DNA of 64,000 nt. Source: Gonatopus flavifemur. Its lineage: Eukaryota > Arthropoda > Insecta > Hymenoptera > Dryinidae. The DNA lies in assembly GCA_018340375.1 (NCBI GenBank), contig JAFFJZ010000053.1:558001-622000 (forward strand). Direction: 5' to 3'. The translations under genes were made by a program, and so were the position numbers. Each line of letters starts with the position of its first letter. Positions within the stretch are counted from its first letter, which is position 1. Below the pieces are notes generated by a model that saw nothing but the letters and a program-made list of their open reading frames with translations, made no database searches and was not told the DNA's origin. This document shows, piece after piece, positions 1 through 64,000 of this stretch.

Positions 1-480
1 ATTCATAATTTCTCCGACCGCCATATTGGATCCGCCATTTGTAATTCCGGAAATCTGAGTTCGGATTCGTCATCAGCGACCCGAAAACCCCTCTTTCCCC
101 ATGTTCCAAGAAATTCGAAGCAATTTTGAATTTCCGGCCGCCATATTGGATCCGCCATTTGCAATTCCAGTATTTCAACCGCATGCAATTAATCCGGAAG
201 GCTCGAATTACATGCCCCAGTCCACAGAACTATCCAACACTGACGTATCATATTTCTAGGACTGGTTTTGATTATTCTCAACACGTTTCCCCTTCGTCTC
301 AGCCGCCATATTGGCGGAATGGCCGCCATGTTCAAAAAACACCATACGGCAATGAAAAGTAGACACTTCAACGAAAATTTTGATTGGTCTCCGAGATCTC
401 TATCTTCAAAATTGAGATGTGCAGGGGGGGGGGGGTGGCCGATTTCACAAAGAATGCCCCATATATATATCTGTATATTC
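1..480. repeat. Dispersed repeat with CCGCCATATTGG words
   Basis: A block of about 30 bases starting CCGCCATATTGGATCCGCC occurs at about 19-48 and again at 139-168. A related CGCCATATTGGCGG word lies near 304-317. The segment is richer in G+C than its surroundings and ends in a run of 14 G near 424-437. I see no convincing gene in it; the short ORFs on both strands overlap each other and look like chance. It may be part of an unclassified interspersed repeat. Confidence 0.4.
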
Positions 481-806
481 AACAAGTGATAATGAATTAT
501 TGATGTGCATAAAAAATATATGAGAATTAATACATGATGCGTGAGAGACTAAAAAAAAATTTCTTGGACTCATTTTCATAGTGGGTTAATTCCATTATAT
601 CCAATGATCATTTGACATCATGGATGATAATGTTCAAATATTTGAAACCTCCAAAATGGTGAAAAATTTTCAGAGGCTTCTGGAGATTTGAACTCTCCTC
701 CCTACCTGACCCTAAAATCCTAACCTAACAGCCTAACCGCGAGAGCTACATCGACTTGATTTTAAAGTACACAAAACAATGTACTAATGCACCCATTCAG
801 GATATA
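481..806. other. AT-rich spacer, no gene seen
   Basis: I see no coding signal, structured RNA or clear repeat here. The segment runs from the G-tract repeat to the TA target dinucleotide of the transposon fragment that starts at 807. Confidence 0.4.
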
Positions 807-1355
807 CAGGGTGGGGCATTTAAAGTGTCGCGGGCGTTTTTTCCAAAAATAAAATGAGATACGAGAAAATTTTTCGGACAAAAATTGTAGGGTATCGAGG
901 GAGACATCCGATGGTGGCCTTGGCTTTGACCTCAAATGTCATCTTCAAGGGCATTCTGAGGTCAACTCTTGTTTTTTAAATAGCATCTCATATTTTTTAC
1001 TGCAGATTTGAATTCTAGGTCAAAAACCAAGAAACTTTTGTCTGAACCATTTTCCTGAAATCCGCAAAGATGGCGCTCTAATCGATATTGTTCCATACTG
1101 AATCTGACATTAGAATAACTCGAAAACGAAGGGTCTTGGAGGAGAATGTTTCGGACAAAAGTTGTCTGATTCCAAGGGGGACCCCTTGAACTGAAACGGA
1201 GGTGATGGGGTATAACAGACAAAACACAACACATTTCAATCGTCTGCATCACTTGGATAATTTTAATGCAGTAGATGCTCAAAATGATGGCCTTCGACTT
1301 CAATACACATTTCAAAACGTTTTACAAAAGATTGCTGAACTCGTGCTAATTAGAT
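807..1355 (-). mobile_element. Truncated end of a DD41D Tc1-like transposon
   Basis: The segment starts with CAGGGTGGGGC immediately after a TA dinucleotide. It matches the left end of the near-complete element at 43305-45336 almost base for base over roughly 540 bases, including the internal long inverted repeat and the last codons of the transposase. The match stops near 1355, where the two copies diverge abruptly. It is a solo terminal fragment of the same family, unable to move by itself. Confidence 0.8.
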
Positions 1356-1386
1356 ATCAAAAATTCAATGATAGTGGTATATTGTC

Positions 1387-1533
1387 CAGCGTTGCCAGTA
1401 TTCCCTAGAAAAATCTTTAGCATCTGATGATTGGTTATTTCTTGTACAACTGGCCAATCATATTCACAATTTCAAAAGAAATGACCAATGCCAAAAAATC
1501 TGAAGATTTTTCTAGGGAATACTGGCATCACTG
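1387..1533. mobile_element. hAT-type miniature element with 8-bp target duplication
   Basis: The ends are CAGCGTTGCCAGTATTCCCT and its near-exact inverse ending GGCATCACTG, giving terminal inverted repeats of about 33 bases in a 147-base element. It is flanked by a perfect 8-base direct duplication, ATATTGTC, at 1379-1386 and 1534-1541. CAG..CTG ends with an 8-base duplication are the hallmark of hAT elements. There is no coding capacity, so it would depend on a transposase elsewhere. Confidence 0.85.
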
Positions 1534-1898
1534 ATATTGTCCCCAAATTTAATCAAATTCACCATCCCTTAGCTTGTATACATATACTTTTTTACCTGAA
1601 AAAGACCTCAGAAATTGAATAGCCTTTTATATTTCAGTTCAAGGAGAGTCCCTAGAGATACAAAATTGAAAAAAAAAATTATATTTACATACGTAAAGGT
1701 ACATGAAGATACCAAAACTCATCACTGACCCGATACATTCACTTCGACTGTTTTTGGAACTTTGATGTGGTAAAGAAGGAAAACTGGTCAAGTTTATGAA
1801 ACTAAAAAGACGTTGATGCAATGAAGTGGTTCAAAATTACCTCATTATGTGAGAGAAAAACTTATAAGCACCCGGACTTCGTTTGTAAAGAGCTAACG

Positions 1899-4800
1899 CT
1901 AATATCTTATCTTGTCTTGTAAAGTTTCTAGCGTATTTATTGAGTTTACTATTGCGGATTTGACAAATAAAAAGTTCTTCACTGGATCTGGAAGGTTTAA
2001 AAATGCCTCGAAATGATTAATATCAATAAAATTCCGTACCTCCTTCAACCTTTTCTGTAGATCCACATTCCTTCTTTGGCATCGTTTAACCGTACGCTTT
2101 GATTTGCACATTGCACTATAAGTTTCTAATTCGTGAGGCTTCAGTTGTTTTTTATTCTTTAGATTTAGCATTTTCAAGATCAAAAGTGAATCATCTGTGT
2201 ATACAAGTAAAATATTAACAATATGTTTCAAATTTGATGTCACTGTCATTCATAACGGACAGTTGGGAGTTTTGTTTGTTTCAATTAGGGCTTCCAATCC
2301 CGGAATTCTGAAATCCCGAAATCATTAGAAACTTCTTTGAATACCGATATTCACTAACTGATACCGGGATCTCGATTATATGAAAACGTATTATAAATTT
2401 CAATTTACGCGCGCTTCTGGGTTATGCGTATGACATGGCATCATCAATATGAATAATTGTGTGTGCAAACATATGAGATTTGAAAGTCTGATTCTGGAGC
2501 CTTCCGAAGTAGCTGACCAGATGATCAGATCGGCTCCTGTGGAAGGCTCCTCTATCCTAATTCATACTTATTTCCTCAGCTTGTTCATTATAAAAAATCA
2601 AACATATTCATAATAATGCATTGGTATGTTATGTGATTTTATTTTTCATTATGAAAAGTATTTTAAAAAACACCCTTCCAATACCGGGAATGATGGGATC
2701 ACTCACAGTAACTTCGATATTAATACCAGTATCAAAAAATTCCGGCATTTGGAAGCTCTGGTTTTAATAACCTACATATATCCCACACAGTATATTTGAT
2801 TTTCAAGATATCGTGAGAAACGATTGTTCAAGTTCAAGAAGTTGTATGCAACATGAAAGGAATACTTTACATGTCTCAAACTGTTCTTACTTCTGAATGA
2901 TGTTTCCAGGAACGTTTCTCAGAAATATTTCAGAATTATCTTGAAGATATCTTCTAAAGCCTTCTATAAAATGTCTACAAATGTTCTTGGAGATATGTCT
3001 TACAGGTAAAAACCGTTTAAAACTCCTGAAGAATATCTTTTCATATTGTATAAGATTTTTTTGAACTGCTCTCAATTGTTTATCAACATATCTAAAAGAC
3101 TACACGTATTATTAGTATATATAATTTCACCCAGCATGTTACAGTCTTTGTAACGAAGAAAGTTGCATGTAGGTAATATGATGGTTACGATGAATTTGCA
3201 CTCAAGTATGTAACAGGTTTTATCAAATCACATTCGTTACGTGCTCGAATATAAAATTATTCACACCCATCAAGTTCATTCGGGTCACTGCCAGACGACT
3301 TCTAGGAGGCTTCCGAAGTAGCTGATCTAGATCATTTAGATCATCTAGATCAGATCAGCTTCTCAACCAATCAAAAAGGTTGAAAACTGATCCAGATCAC
3401 CTACACAGAGAAAAAATCGTGGGTTTTTCGCATGAAGAGTTCTGAGCAGATAACCCATGGCAACGACCAAGCGTTTATAGCACAAATTTCATGCTTCAAA
3501 CGCAAGTCGTCTTGGAAAAAACGTATCCCTGGTGAAAATCCAAAAGTGAAGAAAGCGGGTATTAGAACAAGTGAAGCGTGGGAATGTTTCAATTCCCTCC
3601 CGAATTATTCTTAGATGACTCTTGGTTACGCTCAGATAACTCTTAGCTTACGTTTTCTTTGCGTTTTTGTCGCGCTTTACCGCTTCGTTCTCACTAGGGA
3701 TGGAGCTCTGGCGTTTTGGGAAGAACTTCGTGCTATAAACGCTTGGTCGTTGCCATAGGTAATGCGTTCAGAACCCTTCATGTAAAAAACCTGTGATGTT
3801 TTTTTCCGTGTAGATTAACTACTTTGCAAGCCTTCCTAGACCTTATGAGAAAAGTATCTGAAAGATTTCCAAAACCGATGCATTAGAGAGCCTTCCGACA
3901 TTTTTCAGAGGACGTAATGAATGTTTGAAATGATGAGGGGAAAAATATCATGTCAGTCCCTCGTAAAAACGGAATCTCTCGAATCGATTGAGAGTGAAAA
4001 TCTGATCAAAACCGATTCAAACTTATTCAGAATCATTGAATGATCATATATACATGTCATCATCATATATACATTTTATACAATGATCGTACAGTTCTAT
4101 CGTTTAATAACGATATGAAATTGTAGATTTCGTATTCAGAAACCGCATTAAGAACGATAGAGAAATTCATTGGTTTGTATTGTTCTTTATCAACAGCTTT
4201 GAGCAGGGAACAGGGTTGTTTGGTTTAAACCGAATGGTTTTTTGAGCAAAAAACCAATAGTGATTCCTTACAACAATGTTTCAAGATTGGCAAAAGAACT
4301 TCCAAAATATGATATGGGATTGTATGTTATGTAGCAGAACAGTTTGAAAAGAGTTCGAAATCATTCATAATGAATTCTGAAAAATTGATGATTGTTCCTG
4401 CCAACACAGCATAAAAGAAATTGGTTTTCCTTTACAAAATTCTCAATGAAAATGTTAATTACTGACGTTTGGATATTGAATAAATCAATTTATCATTGTT
4501 TCATAGATGCGTTTCAGTTTTTCATGCTCGATTTTAAATATATCATGACCAGAGACCGGATTATATGCATAATCAATCATTTCTGCACTTATTTTTCCTA
4601 TTTCTATTGGACCAAATCAGTTTTATCGATGACTGAGTGCAAAATTACATAAAAATGAGGATGTGCATTCAATTGCAACCAAAACGGTTCAATGAAAAAA
4701 AAATGCATGTGAGAATATTGATAATGCATATAATCCGGTCTCTTATAATGACCGTCAATGATCTTGGTAAATTGAATATTCCAAATATTGAATAAACCAA

Positions 4801-6267
4801 AAAGACCTAGTTTTTTGGTTTTTCGTAAAAAAATTTGGTTTTTGCAACCCTGGCAGGGAACGCATTGTAACCAACATATTGAATGTAATATGCCTATAAA
4901 AAGGCTAGAGAGGGTGTTGCCATGATCCATAAAATAAGCTGTCACTGTCTTTAAATTCTAGCTTGACTCAGGTAGCAGTGAATTTCATTTATGTAATGGA
5001 ACTTGGATGTGAATTTGGAAAGAGGAATTTTGGTTTGGACTTTGAACCGATCTTCATTCTCCAAAATAAATATTGAACCAAATTGGAATTTAAAGATTCT
5101 TATAACTTGTTTTACACTTGTCAGCAACCCCATATGAATGTGAATGGAAATTACCTCTTTGACGTTTTGGGGGAGAACTATCCTCCTGTTGAGTGCTATC
5201 ATCATCTGTTTTGTCCATTCCGTTTCTACTTGTGCTAGGTGTGTTATCGTTCGTACCTGCTGAAAAGAGAATAATATGAGAATAACAACGTGGGAATGTA
5301 TTATATATCATATGAGTGAGTATAGAATAGAGAATTTAGATATTTATTATAAATGTTCAAAGTATATTTAGCTATACTGATGGGCGTACGTGATAGATGT
5401 ATATACACATTATACACACATTCTCTTAATCTTTTCCAAACAAAGGGACGCAGGCTAGGATTGTGGATAAAAAAAATACTTCAACAAAAGAGGTACAATA
5501 AGGAAGGTTTTCCCATTCAACATTCGATTGTGATGTGCATATCTGAGATTTGCTCCACTCACATAAAATAAGAGATAGATAAAACTAAAATTACACTTAC
5601 CACTACTTGATTCATATTCGCCATCAATCTCAGGTACTCGAACAGGAGACAGATCTTGTTGTGTAGCGTCATCCACATCCATGTTATCATCATCTTTATC
5701 TGCCTGCGTACAAAGATTATTTTGTTTTGCTGCCTTGAGTGGCAGCTTTGTTGTCCCATCCTCCTTGAATTTGTCTACATAATTGGCTGCATCGATGGGT
5801 CCTGAAAATGAAAATCAAATTATAATAAATACAATTTTATATAAATAATATTAATTTAATTGACAATCATATTGATAATTATATAAAATATGATAATGAT
5901 TATTACATAATAATTATATTATGTTTACAAATATATTAATATTAATTCAATTGAATCTATTGAATATGAAACCATGATTTCATTCAATATTATGAGTATT
6001 TCAACAATTCAATGATACAATACCTGGTAAGTTTGAAGTTGGAATAGCTGTTCGACTTGAGCGATGGAGCAAGATATATCTTCCCTCAAAATGGCATGAG
6101 CAAATCTTTCTTCGCTCCAATTTATTTGGAGGAAGATCCAATAGCTTTTCATTCCCAGATGCTCTTAACCATTTCACTGTCCACTCTTCATTATGAGTCG
6201 GATCAGGAAAGTTGTACATCTTGGAATGATTAGCGGAACAATCTCTCACACTGCACTTAAACTTCAT
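1899..6267 (-). CDS. THAP-domain zinc-finger protein, four exons
   Basis: Coding exons on the minus strand are 6024-6267, 5601-5801, 5155-5259 and 1899-2194, giving 281 residues. All three introns have GT-AG ends and all are phase 1, so the frame joins without adjustment. Exon 1 encodes a THAP domain (residues 1-82): Cys5, Cys10, Cys56 and His59 form the C2CH zinc site, Trp29 is the conserved core tryptophan, and AIPT at the end stands for the usual AVPT-type box. Exons 2 and 3 are acidic and Ser/Thr-rich, likely disordered. Exon 4 has a basic, coiled-coil-like stretch, as many THAP proteins do. THAP domains bind specific DNA in the nucleus and occur in both cell regulators and P-element transposases; which applies is unclear. 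A 3' splice site (TTTTTCAG) nine bases before the ATG implies an upstream 5' UTR exon not located here. The last intron is about 3 kb and full of miniature elements. Assignment of exon 4 rests on phase and composition, and is less sure than exons 1-3. Confidence 0.7.
2496..2550. repeat. Micro-palindrome, GGAGCCTTCCGAAG family
   Basis: GGAGCCTTCCGAAGTAGCTG opens the segment and its inverse (GGAAGGCTCC) closes it, with GATC-containing words between. The same family recurs at about 3305-3365 and 6820-6885. The third copy contains a perfect 26-base palindrome centred on TCCGGA. The copies lie within or just upstream of the THAP gene. They are too short for a conventional element. Confidence 0.55.
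2880..3070. repeat. AGATAT/AAGATGTCTT word cluster
   Basis: The segment is filled with short imperfect palindromes of the type AGATATCTT and GAAATATTTC. It resembles the word clusters at 12820-12955 and 14330-14513. It lies in the last intron of the THAP gene and has no coding signal. Confidence 0.4.
3401..3813. mobile_element. Miniature inverted-repeat element in THAP intron
   Basis: The left end CTACACAGAGAAAAAATC and the right end (its inverse, ...CCGTGTAG) bound about 413 bases. Arms of roughly 75-85 bases continue inward and include the shared word GGCAACGACCAAGCG in inverted orientation at about 3460 and 3752. There is no ORF that belongs to it; the short ORFs read on both strands are products of the palindrome. 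No target duplication was obvious. Confidence 0.6.
4212..4856. mobile_element. Foldback element in THAP intron
   Basis: The ends read CAGGGTTGTTTGG and the inverse of CAGGGTTGCAAAA. A second inverted pair, sharing GAGACCGGATTATATGCAT, lies inside at about 4550-4580 and 4715-4745, so much of the 645 bases can fold on itself. It contains short ORFs on both strands, but none resembles a known protein. It is probably non-autonomous. Confidence 0.5.
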
Positions 6268-6385
6268 GACTGGTTCCTGAAAAATGCATGAATGTGTATA
6301 ATTTTATAGTGAAAGTTTCTTTGTAAACATTCCTCATCATGATTTAAAATTCTAGTTCTTAGATCCCTGCATTTAATAAAAATTC

Positions 6386-7286
6386 CCCTGGCAAAAAAGT
6401 TTTACATAATTTCTCATATATTTTCATAAATGTCATCAATTTTCATAATTTCTCAAGGAATTGAACATTTAGTATGCGGAATGTTTGCTCATAATAAGTC
6501 ATGATTTCCCATAAATAAAATCATATTATTTCATATATTTTCATAATTTCTCATAAAATTACAGAAAATTTTTCATAAATATAATGATGACTATGAGATA
6601 TGGTTTTTCATAAAAAGTCATAATTTTTCATAAAAACTCATAATTTCTGATCAAGAAAGTTACAATTATTCATAAATAAAAGTGTATCATCATATAATTT
6701 TCTAATTTCTCAAAAGAATTGCATATATGTCTTAATTTCTTTCAAATTTCATACAATTTCTTCTCGCATCCGTGAAGACGAGAAGGATAATATGAAATAT
6801 CAACACATATGAAAACATAGAAGCCTGCTGAAGTAACTGATCCAAGTGATCCGGATCACTTGGATTAGCTACTTTGGAGGGTTCCATAGCGTCTTATCAA
6901 AACAATAAATGATAAATCTTATGTAACATTATGAACATATGTTTTGGAGAGATTATAAATAATTTGGAAATTTGAGAAGGGAATTGTTTTTTTTATACCT
7001 CTTTTTTGAAAAATGGTGAGATTTCATTTAAAATTGATGGAAAAATATGAAAAATTATGAGAAAAGCATTTCTTATAAGAGTGTTGAAACTCCTTCAGAA
7101 ATTATAGAATTTTATGCAAAAATTATGAGAAAATATGAAAATTTTATGAGAAAATTATGGAAAATTATGAAAACATTATATCTCATAATGATGTTCTAAA
7201 TCCTTGAAAAATTATGGGATTTTATGAGAAAATTATGAAAAAATGATGAAAAAATATGAGAATTATGAGAAATTTCTTCGCCAGGG
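6386..7286. mobile_element. Foldback element saturated with TTATGA words
   Basis: CCCTGGCAAAAAAG at the left end and its inverse ending CGCCAGGG bound about 900 bases. The left half is dominated by TTTTCATAATTTCTCAT-type words and the right half by their complements, so the element can fold along most of its length. The micro-palindrome at about 6820-6885 sits near the middle and may be a later insertion. There is no coding capacity. Confidence 0.6.
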
Positions 7287-7438
7287 TTCTTTCAATAGAT
7301 GAAATTTATTCTAATGAATGATTTATCAAGGGAATAAATTGTTTATTTATTCACTTACTGAATTATTCACTTGCATGGAATTCATTGATGATCGTATTTA
7401 AGTATCTAAAGAAACACACGTATATGTACATATGTATA

Positions 7439-7591
7439 CTAAACTGCAAATTTTTTGAAAAACGAAGAAATATTTCCACTCCGTCGATAATTGTCCTCTA
7501 AATTGGGGTTTTCAAGAGTTCCACCAACACGTTTAATATTTCCCTCAGTTGTTTGCTGCCTTACGCTTCTTTTACTTATTTTTTTATCCAT
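7439..7591 (-). CDS. Possible small exon or chance ORF
   Basis: A 50-codon minus-strand ORF begins with ATG eight codons after a plausible 3' splice site (TTTTACAG). It is rich in Lys, Arg and Asn and resembles no family I know. It lies upstream of the THAP gene in the same orientation and could be part of an untranslated or alternative exon, but phase does not connect it to the exon at 13388. Chance is quite possible. Confidence 0.2.
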   Translation of the reverse strand: MDKKISKRSVRQQTTEGNIKRVGGTLENPNLEDNYRRSGNISSFFKKFAV

Positions 7592-7843
7592 TTTCCTCGG
7601 CACCTGTAAAATGGGAGCACTCTGATTAACGGCACAATACAGAGGCACGCTTCAAAAATTGGCAGGCTCAGACTATAACAAATATGGCGGCCTCTCCATG
7701 TATGGAGAGGATATATATGACATATATATTTGTAGACATATATATATATATACTCAGCACACTATCGCCACCTGACGCAACATTGCTCGTTAGGCAAAAC
7801 TAAACTCCCCATCATACCTTGGGTACCCTGGGCTGACTCCGAC

Positions 7844-8011
7844 CAGTGATGCCAGCATTTGGTCGACCGAGTCGACTTTCCCCCTCCATCACGCTGTATA
7901 CAATCGAATTTCTTTTGTCGGAGGTTTGATTGTGTGTGTGTGACATTTCAATACAGACAGATGTGATGGAGAGGGAAAATCGACTCGGTCGACCAAATGC
8001 TGGCATCACTG
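7844..8011. mobile_element. hAT-type miniature element
   Basis: The inverted ends start CAGTGATGCCAGCATTTGG and match for about 50 bases on each side of a 168-base element. The flanks are ACTCCGAC (7836-7843) and ATTCCGAC (8012-8019), an 8-base duplication with one mismatch. The terminal consensus and duplication length fit hAT. A related but truncated copy starts at 33609. Confidence 0.8.
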
Positions 8012-8416
8012 ATTCCGACGTTGACAAATTTCCAATCCATGTAATTTTCTAACCTCAAAATTTTTGAATCACATATACTTATATGATATATGTACTGTGA
8101 GAGGTTATATAATTTTCTCAATAAAATGAATTGAACTTACAATTATTGCTGTATAATTTCATATGAAGTGAATTGTGAATTTGGAAGTGAATTTAATTCA
8201 ATGTATTTTAAATCGACGCTCGAAGTTTCTATTTTTTGCAATGCTTTGGTTTGAGTCTGTATCCAAACTTTTATTTACTTTCAAGATCATTATTTTATTC
8301 TCTTGGAAACTTACAGAATTTCCTTATTGAAAGTGATTGTGCTGATCTGGAATACCTTTAGTTCTGTATCATACTAATGATTGATAATCCTAGGTGTCAT
8401 TAGTCAATACCGCAAA

Positions 8417-8580
8417 ACTGTGTTTGATACCATGTATTGATAAACAATAGTGGGTATACCCTGTAACAATAAACAATACTGGATATAGTTGATCAATACC
8501 ATGTATCGAAGAACAATATTAGATGTAGTTGATCGATACCATGTATTCATGAACAATATTGGATACAGTTGATCGATACT
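8417..8580. repeat. Minisatellite, unit about 61 bases
   Basis: Nearly three diverged copies of a unit containing ATACCATGTATTGA ... AACAATA ... GGATATAGTTGATC follow one another. The minus-strand ORF over this array is an artefact of the repeat. Confidence 0.55.
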
Positions 8581-8621
8581 ACACATCCTTGTAGAAGATC
8601 ATATTTAGGTTGTTGGAACTG

Positions 8622-9921
8622 TATATATGAACCTTAATGTTGATTTTATTTATGGAAATTGCAATTGTAGATCTCTTTCAATTTCATAAAACTATTTTTA
8701 ATTAAATCTTACGAAAGCTTTTCAAATTGATATTTCAGTTCTGGATGTACTGGAAATCATTTCAGTACTTTGGTTTGATTTTTTATGAAAAAGTTTGTTT
8801 TTTGTGATTTATTAAGTTATACAAAAAATGTTTACAAAACCCCAGTAATTTTACACTTTTGAATCATGAAACATTTATTCTGATACATAGTTTAAAGTGT
8901 TTTGTCTTTTCAGATACTCAAGAACGTTCCAAACAAAACATTTTATTCTAAGTATCTAGATTACATTGGAAACATATGTCATTCAATGGAATATTTTCAT
9001 CAAAGTCTCCTTGTATTGTGAGAATTCCCTTCAGATTCATGTACTCTTACTAAAATACATTGAAAATCTAAATTTTCCTTTGACTTATTTTTCATGCGCT
9101 TTTTTAATGGCTTATGTATATGTTTATCAATCGTATAACACTAATATACAACTATCCAATTGTATTGTAAAATGTAATACCTTTTCATGTATCCATCTCA
9201 TATATCTGTGGCCTGTGGCCTTCATTATGAAACATTCAGTATATCTTGTTTATGTTAGGTTGAATTATGTATAGTAATTTCATTAATTGTGATAAATGTT
9301 CGAAATATAATGAATGTTCCACAGTAAACGGTACAGATGTATGAGATGTATACATGAGAAGGTGTTATATTTTACAATGCAATTGGATAGTTGTATATTA
9401 GTGTTATACGATTAATAAACATATACCTAAGCCATTAAAAAAGCCCATGAAGAGAGAATAAGTCAAAGAATAATTCAGATTTTCAATGTATTTTAGTAAG
9501 AGTACATGAATCTGAAGGGAACTCTTACAATACAAGAAGACTGTGATCAAAATATTCCATTGAATGACATGTTTTCAATGAAATTTGGATACTTAGAATG
9601 AAATGTTTTGTTTGAAACGTTCTTGGGTATCTGAAAAGACAAAACACTTTAAACTATGTATCAGAATAAATATTTCATGATTCAAAAGTGTAAAATTACT
9701 GGGGTTTTGTAAACATTTTTTGTATAACTTAATAAATCACAAAAAACAAACTTTTTTATAAAAAAATCAAACCAAAGTACTGAAATGATTTACAGTACAT
9801 TCAGTACTGAAATATCAATTTGAAAAGCTTTCGTAAGATTCAATTAAAAATAGTTTTATGAAATTGAAAGAGATCTACAATTGCAATTTCCATAAATAAA
9901 ATCAACATTAAGGTTCATATA
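8622..9921. repeat. Large inverted repeat, about 590-base arms
   Basis: The sequence from about 8622 to 9210 reappears as its reverse complement from about 9330 to 9921, at roughly 95% identity, around a spacer of about 120 bases. Shared landmarks include CTATCCAATTG near the inner ends and AAGCTTTCGTAAGATT-type words midway. The outer end of the right arm touches the TA dinucleotide into which the transposon at 9922 is inserted. Neither arm has convincing coding potential. Confidence 0.75.
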
Positions 9922-11640
9922 CAGGGCGTCCCATTTGAAACAGGACAGCTGAATAACTCTTCAGGGAATGGAGGGGGAAAAAATTGTTCAGATAAAAGTT
10001 GTAGGGTTCGAAGGGAGCCATAAGATAGTGACCTTGAATTTGACCTTGAGGTCAATTTTGAGCATAATTGATGGTCAAAGTATGTTTTTTCAAATGAAAA
10101 ACCCTACGTTCGACCTCAGAAATGGAAAGAGCCGAAAATTTCACGTCCGAATATGTTAACATATCAGGTCATTTAGAGGTCATTTGAAGGTCAAAAAACC
10201 ATTTTCTATGGATTTTCACGGAAAAGCCTCAAACGAGTTGTTTCTCTGACCAAAGTTATTAAAGTTAAAGTGAAACCCCACGTTTCGACCTTGAATTGAA
10301 AGTAAACAGAACTAACCTCCAGAGTTTATTCTTCATATCAGTACGAAAATGATCATTAAGAAGTTTTCATCGTTTACGGTGTAAGTGCGGGTTCAAAATG
10401 GTTTATTCATCTAACGAATGTGTTGATATTTTAATGATCTTGGGTGAGTGTCGCGGAGTGTATCAAAGAGCGTCACGATTGTACAGAGAGCGGTTTGGAG
10501 ATCGGCAGCATCATCCTTCTCCAGAAGTCATTCGCCAAGTTGAAAGAAATTGTCGACAAGGAAGGATTGGTCAACGCCGAAACAATCAAGGTTTCAACTT
10601 TAACGATCCTCGATGCGTTGCTGTTTTAGCAATAATACACATGAATCCTCATGTTAGTTCACGTGATATTGAACGCGATTTGGGTATTCCACGCAGTACG
10701 GCACACAGAATTCTACAAGCTGCTCAATATCATCCGTACCACATCACACTGACCCAAGAATTATCTCAACAAGATATGCAGAATCGGGTTAACTTTTGCC
10801 ATTGGGCTTTACAGTGGTTGAACGAAGCGCCCGATTTCTTTCGATATGTTCTTTTCAGTGATGAATCAACGTTTCAAAGTACTGGCTTGTTAAATCGTCA
10901 CAATAGCCACTATTGGTCAGCGCAAAACCCACACTGGACTCAACAAGTTGATCATCAGCATCGATGGAGTATGAATGTTTGGTGTGGAATTCTAGACAAT
11001 CAAGTTATTGGGCCGTATTTTTTTGATGGAACTGTTAACGGTCCTAATTATCTACAGTTTTTACAGAATGAATTACCAGTTCTCATGGAAGATGTGACAT
11101 TAGCAACTAGGCAGAGGATGTGGTATCAGCAAGACGGTGCACCACCACACTTTGCTCGATGTGTGAGGGATTATCTAAATATCCTTTTCCCCAATCGTTG
11201 GATTGATCAAGGTGGATTTGTACTGTGGCCGGCAAGATCTCCTGATCTCACCCCTCAAGATTTTTATTTGTGGGGTTACGTAAAAATGTCGTTTATACCA
11301 ACCGACCAACAACACCTGTGGATCTACAACAACGCATCAGATACGCAATTGCGAATATTCGTGCAGAAGTTTTTCAGTCTGTTCTTGGAAACTTTCGACG
11401 CCGGCTGGAGTTATGTATTGGAGTAAATGGCGGTCAATTCGAACATCTCCTGCAATAAGTGTGTCTTACCCGTCAACGGATTTGTGCCATCTGTCATTAT
11501 CAAACGACGAACTGGAAAAATAAATAATTTTTCGATTATTGTTTCAAATTTGGCATTCATTATCGTTCTCAAGGTCGAATTCAAGGTCGGAACGTGGGGT
11601 TTCACTTTAACTCTGATAACTTTGGTCAGAGAAACAACTC
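9922..11640 (+). mobile_element. DD41D Tc1-like transposon, right end lost
   Basis: The left terminus CAGGGCGTCCCATTTG follows a TA. A transposase gene lies inside. A block at about 10230-10305 (GTTGTTTCTCTGACCAAAG) returns inverted at about 11575-11640, showing that the element had long inverted repeats as its relatives at 25034 and 43305 do. Beyond 11640 the expected outer part of the right repeat is missing, so the copy is truncated and immobile. Confidence 0.75.
10398..11458 (+). pseudogene. DD41D Tc1-like transposase, one frameshift
   Basis: This cut-and-paste transposase (RNase H-fold DDD enzyme, IS630/Tc1/mariner superfamily) has an N-terminal helix-turn-helix region up to about residue 120. 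Catalytic motifs are FSDEST, QQDGAPPH and WPARSPDLTPQDF, with 41 residues between the second and third Asp. The frame is open for 342 codons from ATG at 10398. The last 60 codons that match the family (ending FEHLLQ) lie in another frame, because one A is missing from an A-run near 11281-11285. The catalytic core is thus intact but the C-terminus is altered. Relatives in this window are at 25786 and 43761. Confidence 0.85.
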
Positions 11641-12388
11641 GGACGTTCAATGCACCTCCACTGAATATTCTTTGGACCTTCGTGTTTTTCTGGAATTACA
11701 AACTATGACCGTAGAGATTTCTTGTACGCCGGTTCAAAATATCTCATTGAACCCACTGATTCCGATGCAGATTCTATTGGTTCAATGAAATTCATCAAGC
11801 AGGAGTACTTGAACGAATTAAGTTTTCAATCCGTGCAACATCAATTGTGGTCCGACGTGATGCAATTTGGTCAGTAGAAACAATGCACACTATGAGATTG
11901 TAAAAATTTTCATAATGAAAGTCGCCAATTATTTGATTTTATATCAAAATTGATATTTTTTTTAATTCAGGCCTATAATCATTATCGGTATATTATTATA
12001 TTAATTATATTGTGATTTTAATTTTCAAGATATCTAAAAGATGTCTTTTATTAAATCTTTAGAAACATCTTTGAAATAAAATCTATTAGACTGTAACCGT
12101 ACCATCTGTGTGGCAAAGATTCGTAAAAATTGAAAAATAATATTTTTTGTATTTATTTTATAATCAACTTCTTCACCAAATTGTAATGAGGAAGTTGATA
12201 AGGTCTTGATTGTTGAAAATCAGTTGTGTAATAACAAATGTGCGTGGAGGGGTGAGCGCATATAAATAGAGGCGAGAAGCCCACGAGAGTCACTGCCGTT
12301 CCACCGCTCGAATGAGTATGTTGTAATGCGCAGGCATAGATAAAATAAAATCATTTTATTTTGAATAAAGGGGAGTTATTTTCAATTT
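11641..12388. other. AT-rich spacer, no gene seen
   Basis: No coding region is seen here. It contains an AGATATCTAAAAGATGTCTT word near 12030 and the promoter-like segment at 12261. Confidence 0.35.
12261..12293 (+). promoter_or_regulatory. Promoter-like TATA box, possible solo LTR
   Basis: TATAAATAGA is followed about 25 bases later by GAGTCACT, an initiator-like spacing, in a locally G+C-rich stretch. AATAAA words follow at about 12343 and 12364. TATA box, initiator and poly(A) signals in quick succession are typical of an insect LTR, so this could be a solo LTR core. I could not define its ends. Confidence 0.35.
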
Positions 12389-12968
12389 CCCAATGACAGT
12401 TGAAGAATCTGTCGGTTAAAATCTTCACTTTTACTTTCAAGTAAAAAACTGACAGTTGAAGAATCTGTCTGTTAAAATCTCCTCTCAGTTTAATTCAAAG
12501 TCGAAATCGCCAGTTGAATCAGAACGCTGAATGCTACATTATTTATAGAGATATCACGGTCTTTAGCAAACAATGGCTGAATATGAATCTGGCAATTAGG
12601 TTCACACTAGGTGTGAATTTTTCAAATGAAAACTGGGCATCGGTACATTTGACGGCGGGAATCGCCATTGAAGTATATCTTGCGGATAATTTAATTGCAT
12701 TAATAAAAGTGACAATACGGATAATTTAATACACAAGTTTCTCAATTTAATGGAAAATTGAGTGGCGACCGTTAGAACTTGCAAGGCAATGGGTATAAAA
12801 CTTGTTATTCGGTCACAAGACATCTTTGAGATAACTCCAAGAGACTTCTTAAAAATGTCTTCAGTGAGACATCTAAAAGAAGTCTATAAGTTGTATTTTA
12901 GAGATGTCGAAAAGATGTCTTCCCTTAGACATCTTTCAGATGTCTTTAAGATTTGTATGTTTATTGGG
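12389..12968. mobile_element. CCCA-ended element with AAGATGTCTT words
   Basis: The left end CCCAATGACAGTTGAAG and the right end, whose complement is CCCAATAAACATAC, are inverted at their first six bases or so. The left part has a duplicated block (GACAGTTGAAGAATCTGTC at about 12394 and 12450). The right part (12820-12955) is dense in AAGACATCTT and its complement. It may be a composite of two elements. Short ORFs here are not supported. Confidence 0.4.
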
Positions 12969-13387
12969 TATATGCCATTTTGCTTGAATCATATCTAGCG
13001 TATGTTCACCATCTGTTTTCTATTGCATATGACTGTATGTAGCCATTCGATTGTAATCCTCACACTTAATATTTTCAGTGTTACCACGAACATCCCGTTG
13101 CAGACGCACTGTATATTCTAATGAAATGTATATTGTGATAAATTTTTATTAGTGCACTCAGTGGTGTAAACATCCACTTAGAATTATAACCGGTTTACAT
13201 CTCCATCTGACGGGAGATTGGTTGAACTAGATCCAAACTGGGAGGGAAATACTTACTGATATTCACACCCCTAATGTGCAGATATTACCACGCATGAGTT
13301 AGTATTGTATCCACATGGTCATAAATTATGAAATTCAAAATTTACACAGTTATTGCCATATGTAGATTGAATGACAAAAATACTCAC

Positions 13388-13498
13388 CAGCATAAAAATT
13401 TATAATCCCCAGTCTTGATACAGAATCGGAATCATGATTTTTACAACACATACGGCGAATTTCACACTCTATTGATGCAAGTCTCTCGCCAGATGGTG
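13388..13498 (-). CDS. Orphan internal exon, phase 1 on both sides
   Basis: An open stretch of 111 bases is bounded by a 3' splice site (ATTTTTAG) and a strong 5' splice site (G|GTGAGTA). It encodes about 37 residues with a Cys-rich core (IECEIRRMCCKNHD). Both junctions are phase 1, the same phase as every intron of the THAP gene downstream. It cannot be joined in frame to the ATG exon of that gene. It could be an exon of an unseen gene or a relic of one. I do not recognise the protein. Confidence 0.4.
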
Positions 13499-13569
13499 CT
13501 AAAAATCAATTTCATACATATTCATTTGAGATTAATTCATTCCTTTTTATTATTCATCACGAGACCACT

Positions 13570-13870
13570 GTATTACATGTATGATTAGGTCCCGATCGGG
13601 CTGCGTTATCAAAAGCTGATAGTAGAATCTGGCTGACATTATCTGAACATGATAATGGCCCCAGCACTTTTTGTGGTGTATTGGTACCTTTTCTAATCAG
13701 GTTAACTCACGGGGTCCTGATCATTATTACCTGATCGTTTCCTCATCACGCCTTTACGTTACATGTATGATCGGGTCCCGATCGGGCTACATTATCAGGG
13801 CCTGACTACTACATCGAGCTGTCATGATCCGATCATGATAATGGCCCCTGTATTTTTTCTAATCGGGTTA
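13570..13870. repeat. Duplicated GATCGGGTCCCGATCGGGC repeat
   Basis: A unit with ACATGTATGAT, GGTCCCGATCGGGCT and ATGATAATGGCCCC occurs at about 13572-13670 and again at about 13755-13850. A diverged relative with TCAGGACCTGATC and AGTCGGGATCC lies at 46020-46166. The units contain perfect short palindromes (CCCGATCGGG). It is likely the inner part of a miniature element family. Confidence 0.5.
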
Positions 13871-14329
13871 TTATAGACCCAACTCCATTATCGGTGGGTA
13901 ATAATAGTAGGTCGTGGCTATTGAACTAGGATTGTGTCCAAACTGCGGTGGGCCTAGTTCGTCAGCGGAATTTCGTAGGTGACGCCTGAATTTCCTCAAT
14001 GTTATTGAAAAACAACTTATTGGTAAATGTGGATGAGAATTCGATACGATCACCGTACACGAAGGCCGCACATGAAATTCAACGTACGAATTCGATAATT
14101 CGCAAAATATTGTGACTTGAAGATTCGTTACTTTCAGTGCTAGCACTGCAAGGTTACAAGATCGTACTTCACACAGAATTTTTTAGTATTTACATGAATT
14201 ATTCAAGCTGTTAATCCATGAACAAATTCGCCTTCTTTGCATTTTGATTGTGAACAAATACATTTGAAGTGTTATCCATATGCACTCATAACCTCAAAAC
14301 TGCTGATCTTAGAGATTCATTTTGCAAAA

Positions 14330-14513
14330 CATCTTGAACATATCTTTTGGAAGGCATCTTCAAGACATATCGAAAAGATGTCTCTTAGATCTGTTCGATA
14401 TTTTTTCAGGATGTCTTCCAAAAGATATCTTCAAGATGTCTTTTTGATGTGTCTTGTACATGTCTTTCGAAAGATGTCTTCAAAATATCTTGAAGATGTT
14501 CATGTTCATTGGG
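14330..14513. repeat. AAGATGTCTT word cluster with CCCA end
   Basis: AAGATGTCTT, AAGATATCTT and close variants occupy most of the segment. It ends in GTTCATTGGG, the complement of the CCCAATGAAC start seen in related elements. It abuts the decayed gag reading frame just after 14513 and probably inserted into it. Its left end was not resolved. Confidence 0.45.
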
Positions 14514-14534
14514 TTACGTCTCCAATACCATAGA

Positions 14535-14717
14535 TAATGCGATCTTTGATTGAACTATCGTGAAGGTCATCGAACCCACAAGAAAAACTAAGTCTTTTGA
14601 GTTCTGTAAGACAAACACAGAAACTTTCAACTTCTTGCTGAACCCTAGTGGAAAAGATATGCCTTCCGACACTCTTGTTGTCCTCTAGAGTACAAGAATC
14701 CTCAACAGCCTTGACAA
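14535..14717 (-). pseudogene. Gypsy gag relic, distal part
   Basis: Read on the minus strand, this stretch encodes a sequence of the retrotransposon Gag core type (GRHIFSTRVQQEVESF ... SIKDRIIYGIG). It continues the gag start at 22207-22464; a linking piece is at 14992-15064 (EKFDTFGLDD). The pieces were once contiguous and are now separated by a miniature element (14718-14991) and by the nested transposons (15067-22191). There are several stops and a frame change, so this is old and non-functional. Confidence 0.65.
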
Positions 14718-14991
14718 CCCAATGAGCATTGCCGTCAGAACCTCATATTAATATTGCAGCAATATTGATGCGATCTTGGAAGTACCTGTTTTTCAATTTA
14801 CAAATGCGATATTACGAAAGTAACTCACAGAAATATCGTTGGAATATCACTTGACAACATAACATCGCTGTCATTTACTTCTGATTGAATTCTGTAATAT
14901 TACTGTTGTAATTCTCATGACAGGTACTTTGAAGATCACATCAATATCGCTGCAATATTGATGCAAGGTTTCAACAGGAATGCTCAGTGGG
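14718..14991. mobile_element. CCCA-ended miniature element with CAATATTG words
   Basis: The ends are CCCAATGAGCATTGCCGTC and the inverse of CCCACTGAGCATTCCTGTT, with about 75 bases of inverted repeat. The body repeats AATATTG palindromes (for example TATTGCAGCAATATTGATG). The element is 274 bases long, non-coding, and interrupts the gag relic. Confidence 0.7.
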
Positions 14992-15183
14992 AACTACTAT
15001 TTCTTCTTTTGAGCATCGTCTAATCCAAATGTATCAAATTTCTCTATACCTTCGTTTCTGATAGTATTAGGTGTGCAAGTTGAAACTCGGCTTTTTTTGT
15101 TGAATTCAATTTTATTCAAAGAATCCTTCTTTCAAGAATTATCAATCAAAATATTCGCCGTTATTAACTACAGTCTTTTGCTA

Positions 15184-16475
15184 CAGGTTGGTTGAAAAGT
15201 TCCTGCGCTTACCAAGAGATAGCACTGCTAGCTCAAAACTTTTTTTTCCTCAAGTTGGTATATCTGTCCTGAGAACACATGCAAAGTTACAAGTCATTCT
15301 GTCAGTTCATTCTTTGTTTACAAGCCATTTGAAGTTGACGTGTCATTGATTTTTCTTAATATGGAAAGAATTGAATATCGTGCAGTCATTAGATTCTTTG
15401 TTTTGAAGGGTACAAAAGCAAAGGGAATTCATGAACAATTGTTAGAAGTGTATAAGGAGTCCTCACCTTCAAAACGCACCGTTGAATTTTGGGCTGGTGA
15501 ATTTAAACGTGGTCGTACTAACCTTGAAGACGATCCACGCGAAGGACGACCAAAAACTGCAACCACAGCAGAAATCATTGAGCATGTACATAATATGGTT
15601 AGTGGAGATCCAAGTTTGACTAAGCGTGAAATTGCTAATGCCATAGGCATCTCAGACGAACGAGTACTCCATATTTTACATGAAGAATTACGTATGAGAA
15701 AACTGTTTGGAAAGTTAGTGCCGCACACGTTAACAATTCAACAAAAACTGGATCGAAAACAAATTCCTCAGCGTAATTTGGAGCGTTTTGAGCAGAATAA
15801 AACCGACTTCTTGCGTCGTTTTATAACTATGGATGAGACTTGGATCTACCACCATGATCCTAAATTGAAACAAGAACGTTTACAGTGGACTGAAGCTGGT
15901 TGTTCAGCTCCAAAGCAGGTGAAGTCACAACGATCAGCAAAGAAGGTTATGGCATCAGTTTTTTGAGATGCAAAAGGAATTTTGTTCATTGATTATCTTC
16001 AGAAAGGTAAAACAATCAACTCCGAATATTACTGCAGCCTTTTGGATCAGCTGGATGAAAAAATTCGTGAGAAAAGACCTGGGTTAAAGGAGAAAAAAAA
16101 TAATTTTTCATCAAGATAATGCACCTGCTCACAAAAGTGTTTTGACGATCGCTAAACTCAAAGAACTCAAGTACGAATTGCTTGAACATCCACCGTATGC
16201 GCCAGATTTTGCTCCTAGCGACGACTATCTCTTCAGAAATCTCAAACAATTCCTTCGTGGAAAGCATTTTTCGTCGAATGAAGAGGCCATAGCAGTCGTA
16301 GACGGTTATTTTGCAGAGCTTCCGGAAAACCATTATAAGGATGGGATAACATTATTGGAAGATCATTGGAACAAGTATATTGAGCTTCTAGGAGATTAAA
16401 TTGAATAAAAAAATATATTTCGTAACAAAAATAGTATTCTTTCATTTCGAGCGCAGAAACTTTTCAACCAACCTT
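15184..16475 (+). mobile_element. Mariner A, 1292 bases
   Basis: The ends AGGTTGGTTGAAAAGTTCCT and the inverse (ending CAACCAACCTT) enclose 1292 bases. TA dinucleotides flank it at 15182-15183 and 16476-16477. It is inserted into the last codons of the mariner B transposase. Confidence 0.9.
15361..16399 (+). pseudogene. Mariner A transposase, one stop and one frameshift
   Basis: This mariner-type DD34D transposase begins at ATG 15361. Up to 15963 it shows the paired helix-turn-helix DNA-binding region and the first catalytic motif TMDETW. A TGA at 15964 replaces the Trp expected after MASVF. The remainder continues to about 16090, where an extra base in an A-run changes frame. The last part (16142-16399) contains the third motif YAPDFAPSDDYLF and a normal C-terminus ending YIELLGD. 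The second motif (QDNAPAH) is encoded just after the frameshift. Length and order match the family; this copy cannot make an active protein. Confidence 0.88.
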
Positions 16476-16622
16476 TATTTATCGGGTAGTAAATAAATCC
16501 CTTCACGATAGAAACTTGGTGGTTGTGAAACAAAATAGTTATTCAGCCATTTCCGGACATCTTCGATATTCATGAAGTGCTGCTCCTTCAAATATGAAGA
16601 CATTGATCTGAATAAGTGATAA

Positions 16623-17165
16623 CACAGCCACACACACACACAAATTTTGTTTCTAACCTTGGGATCAGACTATGTGTATTATATGTTTTTGGAGTCGCTG
16701 AAACTGAATCCGATGTCTTTTTTGCCCCATGACGTCAGGTTTTCGACATAACCTCAAAAAACTGAATTATCACGAAAACAATGAATAAATTGTCTGACTC
16801 TGGGATTAGAGTATGTATTTTATACATTTTTGGGGTCGCTGAAACTGAATCCGATGAGTAGTCAATTCCATCATATCAAAATTTTGACATAACCTCAAAA
16901 AAACCGCAAAATCACGAAAAAAATAAAATTAACTGTCTGACCCGGGGATCAGACTATGTATTTTATATGTTTTCGGGGACGCTGAAACTGAATTTAATGA
17001 GAAGTCGATTCCATCATATCAAGTTGTTGACATAACCTCCAAAGGACCATTACCATTGCAGAACATCATAGTTCTCCTGCCCGGAGATCAGATAACGTAT
17101 TCTGTGTGTTCTCGATATCAACGAATCTGAAACCGCGATTCATTTATATCACGAAGTTTCTGCCA
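16623..17165. repeat. Left subterminal tandem repeats
   Basis: Four imperfect units with TCGCTGAAACTGAATCCGATG, GACATAACCTCAAAA and GGATCAGACTATGTATT follow one another at intervals of about 115-125 bases. They correspond, inverted, to the right-end array at about 20640-21185. Subterminal arrays of this type are usual binding sites for a transposase. Confidence 0.7.
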
Positions 17166-17486
17166 TAACTTTGAGGATCGACAGTCACACTAGTTTATGG
17201 GACCGTAAGCATTAGCGCTACTCGATGTACACCACGAGGAGGTTGCATGAACGGTTTTTTCACATCTTATAGACCCTAAAAGGGCTGTTCTATAGTTCAA
17301 CTCTATATACATAACCAAATAAAAGATAATAACGAATTATATATATGATATATGATAACATAAAATTGAACATAAATAAACAATATGATAAAACAACAGC
17401 AGTATGAAGTTGGTCACCCTCTTTTTTTGAACTATACCGTGTTCTTTTTTGCTCGAAGGATCTATGTAATGAAGTTCGCTCCCGCT

Positions 17487-19357
17487 TTACATCACTTTCT
17501 TTGCCTCCCTTTGTAGGTTCCAACAAAAATCCGCCAGCATATTTTTGTCCCATCTTCCTTGGTCACGATCTTCCATTACCTTTATATCTTGGTGAAACCT
17601 TTCGCCCTGTTCTCCGCTGAAATGTCCAAGATTCGTTGAAGATTTATCAAGGTGGGAGTCTGAGAAATGTAATTTCAAATTCATAAGGCATCCAAGTTTT
17701 TTGAAGTCTGGAACCATTTTTTTAACAATTGTTTTGTAATCCGTACTTTTTCCATTACCCAGAAAGGTTTCAACAACTGCCTTGAAGCTTTGCCAAGCCT
17801 CATTTTCTAATTCGCTCATCGTACCAATAAAATTACTATCTTTCAACAGAGTCCTGATTTGTGGTCCATCAAAAACACCTTCTCTCAATTTAGCCTCTGA
17901 CAGCTTAAGGAACTTCTTAAAGAGGTACTGAAAGCAGTCCCCAGTTTTATCGAGAGCTTTCACGTATTGTTTTATGGGACCTAGTTTGATATAAAGAGGA
18001 GGAGTCAGTATTCTTGATGGATCTACTAACGATTTATTGATGACATTCCTTGTGCCTGGAGCAAGTGATGTTCTAGTTGGCCATTTTTTTTAATATAATG
18101 ATGTGTGCGATCTCTGCTATCCCACAAACACGAATAGCATGGATATTTTGTGAACCCCGATTGTTGACCCAGCAACATGGTTATTATTTTCAAATCACCG
18201 CAAATTTGCCAGTTATGGATATTATATTGCAATTTCTATAAAAGAATTTCCATATTTCCATATTTTTCTTGCATCACTGTAAAATGAGCTAGAGGAATTG
18301 GCGCATACACATTTGTGTTATGAAGCAATACGGCCTTAATACTTCGCTTGGACGAATCAATGAAAAGTCTCCAGTCTTTTGCATTTTAATAATTCTCTTT
18401 TAACTCATTTATCAGACCTTCTACATCAGTACAATACACAAGCGATGAATCTTTATCTTTCACAGAGTATTTACGGAATTCGGATCCCCTATTCCTATGA
18501 AAAGTGACTTTAGTTTTTGATTCCAAAAGATTGTTGTCCTTGAAATATGAGGCTAAGAACTCAGAACCATCTTTTGGTAATCCCAATTCTCGCACAAGAT
18601 CGTTCAACTTAGACTGGGATATCAATATTGGACTTGACGATTTTTCTGTGTTTAAAGAAAAATCTGTGTCACCGCTTTCGTTATCAGCCTCAGATATAAA
18701 TTCTTCGTCGAGACCCATCGCTTCATCAGGAGCTGCTGTGATAGTATCCATGCCACTTTTATCATCGTTTCGTACAGCTATTACTGGGGCAGTTACTGAT
18801 GAAACCGTGATGTATTTGATTTTGTTTTCATATTCACTGTTAAAACCATCACTCTCATTACAGCAGAAAAAACAATCTTCCTCATTTTTAGGCTGTGTCC
18901 ATATAGCTGGAGCCGAGTACTTCATACTCTCTTTATATCTATCCCGCTTCCAACGGCTTAAGATTTGCGTGCGAGAATTGCAGATGATGTTTGGGGACCA
19001 GTTTTGTACTGCCACATTATCAATTTCTAAACCGGACATTTCCTTATAGTTCTCACGAACATAAGCACTAATGATGTTCCGCAATGAACTTATTTCAAAC
19101 TTAGTACAAATGTGACGAAATACATTCCGATTACAATCACAGTTATGAGATAGCAAGACCGCTTTTTTCTTGTTTCTTGTAAAGTTACACTCTACATTGG
19201 CGAAGTCACCAACCAATGCAGAGCTACGGTCGCACGATAACGACGCCTGCGGGCCCGCTTCCCCACCCCGACCAGCCACCGATACTGGGTTTCCGAATCC
19301 CTGCATCATAACAGGCTTCTTACCTGTGCTTGCCATGACGGCATGTACGCCGTTCAC
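17487..19357 (-). pseudogene. Transposase-like protein of the CACAG element
   Basis: Three pieces form one gene on the minus strand. 19357-18386 encodes 323 residues with a Cys-rich patch (CFFCC) and a segment (LNDLVRELGLPKDGSEFLAS) that I associate with a large arthropod multi-copy family. 18385-18026 is in the same frame after a TAA and before a TAG stop (CGDLKIITMLLGQQSGFTKY, YPCYSCLWDSRD). A frameshift near 18060 leads to 17963-17487, with the signature HFSGEQGERFHQDI and ADFCWNLQRE. The family is widespread in arthropod and cnidarian genomes but I know of no biochemical assignment. Its position inside a TIR-bounded element argues that it is the transposase or an accessory of it. This copy has two stops and one frameshift. 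The ATG could be at 19357 or further in. Confidence 0.6.
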
Positions 19358-19441
19358 CAGGGACTTCGCCGAGTAACGGAATTACTCCGTTGCCCACCGT
19401 CACCACGTGGAGGTGCCCTGGTGGCAAGCACAGGTATAGGT

Positions 19442-19559
19442 CTAGCTACACAAGCACGGAAACGTTGATGAAAGAAACGGGAGACTGTGCAGATCTCGTA
19501 TACGATTTCTGCGCAGTCTCCCGTTTCTTCCGTCAACGTTTCCGTGTTTGTGTAGCTAG
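19442..19559. repeat. Near-perfect palindrome, 58-base arms
   Basis: CTAGCTACACAAGCACGGAA and on to GTATAC at the centre is mirrored by the right arm up to TGTAGCTAG, with only a handful of mismatches. It lies inside the 4.56 kb element, between its transposase-like gene and the TTAA at 19563 of the piggyBac-like insertion. It would form a very stable hairpin. It may be a separate tiny foldback insertion. Confidence 0.8.
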
Positions 19560-19566
19560 ATCTTAA

Positions 19567-20544
19567 CCCTCAGTGCACACACTCCAAATTTGTCCTCATT
19601 TACACACACAAGGGTTAGCGTAACCCTGCATGTTCTTTTGATTGTTTCTCAGCTTCAAATTCATCGATTTGAACGTTTTTTTTTCAATTTGTACGAGAAT
19701 ACTCGAGGAAGAAGAAAATCTAAATCAGAAAGCCTGAAATACCCCCCGACAAAAGATATTTCACAATAAGAGAATATATTGTTGAAAAACTCTCAGATGA
19801 TTGTGTGTTTTGAAAAATGTCACGTTTGGAGAATGAGAGGAGATACGGCGATTTAAAACATGATAGACGAACAGCTGAAAAGTTCAAATTTGATGGAATA
19901 TCACTAATATCATAATCCGTTTGAAAAAAAATATTTGTTCGGCTAGTTGAAACTGAACCATTTTTCAATTCGGTTAAAAGCGAAGTTTTGATGAGAAATG
20001 TTTTTATAATAAGAATGAAGTTGAACAATATAAACAAAGTGCTTTTATCATCATGAATGATGGGTGTAATAATGTTTATAATCAGTTTTTGCCATTTCCA
20101 GTCATCAGAATGATTTTGATATCGATAGGAAATGGTGTATCTCAGAATGACCACTATCGAGACAACAAAGCACGTGTTATAACTTTGATCTCGTTATCTG
20201 CCAAAAACAATACAATTATATCAACATTCTTCACTTTTCATGAAAAATATACATGTGAACAACAAATAATGATTCAATTGAACATTTCCATTCGCATTTT
20301 TAGTTTCTACAATTTGATGATTTCCTTCCTATCTACACACACTGGGTGAAACAAACCCTGTTACTGAAATACGAACCTTCTAGGTCAGCTGTCTACAGAA
20401 TTGTGAAGATGTCGAACGGGAAATTCGTAGAGGGCATACGTAAGTTTTCCCCCCGAGCCTCAGCTCCCCACTCCTCCACCCTTTCGTATGCGGCAACTTT
20501 GAAAAACAAGCAGGGTCACTCTAACCCAGTGTGTGCACTGAAGG
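19567..20544. mobile_element. piggyBac-like non-autonomous element, TTAA flanks
   Basis: The ends CCCTCAGTGCACACAC and the inverse ending GTGTGTGCACTGAAGG lie exactly between TTAA at 19563-19566 and TTAA at 20545-20548. A subterminal inverted pair (GGGTTAGCGTAACCCTGC and its near-inverse) follows inside. TTAA targets with CCC-type ends are diagnostic of piggyBac elements. The 978-base interior has no transposase; its ORFs are short and unsupported. It is the innermost layer of the nested stack. Confidence 0.85.
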
Positions 20545-20639
20545 TTAAGGTATTGCTCTGAATATGTGGATCGATCTATGTGATAAAATGACAAAATGCG
20601 AAAGGATACTTGTTGTGTAGAAGATTGTTATGTTGGAAA

Positions 20640-21185
20640 CCTAACGTGATCGAGTTTCGGGAATATCAGATTTCGTTTCAGCGACCCCGACAAAATATAG
20701 AATTCATGGTCCGATCTCCAGGCAGGAGCACTTGTTTGTTTGTTTGTTTGTTTGTAATAGTTGAAATCATTAAGGTCATGTCGGAAACCTGTCATGATGA
20801 GGTTATATTGACATCAAAGTCAGTTCCAGCAACCCCGAAAACATAAAAAATGAATAGTCTGATCCCCGGCTCAGACAGTTAATTTTATTTTTTTCGTCAT
20901 TTTGCGGTTTTTTGGGGTGATGTCGAAATCCTGATATGATGGAATTGACTACTCATTGAATTCAGTTTCAGCGACCCCAAAAACGTATGGAATACATAGT
21001 CTGATCCCAGGGTCAGACAATTTATTAATTTTTTCTGTGATAATTCAGTTTTTTGAGGTTATGTCGAAAACCTCACGTGATGGGGCAAAATAGACATCGG
21101 ATTCAGTTTCAGCGACCCCAAAAACATATGATACACATAATTTGATCCCAAGGTCAGGAACAAAATTTTCCTTTGTGTGGCTGTG
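20640..21185. repeat. Right subterminal tandem repeats
   Basis: Imperfect units with CAGTTTCAGCGACCCCAAAA, GGTTATGTCGAAAACCT and AGTCTGATCCCAGGGTCAGAC form the inverted counterpart of the array at 16623-17165. A short TTTG run lies at about 20735-20755. Confidence 0.7.
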
Positions 21186-22206
21186 TAATCAAAAGGAGCC
21201 AAGTCTGGTGAACATAGCGCATGAGACACAACTACCCAGCCTAAATTGAAGATGAGTTCCTAGGTTGGTTTTGCTGTATGTGGACGTGAATTATCATGCA
21301 GCAGCATCACTTTTTGCCTTCCTTGCCCCGTAAATGGTCTTTTGTCCTCCAGAGCATCACTTACTTTCATCAGCTGGGACCAGTAACGCTCAGCTGTAAT
21401 AGTTTGGCTAGGTTCGAGAAGCTTGTGGTAAATGATTCCTTTCAAATTCCACCAGACACAAAGTAAAACTTTCTTTGCATGAATATTCGGTTTTTCAAAT
21501 GATGTAGATGGCTGGCCCGGAACAACCCATGCTTTTCTACGTTCAGGACTGTCGTACAAAATCCATTTTTCATCACTCGTAATGATTTCATGCAGAAAAT
21601 TCTTCTTCTTGAACCGAGAAAGCAAATTCATGCAAATGGCAACTCTTTGTCTTTTATTTTCTTCCGTCAGTTTATGAGGAACCCATTTTCCTTCCTTCTG
21701 TATTCTTCCCAATTCATGCAATCGAAGTGAAATTGCTTGACGAGTAACTCCTAACTGTTCTGCAAGCTGTTCTTGAGTTTGACATGGATTTTCATTCAGT
21801 AAAACTTCAAGTTCTTCATCCTCAAATTTTTTGATTGCACCTGGACGGGGTTCGTCCTCAAGACTGAAATTTCCATTACGAAATCTTGTGAACCACTTCT
21901 TTACTGTTGGATAGCTCATATAATGTTGACCCAATGTCGTATTAATCAATTCCATAGCTTGAGCAGCATTTTCATTCATTTGAAAACAGAATAGAATACA
22001 ATGGCGTAAATGTTCCTTATCGACATCCATCTCATGAAATTGATACACCGGAAATTACTACTTCAAGATGACTGATATGACAACTGCAATGTCCATGCTA
22101 CATATATCCAAAATGGCGGACGAATTGGATGCGTTCAAATATTTTGTTTCATGCACCCAACTTAAAGCCGCGTTTCAACTTGCACACCTAATATGTAAGA
22201 GAACTG

Positions 22207-22464
22207 CTATTCGTCTTCCTTCAGTTTTTCATCCAAACCCGTAGCCTGAAGATATTGAGAAGACTTTTGGAGCCATCTTTTCCAATTTTCTTTCATGTTT
22301 CCTTGAAAGAATAATTGTGTCGGTAGTCGCATTGACATCTCCATCATGCCGTCCTCGCACTCTTCATATAAGCTGTCTTCCGGCGAACTTTCCAAAGAAC
22401 TTTTCAATATCAGAGGAAATTCTTGATTGTTAGATGTTACATCTAACGGTTGATCCTCTCTCAT
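22207..22464 (-). pseudogene. Gypsy gag relic, N-terminal part
   Basis: This 85-codon minus-strand ORF has the start of a Gypsy-type Gag (PTQLFFQGNMKENWKRWLQK ... QATGLDEK). It stops at a TAG shortly before the mariner B insertion at 22191 and continues as the gag pieces at 14992-15064 and 14535-14717. No LTR was found for it in the window. It is decayed. Confidence 0.65.
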
Positions 22465-22740
22465 TAACGTAGGGGTGTACGATCTTCACCGTCACGATGC
22501 ACACTCTTATCCCTAACAGTACATCCACCGACTTCCACGTCGCATTCCCGTGGGCTCCCCGTGGATAAATGGTGGACGTGGATAGAACGTGGATGAACGG
22601 AGATTCCACGCGGAGGCAACGTGGAGGCAACGTAGAAATGTCCGGTGCTGTACGGGATGTGACATTTATTTTTGCCACTATTCCCACACAATCCAATAAC
22701 TGCACCATGAAATATACTTGTATCACGTAGGTTTTGTGTG
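22465..22740. repeat. CCACGT-rich segment
   Basis: CCACG/CGTGG words recur at short intervals (CGTGGATAAATGG, GTGGACGTGGA, CCACGCGGAGG, ACGTGGAGGCAACG). A related cluster lies at about 34720-34830. The ORFs read across it on the minus strand in two frames are low-complexity artefacts. It is probably part of an unclassified miniature element. Confidence 0.4.
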
Positions 22741-22869
22741 AAAGAAATCAGTTTCAACTAATATCGAGACTTTATTTAGTCAGATGTGTATAAATAGAAA
22801 AGATATACGTTGTAGTATAAACGTGGCAATACGAATAGTATGGTAGCCATCTTACAACTGATTTGAACA

Positions 22870-23260
22870 AGACATGCAGGGTAGCGCAAAAGTCCAGAAT
22901 CTTCCCCATAACTTTTGAACGGGGCATGAAAATTGGATCAAATTTTTTTTAATCAAGGGAGGAATCAAGCGCTATCTCAACGGGGGACTTTGAGTTCCCC
23001 AGCCCTGTAGGGGGTGATGGGGGGAGGGGGGGAAGGGGGTCAAAATCTCAAATGAGACGAGGGGGCTTGTGATAAGTCATTCGATAGGGTTGTATAACCC
23101 GAATCCAGCGTTTTTTTGTTCTTTGAAATCGGATCATTTTTCGCTGAGTTATCGTAATTTTAATACTCTGATGTGGCAAAGCCTGGAAACACCCCCATAA
23201 CTTTTGAATGGGGCATGGTAATCGGATCAAATTTTTTTTGAATCAGAGGTTTTTTTATTA
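22870..23260. repeat. Direct repeat with CCCCATAACTTTTGAA
   Basis: The block CCCCATAACTTTTGAACGGGGCATG ... GGATCAAATTTTTTTT occurs at about 22901-22957 and again, slightly changed, at about 23191-23245. Between them is a G-rich run (GGGGGGAGGGGGGGAAGGGGG-like). There is no gene. The pattern suggests an unclassified repeat with internal duplication. Confidence 0.45.
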
Positions 23261-23505
23261 CAATCTTGGTATTACCCAAAATCAACGGCGTGGACGTGTT
23301 AGAAACCTGATTCCTTGTGCGTGTGTGTGTGAGTAAGTGTGGGTTGGTGGATTGGTTCGGTCGTATCCTGTGTGGGACTATTCTTATCGATACTCACTTA
23401 CGTGAGCGTATTCGGAATCGATTATCCTCAGGTTCATTTCAAAGCTGTGATCGATTATCATCAGTTTCATCTCAGGCTGTTCATTTTCCAAGTCGCTGAT
23501 TCACT
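23261..23505. other. Spacer, no gene seen
   Basis: A GT-rich stretch near 23320 and a duplicated ATCGATTATC word near 23420-23460 are the only visible structure. Confidence 0.3.
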
Positions 23506-23764
23506 CAGATCTCATTAGATCTAAATTTTGGCAAAAATCTCTATAAATCTGTTCATATCTACCGACATCTGAACATCTCAATTCAGGCGACAATCTTTGG
23601 AGTTTTCTGATACCCATTCACTCCTAAAGATTCCAATTTCGCGAAAAAACCAAAGAAATATGGGAAAATTCGAAAAGATTTCTGGAGATCTCTGTGAATC
23701 TCCGTAGATCTTTTTTTGCCAAAATTCAGATCTGAAGAGATCTACATATATCTCAATTAGGGTG
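23506..23764. repeat. Foldback segment saturated with AGATCT
   Basis: AGATCTAAATTTTGGCAAAA at the left is mirrored at the right by TTTTTGCCAAAATTCAGATCT, and AGATCT or AGATTT words recur throughout. It can fold along most of its 255 bases. It is non-coding and fits the class of word-saturated miniature elements seen elsewhere in the window. Confidence 0.55.
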
Positions 23765-24340
23765 GTCCTTAAATGGGGTGTTGTCGAATTTCTTTGCTCC
23801 CAGGGGCTCAAACGCTTCCAAATTGATGAAAAAAAATCCCCTAAAAATTTGAGCTCCTAATATTAACCCTAAGATAGGCCGCATTGCAACCTCAATTTCT
23901 TATGGAAATAACATGGGAACAATTTTCTTCGGTCTTTAGGATTTTATAACTCAGGAACAAGTGAATCTCTGATAATGAGTGATACATATTTTCATAGAGA
24001 ATTTGACGCTCTACAAAATGGTTTTTTATGATTTTTCGTTATGTGTATTGGTTTAGAAGTTATTCGAGCTCAGAGTTTGATGTTTATTCGATTGTCAATA
24101 TTATCGAGTATATTTATAGAATGAACACTTGTATTAAAAAATATATTAAATTTCTATTTACAATTTTTTCATTCATAGTTGGTATATGTAAATACAATGT
24201 TTTCCCATAAGTTTTCATCCATACGTGTGTTTTATTAGTTGAAAAAACTGAGAAGTTCCTTAGTTTTTGAGATTATAACATGGAAGTACTGATGAAATGT
24301 AATATTATTTGAATTCTTGACCTTAATCAATGTTCATGTT
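23765..24340. other. Unclassified AT-rich stretch
   Basis: No gene or clear repeat structure is seen. It lies at the 3' side of the hAT-like relic and may hold the 3' untranslated part of that element. Confidence 0.3.
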
Positions 24341-25033
24341 CTAAACGATTGAAGTTTTTCGAGCATCAGCATAATATTGCTTATATTCTGATAAAAATTG
24401 AACAATGAATTGTTGCTGCTCCGGATTCTTACTTAGTGTATTATGATAATCTTCAATGAGTTTGACTGCACGCTCGGCTATGTCATCAACTACTTTTGAA
24501 TTTCTTACCAGTACCAAACCCTTTTGAAAATCTTCATTCCTACACCATTCAGATGGACTTAGGCCCAAGAAATCTATATTCATTTCAAATCGTTTGAAAA
24601 ACTGGAGTGACTTTGACGATATCAATGAAGCAATGTTCCAGTTATATAAGTCTCTCATATCTTTAATTTCGAAACGTTTCATTCCTTCTGAACCTTTGTC
24701 AATACTTCTCAACATAATCACCATCTGCTTCTTGATACTCAGCGATACTCGTTCATCAAAGAACGCCATAGCTGCAGTTTCTGGGTTTGAATACCACAAG
24801 TGCTTGCTCAATTTTCTCAATGCCACTTGTGATACTTTAGCATCCGTCAATTCATAATCAATGAGTTCTTTCAAAAATGATAAATCATTGTTTGGAGCTG
24901 CAGATGCCAGAGGACAAGTAGACCACGCTTTAATATACACTGTAGCAATGAGAATGCAAATTTCAGAAATTAATTTTTCCAATTTTGCCGTCATTTGGAA
25001 TCGTTCTTTGAATAAAAATATTTTTAATGTATA

Positions 25034-27353
25034 CAGGGTGTCCCATTTCAATTTTTATATCGGAATAACTCAGAAACGAGGAGTTTTGGAGGAAAATGTT
25101 TCCAACAAAAGTTGTGATATTCCGAGGGGGACATCTGATGGTGACCTTGACTTTGGCCTCGGATCTCAACTCCAAGGTCATTCAGAGGTCAACTTTTGTT
25201 TCTTGAATGGAATCCCCTATTTTTGACTGCAGATTCAGATTTGACGTTGGAAAACAAGAAACTTTCGTCTGAATCATTTTTCCGAATTCCGCACATATGG
25301 CGCTATAATCGATAAAAAATTAGTTTTATGAAACACTCGTATTGCTTTCTGTGTAAAACGACATTTAACTCTCCAGTGTTTTTTTTCAGCTTCTGAGGAT
25401 TACCGTCGCCATTGGAGTTACCCAATGTGCACCACGAGGAGGTTGAACGATCGGATCTTGCACATCTTTGTGACTCTGAAAATGTGATGAAACCCCATAA
25501 GTGAAAATCCGAAGTGGTAAGATCCGCAGACCTAGCTGGGATTTTCCATCGACCAATATTGACAATTATGTCTGTTCGTAGTACCGTTACTGTGAATTGT
25601 TGCCAAACACAAGTACGAAACAATACTTGTGTTTATCATGAACAAGAAAGTTCATATTAGAGCATTGTTCACAAACATAAGTGAAACGGAATGTTGAATA
25701 TCCTTCATTCATTCACAAATTCTTTTCGATATACGATTCAAACTTGAAGAAGATCTTGGATCAGTGTTGTGAAGGTCCCAATACCATGGATTATCCTTGG
25801 GGTGAAATACTTCATATTCTCCTGATACTAGGAGAATGTCGACGTAATTACGCTGCAGCATCAAAATTATATGGGGAGAGGTATCCAAATAGACGCCAGC
25901 CTTCACTTCAGGCGACACGCTCAATAGAAAGACGAGTTGGAAGAATGAATATTCCACGAGTCAGGAGGCGTTCTGATGGAAATTGTATGGATGCACGCTC
26001 AGTAGCCGTTTAAGAAATGGTGCACCTGAATCCTCACGTTAGTACCTGAGAAATCCAGCACCAATTAGGTATCCCAAGATCAACGGCACACCGCATACTA
26101 AGATCTGGTAAGTATCATCCTTACCACATTACATTGGTGCAAGCATTAAGTGAAGATGATCTTGGACGTAGGGTTGAATTCGGTCAATGGGCCTCGGAGC
26201 AACCGCCTGATTTTTTCAATTACGTGATGTTTAGTGATGAGGCAACATTTCGCAGTAACGGTGTTATGAACAGACATAATTGTCATTATTGGTCAATTGA
26301 AAATCCCAGATGGCATCGACAAGTTGACAATCAACATCGCTGGACTCTGAATGTGTGGTGTGGGATTTTGAATGGTCAGATCATTGGTCCTTATTCCTTT
26401 CAACATACTGTTAGGGAGGAAAATGATCTGCAATTGATTCGGGACAAATTACCAAGGATGTTGGAAGATGTTGATCTCTACACACGGAACAGGATGTGGC
26501 TTCAACATGATGGGGCACGACCTCATAACGCTGCAATTGTCAGAAATTTCCTAAACACATCTTACCGACACAGATGGATTGGTCGCGGTGGATACATTGC
26601 CTGGCCGGCTAGGTCTCCGGATCTCACCCCTCTGGATTTTTACTCATGGGGTTTCATCGAAGATGTAGTTTATGAAAGACCACCAACGACCAGAGATGAC
26701 ATGAAACGCCGAATACGAACTGTCTGCCGAACAATTCCACGTCGTGTGCTTTTGTCGTTAGAACCACATTTTCAGAGACGAATTAGCTTATGCCAACAGG
26801 TCGACGGTGCAAATATCGAACATTTGATACGGTGAATTTTCATACATATTGCAGAGCATTCGTCGTGGAAAATTACACACCTCTACAGTCCAGACAATCG
26901 GCCCTTTTCAGGGCCTGAAAGATGTGCAAAATCCGATCGCTCAACCTCCTCGTGGCGCACATTGGGTAACTCTAATGGCGACGGTAATCCTCAGAAGCTG
27001 AAAAAAAACACCGGGAAGTTAAATGTCGTTTTACACAGGAAGCAATACGAGCGTTTCATGAAACTCATTTTTTATCGATTAGAGCGCCATCTGTGCGGAA
27101 TTCGGAAAAATGATTCAGACGAAAGTTTCTTGTTTTCCAACGTCAAATCTGAATCTGCAGTCAAAAATAGAGGATTCCATTCAAGAAACAAAAGTTGACC
27201 TCTGAATGACCTTGGAGTTGAGATCCGAAGCCAAAGTCAAGGTCACCATCAGATGTCCCCCTCGGAATATCACAACTTTTGGTGGAAACATTTTCCTCCA
27301 AAACCCCTTGTTTTTGAGTTATTCCGATATAAAAATTAAAATGGGACATCCTG
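25034..27353 (+). mobile_element. DD41D Tc1-like transposon, 440-base inverted repeats
   Basis: CAGGGTGTCCCATTTCAATT at 25034 and the inverse ending GGGACATCCTG at 27353 are flanked by TA. The inverted repeats run about 440 bases inward on each side (to about 25475 and from about 26916), which is long for this superfamily. The total length is 2320 bases. It is inserted in the hAT-like relic, whose protein sequence is recognisable on both sides. Confidence 0.88.
25786..26835 (+). pseudogene. DD41D transposase with two in-frame stops
   Basis: A single frame of 350 codons runs from ATG at 25786 to the stop at 26833-26835. It is interrupted only by TAA (26011-26013) and TGA (about 26047-26049), both in the DNA-binding half. 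The catalytic motifs FSDEAT, QHDGARPH and WPARSPDLTPLDF are intact, with 41 residues between the last two Asp. No frameshift is seen. It is similar to the copies at 10398 and 43761 but clearly a different family. Confidence 0.87.
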
Positions 27354-29369
27354 TATATAGCCTTTGACATCCACCTTGCGTGGTGAAATGCACCCGGTTT
27401 TCTCAATTTGACTTTACTGCGAGGGACTTTTGGAGGAGGATCTGAACAAGTTCTAGAAACTCCTTGTAATCTTCTCTCGGTTGTTTAGAATCAAGTTGTT
27501 TTTGTATAAATTGATTGATATCTTCAATGTGGTTATGTCATTTGTTTTTCACATGAGAGTCTGCAATACCACTAGAATATTGACTTGTATCGATTTTTGT
27601 CCGATTATCCCGAAATTTTCTAAAGATTGATACATCAGGACCGGAAGTTCCAGATATTTTGTATCCAAAAACATCCCTTAGAACAAGTTCAAAGATGTGA
27701 TGCCCACAAGGCAAATAAAGTACATTCTCTCCAAGTAATCGTTCAAGTATGACGGCAGCTGCTTTATTCGACCCCAGGTTTGCAGCAGTTGTATCACAGC
27801 AAAGAGCTTTAACACAGTTAGAAATACCCCAATCGATAATATCGTCAAACATTGCATCAGCTTGAGACTGTCCTGTGCCGTCATCTAGTAATGGAATCGC
27901 TAATATTTCTTCGATTTTTCCACAACTTAATACCACTGGTAATCGTTCTTTAGCTCCTCCCGTTGGAGCTTTTAGAATTTTTCCATCCCAATGGAGAACA
28001 CTGGCATTCAAGTTTTCGTTTTTGAAAAGTTCTTTGACTTGTTTTACTTTTTCTCCGCGTATTTTCTCTCTGATCCTACGAATTGATGATCTATCTACTA
28101 TGAATGGGTTCATGTCGATATTTAATGATGAACATGAAGCTGCAGTCAAACGTACAGCATTGCGGTCACTCAATTCACAATGATCGGAGACTGCTACTAA
28201 TTTATCATCTATAATATTCAGATTTCCACGTGATCGTGTTGATTCTTGGTGTGGATTAATTCCTAGTTCATCGGAGAAATTCGAAACTGATAACATTGTA
28301 TTTTGACTGCATTTATTCACTTTATCGACTTCACTGCTTGATGTGAATTCCACGAAATCATCTATTCAATAAACGTAAAAGACATAAAAATTGAAATTTA
28401 TCATTGAAATCAACACGCAATCATATATCTAATCAATAGACTAATAGATTCAACTTTATAAAGTATCTTGAAATCAATTTCGCCAATTTGAGCTTTTTCT
28501 CTCTCTGATTTGTCTTTACGTAGCTGTAGTAATTCATCCTTGATGCTCTGTACTTCTTCATTATCTTCAGACTCAATGTTAGCTATGTAGCCCACTATAC
28601 CATCTCTCCTTTGTTGAATGAGGAAATTTTTTGTATTTTCATTCACCATTAGTGCAGCATTTGCATGGGCAATGTCGGATAAGTTCAACAATGAAGATTT
28701 GAATTCATCCTCTTTAATTTTATTTGGTTCTCCGTTAGCACTTTTTTGAAGAAGCTGATATTGTTCATATAATTTTAGCAACTGATTTGTCCAATGATCT
28801 TTTCTTTTAGTTGGAATCTGAGCTTTTTGCCAAAACACTCTAACTTCATCGATGCAGATTTCAGCGCTTTCACGTAGTCTTGATTTCAGGATACGTATAT
28901 GATAAAAGAAAACTTTCAGCACTTGTGATTTTGACGGTAATTTATTACCGATAATTTGAGTATCAACATCTCCAATTAGATAAATATTTTGACGTAAAAG
29001 TAATCTTGATGTCATAATAAATAAAGATGTGATTAGACAACTCGCATGGTTTGTTTACTTTGAATGTTAGGTTACGTGATTTATGAGTGTTTTGAACGGT
29101 CAGAATGTACAAGTACACAAATACCATAATAGATGGCGTTAGTGATTTAATTCAAAATGCTGCGAACATTAAAAACGATTTTCATCACCAAAAGCTTTAA
29201 TGAATTCAGAAAACTTATAGTTTATAAAAACCAAATATGAATCTCGTGAATAACAAAAGGTGATTATCTAATATATCTTATGGAAAGAGTAAAAAATAAT
29301 TCGAAGCTGCATTCAAACACATACAGTTACATCAATTGGATTCAAATAACGAAACCATTAATGAAAATT

Positions 29370-30499
29370 TCATATATTTTCTAATACAAGTGTCCATTCT
29401 ATAAATATACTCGATAATTTTACCGGATTTTCTAAATTTAAATAACCGGCAATTTGTTTTAGCATACTTGAAAACTTATGAATGCCAATAACTTGTATAG
29501 TGCATTCTCCTTTCGCATAATTCAGGGAAAAACGATATGTTTTTGTATGTTGTGAACGCAGCACTTGATACTTCTCAACTATTTTCGTAAAATCTTCACT
29601 AATGACGAAACTTCTAGGTGTTGTAGTTTTGGCAGTTGGAAGATCTACGAGCAACATATTCCCTTCCTTTCTCACATCTTTTATTTTTATGTTGACTAAT
29701 TCGTGTGTACGACATGCTCCACATATTCCAAACCCTCGTAAAAATTCCATCAGAAACAAATAGGACTTCTATCTGCATCTAATGGAATCAGTATGTGGTT
29801 CTTTCCAAACGGATATAATTCCATCAGATGTGGATAGGAGTTCTGTCTGTTTCTGATGGAATTTTGACTAGGGAACAAATAATATATATATCTTGGTTAT
29901 ATTCTTTCAATGATAAAGATAAATTGATCGATAAATTATAATGTTCTTGTTCATTTAAAATGAAAAATACTTGATGTTGTATATATTTTGTTTTTATACG
30001 TATTTATTTCTTAGGAGTTTATAATATTGATATTCACCTCCGTTGAAAGATATTCAAAATCTGGAGCATCAGATAAAACTTCTTGTATCAGTTCCGTGGA
30101 CAGCACGTTTGATTTTTTGGGTTTGTATCCAGCAGATTCTTTTTTGAAAAATGCTATGAGACGATGATATTCCCCGATGTTGATCTTTTCATTCACATTC
30201 AATGTAGTATTCAACATAGAGTACATTGACCAAAGTGTTGTCGGCTTGTATTTTTTACTTAATTCACTGAAAGATATCATCAACATAGACTCCGAAAACG
30301 ATGTCGTTTTGTACTGTTTTCGCCAATCACTAAATGCTTCATGTGTACTTTGATATAAACGTTCCGATTTCGTTGGTGACAAATTCTTTACAGCTGCTTC
30401 GTGTAGACTGGGTGGAGTACAGTTGAAATTTTCATCACTGCTATGTCGCTGTATTTCATGAAATTCTTCACTGCCATGTCGCTGTAGTTCTTCAATCAT
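29370..30499 (-). pseudogene. Crypton-like tyrosine recombinase relic
   Basis: Two minus-strand pieces belong together. 30499-30011 (162 codons) is a SAM-like core-binding region (LSPTKSERLYQSTHEAFSDW, ELSKKYKPTTLWSMYSML, YKPKKSNVLS). 29759-29370 (129 codons) holds the start of the catalytic domain, with the first active-site arginine in GACRTHELVNIKIKDV and a Lys-containing strand (LPTAKTTTPRSF). The usual HxxR and nucleophile Tyr region should follow but the sequence changes after LENPV, so the C-terminus is missing. A small hairpin repeat (29766-29841) sits between the two pieces. These enzymes cut and join DNA through a Tyr-phosphate link. The host-derived KIAA1958-type genes are relatives, so a domesticated origin is also possible. 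Confidence 0.6.
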
Positions 30500-30559
30500 A
30501 TTTATTGAATTTAAAATTCTTATCCTGACGTCACTTACAATTCCTGGTACATAAGCGTC

Positions 30560-31110
30560 GTAAAAGTGAGCTCAGATTTGGATTTAGATTATGTATGGCT
30601 TGGGCTTTTTCGGCCTATGCGCTAATTTTTAGTCGGTTAGATTCACAGAGATTTTTTGGAAGCAGCACCTCCATCCTCAACTTACGCGGCAGGGGTAAGA
30701 TTCCCCAATTTATCAACCGTCGTTCCCCTATTACGGTGGTTGCCGCTTTCGAGATGAACTTTGGTTGACGCACCAACCACCATTTCCCCTTCCACGGCTT
30801 GCCGTTGGGGAGAAAGGCAGATTGATTAGTCAGGAATCCGAACCCACAAGCCTGCCGGACATCCATGTCTGGAAGTTAGTGCGTTAGTTAGCCGGTTAAA
30901 AGTGAGGTTACGGATTCGAAGTAAATTACTTCGTCGCGTGAGAGATGGATAGGAATTGTATTGCGCTGGTCTTACTAACCGACTGAGAAATATCAGTATA
31001 CGATTCAATCAACGTTCTCTATTGCGTCGATAAAAAAAAACATAAATCGAGAAACAGGCGAGCATGAGCGACTTTTGCCTCCTAGGACATCGATAGGATA
31101 TTAGAAAAGA
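30560..31110. other. G+C-richer unclassified segment
   Basis: This stretch is markedly richer in G+C than its neighbours, with an inverted word pair GGTGGTTG and CAACCACC near 30737 and 30772. Short minus-strand ORFs cover it, but none resembles a known protein. A SINE or the end of a non-LTR element is possible; I cannot support either. Confidence 0.25.
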
Positions 31111-31299
31111 GTGGAAGAAAACTGTGTGAGTGCTTTTCCACTTATTCCCGCACCAATGAGCTCAGGAACAGTTACGAATAGTATGCACATAATTACTTCG
31201 AATTACTTGGGGGTATTTTGGGTTTTGGTATACTTCGGTCTACTTGCGAAGAATCGGAAAGAAAACTTTGATAAATGTTTCCGCATCTTGCGAAGTAGC

Positions 31300-31615
31300 A
31301 CCAGAATATACTATGAACGTTCTTCGAAAATTCGAAATATGTTCTATGCATATTCCAATGAGACCGTTTCATAGGTGATATACATATTCATCGAACGTAT
31401 GTAATCGAATATACGATGGGACGTCAATCGAACGTCGATTGAATGAACATCGTATATTTCGGATGTACTATGTACGCTTTAAGTATATTCAAAGCAGTCT
31501 CATTCGAATATTCTATGAACGTTCATTATATATTCTCCGTATCTCATTCGTACATTCTACGAACGTTCCTATTTCGTATATACTTGGAACTTCTGTTGCC
31601 GCTTGGGTTGTCACT
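31300..31615. mobile_element. CCCA-ended element with GAACGTTC/CATTCGAATATTC words
   Basis: The segment is dense in ATTCGAATATTC, GAACGTTC and CGTATAT words, and its right end is the complement of CCCAAGCGGCAACAGAAGTT. Inverted relatives occur at 48413-48640 and from 48640. The plus-strand ORF over it (from 31443) has a homologous-looking translation at 48573, which reflects the repeat and not a gene. Confidence 0.5.
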
Positions 31616-31693
31616 TGATCGATTCCCGCCCCAGACAGCACAAATGATCATTTTGAATTTACAAAAACTTCTGAAAGAACTTCTTGAACAGTC

Positions 31694-31880
31694 CCCGTTA
31701 TGACAGTAAAAATGAATTCAATATGAACTCAATGAATTCAAAATGCATACATGTTGAATGCTTGAATAGTTCCTCATGAATTCGTGATATGAATTCTTTC
31801 TGAAGATTGAGTTATTCATCAAGAGTTCATTCTGAATTCAAACTATTCGTAATGAATTCATGTTTACTGTCATAACGGGA
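31694..31880. mobile_element. Miniature element saturated with TGAATTCA
   Basis: The ends CCCGTTATGACAGTAAAAAT and the inverse (TTTACTGTCATAACGGG) bound about 187 bases. GAATTCA or TGAATTC words appear about ten times between them. It is non-coding. Confidence 0.65.
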
Positions 31881-32314
31881 GCTCTTTGTGGGGACCTCGT
31901 GCTGTATGGGGCGAGTTTATGTTAAAATCTAAACAAAATACTTCCGTGAATTTCAGCTCTATTTCCGCACCAATGAGTTTAGGAATAATTACGAATGGTA
32001 TACACATAATGACTTCAAATTACTTGGGGGTATTTTGGGTTTAGGTGTACTTCGGTTTACTTGCGGAAAATCGAAAACAAAACTTTGATAAATGTTTACG
32101 CATCTTGCGAATGTTGATCAGATCACACGACGCGTAATCATTTATGAAAATTTTAGTTCCCATTTTTTATAAGTAAACCTGAACAGATTATAACCCAAGA
32201 TATGTACCTAAGTAATTGGAAATCATTTATGCGAACATAAAAGTCAATTGCTCTAAAGCATGTTCCTTCGGAAGTAGATCGAAGATGAATGGAAACACTT
32301 TTCTCAACACGTCC

Positions 32315-33584
32315 TTCAATGAGTCCCGAGACTACGAATACAACATTTTTTTTCAAAAATCATTTTTATTCATCAATAATCTCCTTTTGGAGTGATACAA
32401 TCTTTCCAACGCCTCTCTAACATTTCTATATCATGTTAATAGAAGGATTTATCCTTTGCTTCAAAATAGGCTTCAGTTTCGGCAATGACCTCCTCATTCG
32501 AGCCAAATTTTTTTCCCTGGAGCATTTTTTTGGGATCAGCAAAGAGCCAGTAGTCACTGGGGGCTAAATCTGGCGGATACGGGGGGTGGAGAAGCGAATC
32601 AAAGCCCAACTCGTTGAATTTCGCCATTGTTTTCATGGACTTGTCGCATGGTGCATTGTCTTGGTGGAAAAGGATTTTTTTCTTCTCCTACTGCGGTCGT
32701 TTTGCTGCGATTTCCTCCTTCAAACGTACCAACAAGCCAATATAATAATCACTATTGATCGATTTACCTTTTTCCAGGTAGTCAATGAAAATCACGCCAT
32801 GTGTATCCCAAAGAACAGACGCCATGACTTTGCCAGCAGACTGCTCCGTTTTTGGACGCTTTGAGCGGCTTTCGCCAGCCATACGCCACTCAGATGATTG
32901 CCGATTCGACTCCGGAGTGAAATGATGTATCCATGTGTCATCCATGTTCACGTATAAATGCAGGAAATCCTTTTTATTGCGAGTAAATAGCGATAAACAG
33001 CTCTCTGAATTGTCGACTCGTTGCTGTTTTTGTTCCACTGAAAGCAATTGCGGCACTCACTTGGAAAAAACCTTTTTCATGCTCAATTTTTCATGAAGGA
33101 TTGTAAATACGCTTCCAGATGATATCTGTGTCATTTCTGCAATCTCACTGACCTTCACTTTGCGATTTTTCATTACGATTTCTAACACTTCACTCACATT
33201 TTCCGGTGTAACGGCTTCCAATGGCCTACCCGAACGTTCCGCATCGTTTGTGTCCGTACGACCACGTTTAAACTCAGCATACCAACGACAAATCGTTGGT
33301 TTGGATGGAGAGGAGTCTGGGTAACGTGTTTCAAGCCATTGCTGTGCTTCTACGGTGTTTTTACCCATTGAAGAACAATGTTTTATCAACACGCGAAACT
33401 CACTTTTTCCCATTTTTCAAACAAATTACAAAGTGCCTTCACTCTAACCTCGATAACTCTGCTGTTTGTGGTCCGATCGACGTGGAATTTTTACACGTTT
33501 CATGTGAAGGTTCGCACTCTAGGTAAACGTGGCCAGTTTGATACTACTAGCACCATCTCTGGGTTAGTCTCGGGACTTATTGAA
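32315..33584 (-). mobile_element. Mariner C
   Basis: The ends share GTCTCGGGACTYATTGAA in inverted orientation at about 32315-32333 and 33566-33584. The transposase gene lies between on the minus strand. The size fits a mariner. Flanking TA dinucleotides were not clear. Confidence 0.75.
32373..33413 (-). pseudogene. Mariner C transposase with three in-frame stops
   Basis: One continuous frame from ATG at 33413 to TGA at 32373 has mariner length (about 346 codons). It is interrupted by TGA (33057-33059), TAG (32688-32690) and TAA (32436-32438). The helix-turn-helix half, the catalytic motifs (NMDDTW, FHQDNAP, YPPDLAPSDYWLF; 34 residues between the last two Asp) and the C-terminus are all present. 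No frameshift is seen. Confidence 0.85.
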
Positions 33585-33608
33585 CGATTTGTTAAGTCTA
33601 CGTGGGAA

Positions 33609-33758
33609 CAGTGATGCCGGGAATTCCAACTTTCACCAACTTTTGCCCCCTCAATCTAGACATTTTGCCTCTGCACAATCAAGTTTCTTTGTCGGCGGCT
33701 TCATTGTGTGCGTGGAATTCCTATACAGATGGTGCTGGATGGAGGGGGCAAAACTTGG
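33609..33758. mobile_element. Truncated hAT-type miniature element
   Basis: It begins CAGTGATGCCGGGAATTCC. A block GCCCCCTC is answered by the inverse GAGGGGGC about 100 bases later, but the outer right end is missing. The terminal consensus matches the intact element at 7844. Confidence 0.55.
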
Positions 33759-34520
33759 GTTCTCCTTAGCGATTTTGGGTTTACCGGAAGATGACCAAAA
33801 ATTTTTGGTCAGTTCGTGACTTTTTCCGACCAAAACATAATCAAGAAGGTACCATCCGGGAAGGAAGGATTGTCCTCGGTTAGATTTCGGTAATTTTGTG
33901 GATTTACACCGCAGAAACACGATGAGCGGGATAATTCAGGTTGGTTGGAATGAGGCTCGTTTTTGGATCGGATGAACAAGAAATACCACATATTTGAGTA
34001 ATCGCGTTGGTGAAATTGCGGTCACTGTTACGACAAGAACTGGGGAAGTACTAGACGTTGAAAATTTTGCATTGGTTAGGGTTTGGTCAGTTTTTGGGAA
34101 GAGATAAATAAATTACCAAAGAAAGGAGAAATCGAATTGGTCGGTTTACAGTTGCTTTCTGGTGGAACACCGAGAATTCACTTATTGAAGCATCCTACCC
34201 ATTGGTTAACATTCGGTTAATTTGTGGTCCTGATACAGCCTTTCGACCAAAATACGAAAATGACTTCCATGGTCAATTATCGTCTACTTTATTGTTGAAA
34301 ACCAAGAACTAACCGAATACTGCGAATTCTCCATTGATTAGTGTTTGGACAGTTTCTGGAACGAAATATCGAAATTATCACAGAGGAAAAGGAAGGTTGT
34401 GGTTGGTTTTCGGTTGCTTTCTGGTTTTTGAATCAATTTATTCTCAAAATGTGGAACTGAACCTGAAACATCCAGTGTTTGAATTGCGGAAGTATGATGA
34501 AATAATTTGTTTCATAAAAA
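33759..34520. repeat. Segment rich in TTGGTTA/AACCGAA words
   Basis: TTGGTCAG, TTCGGTTA, TTGGTTAG, AACCGAAT and CGACCAAA words recur across the segment, giving many short inverted pairs. No gene is seen. It resembles other word-saturated elements in the window, but ends were not defined. Confidence 0.4.
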
Positions 34521-34699
34521 CTTGAACTTGTCATAAGTAAGTCGATGAATGAAATATGCAAACAATACTAAACTCATTGATGCGTTTATTCGGAAATGAT
34601 GCATGTAATCAATGTTTAGGTTTATTTCCGAAATTAACGAGACAAAAACACATAGTAGGTCGGAAGTCGTCTCAAAGAGAATTTTGTGTTTAGGTTTGT

Positions 34700-34850
34700 T
34701 TAGTTTTTTTTACCAGGGATACGTCACCTCCACGTCGCACTATGTGGATTTAAAATGGACAAGCGGGATCGACTCCACGTCCAGTCCACTGATTTCGGAT
34801 GTCCATCTCAAATCAACGTAGGGCGACGTAGAGGCGACTTATCTCATCGG
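34700..34850. repeat. CCACGTC-rich segment
   Basis: CACCTCCACGTCGCAC, GACTCCACGTCCAGTCC and GACGTAGAGGCGACT lie close together. It is related in style to the cluster at 22540-22640. It is non-coding. Confidence 0.35.
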
Positions 34851-35574
34851 TAGTGATGATGTAAGGGGTTTATGCGAAAAGTTCTGTTTCTGGTACTCCC
34901 TGTTATTGATGGAAGCAACACAGAACCTCACGTGTGTTTTTTTGTTCGAGGAAACATTATGATGTTGAGATTTTCCGAACTTCATCCTCCATAAAAACAT
35001 ATTCCTTCGAATCTAAAAAATTGTACTTTGAATAAGTTCAAATAGACGTCTGGACCTAGTTTCTTTGCAAACAGTGAATATTTCTTCGTTACGTGGAAAA
35101 ATTCATTATTTGCTGTTATTTTGGAATAATACATTGATTTACAATCCGCTCTCTGAATATAGTAATGAACAGTGTTTTTTCACTTTATCAAGAAAATACA
35201 TTCGAGGGAGAGAAAGGTCCACGGTACTATTTAGAGAGCGGATTGTACATATAGTTGTTTTCACGAGTCTGGTAGCAGTTCTAACGGGAATATTTTTGAA
35301 TACGTTATTATTGATGGATTCAAAAAATTTTTCTTCAACTGTATACCATCATATATGTTTCTTCTATCACCCGATAAATAACAGCAATAACATATCATAT
35401 AAAGATGTTTTCATTGGAACTGTTACCGAACTTGTGACAATAACTGTACATGGAAGCGATATTTTTGTCAAAGAAATATCCATTCGAATCGATCCAAATC
35501 ATCATTTCTAAAATTCAAAGAAATACGTTTTTCTCCACACATCTATTTGATGATTTTGGAAATTTTTTCTGACC
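34851..35574. other. No supported gene
   Basis: A 148-codon plus-strand ORF (35065-35511) is present but resembles nothing I recognise. It spans a small inverted pair (AATCCGCTCTCTGAATA near 35142 and its inverse near 35230). I treat it as unsupported. Confidence 0.3.
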
Positions 35575-35700
35575 AAAGGACGATTTCCCTGACTCTCCCT
35601 GACTAAAAATGAAGTTCCCTGACTTTCCATGACCAAAAGTCAATTTCTCTGACTTTCACTGACTTTTCCTGACTTTCCAGGTCTGTGGGAACCCTGTTTT
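35575..35700. repeat. CCCTGACTTTCC tandem-like repeat
   Basis: About nine diverged copies of CTGACTTTCC or CTGACCAAA follow one another and end in CAGGTCTGTGGGAACCCTG. This type of end is familiar from interspersed repeats in many animals. It is non-coding. Confidence 0.55.
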
Positions 35701-36000
35701 CTCTAGACTATACCTGGATATGTGTTTTTTCTCCTATAAAAGGAAAATTCTAACCGATATTCTTAATAATTTACCATTTTTTCATCGATTTATCATTCTG
35801 TAATTTTATAAGTCAAGTTTTTCCGTGACATTGAAATAATTTCACTGTTCCAGATTTATCATAAGTTTTGTCTGCACGGTGGATTGAATTCCACCCACAT
35901 CTAGTTACATATTCTTAGGTGGGCATTCAAGTGGCTTGTAACGATTCAAACCGTTGAAGACGCGTTCACGATGTTTGACCGTTCCTTATTGAAACCGTAA
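35701..36000. other. AT-rich spacer
   Basis: Nothing recognisable is seen between the CTGACTTTCC repeat and the inverted-repeat element that begins near 36001. Confidence 0.3.
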
Positions 36001-37243
36001 TTAGTTTCCGTTGCATCTAGCTCGCGGGATCCAAGGTTCGAGAGAAGGAAACGCGGGTTACAGATTATCAAAAATAAAGATATCGTGTATTTGGAGGGGA
36101 CATTGATATTTATTTACAATTTTTTTTCGAGGTATATTTTTCGGTCATTAAATTTATTATTATCAATATCATTTATTATCCTTTCTTAGGTTATAAAGAT
36201 ATCTTATGAGTAGTTCTTAGTCAATCTTTTGAATGAATTTATTGAATGGGGAGAAAAACTTTGAAAAGTAGTAAATTCTGAGAGGCAAAGTGTTTGAAAA
36301 AGATTTGTAGCAGCTGAATAGACTAATATGAAAATTTTTATTGTTCAAATTGAACCGAAAAATATACGTCGAAAAAAAATTGTGAGTAAATATCAAAAGA
36401 TTAATTCACTTTTATAAGAGAGATTATCAAGAAATGATATAATCTGTATTATTTATTTCTTAGGGCAGAAAGAATATTTATAAGCACTATTTTTCTTCTT
36501 TGAATGCTCTATTGTAAGATGCCGGACAAGATGACCAGGATGAGAAGGCACGTGTTCAGAACAATTTCACAATTATTTTATAAGTCTATAATTTCATTAT
36601 TTTCGGACCAATCTATTGAAAGATTATTTCATAATTACAGTGTGGATTATTTTCTATAATTATTCCATTATATTTTTGGCTCAAACAATGAGATTATCAA
36701 AATATCGATGGATTTCGATTCCGAACACCACGAGGCCGATCTAGCGCATTATACACGCATAAGCGAATAAACACTTTCATTTCATCAAAGACACAATTCA
36801 TCATAATAAATACAATATATACAATTCAACCGCGAATAATAAAAAGACTCTCAATTATCAAATACGCGAATATCGAAGAAATACAACATATATGTTCGCG
36901 ACCACGTTTTCCGTCGCCATCTTGGCTACGTATATAGATATAACTTTATCTTTCTACAACCATATGCCGCACGAGTGCACATCACGGATTTTCACGACAT
37001 ACTCTGCAATCGTCTTCCGCATCGCGACCGAGGTACCTAACCTTATTGGCCATCCACACAACCCCTTAGGCTCATTATACAATCATTTTTCGCAACACGC
37101 TTCCCAAACGCCCTTATGTCTCGACAATTCTCACAATATCAATGTTCCCTCCAAATACACGATATCTTTATTTTTGATAATCTGTAACCCGCGTTTCCTC
37201 CTCTTGGACCTTGGATCCCGCGAGCTAGATGCAACGGAAACTT
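36001..37243. mobile_element. Non-autonomous element, 115-base inverted ends
   Basis: GTTTCCGTTGCATCTAGCTC and the following 95 or so bases at 36007-36120 return inverted at about 37125-37238 with few mismatches. The interior is AT-rich and non-coding. A 208-codon plus-strand ORF (36892-37518) runs through the right repeat and out of the element, and is judged spurious. Confidence 0.65.
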
Positions 37244-37922
37244 TAAAAACGAAAAACGAACATTTGAAAAAAAAACTAGCCCGATTGGTGTATTTTTCGC
37301 GAAGTTATGAGCATTTGAAAAAAAAAACCTCGAATTTCGAAAAAAATCGATATTTCGGAAACGGGTTGTCAGAAACATTTGCGAAAATTCATGAAAGCGT
37401 TTCTCATCAGTCTCAAAAACATCAGAAATTTTCAAAACGATCGGAGAGGGTGACCTACAAAAGTGACCGACTTAGTATGGAATGCCCCAGATACACTTAT
37501 TTATCATGGGAAGAATAAAATACTTAAATAATGTCAAGTGTATTTATTTGAATTCATTAGTCGTGTCTCTTGAAGTATCGAGCGTAGATGTGGATGGAAC
37601 ATTGTTATCTTTTTGAAGATTCGTGGTTTCCTTGAAATGTTTTATCTGTGTGGAAAAGTTCTCACTATCTGCAAATACAGAATTAATGGCAACATTCTTT
37701 ATTGAAATGAATTCCTAACGTATTAGGGATCAGATAATTTTTTTGTTCGCTTCCTTGTATTGTTGTATTTCTACAAATCTCGAATTCTAGGGCTTACGGA
37801 AGAAGTAACCAGTGGAAATAGGATATCCAGTTGGGGGATGAACATCCATCGGAAAAATTTTTTTTACAATTGTTCCAACAATTTATTGAAAATAACAATT
37901 CACGTGGATAAAAACCCAGGGA
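37244..37922. other. Unclassified, no gene supported
   Basis: The first part has A-rich runs with TTTGAAAAAAAAA words repeated near 37262 and 37315. I see no supported coding region. The last part has a GTTGGGGGATGAACATCC word with a diverged inverse near 40830, suggesting one more outer layer of the foldback at 37923-40566. Confidence 0.25.
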
Positions 37923-40566
37923 CCCAACCAGAAATTTACAACAGACGCAGTACTGCATCAGTACTGGCCGAGACTGGCAAGGTACTGGCATTTGTCTGGG
38001 ATGATAACGCTTTGCTGACCTGGGGATTGAGTACTCATACTATTATTCGCAATCAGTGCAGTGCCTGTGCTGGATCGGTACCTGGCCGGCGTTAAGCTCT
38101 CAGTACTGGTTCATCAGTACAGGCATAGTACCCCAGCAAACACTGCACTGATGACCCTGTACTGGGTCTTCAATAAATGCCAGCAATAGCTTGATGGTCC
38201 TCCATTGGCAGCCTTTGATGGCCCAGCGCGTATATGTCCCACCGGCCAGCATTCGGCCACATAACATTCAACCAACACCGTATGCCTTTATTGAATCACC
38301 AAACTTTATCCACTGATTGAATATGAATGTCAAGACACGAATTCATTGTGAATTCAATATTATTTTGAACAAGAATCACAAACAATGAATTTATTGGAGA
38401 CTATAAAATGAAAAAAAAATTCATTGGATGAATGGTATCCCAGCAAACACTGTGGTCAGGTTCTTGGAAGGACCAACATTGGCAGTGCCGGTGAAATGCT
38501 GGCATTGGTGAATATGTATTAGGCCTTTACAGGATATGCAATGACACTCGATACATTGTTCTCCATCGAAGGGCCAAAAATGGCATCACGTTCATTTCTG
38601 ATGCCAGGAAATTGTGGCAAAATTGTAATGATCCGATATGTTGCCAATAATGGCTCTCCGTATTATCGTACTGCCATCTGTTTCGATCCTTATGAACTTT
38701 GTTGTTGTTGGTTTTATAACAGATGATCAAACCCATCTCATTAAATTAATATTTTATGAGAATTTTTCATTCATTCGAGAATGAATTTCTATATTTTAAG
38801 TTGAAAATAATATCATACCTTATATCGTGTATCGAGTGAATCATGCAGGTTTTATTTTATTAGAATATATTGTGAGGTGATGTGAATAAACAAAGGTTAC
38901 GTGATTCACTATTCAATAACAGCACATGAAAACATTCCATCAAACTTTGAGTAGTATAGACGTCTTTACCCGACAAAAAACTTGTTCGTGATGAAGATAT
39001 TCTTTCCAACATTTGATTCAGTGTAAGAGTAGGAATGAATCAGTGTGTGGTTGCAAGTACCGTATATTTATGATCAGGATATATTTTCCATAATTTTTCA
39101 TTCACTACAACGCTAATTAGTGCTTCAAAGACAACGAAGGACTGGCAGCAGCGCGTCAACGACTTCTAAACGTGATCACGAATGTGCAGCATTTCCAGGA
39201 GCGGTACAAGTTTGGATGGGTGACCGTGGACACAAAGAACTTCTCAGGATTCTTTCACGTTGGATTACAGCGACATGTTTGAAGATAAGAAAATCATTGC
39301 GGATGAATACCATTCATCCAATAAATTTTTTTTTTTCATTTCATAGTCTCCATTAGATTCATCGTTTTTGATTCTTGTTCAAAATAATATTGAATTCACA
39401 ATGAATTCGTGTCTTGACATTCATATTCAATCAGTGAATAAAGTTTGGTGATTCAATGAAGGTATACGGTGTTGGTTGAATGTTATGTGGCCGAATGCTG
39501 GCCGGTGGGACATATACGCGCTGGGCCATCAAAGGCTGCCAATGGAGGACCATCAAAGCTATTGCTGGCATTTATTGAAGACCCAGTACAGGCTCATCAG
39601 TGCAGTGTTTGCTGGGATTCATCCACAATTATTTTCTTATCCTCAAACATGTCGTTGTAATCCAACGTGAAAGAATCCTGAGAAATGCTGCACATTCATG
39701 ATCACGTTCAGAAATCGTTGACGCGCTGCTGCCAGTCCTTCGTTCTTGTTGGAGCACTAATTGGCGTTGCAGTGAATGAAAAATTATTGAAAATATATCC
39801 CGATCATAAATACACGGTACTTGAAACCACACACTGATTCATTCCTACTTTTACACTCAATCAAATGTTGGAAAGAATATCTTCATCACGAACAAGTTCT
39901 TCGTCGGGTAAAGACGTCTATACTACTCAAAGTTTGATGGAATGTTTTCATGTGTTGTTATTGAATGGTGAATCACGTAACCTCATCACTTTGTTTATTC
40001 ATATCACCTCACAATATATTCCAATAAAATAAAACCTGCATGATTCACTCGATACACGATATTAGGTATGATTTTATTTTCAATTTAAAATATACAAATT
40101 CATTCTCGAAGGAATGAAGAATTCTCATAAAATATTAATTCAATGGGATGGGTTTGATCATCTGTTATAAAACCAACCACAACAAAGTTCATAAGAATCG
40201 CAGCAGATGGCAGTACGATAATACGGGGAGCCATTATTGGCAACATATCGGATTATTACAATTCTGCCGTAATTTCCTGGCATCAGAAATGAACGTGATG
40301 CCATTATTGGCCCTTCGATGAAGAACACTGTATCGAGTGTCAGTGCACATCCTGTAAAGGTCCAATACATATCCACCAACGCCAGCATTTCACCGGTACT
40401 GCCAATGTTGGTCCTTCAAAAAACCTGATCACAGTGTTTGCTGGGTACTGTGTTTCTATGTATCCAGTACTGATGCCGTACGTATTGGTCAAGTGTTGAA
40501 GATCCAATACTGGCACTGTACTGTACCTGTTGTCAACATTGGCAGATTCGGGTTTTTCTGATTGGG
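37923..40566. mobile_element. CCCA-ended CAGTACTGG element, split by another
   Basis: The ends CCCAACCAGAAATTT and the inverse of CCCAATCAGAAAAAC bound the region. The outer parts, 37923-38131 and 40446-40566, are dense in AGTACTGG/CCAGTACT palindromes. Together they make an element of about 330 bases. Between them sits the interlocked palindrome complex 38132-40445. Confidence 0.55.
38132..40445. repeat. Interlocked palindromes A-B-A'-B'
   Basis: Segment A (38132-38438) returns inverted as A' (39307-39616), and segment B (38439-39306) returns inverted as B' (39617-40445). A and B both start with CCCAGCAAACACTG, and A' and B' both end with its inverse. The arms match at about 90-95%. The order A-B-A'-B' is not a simple hairpin: either pair can fold but not both in a nested way. 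There is no coding potential beyond chance ORFs that appear in both arms. Confidence 0.75.
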
Positions 40567-41480
40567 AATCGTATTCTACGGAAAATGTCATGTAAGGATT
40601 GGTGATTCGCAAAATTTTTAGTTATCGCAATTGTTGTAAATAAAAATTATGAATATAGCTTCGAATCATCCATGTCCTCTGGTGTCCACGGCGAATCTGC
40701 TCGGGCGAAAAAAAAGTGACTGTTGTGAATAAGATATCTAGTTGGGGGATAAAAATCCCCAGAAAAACAATTTCACAATTATTGTTTAAACGAATTGTAA
40801 AAAATTTTTTTTCAGTGAAGATTCATCCTGCAACTAGATAAACCATTCCCAAAAGTTACTTTCTCCGTAGGCCAAGCAGTTTTGCCATGTGCATTGATGG
40901 GTTGAGGGGATTACCAATGTACCGACTGATTCAACATTTTCTCTGTAAGAATTCTCAGTACTGAATTCATGAGAAGACCTGGAATTTCCATAAAATAGTT
41001 TTCAGTATTTCATTTGTGGCGGTAGGGAGTCAGCATTCCAGACTTCGAGAATACAACTTACTCTCCGCCAGTAAAACAAAACTTCATCTTGAAAATCCGC
41101 AATTTTGTCTCTGGATCGTAATAAGTAAACTACTTAAGATTGTTTTCTGAAAATTTCAGACTTTTCCAAGAATTCGGTTCGGAGAATTCATACAGAGAAA
41201 ATGTTCACTCAGTCGATACGCTGGTATGTCCTTAATCTTTCATGCTGATTTAGCGTAGAAATCAATTGTTAGAATAACCGAACTTAACACTAGCTTTGTT
41301 CGTTCTAACGTGTCCCAAGTTGACCCAACCTGCACCAAATCAATCGATTCATTTTTATAACTGGAAGAACAAATCAAAAATATTTGGAGCAGGTTGGGGC
41401 AACTTAGCACACGTTATAACTAATGTAGCTATTGAACAGTTCTCGTCCTCATCCTTCTTGGTTGAAAAATCCCACAAAAT
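40567..41480. other. Spacer, no gene seen
   Basis: I see no supported gene or element. A TTGGGGGATAAAAATCCCC hairpin-like word lies near 40743. Confidence 0.3.
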
Positions 41481-41700
41481 ACTGAGAAAACGATTTGGTT
41501 ACAGTTACCAGCATTTGGTAATAGTTACCACATCTCGTTCTAAAATATGACCGAACAAATATTTGGTCTTAATTACGAGCATACAGCCTTACAACCAAGA
41601 GTTTTGGTTATAGTTATCAAACTTTAATTATTATCACTTCAGTTACCAAATCCTGATGATAGTTATCAAACCTTTTCTTTTTCAACTGGATAGATAACAT
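41481..41700. repeat. TTGGTAATAGTTACCA word cluster
   Basis: GGTTACAGTTACCAGC, TTGGTAATAGTTACCA, GGTTATAGTTATCAAA and GATGATAGTTATCAAA follow one another. Related words occur at 47630-47720. It is non-coding and resembles other word-saturated elements. Confidence 0.45.
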
Positions 41701-41939
41701 CTTGTACGCGCAATGATTCCTTAATGTGGCTCGATGAACAATGGAACCTCAGAAGCCACAACCTCGTGCATGCAGTTTATCACTGTTTTATCAATGAATA
41801 TACTCATGACTTGTCAACTGCATGCATACGAGTGTAATGAGGCAACCTACAGCACCATGTTCCTCTGATGTTTTGGAAACATTCTGAGGATGTTTTCAAT
41901 ACGTTCGGGCGTTCTTACCCGAGTTGAAATTTTTAAATC

Positions 41940-42300
41940 GCTGAAATGAAAATATACGGTACTGTTACGGATGTGTTGCGGGCGCATCTGTACTGAACCC
42001 GCAATAATACTGTAAGCACCCGCACCACGCCCATAACAGTACCGTATATGCCTGCACCACATCTGCAACACTCCTGCACACAAAAATGATTACGCCCGCA
42101 TTACGTTTGCACCAAGGCCGTTTGGTGAACCGTACACCCGCAACACGATTGCACCATAGCTGCACTAAACCCGCACACAGTGAATGACGATAGACGATAA
42201 ATCCCGGAACGTGTTCGCACCAAGACCGCACCAAGCCCAGAACATGCATGCAATAGAGCTGTACCAGGTCCGCACCAGACCTGTAAATGTCGAAATTACT
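41940..42300. repeat. GCACC-word array
   Basis: Words of the form (C/T)GCACCA, CCCGCAA and TGCGGGC recur at intervals of roughly 10-20 bases over 350 bases, all within an AT-rich neighbourhood. The minus-strand ORF through it (Cys- and Val-rich) is an artefact of the array. No ends were defined. Confidence 0.5.
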
Positions 42301-42540
42301 GTTGCAATGCGTGCTTAAGGGCCCTCGAGTACAGTAGAACTGTGAATGTGTAGGTAAACACATATTGCACATAGGTATAGTTAAAGCGAGGAAAACTTTG
42401 CTCCAAACTTTTGTGCAAAATAGCAATTGATGTGAAATTTAAAAAATATTTCACCATAGTGGTTATTCGGGATTGCGCCATAAATATAAATGTAGCGGTG
42501 AAATCACTTTCCATTCTCTGTAAAAAATTCGTGAATACGC

Positions 42541-43279
42541 GAGACGATTTGACATTTCGTCGTCACCATGTTGATATTGAAGATATCTTAAGATGCAAGT
42601 GGCAGCTGCGTTTTAAAGTAAACATTTGATTATTTTTTATTATATTCAAAATTTCAAGGTTTTCGAAATAATCAATCGATTGATGGAATTTTTCAATATT
42701 GCACGTGATTTATCGTAATAGAACTTATATGTATATACAAATGAAACTATTCCGCATGGAAAAATTACATTACACTTCCCATGAACCCTCCATAAATGTG
42801 ATTGAATTGAGATCGATTAGTTTGGTTATCATCCCGCATAAAATTTGATCGACAAAATTTTTATTCATTTATAAAAAAAGAGGACCATTTATTTAGAGAA
42901 GGAACGATCTTTGATTATGATAAACGAATTGTACGTGTAACGGTCAATTACCGATACATCGTTTTGATTATAATTCAACGTACGTTTATGTTAAAATTTT
43001 ATGTCATTCAAAAAAGAATAGTTCACGAGAAATATGACATAATTTTGATACTGAAATGTATTTTATGATAAGTAATGTCAATTATATACGTGACAACACT
43101 TTTACAACATATTTTGTTTCACAGTGTGAACTTTTGAAGAGCTTTATAATCATGGAAAAAAACTTTGATATTCTGACCATAGAAAGAATGTTTAGGTTTC
43201 TCCAAAACGCAACCTCCAACTTTATTTCACGATATTTCCAAATTTAACATGGCGGTGACGAAATGTCAAATCGTCTGAC
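42541..43279. mobile_element. Inverted-repeat element, GACGATTTGACATTTCGTC ends
   Basis: GAGACGATTTGACATTTCGT at 42541 is answered by its inverse at about 43255-43279. A weaker inverted match continues inward (CCATGTT). The interior, about 740 bases in all, is AT-rich with only short ORFs. It directly precedes the DD41D element at 43305. Confidence 0.6.
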
Positions 43280-43304
43280 GTATGTACGAATTTTTCTTTA
43301 TATA

Positions 43305-45336
43305 CAGGGTGGGGCATTTAAAGTGTCGCGGGCGTTTTTTCCAAAAATAAAGTGAGATACGAGAAAATTTTTCGGACAAAAGTTGTAGGGTACCGAGGGG
43401 GACATCCGATGGTGGCCTTGGCTTTGACCTCAAATCTCATCTTCAAGGGCATTCTGAGATCAACTCTTGTTTTTTAAATAGCATCTCATATTTTTCACTG
43501 CAGATTTGGATTCAAGGTCAAAAACCAAGAAACTTTTGTCTGAACCATTCTCCTGAAATCCGCAAAGATGGTGCTCTAATCGATATTGTTCCATACTGAA
43601 TCTGACATTAGAATAACTCGAAAACGAAGGGTCTTGGAGGAGAATGTTTCGGACAAAAGTTGTCTGATTCCAAGGGGGACCCCTTGAACTGAAACGGAGG
43701 TGATGGGGTATAACAGACGAAACACAACACATTTCAATCGTCTACATCACTTGGATAATTTTAATGCAGTAGATGCTCAAAATGATGGCCTTCGACTTCA
43801 ATCCACATTTCAAAACGTTTTACAAAAGATTGCTGAACTCGTGCTAAAATATCTTCATTGATGCTCGCGCATGCATTGATGATTCGTTGACGCATATTCT
43901 CAGGTGTAGTCGGTGCTTGTTGATAAACTGTATCTTTCATGTATCCCCATAAAAAAAAATCTGGAGAAGTGAGATCCGGAGAACGGGCAGGCCAATGAAC
44001 TGGTCAACGACGTCCTATCCATCGTCCAGGATAATCTCTGTCCAATATTTCTCGAGCTGTGACTGCATAATGGGATGGACAACCATCGTGTTGATACCAC
44101 ATATTCAATCGTTCCTGAATAGGTATGTCTTCAAGTAATGTTGGAAGTACTTGATCTAAGAAATGTCTGTACTTCTCTCCATTTAGCGTATCTGCAATGA
44201 AGTACGGTCCAATTACTCGAGATCGAAAAATACCACACCAAACATTAACAGCCCATTGTCTTTGATGCTCTACTTGACGTAACCATCTTGGATTTTCTGT
44301 CGCCCAGTAATGCATATTGAGTCGATTTACTTGACCATGATTGGTGAACGTCGACTCATCAGAAAATAATATGTTGATGAAGTTGTTATTGTGCATTTGC
44401 GCTAGACCCCATCGACAAAACTGAACACGATTTTCGAAATCATCACCGTGAAGGTCTTGATGCAAACAAATGTGATACGGATGGAATTTGTGACGTTTCA
44501 GTATTCGAAGAACACTTCTTCGAGAAATTCCCGAATGGAGTTCAATTTCACGAGAGCTCACGTGTGGATTATTGGCTACTGCAGCTAGTACATTAACTTC
44601 CGCATTTTCTCCGCTAACAGTTCTCATTCGATGTCGTTTCTCCCTTGTAACACTTCCCGTTTCTGAGAATAATTTTGTAATGCGTTGAAAATACCTGATG
44701 GATGGCGTTGTTCTTTCAGGAAATCGTTCTGCATACAAGTCATATGCTTGTCTGGGGTTCTTATGCACTTCACCGTAAATGTAGATCATATCGATCTTTC
44801 CAGAAACCGTGTATCGGATATCCATGATTTTCAATTTGTCTTAAACCAAGTAATAATCAAATGTAACTGACAAACTGACTTTCAAAATCGTGAATTTTCA
44901 CTGAACCCCGTCGTTTGTTTACATCGCGTGAGCTCTGAATGGTGGTAATGTAGACGATTGAAATGTGTTGTGTATTGACAACTTTTGTACGAAACATTCT
45001 TTTGCAAGACCCTTCGTTTTCGAGTTATTCGAATGTCAGATTCAAAATGGAACAATATCGATTAGAGCGCCATTTTTGTGGATTTCAGGAAAATGGTTCA
45101 GACAAAAGTTTCTTGGTTTTTGACCTAGAATCCAAATCTGCAGTAAAAAATATGAGATGCTATTTAAAAAACAAGAGTTGATCTCAGAATGCCCTTGAAG
45201 ATGAGATTTGAGGTCAAAGCCAAGGCCACCATCGGATGTCCCCCTCGGTACCCTACAACTTTTGTCCGAAAAATTTTCTCGTATCTCACTTTATTTTTGG
45301 AAAAAACGCCCGCGACACTTTGAATGCCCCACCCTG
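43305..45336 (-). mobile_element. DD41D Tc1-like transposon, near complete
   Basis: CAGGGTGGGGCATTTAAAGT at 43305 and the inverse ending GCCCCACCCTG at 45336 are flanked by TA (43303-43304 and 45337-45338). The inverted repeats extend about 440 bases on the left and 390 on the right. The length is 2032 bases. A terminal fragment of the same family is at 807-1355. Confidence 0.92.
43761..44834 (-). pseudogene. DD41D transposase, single in-frame stop
   Basis: A frame of 357 codons from ATG at 44834 to TAA at 43761 is broken only by TGA at 44004-44006. That stop lies between the second catalytic motif (QHDGCPSHY) and the third (WPARSPDLTSPDF). The N-terminal half has a helix-turn-helix (SSREIELHSGISRRSVLRIL). 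Forty-one residues separate the last two catalytic Asp. It is the best preserved cut-and-paste transposase in the window, but this copy would give a truncated enzyme lacking the last catalytic residue. Confidence 0.9.
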
Positions 45337-46166
45337 TATGAAGAACATATGAATTATGAGAGAAAAAAGAATATATATCATGAATGAATGAAAATCACAT
45401 AACGCGAAAATTTTATTGATATATTGTTTTATGAATTAATAGAAGAACTTTACATGAAAGATTGTTACTTGCATGTAATTGAATCGTTAGAATCAATTGA
45501 AATCATGATTCAACTGTAATTTCCTCAATATAAGATTGTTATTCCATGTAATGTAATTTTGATATAACATTTATATAACAATGTTATATGAGTAGAGAGT
45601 ATAAATATATCTATATTCTGACAGAAGAGAGACAAAAAAAAAGTGCGAAAAAAGACGAGGATGTTACAATGACTCATATTTCTTACAAAATCAATATGAT
45701 CTCTGAGTTTTTGCCTAGAAGTGCTGATGTAAGTATTTGAAGAAAATTCATCTTCACTGCATCAACAAATTACGATTTTTTGACACGTTACAACAGCTAT
45801 GACTGATTCACTTAATCATTTTGCACTTACTAACAGACTTTTTGATACACATTATTCAAGAAATAACCACCACACATTTCACAAAAATAATTCATCCATT
45901 TGTTGATCACATAAATTTAACCTCACATCTGTCAACCGAACTGCAATTTTCACACAGGCTCATAGATTAGTTTTGATTTATTTTCGAGGTTTTAGTAAGG
46001 AATTCCTCACAAAATCCTAATTAGTCTCTCGTGATGGGGTCCTCATAATAGTGCAGCGTGACATGACTTGTTAGGTCCTGATGAGGTTGCCTTATCAGGA
46101 CCTGATCTGGATCAAGGTTTACCTGATCTGGTCCATGGGGTAAATTTCTAGTCGGGATCCTACAGC
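45337..46166. other. AT-rich spacer and repeat fragment
   Basis: No gene is seen to about 46020. From there to 46166 is a repeat with CAGGACCTGATC and TAGTCGGGATCC words, related to 13570-13870. It abuts the point where the hAT-like gene loses its homology and may have caused the truncation. Confidence 0.4.
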
Positions 46167-47339
46167 TTAAAGTTCAGATGAATTAATAGTATTTTCATTG
46201 AAAAACTCCAGGATTTTGTTGCGAATACCAATGGCAGTTCCATTTTGAGGGGAAATGTGTCCTAAGTAAACACTTCTGGGCTCTTGAAGAAGAACTATGT
46301 GTTCTTCTATTACAGTTCTTTGGTATCTTTTGTTTCCTTGTTCTATAGTTTTCATCGTCTTGTTTTTACGCCCATCGAAAAATAACACCTGCAATGGCTT
46401 CCGTTCTACTTCCTGCTGATGTTTCACTAATTTTCCAGTTCTCGATCTTTCTCTTTTAATTTTACTTCCATCTATTATAAGTTCGGTATTTTCATTCGTG
46501 ATAAGACCTGTGTCTACCAGCGCAGCACTAGCGAGCATCGCAGCTGCTTTATTTGACATTTTGGAGCGATCAGCGACTTCAGCAACAGTAGGTAATTGGA
46601 GTCTCGTTTGAAATGTCGATTTGGATATATGTCTTTTACTCTGAAAATCCGGATCTGTATCAGAATGAAGATCGGTTACGATATTCGAACTTGATGTTAT
46701 TGTGACATCACATTCATCTAACGTTACAGTTGCTGTTATGGGATGAGATGTGCTAGTCGAAGCTGCAACATATCTCATTTCATTTTGTTCTTTCTGTTTG
46801 AGCATTTCCTGCAGTTTATCAGTTGATACTTTATCCATTTCACCTATTTTCATACGCCTCTCTTCACGTTGATCTCTTAAAAAGTTTCTTTCAATTTTGG
46901 GAACTTTCTTTTTGCACATACATTTTTCATCATCTAGACATTTGCAAGCACACACATCAAATAAAGTTTCTTGAGCTTTTTGGAGGAAAAAATCCCTTCT
47001 TTTCATAGCTGCAGGGTTCTGCTGTGATGGTGAGAGTTTTTTTCTGATATTACTATACTCTTTATGATATTTCTGCAATTTCCGAATCGATGAATTCAAA
47101 TATTCAACAGGAAGTGAGGTTTTGGTCCAAATCTCAAAAACTTTCTCACATACAATTTTCACTACAACAGAAAATGGAGGATCCTCTCCAGTATCATTTA
47201 TCATGTTCTTCTGCACAAATAAAAAATATGACATAACATCCCTATATGTAGGTAACACATCCTCCTTAATTTTTTGAGGAAAACCAAACACAGCACAATC
47301 ACCAGCTCTTAGTTTCTTATTTTTTGTAGGTCGTACCAT
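46167..47339 (-). pseudogene. hAT-like transposase relic, copy 2, C-terminus lost
   Basis: From ATG at 47339 (MVRPTKNKKLRAGDCAVFGF) the frame is open for 390 codons. The open frame begins upstream at 47486, but the extra 49 residues are hydrophobic and unlike the family. An N-terminal segment with DVLPTYRDVMSYFLFV and IWTKTSLPVEYL is followed by a Cys-rich linker (CACKCLDDEKCMCKKK) and then the start of the core (LPTVAEVADRSKMSNKAAAM, VLFFDGRK). It parallels copy 1 (24341-29015) in order and motifs, but the two are very diverged. The rest of the catalytic domain is absent after 46167, where an unrelated repeat begins. There are no internal stops, so this fragment could still be transcribed. 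Confidence 0.6.
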
Positions 47340-48412
47340 TTTTATTCGTTCTTCATATATCTCTTTCAACAGGAAATAATTAGGGATTAGGAATTGGGAT
47401 CTGGAAAGAAATATGGAACATATCATCATCATGAGACATACATAAGAAACGTGAATTGAAATACAAATTATTATCACGAAAAGCACTTATGAGTGATCCA
47501 TTTATGTCTGGATACTTCCATGAATTCTACACTGAGAGGAAATTATTGTAGATAAAAAACATAACCTATAAATTCGTGATTGTAATTGTAGGACAAAGGG
47601 TGGTTAATCTTTTGCTTTTGTAATCTTAATTATATGGTTGATAACCAAAACTATCATAGTAGAAACCGAGATATAGTTGAAACCGTTATTTACCAAAATT
47701 TGTTTTCCGTATATTGATAACGAGGCTCAATTAACTAACATTTTCAAATGATTGTCAGAATGATTAGGTGATTCACTTTTTCTTACCGCAACGTGATGTA
47801 TTCCATGGCTTAAAAATTCTTGTTAACAAGTTAACGCCATATCGGTTCACAAGCAATGACAATCATGACAATCCATACATATCTCCAGTATTCGTTACTC
47901 ACAGTAATATCAGAGGGCATAAACTGAAATGAATAATTTCCAGACGGACTTCAGCGCCGCCGTACGGCAAGGCACTGGAAACAATTTTGAATGAATATGC
48001 TCAAACATACTACTTCAGAAACTATTATTATTTGATTGTTACTGTTGTCAGTATATTCATTTAAAATCAGTTCAAGTGCCCTTCCGTACACTCTATTTAC
48101 CATTCATCCCCCCCCCCCTCCCACCTCCTATCGTCTTCTGTGGTATTCATGTATGTATTCCCTTAACCCATCTACCCTTTTGAAGTGTTTTCAAGTACGT
48201 ACATAGTATCATTTGATCCTCACCTTCGTCGAAGTTGGAAAATCTCTGAAAATAGAATTTTTTCTTGAATTTGAATCGAGGAGGGAGAACCCTAAATATT
48301 AATATTTTTGGATGAAATTTTTTCCACGTTAGTTTGACACCAAATGGCACTGATTTTTGCTTGTTCCCGATTCAAATTCCAAATTTCGTGTTTTTCGACC
48401 CACCCTACCCCA
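47340..48412. other. No supported gene; weak word cluster
   Basis: Words such as GGTTGATAACCAAAACTATCA lie near 47635-47720 and resemble the cluster at 41481-41700. A C-run lies near 48109-48120. The remainder has no recognisable feature. Confidence 0.3.
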
Positions 48413-48755
48413 AGCAGCAATAGAATTTCGAAGTATATACGACATAGGAACGTTCGTAGAATGTACGAATGAGATACAAAGAACACATAATGAACGTCCA
48501 TAGAATATTCGAATGAGTTTGTTTTAAATATACTTGGAACGTATATAGTACATCCGAAATGTACGATATTCATTCAATCAACGTTCGATTGACGTACCGT
48601 CGTATATTTGATTACATACGTTCGATGGATGTGCATATTACCCAAGTAGCAACAGAAGTTCAAAGTATATACGGAATAGAAACGTTCATAGAATGTACGG
48701 ATGAGATACGAAGAACATATAATGAACGTCCATAGAATATTCGAATAAGACTGTC
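48413..48755. mobile_element. CCCA-ended GAACGTTC/ATTCGAATATTC element, tandem pair
   Basis: CCCAAGCAGCAATAGAATTT at 48413 and CCCAAGTAGCAACAGAAGTT at about 48640 start two copies in the same orientation. The first runs about 227 bases and the second is cut at the piggyBac TTAA at 48756. Both are inverted relatives of 31300-31615. Confidence 0.5.
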
Positions 48756-48759
48756 TTAA

Positions 48760-49420
48760 CCCTCATACGTCTCTCAGAAGAAATCACAAATGAGATCCTA
48801 ATGGGTGGAATTTCACCCATCTATTTTGTTCGGTTTTGATATGTCGATGTGACTCTTATTCCTATCTGGTACAAAGTTTGATTTGATTTGTTCAAAACTA
48901 CAATAATTTAAAGCTTACAGTTTTTACAAAAATATACAGCTTCCTTATATTCACCACATAAGTACTCATGATACTTGGCGCAAGCTAAATATGCTTTGCG
49001 ATCTTTTTTAACACATACTTGACATCGGGCACCATTAGATATTTGAGGTTTCTTGATGTTTGATGCAGAACATGATGGTACAAGATCGCCAGCAGAATTT
49101 CTTCGCAAATCGTTAAAAAGCTGAAGGGCTGCATCGCTTCTTGGTGTTCTACGTCTTCTGAGGATTTCAGCATTTACCAATTCTGCTCCAAGTTCCTCGA
49201 GGAACAATCGCCTTCAAGATAATTCATTTTTGTTCCAGTTTGGATCAATTTCAGTCCATGACACATATGCATCAACACTCGAAACGTCAATCATATTTCC
49301 AAACAAGCAATATGGCCAACGATTAGTTTTCGTTTTGAGTGTACGGTAGTGTGGGACAGCTTTTGGTTGTGCCCTATAACTTTTGATCAAGTCCATTTTA
49401 TAGAGACTCATGTGGATCAT
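48760..49420 (-). mobile_element. piggyBac element, 3' part only
   Basis: TTAA at 48756-48759 is followed by CCCTCATACG, a piggyBac-type end, and by a minus-strand transposase C-terminus. The element cannot be followed beyond about 49420, and its other end is not seen. It is truncated. Confidence 0.65.
48908..49420 (-). pseudogene. piggyBac transposase C-terminal fragment
   Basis: The minus-strand frame from 49420 to 48908 reads through one TGA (49214-49216). It matches the end of piggyBac transposases: the KTNRWPYCLFGNMIDVSSVDAY stretch typical of the last part of the DDD domain (here with RWP and NMID), FLEELGAELV, then a Cys-rich zinc-binding tail (CQVC ... C ... LC ... CKNCKL). The catalytic Asp residues lie upstream and are missing. 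It is non-functional. Confidence 0.75.
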
Positions 49421-50371
49421 TGGAAAGCTACAAGGCTCAGCTCACTTTTTGCTGAAGTAACTACATTGATTAAGTTGAGTAGAAAAATTTTATAGCCATT
49501 TTTGTGGAACATCGACTTTTGCACAGAAAAAAATTTGTACGGTAGTGTGGGACACTCTAAAAAATCCACCAAATTTGGCAAAATATAAAGTAAGAACACC
49601 AAAAATGTAGAGGAAATCAAATTGCATTTATTTAAAAATCCTTCAATGGCAAAAACAACAACAGAAAATGGCATTTGAACCATCTTATGGGGTAAAATTC
49701 ACCAAGTGTTCCCACCTGAAAATTTCAATCCCATCAATGTTGATGAAATTCCATGAATTTGTTGTACTAGTGACCCTCCTCAAATTGTGTCAACACCAGG
49801 TTTCTAGGAAGTCAGGTTTTTGTAGTACAGGGGTTTAAATTTTCAAAATTTTTATGATCTGCGTTTTTTCGAAAAATCATCATCCTCATTAATTCCATTT
49901 AATGAAAATATGTTATCATTGATATTTTCAGGATTTTTTCTAAATTTGACGATAACAATACTTTTATCCATGCAAAAGGAATATTTCACATAGAAATTCG
50001 ATTTTTAAAAGTATTTTCGCATTTTCTGGTCACTGCACCCTTTTTGATATTGATGAAACCTTGATAAATCGAAAGCTTGATTCCTTCGCTTCAAAATCAT
50101 ATAGGTTTAAAAATGGGACGAAGAAATTTCCCCAAGGTACAGAGTTCCGAGTGTGTACGTATCGTACCTTGAGTGCGTGACGATCACACCATCGATTTTC
50201 AGTGTATTGTTTTATGAAAAAAGTAGTTATCGAATTTATCTTCTCAATTTTGCCTACCACATTGCTCAATACAACCATCTAGATTACCCCCTTCGAATGA
50301 ATAATTGATTCACGACACACGGTTGAAGGAAACACGTCATACTTTATTAGAACATTATTGTAATAATTAGT
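49421..50371. other. No supported gene
   Basis: The word GTACGGTAGTGTGGGACA near 49540 repeats an 18-base stretch inside the piggyBac coding region near 49340. Otherwise I see no element or gene up to the LTR at 50372. Confidence 0.3.
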
Positions 50372-52901
50372 TGTAACGTCCGGGAGCCGAACGTGCATGA
50401 ATATTTATCTAAGTTTCAATTTATAAATTTTAATTTAACTTGAATGCCTCTGAGTAGCGCGAGGCCTAAGTGAAACTGGATTCGGAGCTAAAACTTGTGC
50501 CCACGGGACCAGTATTTTCTTGTTGGGAATAGGAAATCGTGAAATGGATTCGGATAGGACTTTAAGGAATCACGAGTTGTTGCACTGTCGCAAAGGATGC
50601 ATTCGAAAATCAAATACAACCTTAACGACAACATTTACCACTTTTCGAGAAAAGTGGCTCGGGTGTGAAGCTGTAAGAGGAGGAAGAAAAGGGAATGATC
50701 AAAGGTGTAGGAATGAAAGATTAGTTGTTGGAATAACATAGAATTTACTCAATTGAAATTTTACACTGAAACTTGTGGAGAAAACTTTGAATTTACATCA
50801 ATATGAATATAACAGTTAATAATATCTAATTCTACCTTTTGTTGCATTATCGATGCGCCCCTCGAGTCTTCCTGTCTCTGGTTCAATGAACTTAATCGTG
50901 ATTTATTTCACTACAACCACTTCACCACTAATTTAAGTCCTGAGAGATGAGTCTTAAGGATTAAAATTGACACTGAATTCAAATTAAAACGGAACTGTAA
51001 CTAAATCGAAAACTAAGTTGAAATGAAAGTTTGATTTGAAAAGATGAACTTAACGTGTTTTATCTTTGTCGCGGCGAGAATCTGCCCGGGGTTTTTTTCT
51101 GTACCAAGGAAGTAACCTCGGTTTACCCCCAATTATGGCGATTTTGGTCGGTCAGTGGGGTCATTTGACTAATTAGAAACCACTAATTGTCCCACCGACT
51201 GGAATTCACCCTGTGGTGGGAGGCATTGACGAATCAAAAGGTCAGTGCTCTTGACTTCGTCATCTTCTTGTACGTCTTTTCTATGTCGTGAAGACCATAG
51301 GTGGGGTCGTTCTTGAAGAACATTGGTTAGATAACTTATACATCCCTTCTTCCGTATTGTTCTCACGCACAGCATCGATGACTAAATTCGAAGTCATGAG
51401 AGAGCGTGTAATGTTTATAAGTAACATAAACATAACATTGGTTATCAAGCCTCCAATGTTGGAACCTGAGGAATATTCTTCAGGTTTCCGTTTATAATAA
51501 ATCTTCACCTTATCGAAAGGAAGTTTGGTCTTGCCATGATGATTCGGATAAAGAAATTCCAGTCCGTGGGATCTATGAACCACATATTATAAAACTGTCA
51601 AATTATTATTGATTGAAAAATATTCTAAAAAAAAAACCCCCTGTCTGACCAATAATCGTACAACATTCGTTACATGAAAATGTACTATATCAAATCAGAG
51701 TATTCTCCCATACAACCTGAATCTAACTTATGATAATATTAATTCATGGAATCAAAATCATTTAATTATGAAAAATTGCACATGACTAAACTCGAATTCA
51801 TTCTGTTTCAAACCATGCACTACAATGAAAATAACACTGTACTTGCATACAATGCAACATGCATTTTAGTCATTCCTATTCAAATTCAATGATATGGAAT
51901 TTCCATAAATATTCTTATAACTATTATTATTAATTATTGCTATCCTGTCAAATTGTCAATTGTAATGAATGACATACTCGTATCGTAAATAGGAGATTTG
52001 ATCAATTTCAGAGCATGCGAGTTGGTTCTAGATTGAAAAATCATGAATTATAATATTGTTATTGATTACAATCAATCAAATATTCCTTTGACATGCTCTC
52101 GAACGAAGGTGTCATTTAGACTCGATTCTTTCATTCGATTTAATTAGATTTTCTCCCCTTTTTACAGAGTAACGTGGTAAAACTTATATAAGCCCTTAGA
52201 AATATGATGCAATTGCATAAAACAAGAGAAAACTACATGCTATCTATCATTCCAATTCCCCACGATAGTTACTATACAGGTGATTACCTCTACCTCATAC
52301 AGATATCTGATTTTGTCTTAAAGGATTGGAATTTTCATGTAATGATAGAATATTGAAGAGAGATTACCCTGTAAATAAAATCATGTGAAATTGTTGTTGA
52401 TTATAATTAAAACTAAGAGGAATAACTTTCAATCAGGAAGAAAGTATTAGGAGTACAGGAATCATAAGGAGTGACTCGTCGAAGATTTGTCAATGGACCT
52501 ATTATGATTATGTCCATTTCGTCGACCTATGTTCGAGAGTCGTATTGCACTCCAGAGTCAAGATGTATAGGCACGCATTGGTGTGCGTACATGCGTGTGT
52601 GCACACAGCGTACCATTGTTCCGTTCTTCACGGAGTATCGATACAGAGAAGAATGATTTCATCATGCATACTTCTTGCACGTATGACATAGAATTCTTCT
52701 TCTCGATTTAACGCATTCCTTATTTTAAGAAGGATAAATCTTTGATGAAAATGTCAATTCTATTATAATTAAAGTGAATATATATATAGATATAAATTGA
52801 GTGAATATATGAATATTCGTATATATGGATACTGTGTATATATGAATACATATACACATATATTATATGAATGAATCAAAAATCCATCCGAGGACGTTAC
52901 A
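50372..52901 (-). repeat. 3' LTR, about 2.53 kb, 10-bp inverted ends
   Basis: The LTR reads TGTAACGTCC at its start (52901 on the minus strand) and GGACGTTACA at its end (50372). It directly follows the polypurine tract. A TATA box (TTATATAAG on the minus strand, about 52184-52192) would place U3 at the right-hand part. There is no ORF of note inside. The end at 50372 rests on the 10-base inverted match; a comparison with the 5' LTR outside the window would settle it. Confidence 0.6.
52184..52192 (-). promoter_or_regulatory. Candidate LTR TATA box
   Basis: TTATATAAG on the minus strand lies about 710 bases into the LTR from its 5' end. The position is compatible with a U3/R promoter for full-length retroelement RNA. 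No initiator was assigned. Confidence 0.35.
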
Positions 52902-52912
52902 TCCCCCCCCTT
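52902..52912 (-). promoter_or_regulatory. Polypurine tract
   Basis: AAGGGGGGGGA on the minus strand lies immediately before the LTR start TGTAACG. This is the expected plus-strand DNA primer site for reverse transcription and fixes the LTR boundary. Confidence 0.75.
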
Positions 52913-52939
52913 ATAATAAAATGGGAAAAATTTAAGACA

Positions 52940-55090
52940 TTAAATTTTTTCCATTTTACTCAGATAGGATCTGAGTCCTGGATCTAAGTCAGTCGGAAAG
53001 TTCGGACTTTGGAGGTGTTCATTACCTCTCCGCATTTCAGTAAGGTCAATATGATATGGGTTCACAGAAGGAATATTCTGAGTAGGTGCTGATGCAGGAC
53101 ATCCCGTTGAAGTTGATGGCCTTGGTCCTGGTTCACTACTGATAACAGTTGGTATATGTTGTTCAGATTCCCCTTGTATTTCCTCATCAGCAGTTACATT
53201 CGGTGTATTGTTCGCCAAATGGAGCAGTAAATGCGCAATTGCATCGATAAAAGCTCCCAAAATATGACTGCTACATCCATATACACTGTGGATAGTGTAT
53301 CCATGAACTATCACACTCAGAATATACTTAATGATCCCAAAGATAGTGATCACTGCAAATACTGCGCTGCTGAATTGTCCAAAAATTAGAAAACCGGACC
53401 AAAATTTACTGAGCGCGTCACTGACCATCTTTTCCACGGTACCGGTGTCTATGAAATTGCTGAAATTGATATCGTCTGTGTGAGACGACTTTCCTATAGC
53501 TCCTCTGGTGATTGTATTCAGATAGGCCGGTTTCTCCGCTGGGAATAGGATATGTTCTCTCAATGCCTCCAAATCTAGGTCCCCGTATATTCCGCTGGTT
53601 GCTAATGATTTTGGTGTTAAATATTTCCAACTCGGTGTCGTCATTGGTCCCAATAATTGCGGTTGGAACGTTGTATGTTTTGAGGCTGGCCATGTAATCC
53701 AGGTGCCTTCCAAATTCCACATCCCTGGTAATAGTGGATTACAGTCTTTTTCGGTTCCTTTGGTTACCATAATTCTTGATTTCGGTTTGAGGAAATAACT
53801 ATTATTCCAAGCGGTTACAGGTAGTTCTTCGTAACACTCTACAGTATTCCCGATTTTCACTTCCACTGGAATACATTCCAGTACATGCACCACCTCTGAT
53901 GCAATAACAGCCATATATCCGGGTTTTTTCATGATAATCCTCGCGAACTCATCAGGTTCGTGAGTTGCTAACATCAAGGCATGTCTCAGAATTTGTTTTT
54001 CCAGGAGACATCTTTGCGTAATGACGTCTTGATACAATAAACTGACTTGATTTCTGATGTGTGTCTCGAGGTATACGAATTTCACGTTGACATATGCAAG
54101 AACATCCAAGTTGTCTGGGTTAACTCCGGTTGCTGAAGTAAATGTAGCTCCTTTCCTTGTTTCTAATATAAATAATTTCGGATGTTCTGTGCTTAATAAT
54201 GTATACCCACAGATGGTCTCTTTTCTCTGTGGAGTGAGAGCGAATGTTATATCTCCGCTTGTTACTGTGTAGATTTCTGGATGAAAATGTGATAGCGTGT
54301 CCCTCATTTTGGTAGCCATTCCCTCATAAAGTACGTTATAATGTTCGAATTTGCAGGATGATTCAGGTACAACGCTCCAATAAGTATATTCTCCCTTCTC
54401 GTCAATACAGTTCCCATCATTCAAGTCACACCTTACACCGGAATTCAAAATGATTTTGTTGCTATCTAAATGAATTTTTGCTAAGTAGCTTCTCAATGTG
54501 ATTTCAACCGTTGCTTGTACCACCACCTTCTCAAAACTTCTATATCGATCAGAAAAGTATGCTCCAGAACATTTTCCATCTGCATCCACTGATCCTGCCA
54601 ATGTGACTGTTTTCGATACCGTTGAGTTTACTTTAAGATCCGTAATACTATGATCGTTTGGTAATTTCAATACTCCAATTGTATGGAGGTTTTTACATTT
54701 TTCGAAATCCAGATCCATGAAATATTCAGCTCTCCCATCCAAGACGATAGAATTGTGAGAATGCATCCCACAATAATAAGCTGTTCTGTCGATTTTTACC
54801 CGACACTGCGATACCATGGTATGTTTATACTCCGCCAACTGCAGCAACTGAATATATGCGTCGCTGGTTGTCAAATTATAATCTCCTAATCGGCAATCCC
54901 CAATATCCGAAAGTGAAAAGGTTGTGACATTCATACTGGTTCCTCCACAGTCATATCCCAAGAGCGTATTTCCTCCCTTCGCTCCCAATATTAAAAATAA
55001 TAAAATTAATTGAATCATCTGCAACATTCCAAATTTGAGTATTAAATTCGCGATCTTGGTTTGTTCCAAGGGGTATTTTCTCTTGGACAA
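52940..55090 (-). CDS. Envelope-like glycoprotein, chuvirus/mononegavirus type
   Basis: This is an uninterrupted ORF of 716 codons. A hydrophobic signal segment lies at about residues 22-38. The mature ectodomain opens with GYDCGG and is Cys-rich, with YYCGMHSH, VTLAGSVDADGKCSGAY and several N-glycosylation motifs (NVT, NLT, NST). A membrane anchor lies at about residues 565-603, followed by a cytoplasmic tail of about 110 residues rich in Pro and Ser. I see no furin site followed by a fusion peptide as in the F-type Env of classical errantiviruses. The pattern (C-G-M-x-S-H, LAGS, long N-terminal Cys-rich part) matches what I know of chuvirus and related negative-strand RNA virus glycoproteins, which are fusogens of class III type. 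It would be made from a spliced or subgenomic RNA. The family assignment is by eye. Confidence 0.65.
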   Translation of the reverse strand: MSKRKYPLEQTKIANLILKFGMLQMIQLILLFLILGAKGGNTLLGYDCGGTSMNVTTFSLSDIGDCRLGDYNLTTSDAYIQLLQLAEYKHTMVSQCRVKIDRTAYYCGMHSHNSIVLDGRAEYFMDLDFEKCKNLHTIGVLKLPNDHSITDLKVNSTVSKTVTLAGSVDADGKCSGAYFSDRYRSFEKVVVQATVEITLRSYLAKIHLDSNKIILNSGVRCDLNDGNCIDEKGEYTYWSVVPESSCKFEHYNVLYEGMATKMRDTLSHFHPEIYTVTSGDITFALTPQRKETICGYTLLSTEHPKLFILETRKGATFTSATGVNPDNLDVLAYVNVKFVYLETHIRNQVSLLYQDVITQRCLLEKQILRHALMLATHEPDEFARIIMKKPGYMAVIASEVVHVLECIPVEVKIGNTVECYEELPVTAWNNSYFLKPKSRIMVTKGTEKDCNPLLPGMWNLEGTWITWPASKHTTFQPQLLGPMTTPSWKYLTPKSLATSGIYGDLDLEALREHILFPAEKPAYLNTITRGAIGKSSHTDDINFSNFIDTGTVEKMVSDALSKFWSGFLIFGQFSSAVFAVITIFGIIKYILSVIVHGYTIHSVYGCSSHILGAFIDAIAHLLLHLANNTPNVTADEEIQGESEQHIPTVISSEPGPRPSTSTGCPASAPTQNIPSVNPYHIDLTEMRRGNEHLQSPNFPTDLDPGLRSYLSKMEKI

Positions 55091-55325
55091 AAAGAAAATT
55101 CTATATCGAATTCAATCACTTCACCATTGACCATACTTGGTTGAAAATTCCAACTAATTCATTTCTCTTATTATTTTTTTTTTCAAACTGGTCAAAAATT
55201 ACATACATTCAGTGAATTTTGGAGTTCTGAATATTGCGATCTTCCTTTTTGTACAAGTATGCCAATCGTTTGTTCGGAAGGTTGTGTTGAAGAAATTAGA
55301 ATCTGGAATCTTAGGTAAAACAACA

Positions 55326-55517
55326 TTATAATTTTATTCTGCTATCGAGGCATGAGTACATTGCACGTGGATACTCTAATTTGGCCACATTTCTTTTCTT
55401 TGGAAAATTGGAGATTCTTGAGTTCAGATAGTCATTGAGGCACTCCAACAATGCTTCTGAAATTTCCCATGATCTTTGAGGTTCAAGAAACCTTATGAAA
55501 ACTACAATTAAGTCCAT
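55326..55517 (-). CDS. Possible small accessory ORF between Tudor-like ORF and env
   Basis: This is a 63-codon minus-strand ORF in the 670-base gap between the Tudor-like ORF and env. It has a hydrophobic start and a basic middle and resembles nothing I know. It could be an accessory protein, part of a leader for the env message, or chance. Confidence 0.2.
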   Translation of the reverse strand: MDLIVVFIRFLEPQRSWEISEALLECLNDYLNSRISNFPKKRNVAKLEYPRAMYSCLDSRIKL

Positions 55518-55759
55518 AATATAATCCTACGAGATTACTGGAATAGAAAAATTCTTCTCATATACAAAAAAAGAAAAATTAAATTTACGCGTATGTTCAG
55601 ATCATGGCACCGTGCATATTACAATCCGAGTTCCTGTTTTTTTTTTTTTTTATTCCAAAATTTGGCTATTGTTCATTGCTTATAACTATATATATATACT
55701 ATGTGCTAGTCTCTTTTTGTTCTCATGAATCACTTCACTTTTCCCCCAACATTTGAAAC

Positions 55760-56665
55760 TTAGTCCACTTCATCCATCCTTTGACCGTTTTCATCGATAT
55801 CATTAAAGTCGATATCGTCCAGGTTGAAAACGTTGTTCTCCCCAAGATTCTCTTCGCCTGGCCCCTCTGCATCCTCTTCTTCGTTTTCTCCATTCTCTCC
55901 CTCTTGTTCGTTTTGGACAGGACGTTCTGATCCTGAAGCGTACCCATCATCAACCTCAATGAAGTATCTCAATGGTTCACCCCTGCCACTGATTTCTCTC
56001 CTGGACTCTGCCACTCTTGCTCCCCTCTCTAGGAGTTCTTCGCTCAGAGTGACCCATCTATTTACTCCGAAGTCCCAGAAATGAATTTCCACGTCGATGC
56101 TGTTATCGGGGTTGCACTCGTCGATTTCGACGCTAACTGTTTCCCCATATAGCAATTCCTTAACATATTCCACCCTACTGGCAGGCCATCTACCTGGTAA
56201 CGCCGGTTGTATGTGGTGAATCGCGGCCGGGATGACTTGCCACGGAACCAGGGTATACCTCTCAGGTATTTCCCTGATACATTTTCCCCAGATCAATCTG
56301 GTGCAACCAGAATCTCCCATAAAGATTTCATAGACCTGGTCTCTTAAGTCTACGTCGTTGGTCTCGTCTTCCACGACGTCCAGGTCCTCTCCGTCGCTGA
56401 CTCGGGCCACGATTTCAGCCCTGACCCATCTTGAGGAAGAAACCCTAGCCATACAGGGATACCCTGTTGGTAGGAATTTGCGGTCACACGCATACTTCTC
56501 CTGAACAAATGGGAAGCGCGCTTCCAAATCAAAAAGTTTCTTCCTCATGGGCGGGTCCAACGGTTTTATGTTAAAATTATTGATAGAATGTATGTATGAG
56601 ATCGTGGCGTCAAACGTGTCGGGAAGTTTCCTAACGTCAAACCTTGGGATTCTTTTGAATTCCAT
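55760..56665 (-). CDS. Tudor-domain-like protein encoded by the retroelement
   Basis: This ORF has 301 codons and no interruptions. Residues about 18-200 follow the layout of an extended Tudor domain. There is an opening strand (FDATISYIHSINNFNI), then TGYPCMARVSSSRWVRAEIV, the position where host Tudors have CxAxxxxDxxWYRA. Next is VYEIFMGDSGCTRLI (host V.F.DYGN), IREIPERYTLVPWQVIPAAI (host L..IP......PWQAI) and a C-terminal strand pair (SVEIDECN, DVEIHFWDFGVNRW). Two aromatic cage positions (WYRA Tyr and DYG Tyr) are replaced by Val and Ser. The last 70 residues are acidic and probably disordered. Host Tudor domains bind dimethyl-arginine of Piwi proteins in germ granules. A role in countering or hitching onto the piRNA pathway is inference. 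The ORF lies between pol and env. Confidence 0.6.
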   Translation of the reverse strand: MEFKRIPRFDVRKLPDTFDATISYIHSINNFNIKPLDPPMRKKLFDLEARFPFVQEKYACDRKFLPTGYPCMARVSSSRWVRAEIVARVSDGEDLDVVEDETNDVDLRDQVYEIFMGDSGCTRLIWGKCIREIPERYTLVPWQVIPAAIHHIQPALPGRWPASRVEYVKELLYGETVSVEIDECNPDNSIDVEIHFWDFGVNRWVTLSEELLERGARVAESRREISGRGEPLRYFIEVDDGYASGSERPVQNEQEGENGENEEEDAEGPGEENLGENNVFNLDDIDFNDIDENGQRMDEVD

Positions 56666-56886
56666 CTGTCAAAAATAAAAAATAAAATCCTGGGTTTACC
56701 CAGTCATCCTCCAATCTCCAGCGTAGTGTCAAGAAGAGAGTGAAGCAGAAGGAAAAGATCAAAGCGAATGGGAGTAAGTGAACACCCCTCCTTTTTCATC
56801 ATCATTATTCATTTATTTGTTGTTTATTCATTTATTCATTTATCACTATCTATTTATCTATTATTCATTTATTCCTGATTAGTGAG

Positions 56887-58194
56887 TCATTTAGCAATTC
56901 TCACTTCATTAGAATGGATTATGGCGGTTTTGCCGTTTCCTAAGTCTAATTTAACGTTATATCGATCTAAAACTTCTGTGATCTCATATGGCCCTTCATA
57001 TTGATCAGCAAATTTTCCCTTTATGATCGGTCTCAATTTATACACCCGATCCCCTACATTATATTCCTGAGCATTCATCCTTTTATCATAATACCTTTTA
57101 TTCTTAAGCTTTGATTTTTGTATCATTTCCCTAGCGCACTGTTGGGAAAAATTTATTCTTTTAAATAATTCTGTAATGTAAGTGAGGTATGTTCGATCTT
57201 TAATTTCATCTAAAGGTGGATCATGATCAATATCACGAGGCAGGCATCCGAAAACTAGCTCATATGGAGTGAATCCCGTTGACTCATGAACACTAGTGTT
57301 ATATGAATAAATAGCGTGAGGTAAAATCTTAGACCAATTTTTCTTATTTGCATTTTGTTTTAAATATTCATTGATTGTCTGATGAGCTCTTTCCGATGTC
57401 CCATTTGCCTGTGGATGGTATGCAGTGGTCGTTACGTGTTTCATTCTATATCTTTTCATTACTGTTTTGAACAGAGGGTTTACGAAATTTGTTCCCCTGT
57501 CAGTAACTAGGAATTTTGAGGGTCCAAATATTTTGAAAAAATTTTCAGTATATGCATCCAACACGTCAGCAGTCTTTATTTCTTGCAAGGGTATGCAATC
57601 TTGAAACTTTGTCAAAACATCAATTATGGATAAATAGTATCTATTTCCATCTCTATCCCTTGGTATTGGTCCTACTATATCCATTGCAATTTTATCAAAT
57701 CCTCTACCTGGCGTATCAGTTAAAATCATAGGTTGTCTAGTTTTATGTCGGACTAGCTTCTTCAATTGACAATTTTCACATTTATTAATTACTTCTGCTA
57801 TGTCCTGTTTCATTCTGGGCCAATGATAATGTTTTCTCAATCGATGAAAGATTTTAGTTATCCCTTTGTGACCGCCTAAGTAGCTTTCATGTGTTTCTCT
57901 GACTATTTTCTCTCTGTCTTCTACGGCTGGAATTATAATGTCATTACTACAGACAGTTATTGATAAATCATGTTCACCTAGGATAGTTAAAATATTATCT
58001 TTAATTGTTGCCCAAGATAATCCCTCTATCTCTGTAGTGTTGATCATGGAAAAAGATTTCAAATTGAGTTCTAAAATTGCAGATTCCAAAGCTTTCATGG
58101 ACTCTTTAAAAATATCAAATTCAATGGGGTAACGGATAGTTTCTTTAATGATAAGTAAGATAAGATATTTATTTCCTTGATTGAGAACTTTCAC
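56887..58194 (-). CDS. pol: Integrase part of pol
   Basis: This is the integrase of the Ty3/Gypsy type, inserting the DNA copy into the host genome. Residues about 95-145 hold the HHCC zinc site (HESYLGGHKGI ... CENCQ). The catalytic core has Asp172 (MDIVGP), Asp232 (TDRGTNF) and Glu268 (NGTSERA), a DD35E spacing. The C-terminal part (GPYEITEVLDRYNVKL) is a small beta-barrel, the GPY/F-type module. The frame is the same as the upstream protease-RT-RNase H ORF and is open back to the TGA at 58345-58347, so the true start is as part of a polyprotein, and the ATG at 58194 is only the first Met after the stop. Confidence 0.9.
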   Translation of the reverse strand: MKVLNQGNKYLILLIIKETIRYPIEFDIFKESMKALESAILELNLKSFSMINTTEIEGLSWATIKDNILTILGEHDLSITVCSNDIIIPAVEDREKIVRETHESYLGGHKGITKIFHRLRKHYHWPRMKQDIAEVINKCENCQLKKLVRHKTRQPMILTDTPGRGFDKIAMDIVGPIPRDRDGNRYYLSIIDVLTKFQDCIPLQEIKTADVLDAYTENFFKIFGPSKFLVTDRGTNFVNPLFKTVMKRYRMKHVTTTAYHPQANGTSERAHQTINEYLKQNANKKNWSKILPHAIYSYNTSVHESTGFTPYELVFGCLPRDIDHDPPLDEIKDRTYLTYITELFKRINFSQQCAREMIQKSKLKNKRYYDKRMNAQEYNVGDRVYKLRPIIKGKFADQYEGPYEITEVLDRYNVKLDLGNGKTAIIHSNEVRIAK

Positions 58195-58344
58195 TCCTCC
58201 TAGGACTAAATCGTTGATTTGATTTATCTTTTTATTTTCAAAATAAATTCTGGTTAATGGATCTAGAGGTTCAGTTTTCTGAGTGGAAAAAATTACATGA
58301 TTGTCAATTTTTGATAAAATATTATCTCGAGTTTCTGAAATAGA

Positions 58345-61182
58345 TCATTTCCGAGCATCCACTCGTCTCTCAAGATCTGCGAGAACTTCTTCTCCCGAAT
58401 TTTCTGTTCCCGAATCAGTACTGGAATTATCTGAATAGGTGAAGTTATCATTTTCATCATTATCTGATTTCTCTTCGAAATCACTTTTATCCCTTTCTGG
58501 CGTTTTCAATTCCATATCCTCGTTAACTGAGATTTGACTATCAGAATTATATTTATCTCTTTCAGGAGTTATTGGATTAATATCGTCAATTCTTCTCGAT
58601 TCTCCATTCCCATTGTTGAGTGAACTTGTCTGATTTTCATTTCCAATTTCGTTTTGGATATCTGCTATGGATGCGTTCCTTGTGAAACCTAAATCCTCCT
58701 CTATGTCTTTTGTAATATATGGTTCTACATTTGATTCCCCAGTATTATCATGTTTTTCTATTCTATTTTTCTTGAATGATACCTTCTCTTTTAGAATTTC
58801 GTCATTAATAATTCTTGGTTTTGATTGATTATCCTCAATACCCTTCTCCTCAATTTCATCCGAAGAACTGTGTACTTCATCAACAGATTCAGGTTCACTC
58901 AAATAATTTTCACTTTCCGTGGTTTCAGATTCATTCTCTAATTCAATTTCTGACGATTCATCCGATTCTATTCTGTTTCTCTTAAATTTACGTTTAAGTG
59001 GTTTATTTGATTGGGTTTTTACTGGTTTCGATTTCATCGCTCCCGTGGTTTGAGGTTTCTTCTTATTTGTACGTTTCTTTGGTTCTAATGGCAAAAGTGA
59101 ATACATTTCGTCTTCTGATTTCAAAGTTACTGGGAAAGCCTTGGTTTCTGGTGGGTTTCGAGATAATGCGTCAGCATTTGCATTAGCCTTACCTTTCTTG
59201 TAAATTATTTTGTAATCAAAATCTATTAATTTCAATCTCCATTTCCACAGTCTAGATAATGGATCTTTTATCGAATGCAGCCATTGGAGAGGCTTATGAT
59301 CGGTAACTATTATGAAAGGTTTACCGTAAAGGTAGGGTCTGAAATATTGAACTGCATATACGACAGCTAAGCATTCCTTTTCTATTGTAGAATAATTTTT
59401 CTCTGCAGTATTTAGTAATCGTGAACAATATGAAATTGGCAAATCCTTCCCTATCCCTCCCTGACTTAATATTCCACCTATTGCATAACCCGAAGCATCA
59501 GTTGTCAAAATGACAGGTTTCTCAAAATCTGGATATTGCAAAATTGTATCAGAACATAGAATATCCCTCAATGTATTGAAACTCTCCTGTTGCTTATCAG
59601 TCCAATCGAAAGGTTTCTCTTCCTTCAATAAATCTGTCAAAGGTTTTGCGATAGCTGAAAAATTCTTTATGAAGCGACGATAATACCCCGCAAGACCTAA
59701 AAATTGTTTGATATTCTTTGAATTTCGAGGTACTGGAAAATTTCTCACTGCAACTATCTTCTTTGGGTCTGGCATAACCCCTTCACAACTTATCACATGC
59801 CCAAAATAAATTACTTCTTTTCGTAAAAATCTACATTTTTCTGGATTCAACTTCAAATCCGCGGGTCTCAATCTTTTTACCAGTCTTCCAAATTTAATTA
59901 AGTGTTCTTCTAAAGACCGCGCGTACAAAACGATATCGTCGACATATATGAAAAGTTCTGTACCTTGCAGTCCTGATAAAACAATATCCATCAATCTTTG
60001 AAAGATTGCGGGTGCATTTTTCAGACCGAAAGGCATTCTTTGATACTGATAATGGCCGTAAGGAGTCGTGAATGCAGTCTCTTCTTTATCCTCGTCTTCC
60101 ATCAAAATTTGATGAAAACCAGACTGTAAATCAAAAGTTGAAAAATATTTTGCTCCTCCCAATTGATCCAGAATATCATTTATGTTAGGTGAAGGATATG
60201 CATCCGAAATAGTATGTTCATTCAATTCTCGAAAATCAACTACTAATCTCCATTTCTTAGGAGCTCCTTCTTCTGATTTTTTCGGTACAATCCATAAAGG
60301 ACTATTATAAGGTGAGCATGATGGCTCAATAATATCGTTTTGTAGCAATTCTGCTGTTTGTTTTGCAATTTCATTTCTATGCATCGGTGAATATCTATAC
60401 TGTTTCTTATGAATTACTGCATTATCAGATTGTCTGATGCGACATTTCAAGACGTCTGTATGAGTTAGTTTTTCATTCAAATGGAATAAATCAGAGCTAA
60501 TATCTATCATTCCTTTGGTATACTCCATTTCTTCTTCATTCAAGTCAGATAAATCTAATTTTGACAAAATCTCATTTTTCCTTTCCAAACATTCATTCGT
60601 GTTTCTATTTACGTTCAAGCATTTATTTTCTCCTATTATCTCGAATTCTATTAATTCTACGACGGGTATATTGATAACAACATTTTCAGATGTCGTATTG
60701 GCTATCTTGAAAAATGCAATTCCTTTATTATTTTTCACCAACATATCCCCGTATATTACCCCAGGAGAAATTTCTCTTCTTCCGAGGAATCCTTCCTTCA
60801 TTTCAGGAGTAGAAATTATCCCTTTGATTACTGATATAGATCGCGATGGTATGGTTATAACTTCCTCTGGTTTTAAAAATGGAACTATAAAATTTTCGGA
60901 CTTCAAAACTCCCTCGACAAGATCAATAATCATTTTATTTTCAATAAGAAAAGCAATTCCTATAATTCCATCTGCTGGTAATTGGATGGGGTCTTCAATT
61001 AGATGAAACTTAGCTATCTTCCCTAAAATGATCATTTCAATGGTACCTAAGGTGATAATTCTTTCTGGACCGATTCCCGTTGAAAAGATTTTCTCTGATG
61101 TTTGAATTTTATCTGCTGGACCTGCATATAAATCATACTTCAACAAATTGACTCCTGCACCCGAATCAATCATGAATTTCAA
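58345..61182 (-). CDS. pol: Protease, reverse transcriptase and RNase H of pol
   Basis: This ORF has 945 codons. An aspartic protease is at the start (MIDSGAG, residues 4-10). Reverse transcriptase spans about 265-460, with FREL, LPFG-like MPFGLKNAP and the YVDD active site at 413-416. RNase H spans about 555-675 (TTDASG, DHKPLQWL, ADALSR). Residues 700-945 are a long disordered stretch, first basic (KKRTNKKKP) then acidic and Ser-rich, before a TGA. The open frame extends upstream of the Met into the end of gag in the -1 frame, so expression by -1 frameshifting is likely; no canonical heptamer was found. The TGA at 58345-58347 is the only break between this ORF and integrase. Confidence 0.92.
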   Translation of the reverse strand: MKFMIDSGAGVNLLKYDLYAGPADKIQTSEKIFSTGIGPERIITLGTIEMIILGKIAKFHLIEDPIQLPADGIIGIAFLIENKMIIDLVEGVLKSENFIVPFLKPEEVITIPSRSISVIKGIISTPEMKEGFLGRREISPGVIYGDMLVKNNKGIAFFKIANTTSENVVINIPVVELIEFEIIGENKCLNVNRNTNECLERKNEILSKLDLSDLNEEEMEYTKGMIDISSDLFHLNEKLTHTDVLKCRIRQSDNAVIHKKQYRYSPMHRNEIAKQTAELLQNDIIEPSCSPYNSPLWIVPKKSEEGAPKKWRLVVDFRELNEHTISDAYPSPNINDILDQLGGAKYFSTFDLQSGFHQILMEDEDKEETAFTTPYGHYQYQRMPFGLKNAPAIFQRLMDIVLSGLQGTELFIYVDDIVLYARSLEEHLIKFGRLVKRLRPADLKLNPEKCRFLRKEVIYFGHVISCEGVMPDPKKIVAVRNFPVPRNSKNIKQFLGLAGYYRRFIKNFSAIAKPLTDLLKEEKPFDWTDKQQESFNTLRDILCSDTILQYPDFEKPVILTTDASGYAIGGILSQGGIGKDLPISYCSRLLNTAEKNYSTIEKECLAVVYAVQYFRPYLYGKPFIIVTDHKPLQWLHSIKDPLSRLWKWRLKLIDFDYKIIYKKGKANANADALSRNPPETKAFPVTLKSEDEMYSLLPLEPKKRTNKKKPQTTGAMKSKPVKTQSNKPLKRKFKRNRIESDESSEIELENESETTESENYLSEPESVDEVHSSSDEIEEKGIEDNQSKPRIINDEILKEKVSFKKNRIEKHDNTGESNVEPYITKDIEEDLGFTRNASIADIQNEIGNENQTSSLNNGNGESRRIDDINPITPERDKYNSDSQISVNEDMELKTPERDKSDFEEKSDNDENDNFTYSDNSSTDSGTENSGEEVLADLERRVDARK

Positions 61183-61199
61183 ATTTTGATCTCCCTGTT

Positions 61200-62153
61200 T
61201 TACACAAATTTTCGGAATTTGATTTGCGTTTGTGCTGAGGACGTGCTCGGAAATTCCCCTGTGATTTCCGTTTGATCCACTTGAATCGGATGCACTTGTT
61301 TTGCTACCGCTCGCCCGGCATCCCGTCTCGACGAGTGGCCATGCAAGTTTCCCGACTTGATAGAATCATGGTATTTCAATGTTCTACACTCTGATCTTTC
61401 GTGTCCGAACCTTTTGCAATAACTACATTGTTTTTGACTATCGTCATGATTGTTGTGATTGGTGTTATTAAATCGATATCGATCATTATTCCAGTTATCC
61501 CGATTATAATTACTGTTATATTGACCCCTATTAGGATTTGGAACAGTAGAATCATCATAGGTATTTTTATTTTTATTGAAATTATTAGGGGTATTTCGAT
61601 CATTATTTGAATAATTACGACTTTTACTGTGTGAATTATTTTGTTGGTTATTATTAGATGATTGATACCAACAAACAGATTCATTATGTCCTTTTTCCCC
61701 ACACTTCGCGCAAGGTTTAATATTTTGAGTCATATCAGAGTTAAAATTGACTCGTCTGCGACTACTATCGGCTCTGCTCTTTTCCTTCTCTAATTCCCTA
61801 TGTACTCTTAAGGTTTCATCGAAGCATTCTCTCAAATTTTTCCAATCTTGTGACTTTAATTCAACCCTCAGAGTTTGAGGTAGTCCTCTACGAAAATTCT
61901 TCATCACAAGATTTTCATAATGTTGTTTTTTAACAGGCAATAATTTTCCGACGATACTTTGTTCCTCGTCACAAATAGCGGTGTACAAATCTTGAATTCT
62001 CGATATATAATTTTGTATAGATTCCCCGCTTCCCATGTGAATTGTAGCTAATTCTCCCAAGTATTCTTCCAATGATTTTGCTGGTGCAAAACTTATCTTC
62101 AATAGTCTTATCAATTCTTCGATTGTTTCTGGATTTTCTTCTCCTACCGCCAT
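61200..62153 (-). CDS. gag: Gag, C-terminal part with two zinc knuckles
   Basis: This is the structural protein forming the particle and binding the RNA. The segment has a capsid-like helical region (EELIRLLKISFAPAKSLEEY ... YTAICDEEQ) and an Asn-rich linker. Two CCHC knuckles follow: CAKCGEKGHNESVC and CSYCKRFGHERSEC. The frame is the same as the ORF at 62205-63269, separated from it by TAA and TGA four codons apart. The Met at 62153 (MAVGEENPE) is thus probably not the native start. It ends at TAA/TGA-type stop 61200-61202, overlapping the -1 frame of pol. Confidence 0.85.
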   Translation of the reverse strand: MAVGEENPETIEELIRLLKISFAPAKSLEEYLGELATIHMGSGESIQNYISRIQDLYTAICDEEQSIVGKLLPVKKQHYENLVMKNFRRGLPQTLRVELKSQDWKNLRECFDETLRVHRELEKEKSRADSSRRRVNFNSDMTQNIKPCAKCGEKGHNESVCWYQSSNNNQQNNSHSKSRNYSNNDRNTPNNFNKNKNTYDDSTVPNPNRGQYNSNYNRDNWNNDRYRFNNTNHNNHDDSQKQCSYCKRFGHERSECRTLKYHDSIKSGNLHGHSSRRDAGRAVAKQVHPIQVDQTEITGEFPSTSSAQTQIKFRKFV

Positions 62154-62204
62154 ATATGCATGGCCTGATAGTTTATTAATGATTATTTTAGGTCAAACGA
62201 ATTC

Positions 62205-63269
62205 TTAGTCTCGCGGTATCAGATCTTTTGCTCTTCGACAATATGTTGCAAATTGAAACACAGTGAGAGTTTTGCCTTTTCTATCAGTGTGTCCATCGAA
62301 TTGCGGTATCATATCCGCGACATCTCTCATTCCCAACCTCATGGGTAGAAATCTGGAATTTTCCTCGGGTCTTGCCTGGGAATGATTGAAATTTCTATTT
62401 ATTCCACCATGTGATTCATTGTTAACACAATATGGTTGAGCATCTCCTTGCCCAGGATTGAGATACGAATTCTGAATATCTCCGTATTGGTCATCGTATC
62501 TCTGATATGGAACCTCGGTCCCATAATTGTGTCGAATATGATCATTATGGCTATCTTTCCTAATTGCTCCTGTTTTTGCATTCTCATATGAATATACCCG
62601 ATCAACATTCTTCGAATCTCCTCGTAACTTTTTTATCTCTTCTTTCAAAAATTGAATTTCATCATGGACATCGCGCGATCTGTCATCGATCAGCCTCGGC
62701 AATCGATTTCCACCAACGCGATCATCTAAAATCATGAGATCTTCCTCTCTTGATTTTGAAAAATTAGTTTTTTCTTGATTTTGCAACCCTGCCTCGCTAA
62801 ATCCTGCATTGTCCCCTATCTTTTCTCTCTGAGTTGAGGAGATCAGTTTTTCATGTTCTTGAATCTTTCTGGTAAGTTGCCTAAGCTTATCGGCTTGATC
62901 CGCGTTAAGATTTGTAAGACTTATGTTTGCCCGTTCTAATTTTTTAAATGCTTCTTCTAATAGTTGATATCGTTCTTTTAATTCATGAGATTCTCTTTCC
63001 GCGCTTTCTTGTTTTAATTTCGCATCTTTTAATTGTTTATTAACATCTTGTACCATGGTTGAACTTTCCATTGTCATTTTCTTTTTCCTTTCTTCAAGGA
63101 TTTGTTTGTCTTTCTCCAAATCCTCTTCCCTTGCTGCTAAACTCTCTTCTAGACTTTTATGTTTGTTTGGAAATTCCTGCTCTCTTTTATTCAATTCTTC
63201 TTCTCTTTGCATTAATGTTCTCCTCAATTCCTCTAACTGTCTTTCAGTCATTTCCCGTGTAGTTGGCAT
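62205..63269 (-). CDS. gag: Gag, N-terminal coiled-coil part
   Basis: This ORF has 354 codons from ATG at 63269. Residues about 7-150 are a long heptad-rich coiled coil (ERQLEELRRTLMQREEELNK and on), unusual in length for a Gypsy Gag. A charged, Tyr/Asn-rich linker follows, then the start of the capsid fold (DMIPQFDGHTDRKGKTLTVF). A TAA at 62205-62207 and a TGA at 62193-62195 break the frame inside the capsid. Downstream, the same frame continues as the zinc-knuckle part. The two stops could be mutations of this copy. Confidence 0.8.
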   Translation of the reverse strand: MPTTREMTERQLEELRRTLMQREEELNKREQEFPNKHKSLEESLAAREEDLEKDKQILEERKKKMTMESSTMVQDVNKQLKDAKLKQESAERESHELKERYQLLEEAFKKLERANISLTNLNADQADKLRQLTRKIQEHEKLISSTQREKIGDNAGFSEAGLQNQEKTNFSKSREEDLMILDDRVGGNRLPRLIDDRSRDVHDEIQFLKEEIKKLRGDSKNVDRVYSYENAKTGAIRKDSHNDHIRHNYGTEVPYQRYDDQYGDIQNSYLNPGQGDAQPYCVNNESHGGINRNFNHSQARPEENSRFLPMRLGMRDVADMIPQFDGHTDRKGKTLTVFQFATYCRRAKDLIPRD

Positions 63270-64000
63270 GATTACGTACTTAATTTGATTTTAGATTGGA
63301 ATTACTTGTCAAGAATTCTCTTATCCTTGTTTTGACAAAAATATCGTTTATAAAGATTTTATGATCCAGTAATTCAATGATTGGAACAAGTTTGATAATT
63401 TTGAGGATTTCGTTGGAAATTGTTTCTCAAGTTTTATAGTTAAAATTTGTTTAAATAGTCGGAACGATTTAATTCGCGAGAAAGGAAAAATCACTTATAA
63501 TATCCCGTTATATTCTCTTACTATTAGAATGACAGGTTTGATGAGTTTTCTCCTTTTATTTCATGAAAGAATTGAGATTCTATTGATGAAATATAATTCG
63601 ATGCAAATTATTAGAATAATGCACAGATGATGAAAATAGAGGGATAATGGGAGAATATTCATACGAATTTCCGAATCTACTTGTGGTGTGAAGTTATTGG
63701 AGGAATTCGAATTCTATTCTTCAATCCGATCAGCGAGAATATGCTTTCGAACAAAAGTATTTCCTATGATCTTTGAAGTGAATTAATCGAACTCGACCAC
63801 AAAATGACCTGTACTTTGAGAAACTATAATCGCACTTTCCTATCAGAAACAACAGCGAAAATTCTATTACAGATCGAGATTGAATGGAATTTTCTTTTCT
63901 TCTCTGAGTTGTAATTGAATCCCGCGTAGCTACTCTGACGTTCACAAAATAAAAAAGTTTCGACTGGTCTGTAAAATCTACTGGAATTCAAATATGATTC
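63270..64000 (-). other. Retroelement 5' leader
   Basis: This is untranslated sequence upstream of gag on the minus strand. I found no LTR end, no primer-binding site and no supported ORF here (a 71-codon ORF at 63730-63945 is not convincing). The leader is therefore at least 730 bases and continues past the window edge. Confidence 0.5.

What the first reader, a model, noticed from the sequence alone, without database searches (positions are those of the whole stretch)
55760..56665. A Gypsy-type retroelement carrying a Tudor-like domain ORF between pol and env
The 301-codon open frame has the full layout of an extended Tudor domain, including IPERYTLVPWQ and GYPCMAR..RWVRAEI. I know of no described LTR retroelement or endogenous retrovirus with one. 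Tudor proteins organise Piwi/piRNA silencing in insect germ cells, so an element-borne copy could be a decoy, a targeting device or an assembly factor. The loss of two cage aromatics suggests altered ligand binding. The domain call is read from the sequence; the role is inference.
Basis: partly seen in the sequence, partly recalled or inferred. Interest (0 to 1): 0.92.

Follow-up and report, generated by a model that had tools for sequence, protein, structure and literature searches.

The report
Tudor gene inside an endogenous retrovirus
A retrovirus-like element in what is probably an insect genome carries, between its integrase and envelope genes, a complete reading frame for a Tudor-type protein, the kind of scaffold animals use to silence such elements; what it does for the element is not known.

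Summary
The 301-codon ORF (56665..55760, minus strand) lies between the integrase and envelope of a Ty3/Gypsy-type element, on the same strand. The Tudor assignment is firm: Pfam TUDOR E 1.8e-6; profile alignment to three solved extended Tudor segments over residues 68-215, score 36.5 against a maximum of 23.5 in 150 shuffles. The SN-like half matches separately (0 of 100 shuffles reach it). New here: by a simple hand-made score, the best splice acceptor of 734 AGs on the element's sense strand abuts the ATG, pointing to a spliced subgenomic RNA. None of five methyl-arginine cage residues is kept, so classic methyl-arginine reading is unlikely. Third-position GC (0.52) lies outside all other coding blocks of the element (0.25-0.42), consistent with capture from another source. 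The envelope is chuvirus-type (PF24664, 734 bits). No homologue of the ORF was found, and no second copy could be examined because the host-genome search did not complete, so a later insertion is not excluded. Best reading: a captured, spliced, cage-less extended Tudor accessory gene, perhaps acting on the piRNA machinery (inference).

The parts
55760..56665 (-). Extended-Tudor-like ORF, 301 aa; domain about residues 14-227, acidic tail 236-301
56666..56687 (-). Predicted 3' splice site TTTTATTTTTTATTTTTGACAG ending directly at the ORF's ATG
   Evidence: rank 1 of 734 AGs on the element's sense strand by a hand-made score; 6 of 6201 AGs in the window, both strands, score as high
56887..58194 (-). 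Integrase part of pol
   Evidence: PF17921, PF00665
58345..61365 (-). Protease (motif read by eye), reverse transcriptase and RNase H part of pol; same frame as integrase, separated from it by an in-frame TGA (58347)
   Evidence: PF00078, PF17917; frame and stops
61200..63269 (-). gag frame with two premature in-frame stops (62207 TAA, 62195 TGA)
52940..55090 (-). Envelope ORF, chuvirus-type fusion glycoprotein; likely start codon at 55027 with signal-like MLQMIQLILLFLILG (by eye)
   Evidence: PF24664, 734 bits, residues 24-655; open frame
55080..55103 (-). Two possible env splice acceptors (first exon base 55079 or 55081), 52-54 nt upstream of the likely env ATG
   Evidence: rank 6 and rank 12 of 734
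55326..55517 (-). 63-codon small ORF between the Tudor ORF and env, unassigned
   Evidence: no Pfam hit
52901..52912 (-). Polypurine tract AAGGGGGGGG followed by the probable start of the 3' LTR (TGTAACG...)
   Evidence: read by eye; no LTR pair in the window

Best explanation
A Ty3/Gypsy-type endogenous retrovirus, probably of an insect, with a chuvirus-type envelope, took up an intronless extended-Tudor coding sequence between integrase and env. It makes the protein from its own spliced subgenomic RNA, whose 3' splice site sits at the ATG. The protein is an extended Tudor module with no methyl-arginine cage, an acidic insertion in the Tudor core and an acidic tail. It most likely works by binding protein partners in the germline silencing machinery (PIWI proteins, other Tudor scaffolds or Gtsf-like factors) through a cage-independent surface, blunting silencing or positioning the element's RNA and particles near it. 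Shown: fold family, position, an acceptor-like sequence, cage loss, composition. Inferred: that splicing happens there, that it is a working gene of the element, and all of its function.
For: Tudor family: Pfam E 1.8e-6 and 4.1e-7 for residues 9-227. hhalign against TDRD1 and TDRKH eTud segments: pairwise E 4.2e-5, probability 70%, residues 68-215; score 36.5 against a 150-shuffle maximum of 23.5 and at most 15.3 for five other ORFs of the element. Residues 150-236 alone align to the SN-like half, score 21.2, 0 of 100 shuffles. Gene of the element: same strand and order as gag-pol-env; top acceptor of 734 exactly at the ATG; ORF and env open while gag-pol carries three premature in-frame stops; no flanking direct repeat beyond chance. 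Precedents: env of fly endogenous retroviruses comes from spliced subgenomic RNA (PMC12992720, passages). Krimper eTud1 lacks three of four cage aromatics and binds unmethylated Ago3 (PMC8249470, passages). Vreteno eTD1 binds Gtsf1L through a pocket other than the cage (PMC10711660, passages).
Against: Only one copy was seen. No homologue was found, although the env has 402 relatives at E <= 1e-10. The ORF is a compositional outlier, so it could be a recent passenger. No strong splice donor is seen in the visible 5' part (the 5' end lies outside the window). The acceptor was noticed by eye before the score was written. Krimper eTud1 keeps one cage aromatic; this ORF keeps none. The core alone (63-150) is weak in hhalign: score 17.5, 2 of 100 shuffles reach it. 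The N-terminal fragment's TUDOR match (E 0.11) is no better than chance hits of two shuffles to other families (E 0.13, 0.22). The AlphaFold model is of no use as support (mean pLDDT 35.5). Nothing shown here ties the protein to the piRNA pathway.
Confidence: 0.42

Rival explanations
1. Later insertion or host exon. A piece of host DNA holding a Tudor exon with its own intron-exon boundary, or a retrocopy, landed in an already resident element and has no role in it.
For: GC is high just over the ORF and AT-rich on both sides. GC3 is 0.52 against at most 0.42 in 1345 blocks of the other genes. An acceptor directly at an ATG is also what a host exon would bring. No relative was found. A run of 15 A lies about 110 nt after the stop.
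Against: Placement between integrase and env in the sense direction; no flanking direct repeat beyond chance (longest shared word 9; 72 of 100 shuffles reach it); complete ATG-to-stop frame.
Confidence: 0.25
2. Captured passenger without function. The element packaged and reverse-transcribed a host Tudor mRNA (as retroviruses take up host genes), and the gene is not under selection.
For: Uninterrupted ORF; composition unlike the rest; cage residues all changed.
Against: The top-scoring acceptor of the element abuts the ATG. The frame is intact while gag-pol has three premature stops, although at that rate 301 codons without a stop are not unlikely (my arithmetic).
Confidence: 0.15
3. Nuclear or transcriptional accessory factor. 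The Tudor part is a general protein-binding module, and the acidic tail, with FNLDDIDFNDID near its end, acts like an acidic activation domain on the LTR, as transactivators of complex retroviruses do.
For: Residues 236-301 hold 25 acidic and 2 basic residues. The hydrophobic-acidic pattern resembles acidic activation domains (recalled, not tested).
Against: Pfam gives no match for the tail and no DNA-binding domain; acidic tails are common.
Confidence: 0.12

Closest known systems
Env-bearing Ty3/Gypsy elements (Errantivirus, insect endogenous retroviruses: gypsy, ZAM)
   Same: gag, pol (RT, RNase H, integrase), then env; env comes from a spliced RNA in the fly elements (PMC12992720, passages)
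   Different: Chuvirus-type fusion glycoprotein where those carry an F-type envelope, and an extra Tudor-type gene plus a small ORF before env
Gypsy and BEL elements of insects with type III (chuvirus-like) glycoproteins
   Same: Same envelope type. PMC13172572 (passages) speaks of gypsy and BEL elements with type III fusion glycoproteins; Anakin is cited in PMC12440569 (passage) as having a chuvirus env. PMC10084718 (passages) finds Gypsy fragments beside such glycoproteins in Hymenoptera, but no clear evidence that Gypsy captured them
   Different: No Tudor gene is mentioned in the passages seen; among 28 env proteins the window's env sits on a long branch (1.6-1.72)
Extended Tudor domains of piRNA proteins (Tudor, Krimper, Vreteno, TDRD1, TDRKH)
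   Same: Tudor core and SN-like half in the same order
   Different: Free-standing single domain in a mobile element; none of five cage residues kept; acidic insertion at about 94-111; acidic tail
LTR elements with captured extra ORFs or domains (bdelloid rotifer DEDDy exonuclease and GDSL esterase ORF3s, PMC5408684, abstract opening and passages; chromodomains, PMC6338049, passages)
   Same: Accessory ORF or domain beyond gag-pol-env
   Different: Different domain. Tudor has 0 occurrences in either text

Membership tests
Tudor domain (PF00567) | Significant match to the curated profile | tested here: met
   28.5 bits against cut-off 23, E 1.8e-6; 0 of 6 shuffled or reversed controls
Tudor domain (PF00567) | Whole profile covered in order | tested here: inconclusive
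   Residues 106-150 to profile 76-120 is significant; residues 14-97 to profile 3-84 is in order but E 0.11, like chance hits of shuffles to other families
Extended Tudor (eTud) | SN-like half after the Tudor core | tested here: met
   Whole alignment 68-215; residues 150-236 alone align to the SN-like half of the template, E 0.0038, 0 of 100 shuffles. No Pfam Tudor hit for that half; the model is too poor to help
sDMA-reading eTud | Four aromatic cage residues and an asparagine | tested here: not met
   0 of 5 kept in the alignments; the cage positions and numbers of Drosophila Tudor are recalled
Ty3/Gypsy element | RT-RNase H-integrase order | tested here: met
Ty3/Gypsy element | Two LTRs, primer-binding site, target-site duplication | not testable with these tools
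   Only the probable 3' LTR start is in the window; no LTR pair found in 48000-64000
Errantivirus | F-type (baculovirus-like) envelope | tested here: not met
   Env matches PF24664 Monjiviricetes_fusion, 734 bits, over nearly the whole model
Working accessory gene of the element | Present at the same place in several copies | not tested
   The genome search did not complete (16 calls); scans of viral contigs found no relative

The most novel reading that the evidence does not exclude
An animal endogenous retrovirus carries its own counter-silencing protein: a captured piRNA-pathway extended Tudor, stripped of its methyl-arginine cage and made from a dedicated spliced RNA, that acts as a dominant-negative scaffold against PIWI assemblies. 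It would be a transposon-encoded anti-piRNA factor; the one phrase search for such factors returned 3 papers, none about a transposon-encoded one judging from titles and abstract openings.
Probability: 0.25. Interest if true: 0.95.

Novelty: new variant of a known kind. Interest (0 to 1): 0.72.

Why it matters
Tudor proteins are scaffolds of the piRNA system that silences elements like this one. An element that carries one, with the binding cage dismantled and an acceptor of its own, makes the question of whether animal retroelements encode counter-defences to piRNAs directly testable in cell lines. Even if the role is different, it adds a new kind of accessory gene to those seen in insect endogenous retroviruses.

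Tried and rejected
Protein relatives of the ORF: none at E <= 0.01 (1168 candidates) and none at E <= 10 for residues 60-190 (35 candidates). The method needs shared five-residue words, so distant relatives (my estimate: below roughly 30% identity) would be missed.

DNA relatives: viral contigs scanned with the Tudor ORF, env, integrase, an env alignment of 28 sequences, and pol gave no relative; bacterial and archaeal genomes scanned with the env alignment gave none. The host genome was asked for 16 times and never answered.

Fold: AlphaFold on the single sequence gave mean pLDDT 35.5, so no fold search was run on it. PDB sequence search with the ORF gave only a protein named TmpF over residues 166-209, E 0.05 and 0.024, and PHROGs gave a virion-protein family over 165-212, E 0.0018. 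I take these as chance: short, weak, and inside the SN-like half.

Insertion hallmarks: no direct repeat between the two flanks beyond chance. NCBIfam: no match. Rfam: no match in the window.

Considered and dropped: that the ORF is noise, or part of env or pol (own ATG and stop).

Full report
Observation. The ORF at 56665..55760 on the minus strand is 301 codons with no internal stop. It follows the integrase (58194..56887) and precedes env (55090..52940) in the same direction. One thousand base shuffles of the stretch gave a longest ORF of 195 codons.

The element. pol has RT (PF00078, 129.9 bits), RNase H (PF17917) and integrase (PF17921, PF00665). The two gag pieces share one frame interrupted by two stops (62207, 62195); the two pol pieces share one frame interrupted by a TGA (58347). 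Env matches PF24664 Monjiviricetes_fusion with 734 bits over nearly the whole model. It has 402 relatives at E <= 1e-10; of the 120 listed, 14 carry organism names, all Hymenoptera (order recalled). In a tree of 28 env proteins the window's env sits on a branch of 1.6-1.72, so it belongs to a divergent lineage, and the host order cannot be read from it. A polypurine tract and probable 3' LTR start are at 52912-52901 (by eye). The other LTR is not in the window; no pair was found.

Tudor assignment. Pfam: TUDOR E 1.8e-6, residues 106-150 to profile 76-120. Of four fragments, one passes the cut-off of 23 bits (residues 9-227, 30.5 bits, E 4.1e-7). Residues 63-158 give 22.6 bits; residues 1-100 give TUDOR at E 0.11 (14-97 to profile 3-84); residues 150-236 give no Tudor hit. 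Six controls (5 shuffles, 1 reversal) gave no TUDOR, but two of them gave other families at E 0.13 and 0.22, so the E 0.11 match carries little weight alone. hhalign against three solved eTud segments (two of TDRD1, one of TDRKH; taken) gives a pairwise E of 4.2e-5, probability 70%, across residues 68-215, 25% identity. That score is 36.5; 150 shuffles have mean 12.3, sd 2.4, maximum 23.5; five other ORFs of the element reach at most 15.3. Tested apart, residues 63-150 score 17.5 (2 of 100 shuffles reach it), and residues 150-236 score 21.2 against the SN-like half of the template (0 of 100 shuffles; maximum 19.8). AlphaFold without an alignment failed (mean pLDDT 35.5). Its order of elements in the second half (H164-173, E177-184, E190-196, E201-207, H209-226) would suit an SN-like half but carries little weight.

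Cage. Aligned with domain 2 of Drosophila Tudor chain 4q5y and three other eTud segments, the positions of F2403, Y2410, F2427, F2430 and N2432 (positions and numbers recalled; the spacing agrees with the segment) are V75, V81, M116, S119 and C121. The hhalign alignment sets the last three at E113, M116 and D118. None of five is kept either way. Krimper eTud1, which lacks three of four aromatics, binds unmethylated Ago3 (PMC8249470, passages), and Vreteno's eTD1 binds Gtsf1L through a separate pocket (PMC10711660, passages). So cage loss does not rule out piRNA partners, but it argues against binding methylated PIWI tails. The ORF also has an acidic insertion at about residues 94-111 and a tail (236-301) with 25 acidic and 2 basic residues.

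Expression. I noticed the sequence TTTTATTTTTTATTTTTGACAG|ATG by eye, then wrote a simple score. On the element's sense strand it is the top acceptor of 734 AGs, 10.7 against 6.6 for the next. In the whole window, both strands, 6 of 6201 AGs score as high. Env has candidate acceptors at ranks 6 and 12. Env of fly endogenous retroviruses comes from a spliced subgenomic RNA (PMC12992720, passages). No good donor is visible in the 5' part at hand (best 1.17 at 63809); the best donor-like site in the element is inside pol at 59193 (6.66). The 5' end is outside the window, so the donor is untested.

Origin. GC is about 0.43-0.53 in windows within the ORF and about 0.27-0.37 in the flanking gaps and the end of integrase. 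GC3 is 0.523, against 0.246-0.422 in 1345 sliding 301-codon blocks of the other genes. That fits a later capture from a gene of different composition, or different codon pressure. The flanks share no direct repeat beyond chance (longest shared word 9; 72 of 100 shuffles reach it).

What could not be done. No homologue of the ORF was found, no relative's DNA was found in the collections scanned, and the host genome search did not complete (16 calls). So the key test, the ORF at the same place in other copies, is open. The absence of homologues is mild evidence that it is not a standard gene of the env group, weakened by that group's distance and by the search method.

Literature. No paper reporting a Tudor gene in an LTR element or retrovirus was seen in the listings (25 of 98 papers listed; 2 of 2; 8 of 8; 20 of 94; 1 of 1), judging from titles and abstract openings. 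Passages were read of PMC13172572, PMC5408684, PMC12440569, PMC12992720, PMC10084718, PMC6338049 and PMC11952523. Tudor appears there for host proteins or in reference lists, or not at all. Chary and Hayashi 2025, the nearest survey, is not held.

Verdict. The Tudor gene is real, and its place and acceptor suggest a gene of the element. With a single copy in view I put that at about two in three. A role in piRNA counter-defence is the most exciting reading left open, at about one in four.

Noticed in passing
55326..55517 (-): A 63-codon small ORF between the Tudor ORF and env; the third-best acceptor of the element (first exon base 55556) lies 39 nt upstream of its ATG. No Pfam match.
   Followed up: partly
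58347 and 62195-62207 (-): gag and pol each keep one frame throughout and are broken only by in-frame stops, three in all; RNase H and integrase share one frame across a TGA.
   Followed up: partly
52940..55090 (-): A chuvirus-type envelope in a Gypsy element, on a long branch among 28 of its relatives; possibly an independent capture.
   Followed up: partly
59193 (-): The best splice-donor-like site of the element (AAG|GTAAGG) lies in codons of the motif at the end of RNase H (motif by eye).
   Followed up: no
10398-11426 (+), 15340-15966 (+), 44004-44834 (-): Transposase-like ORFs: of eight ORFs outside the element that were scanned, these three have Pfam hits of transposase or helix-turn-helix type, two of them (15340, 44004) above the cut-off.
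   Followed up: no
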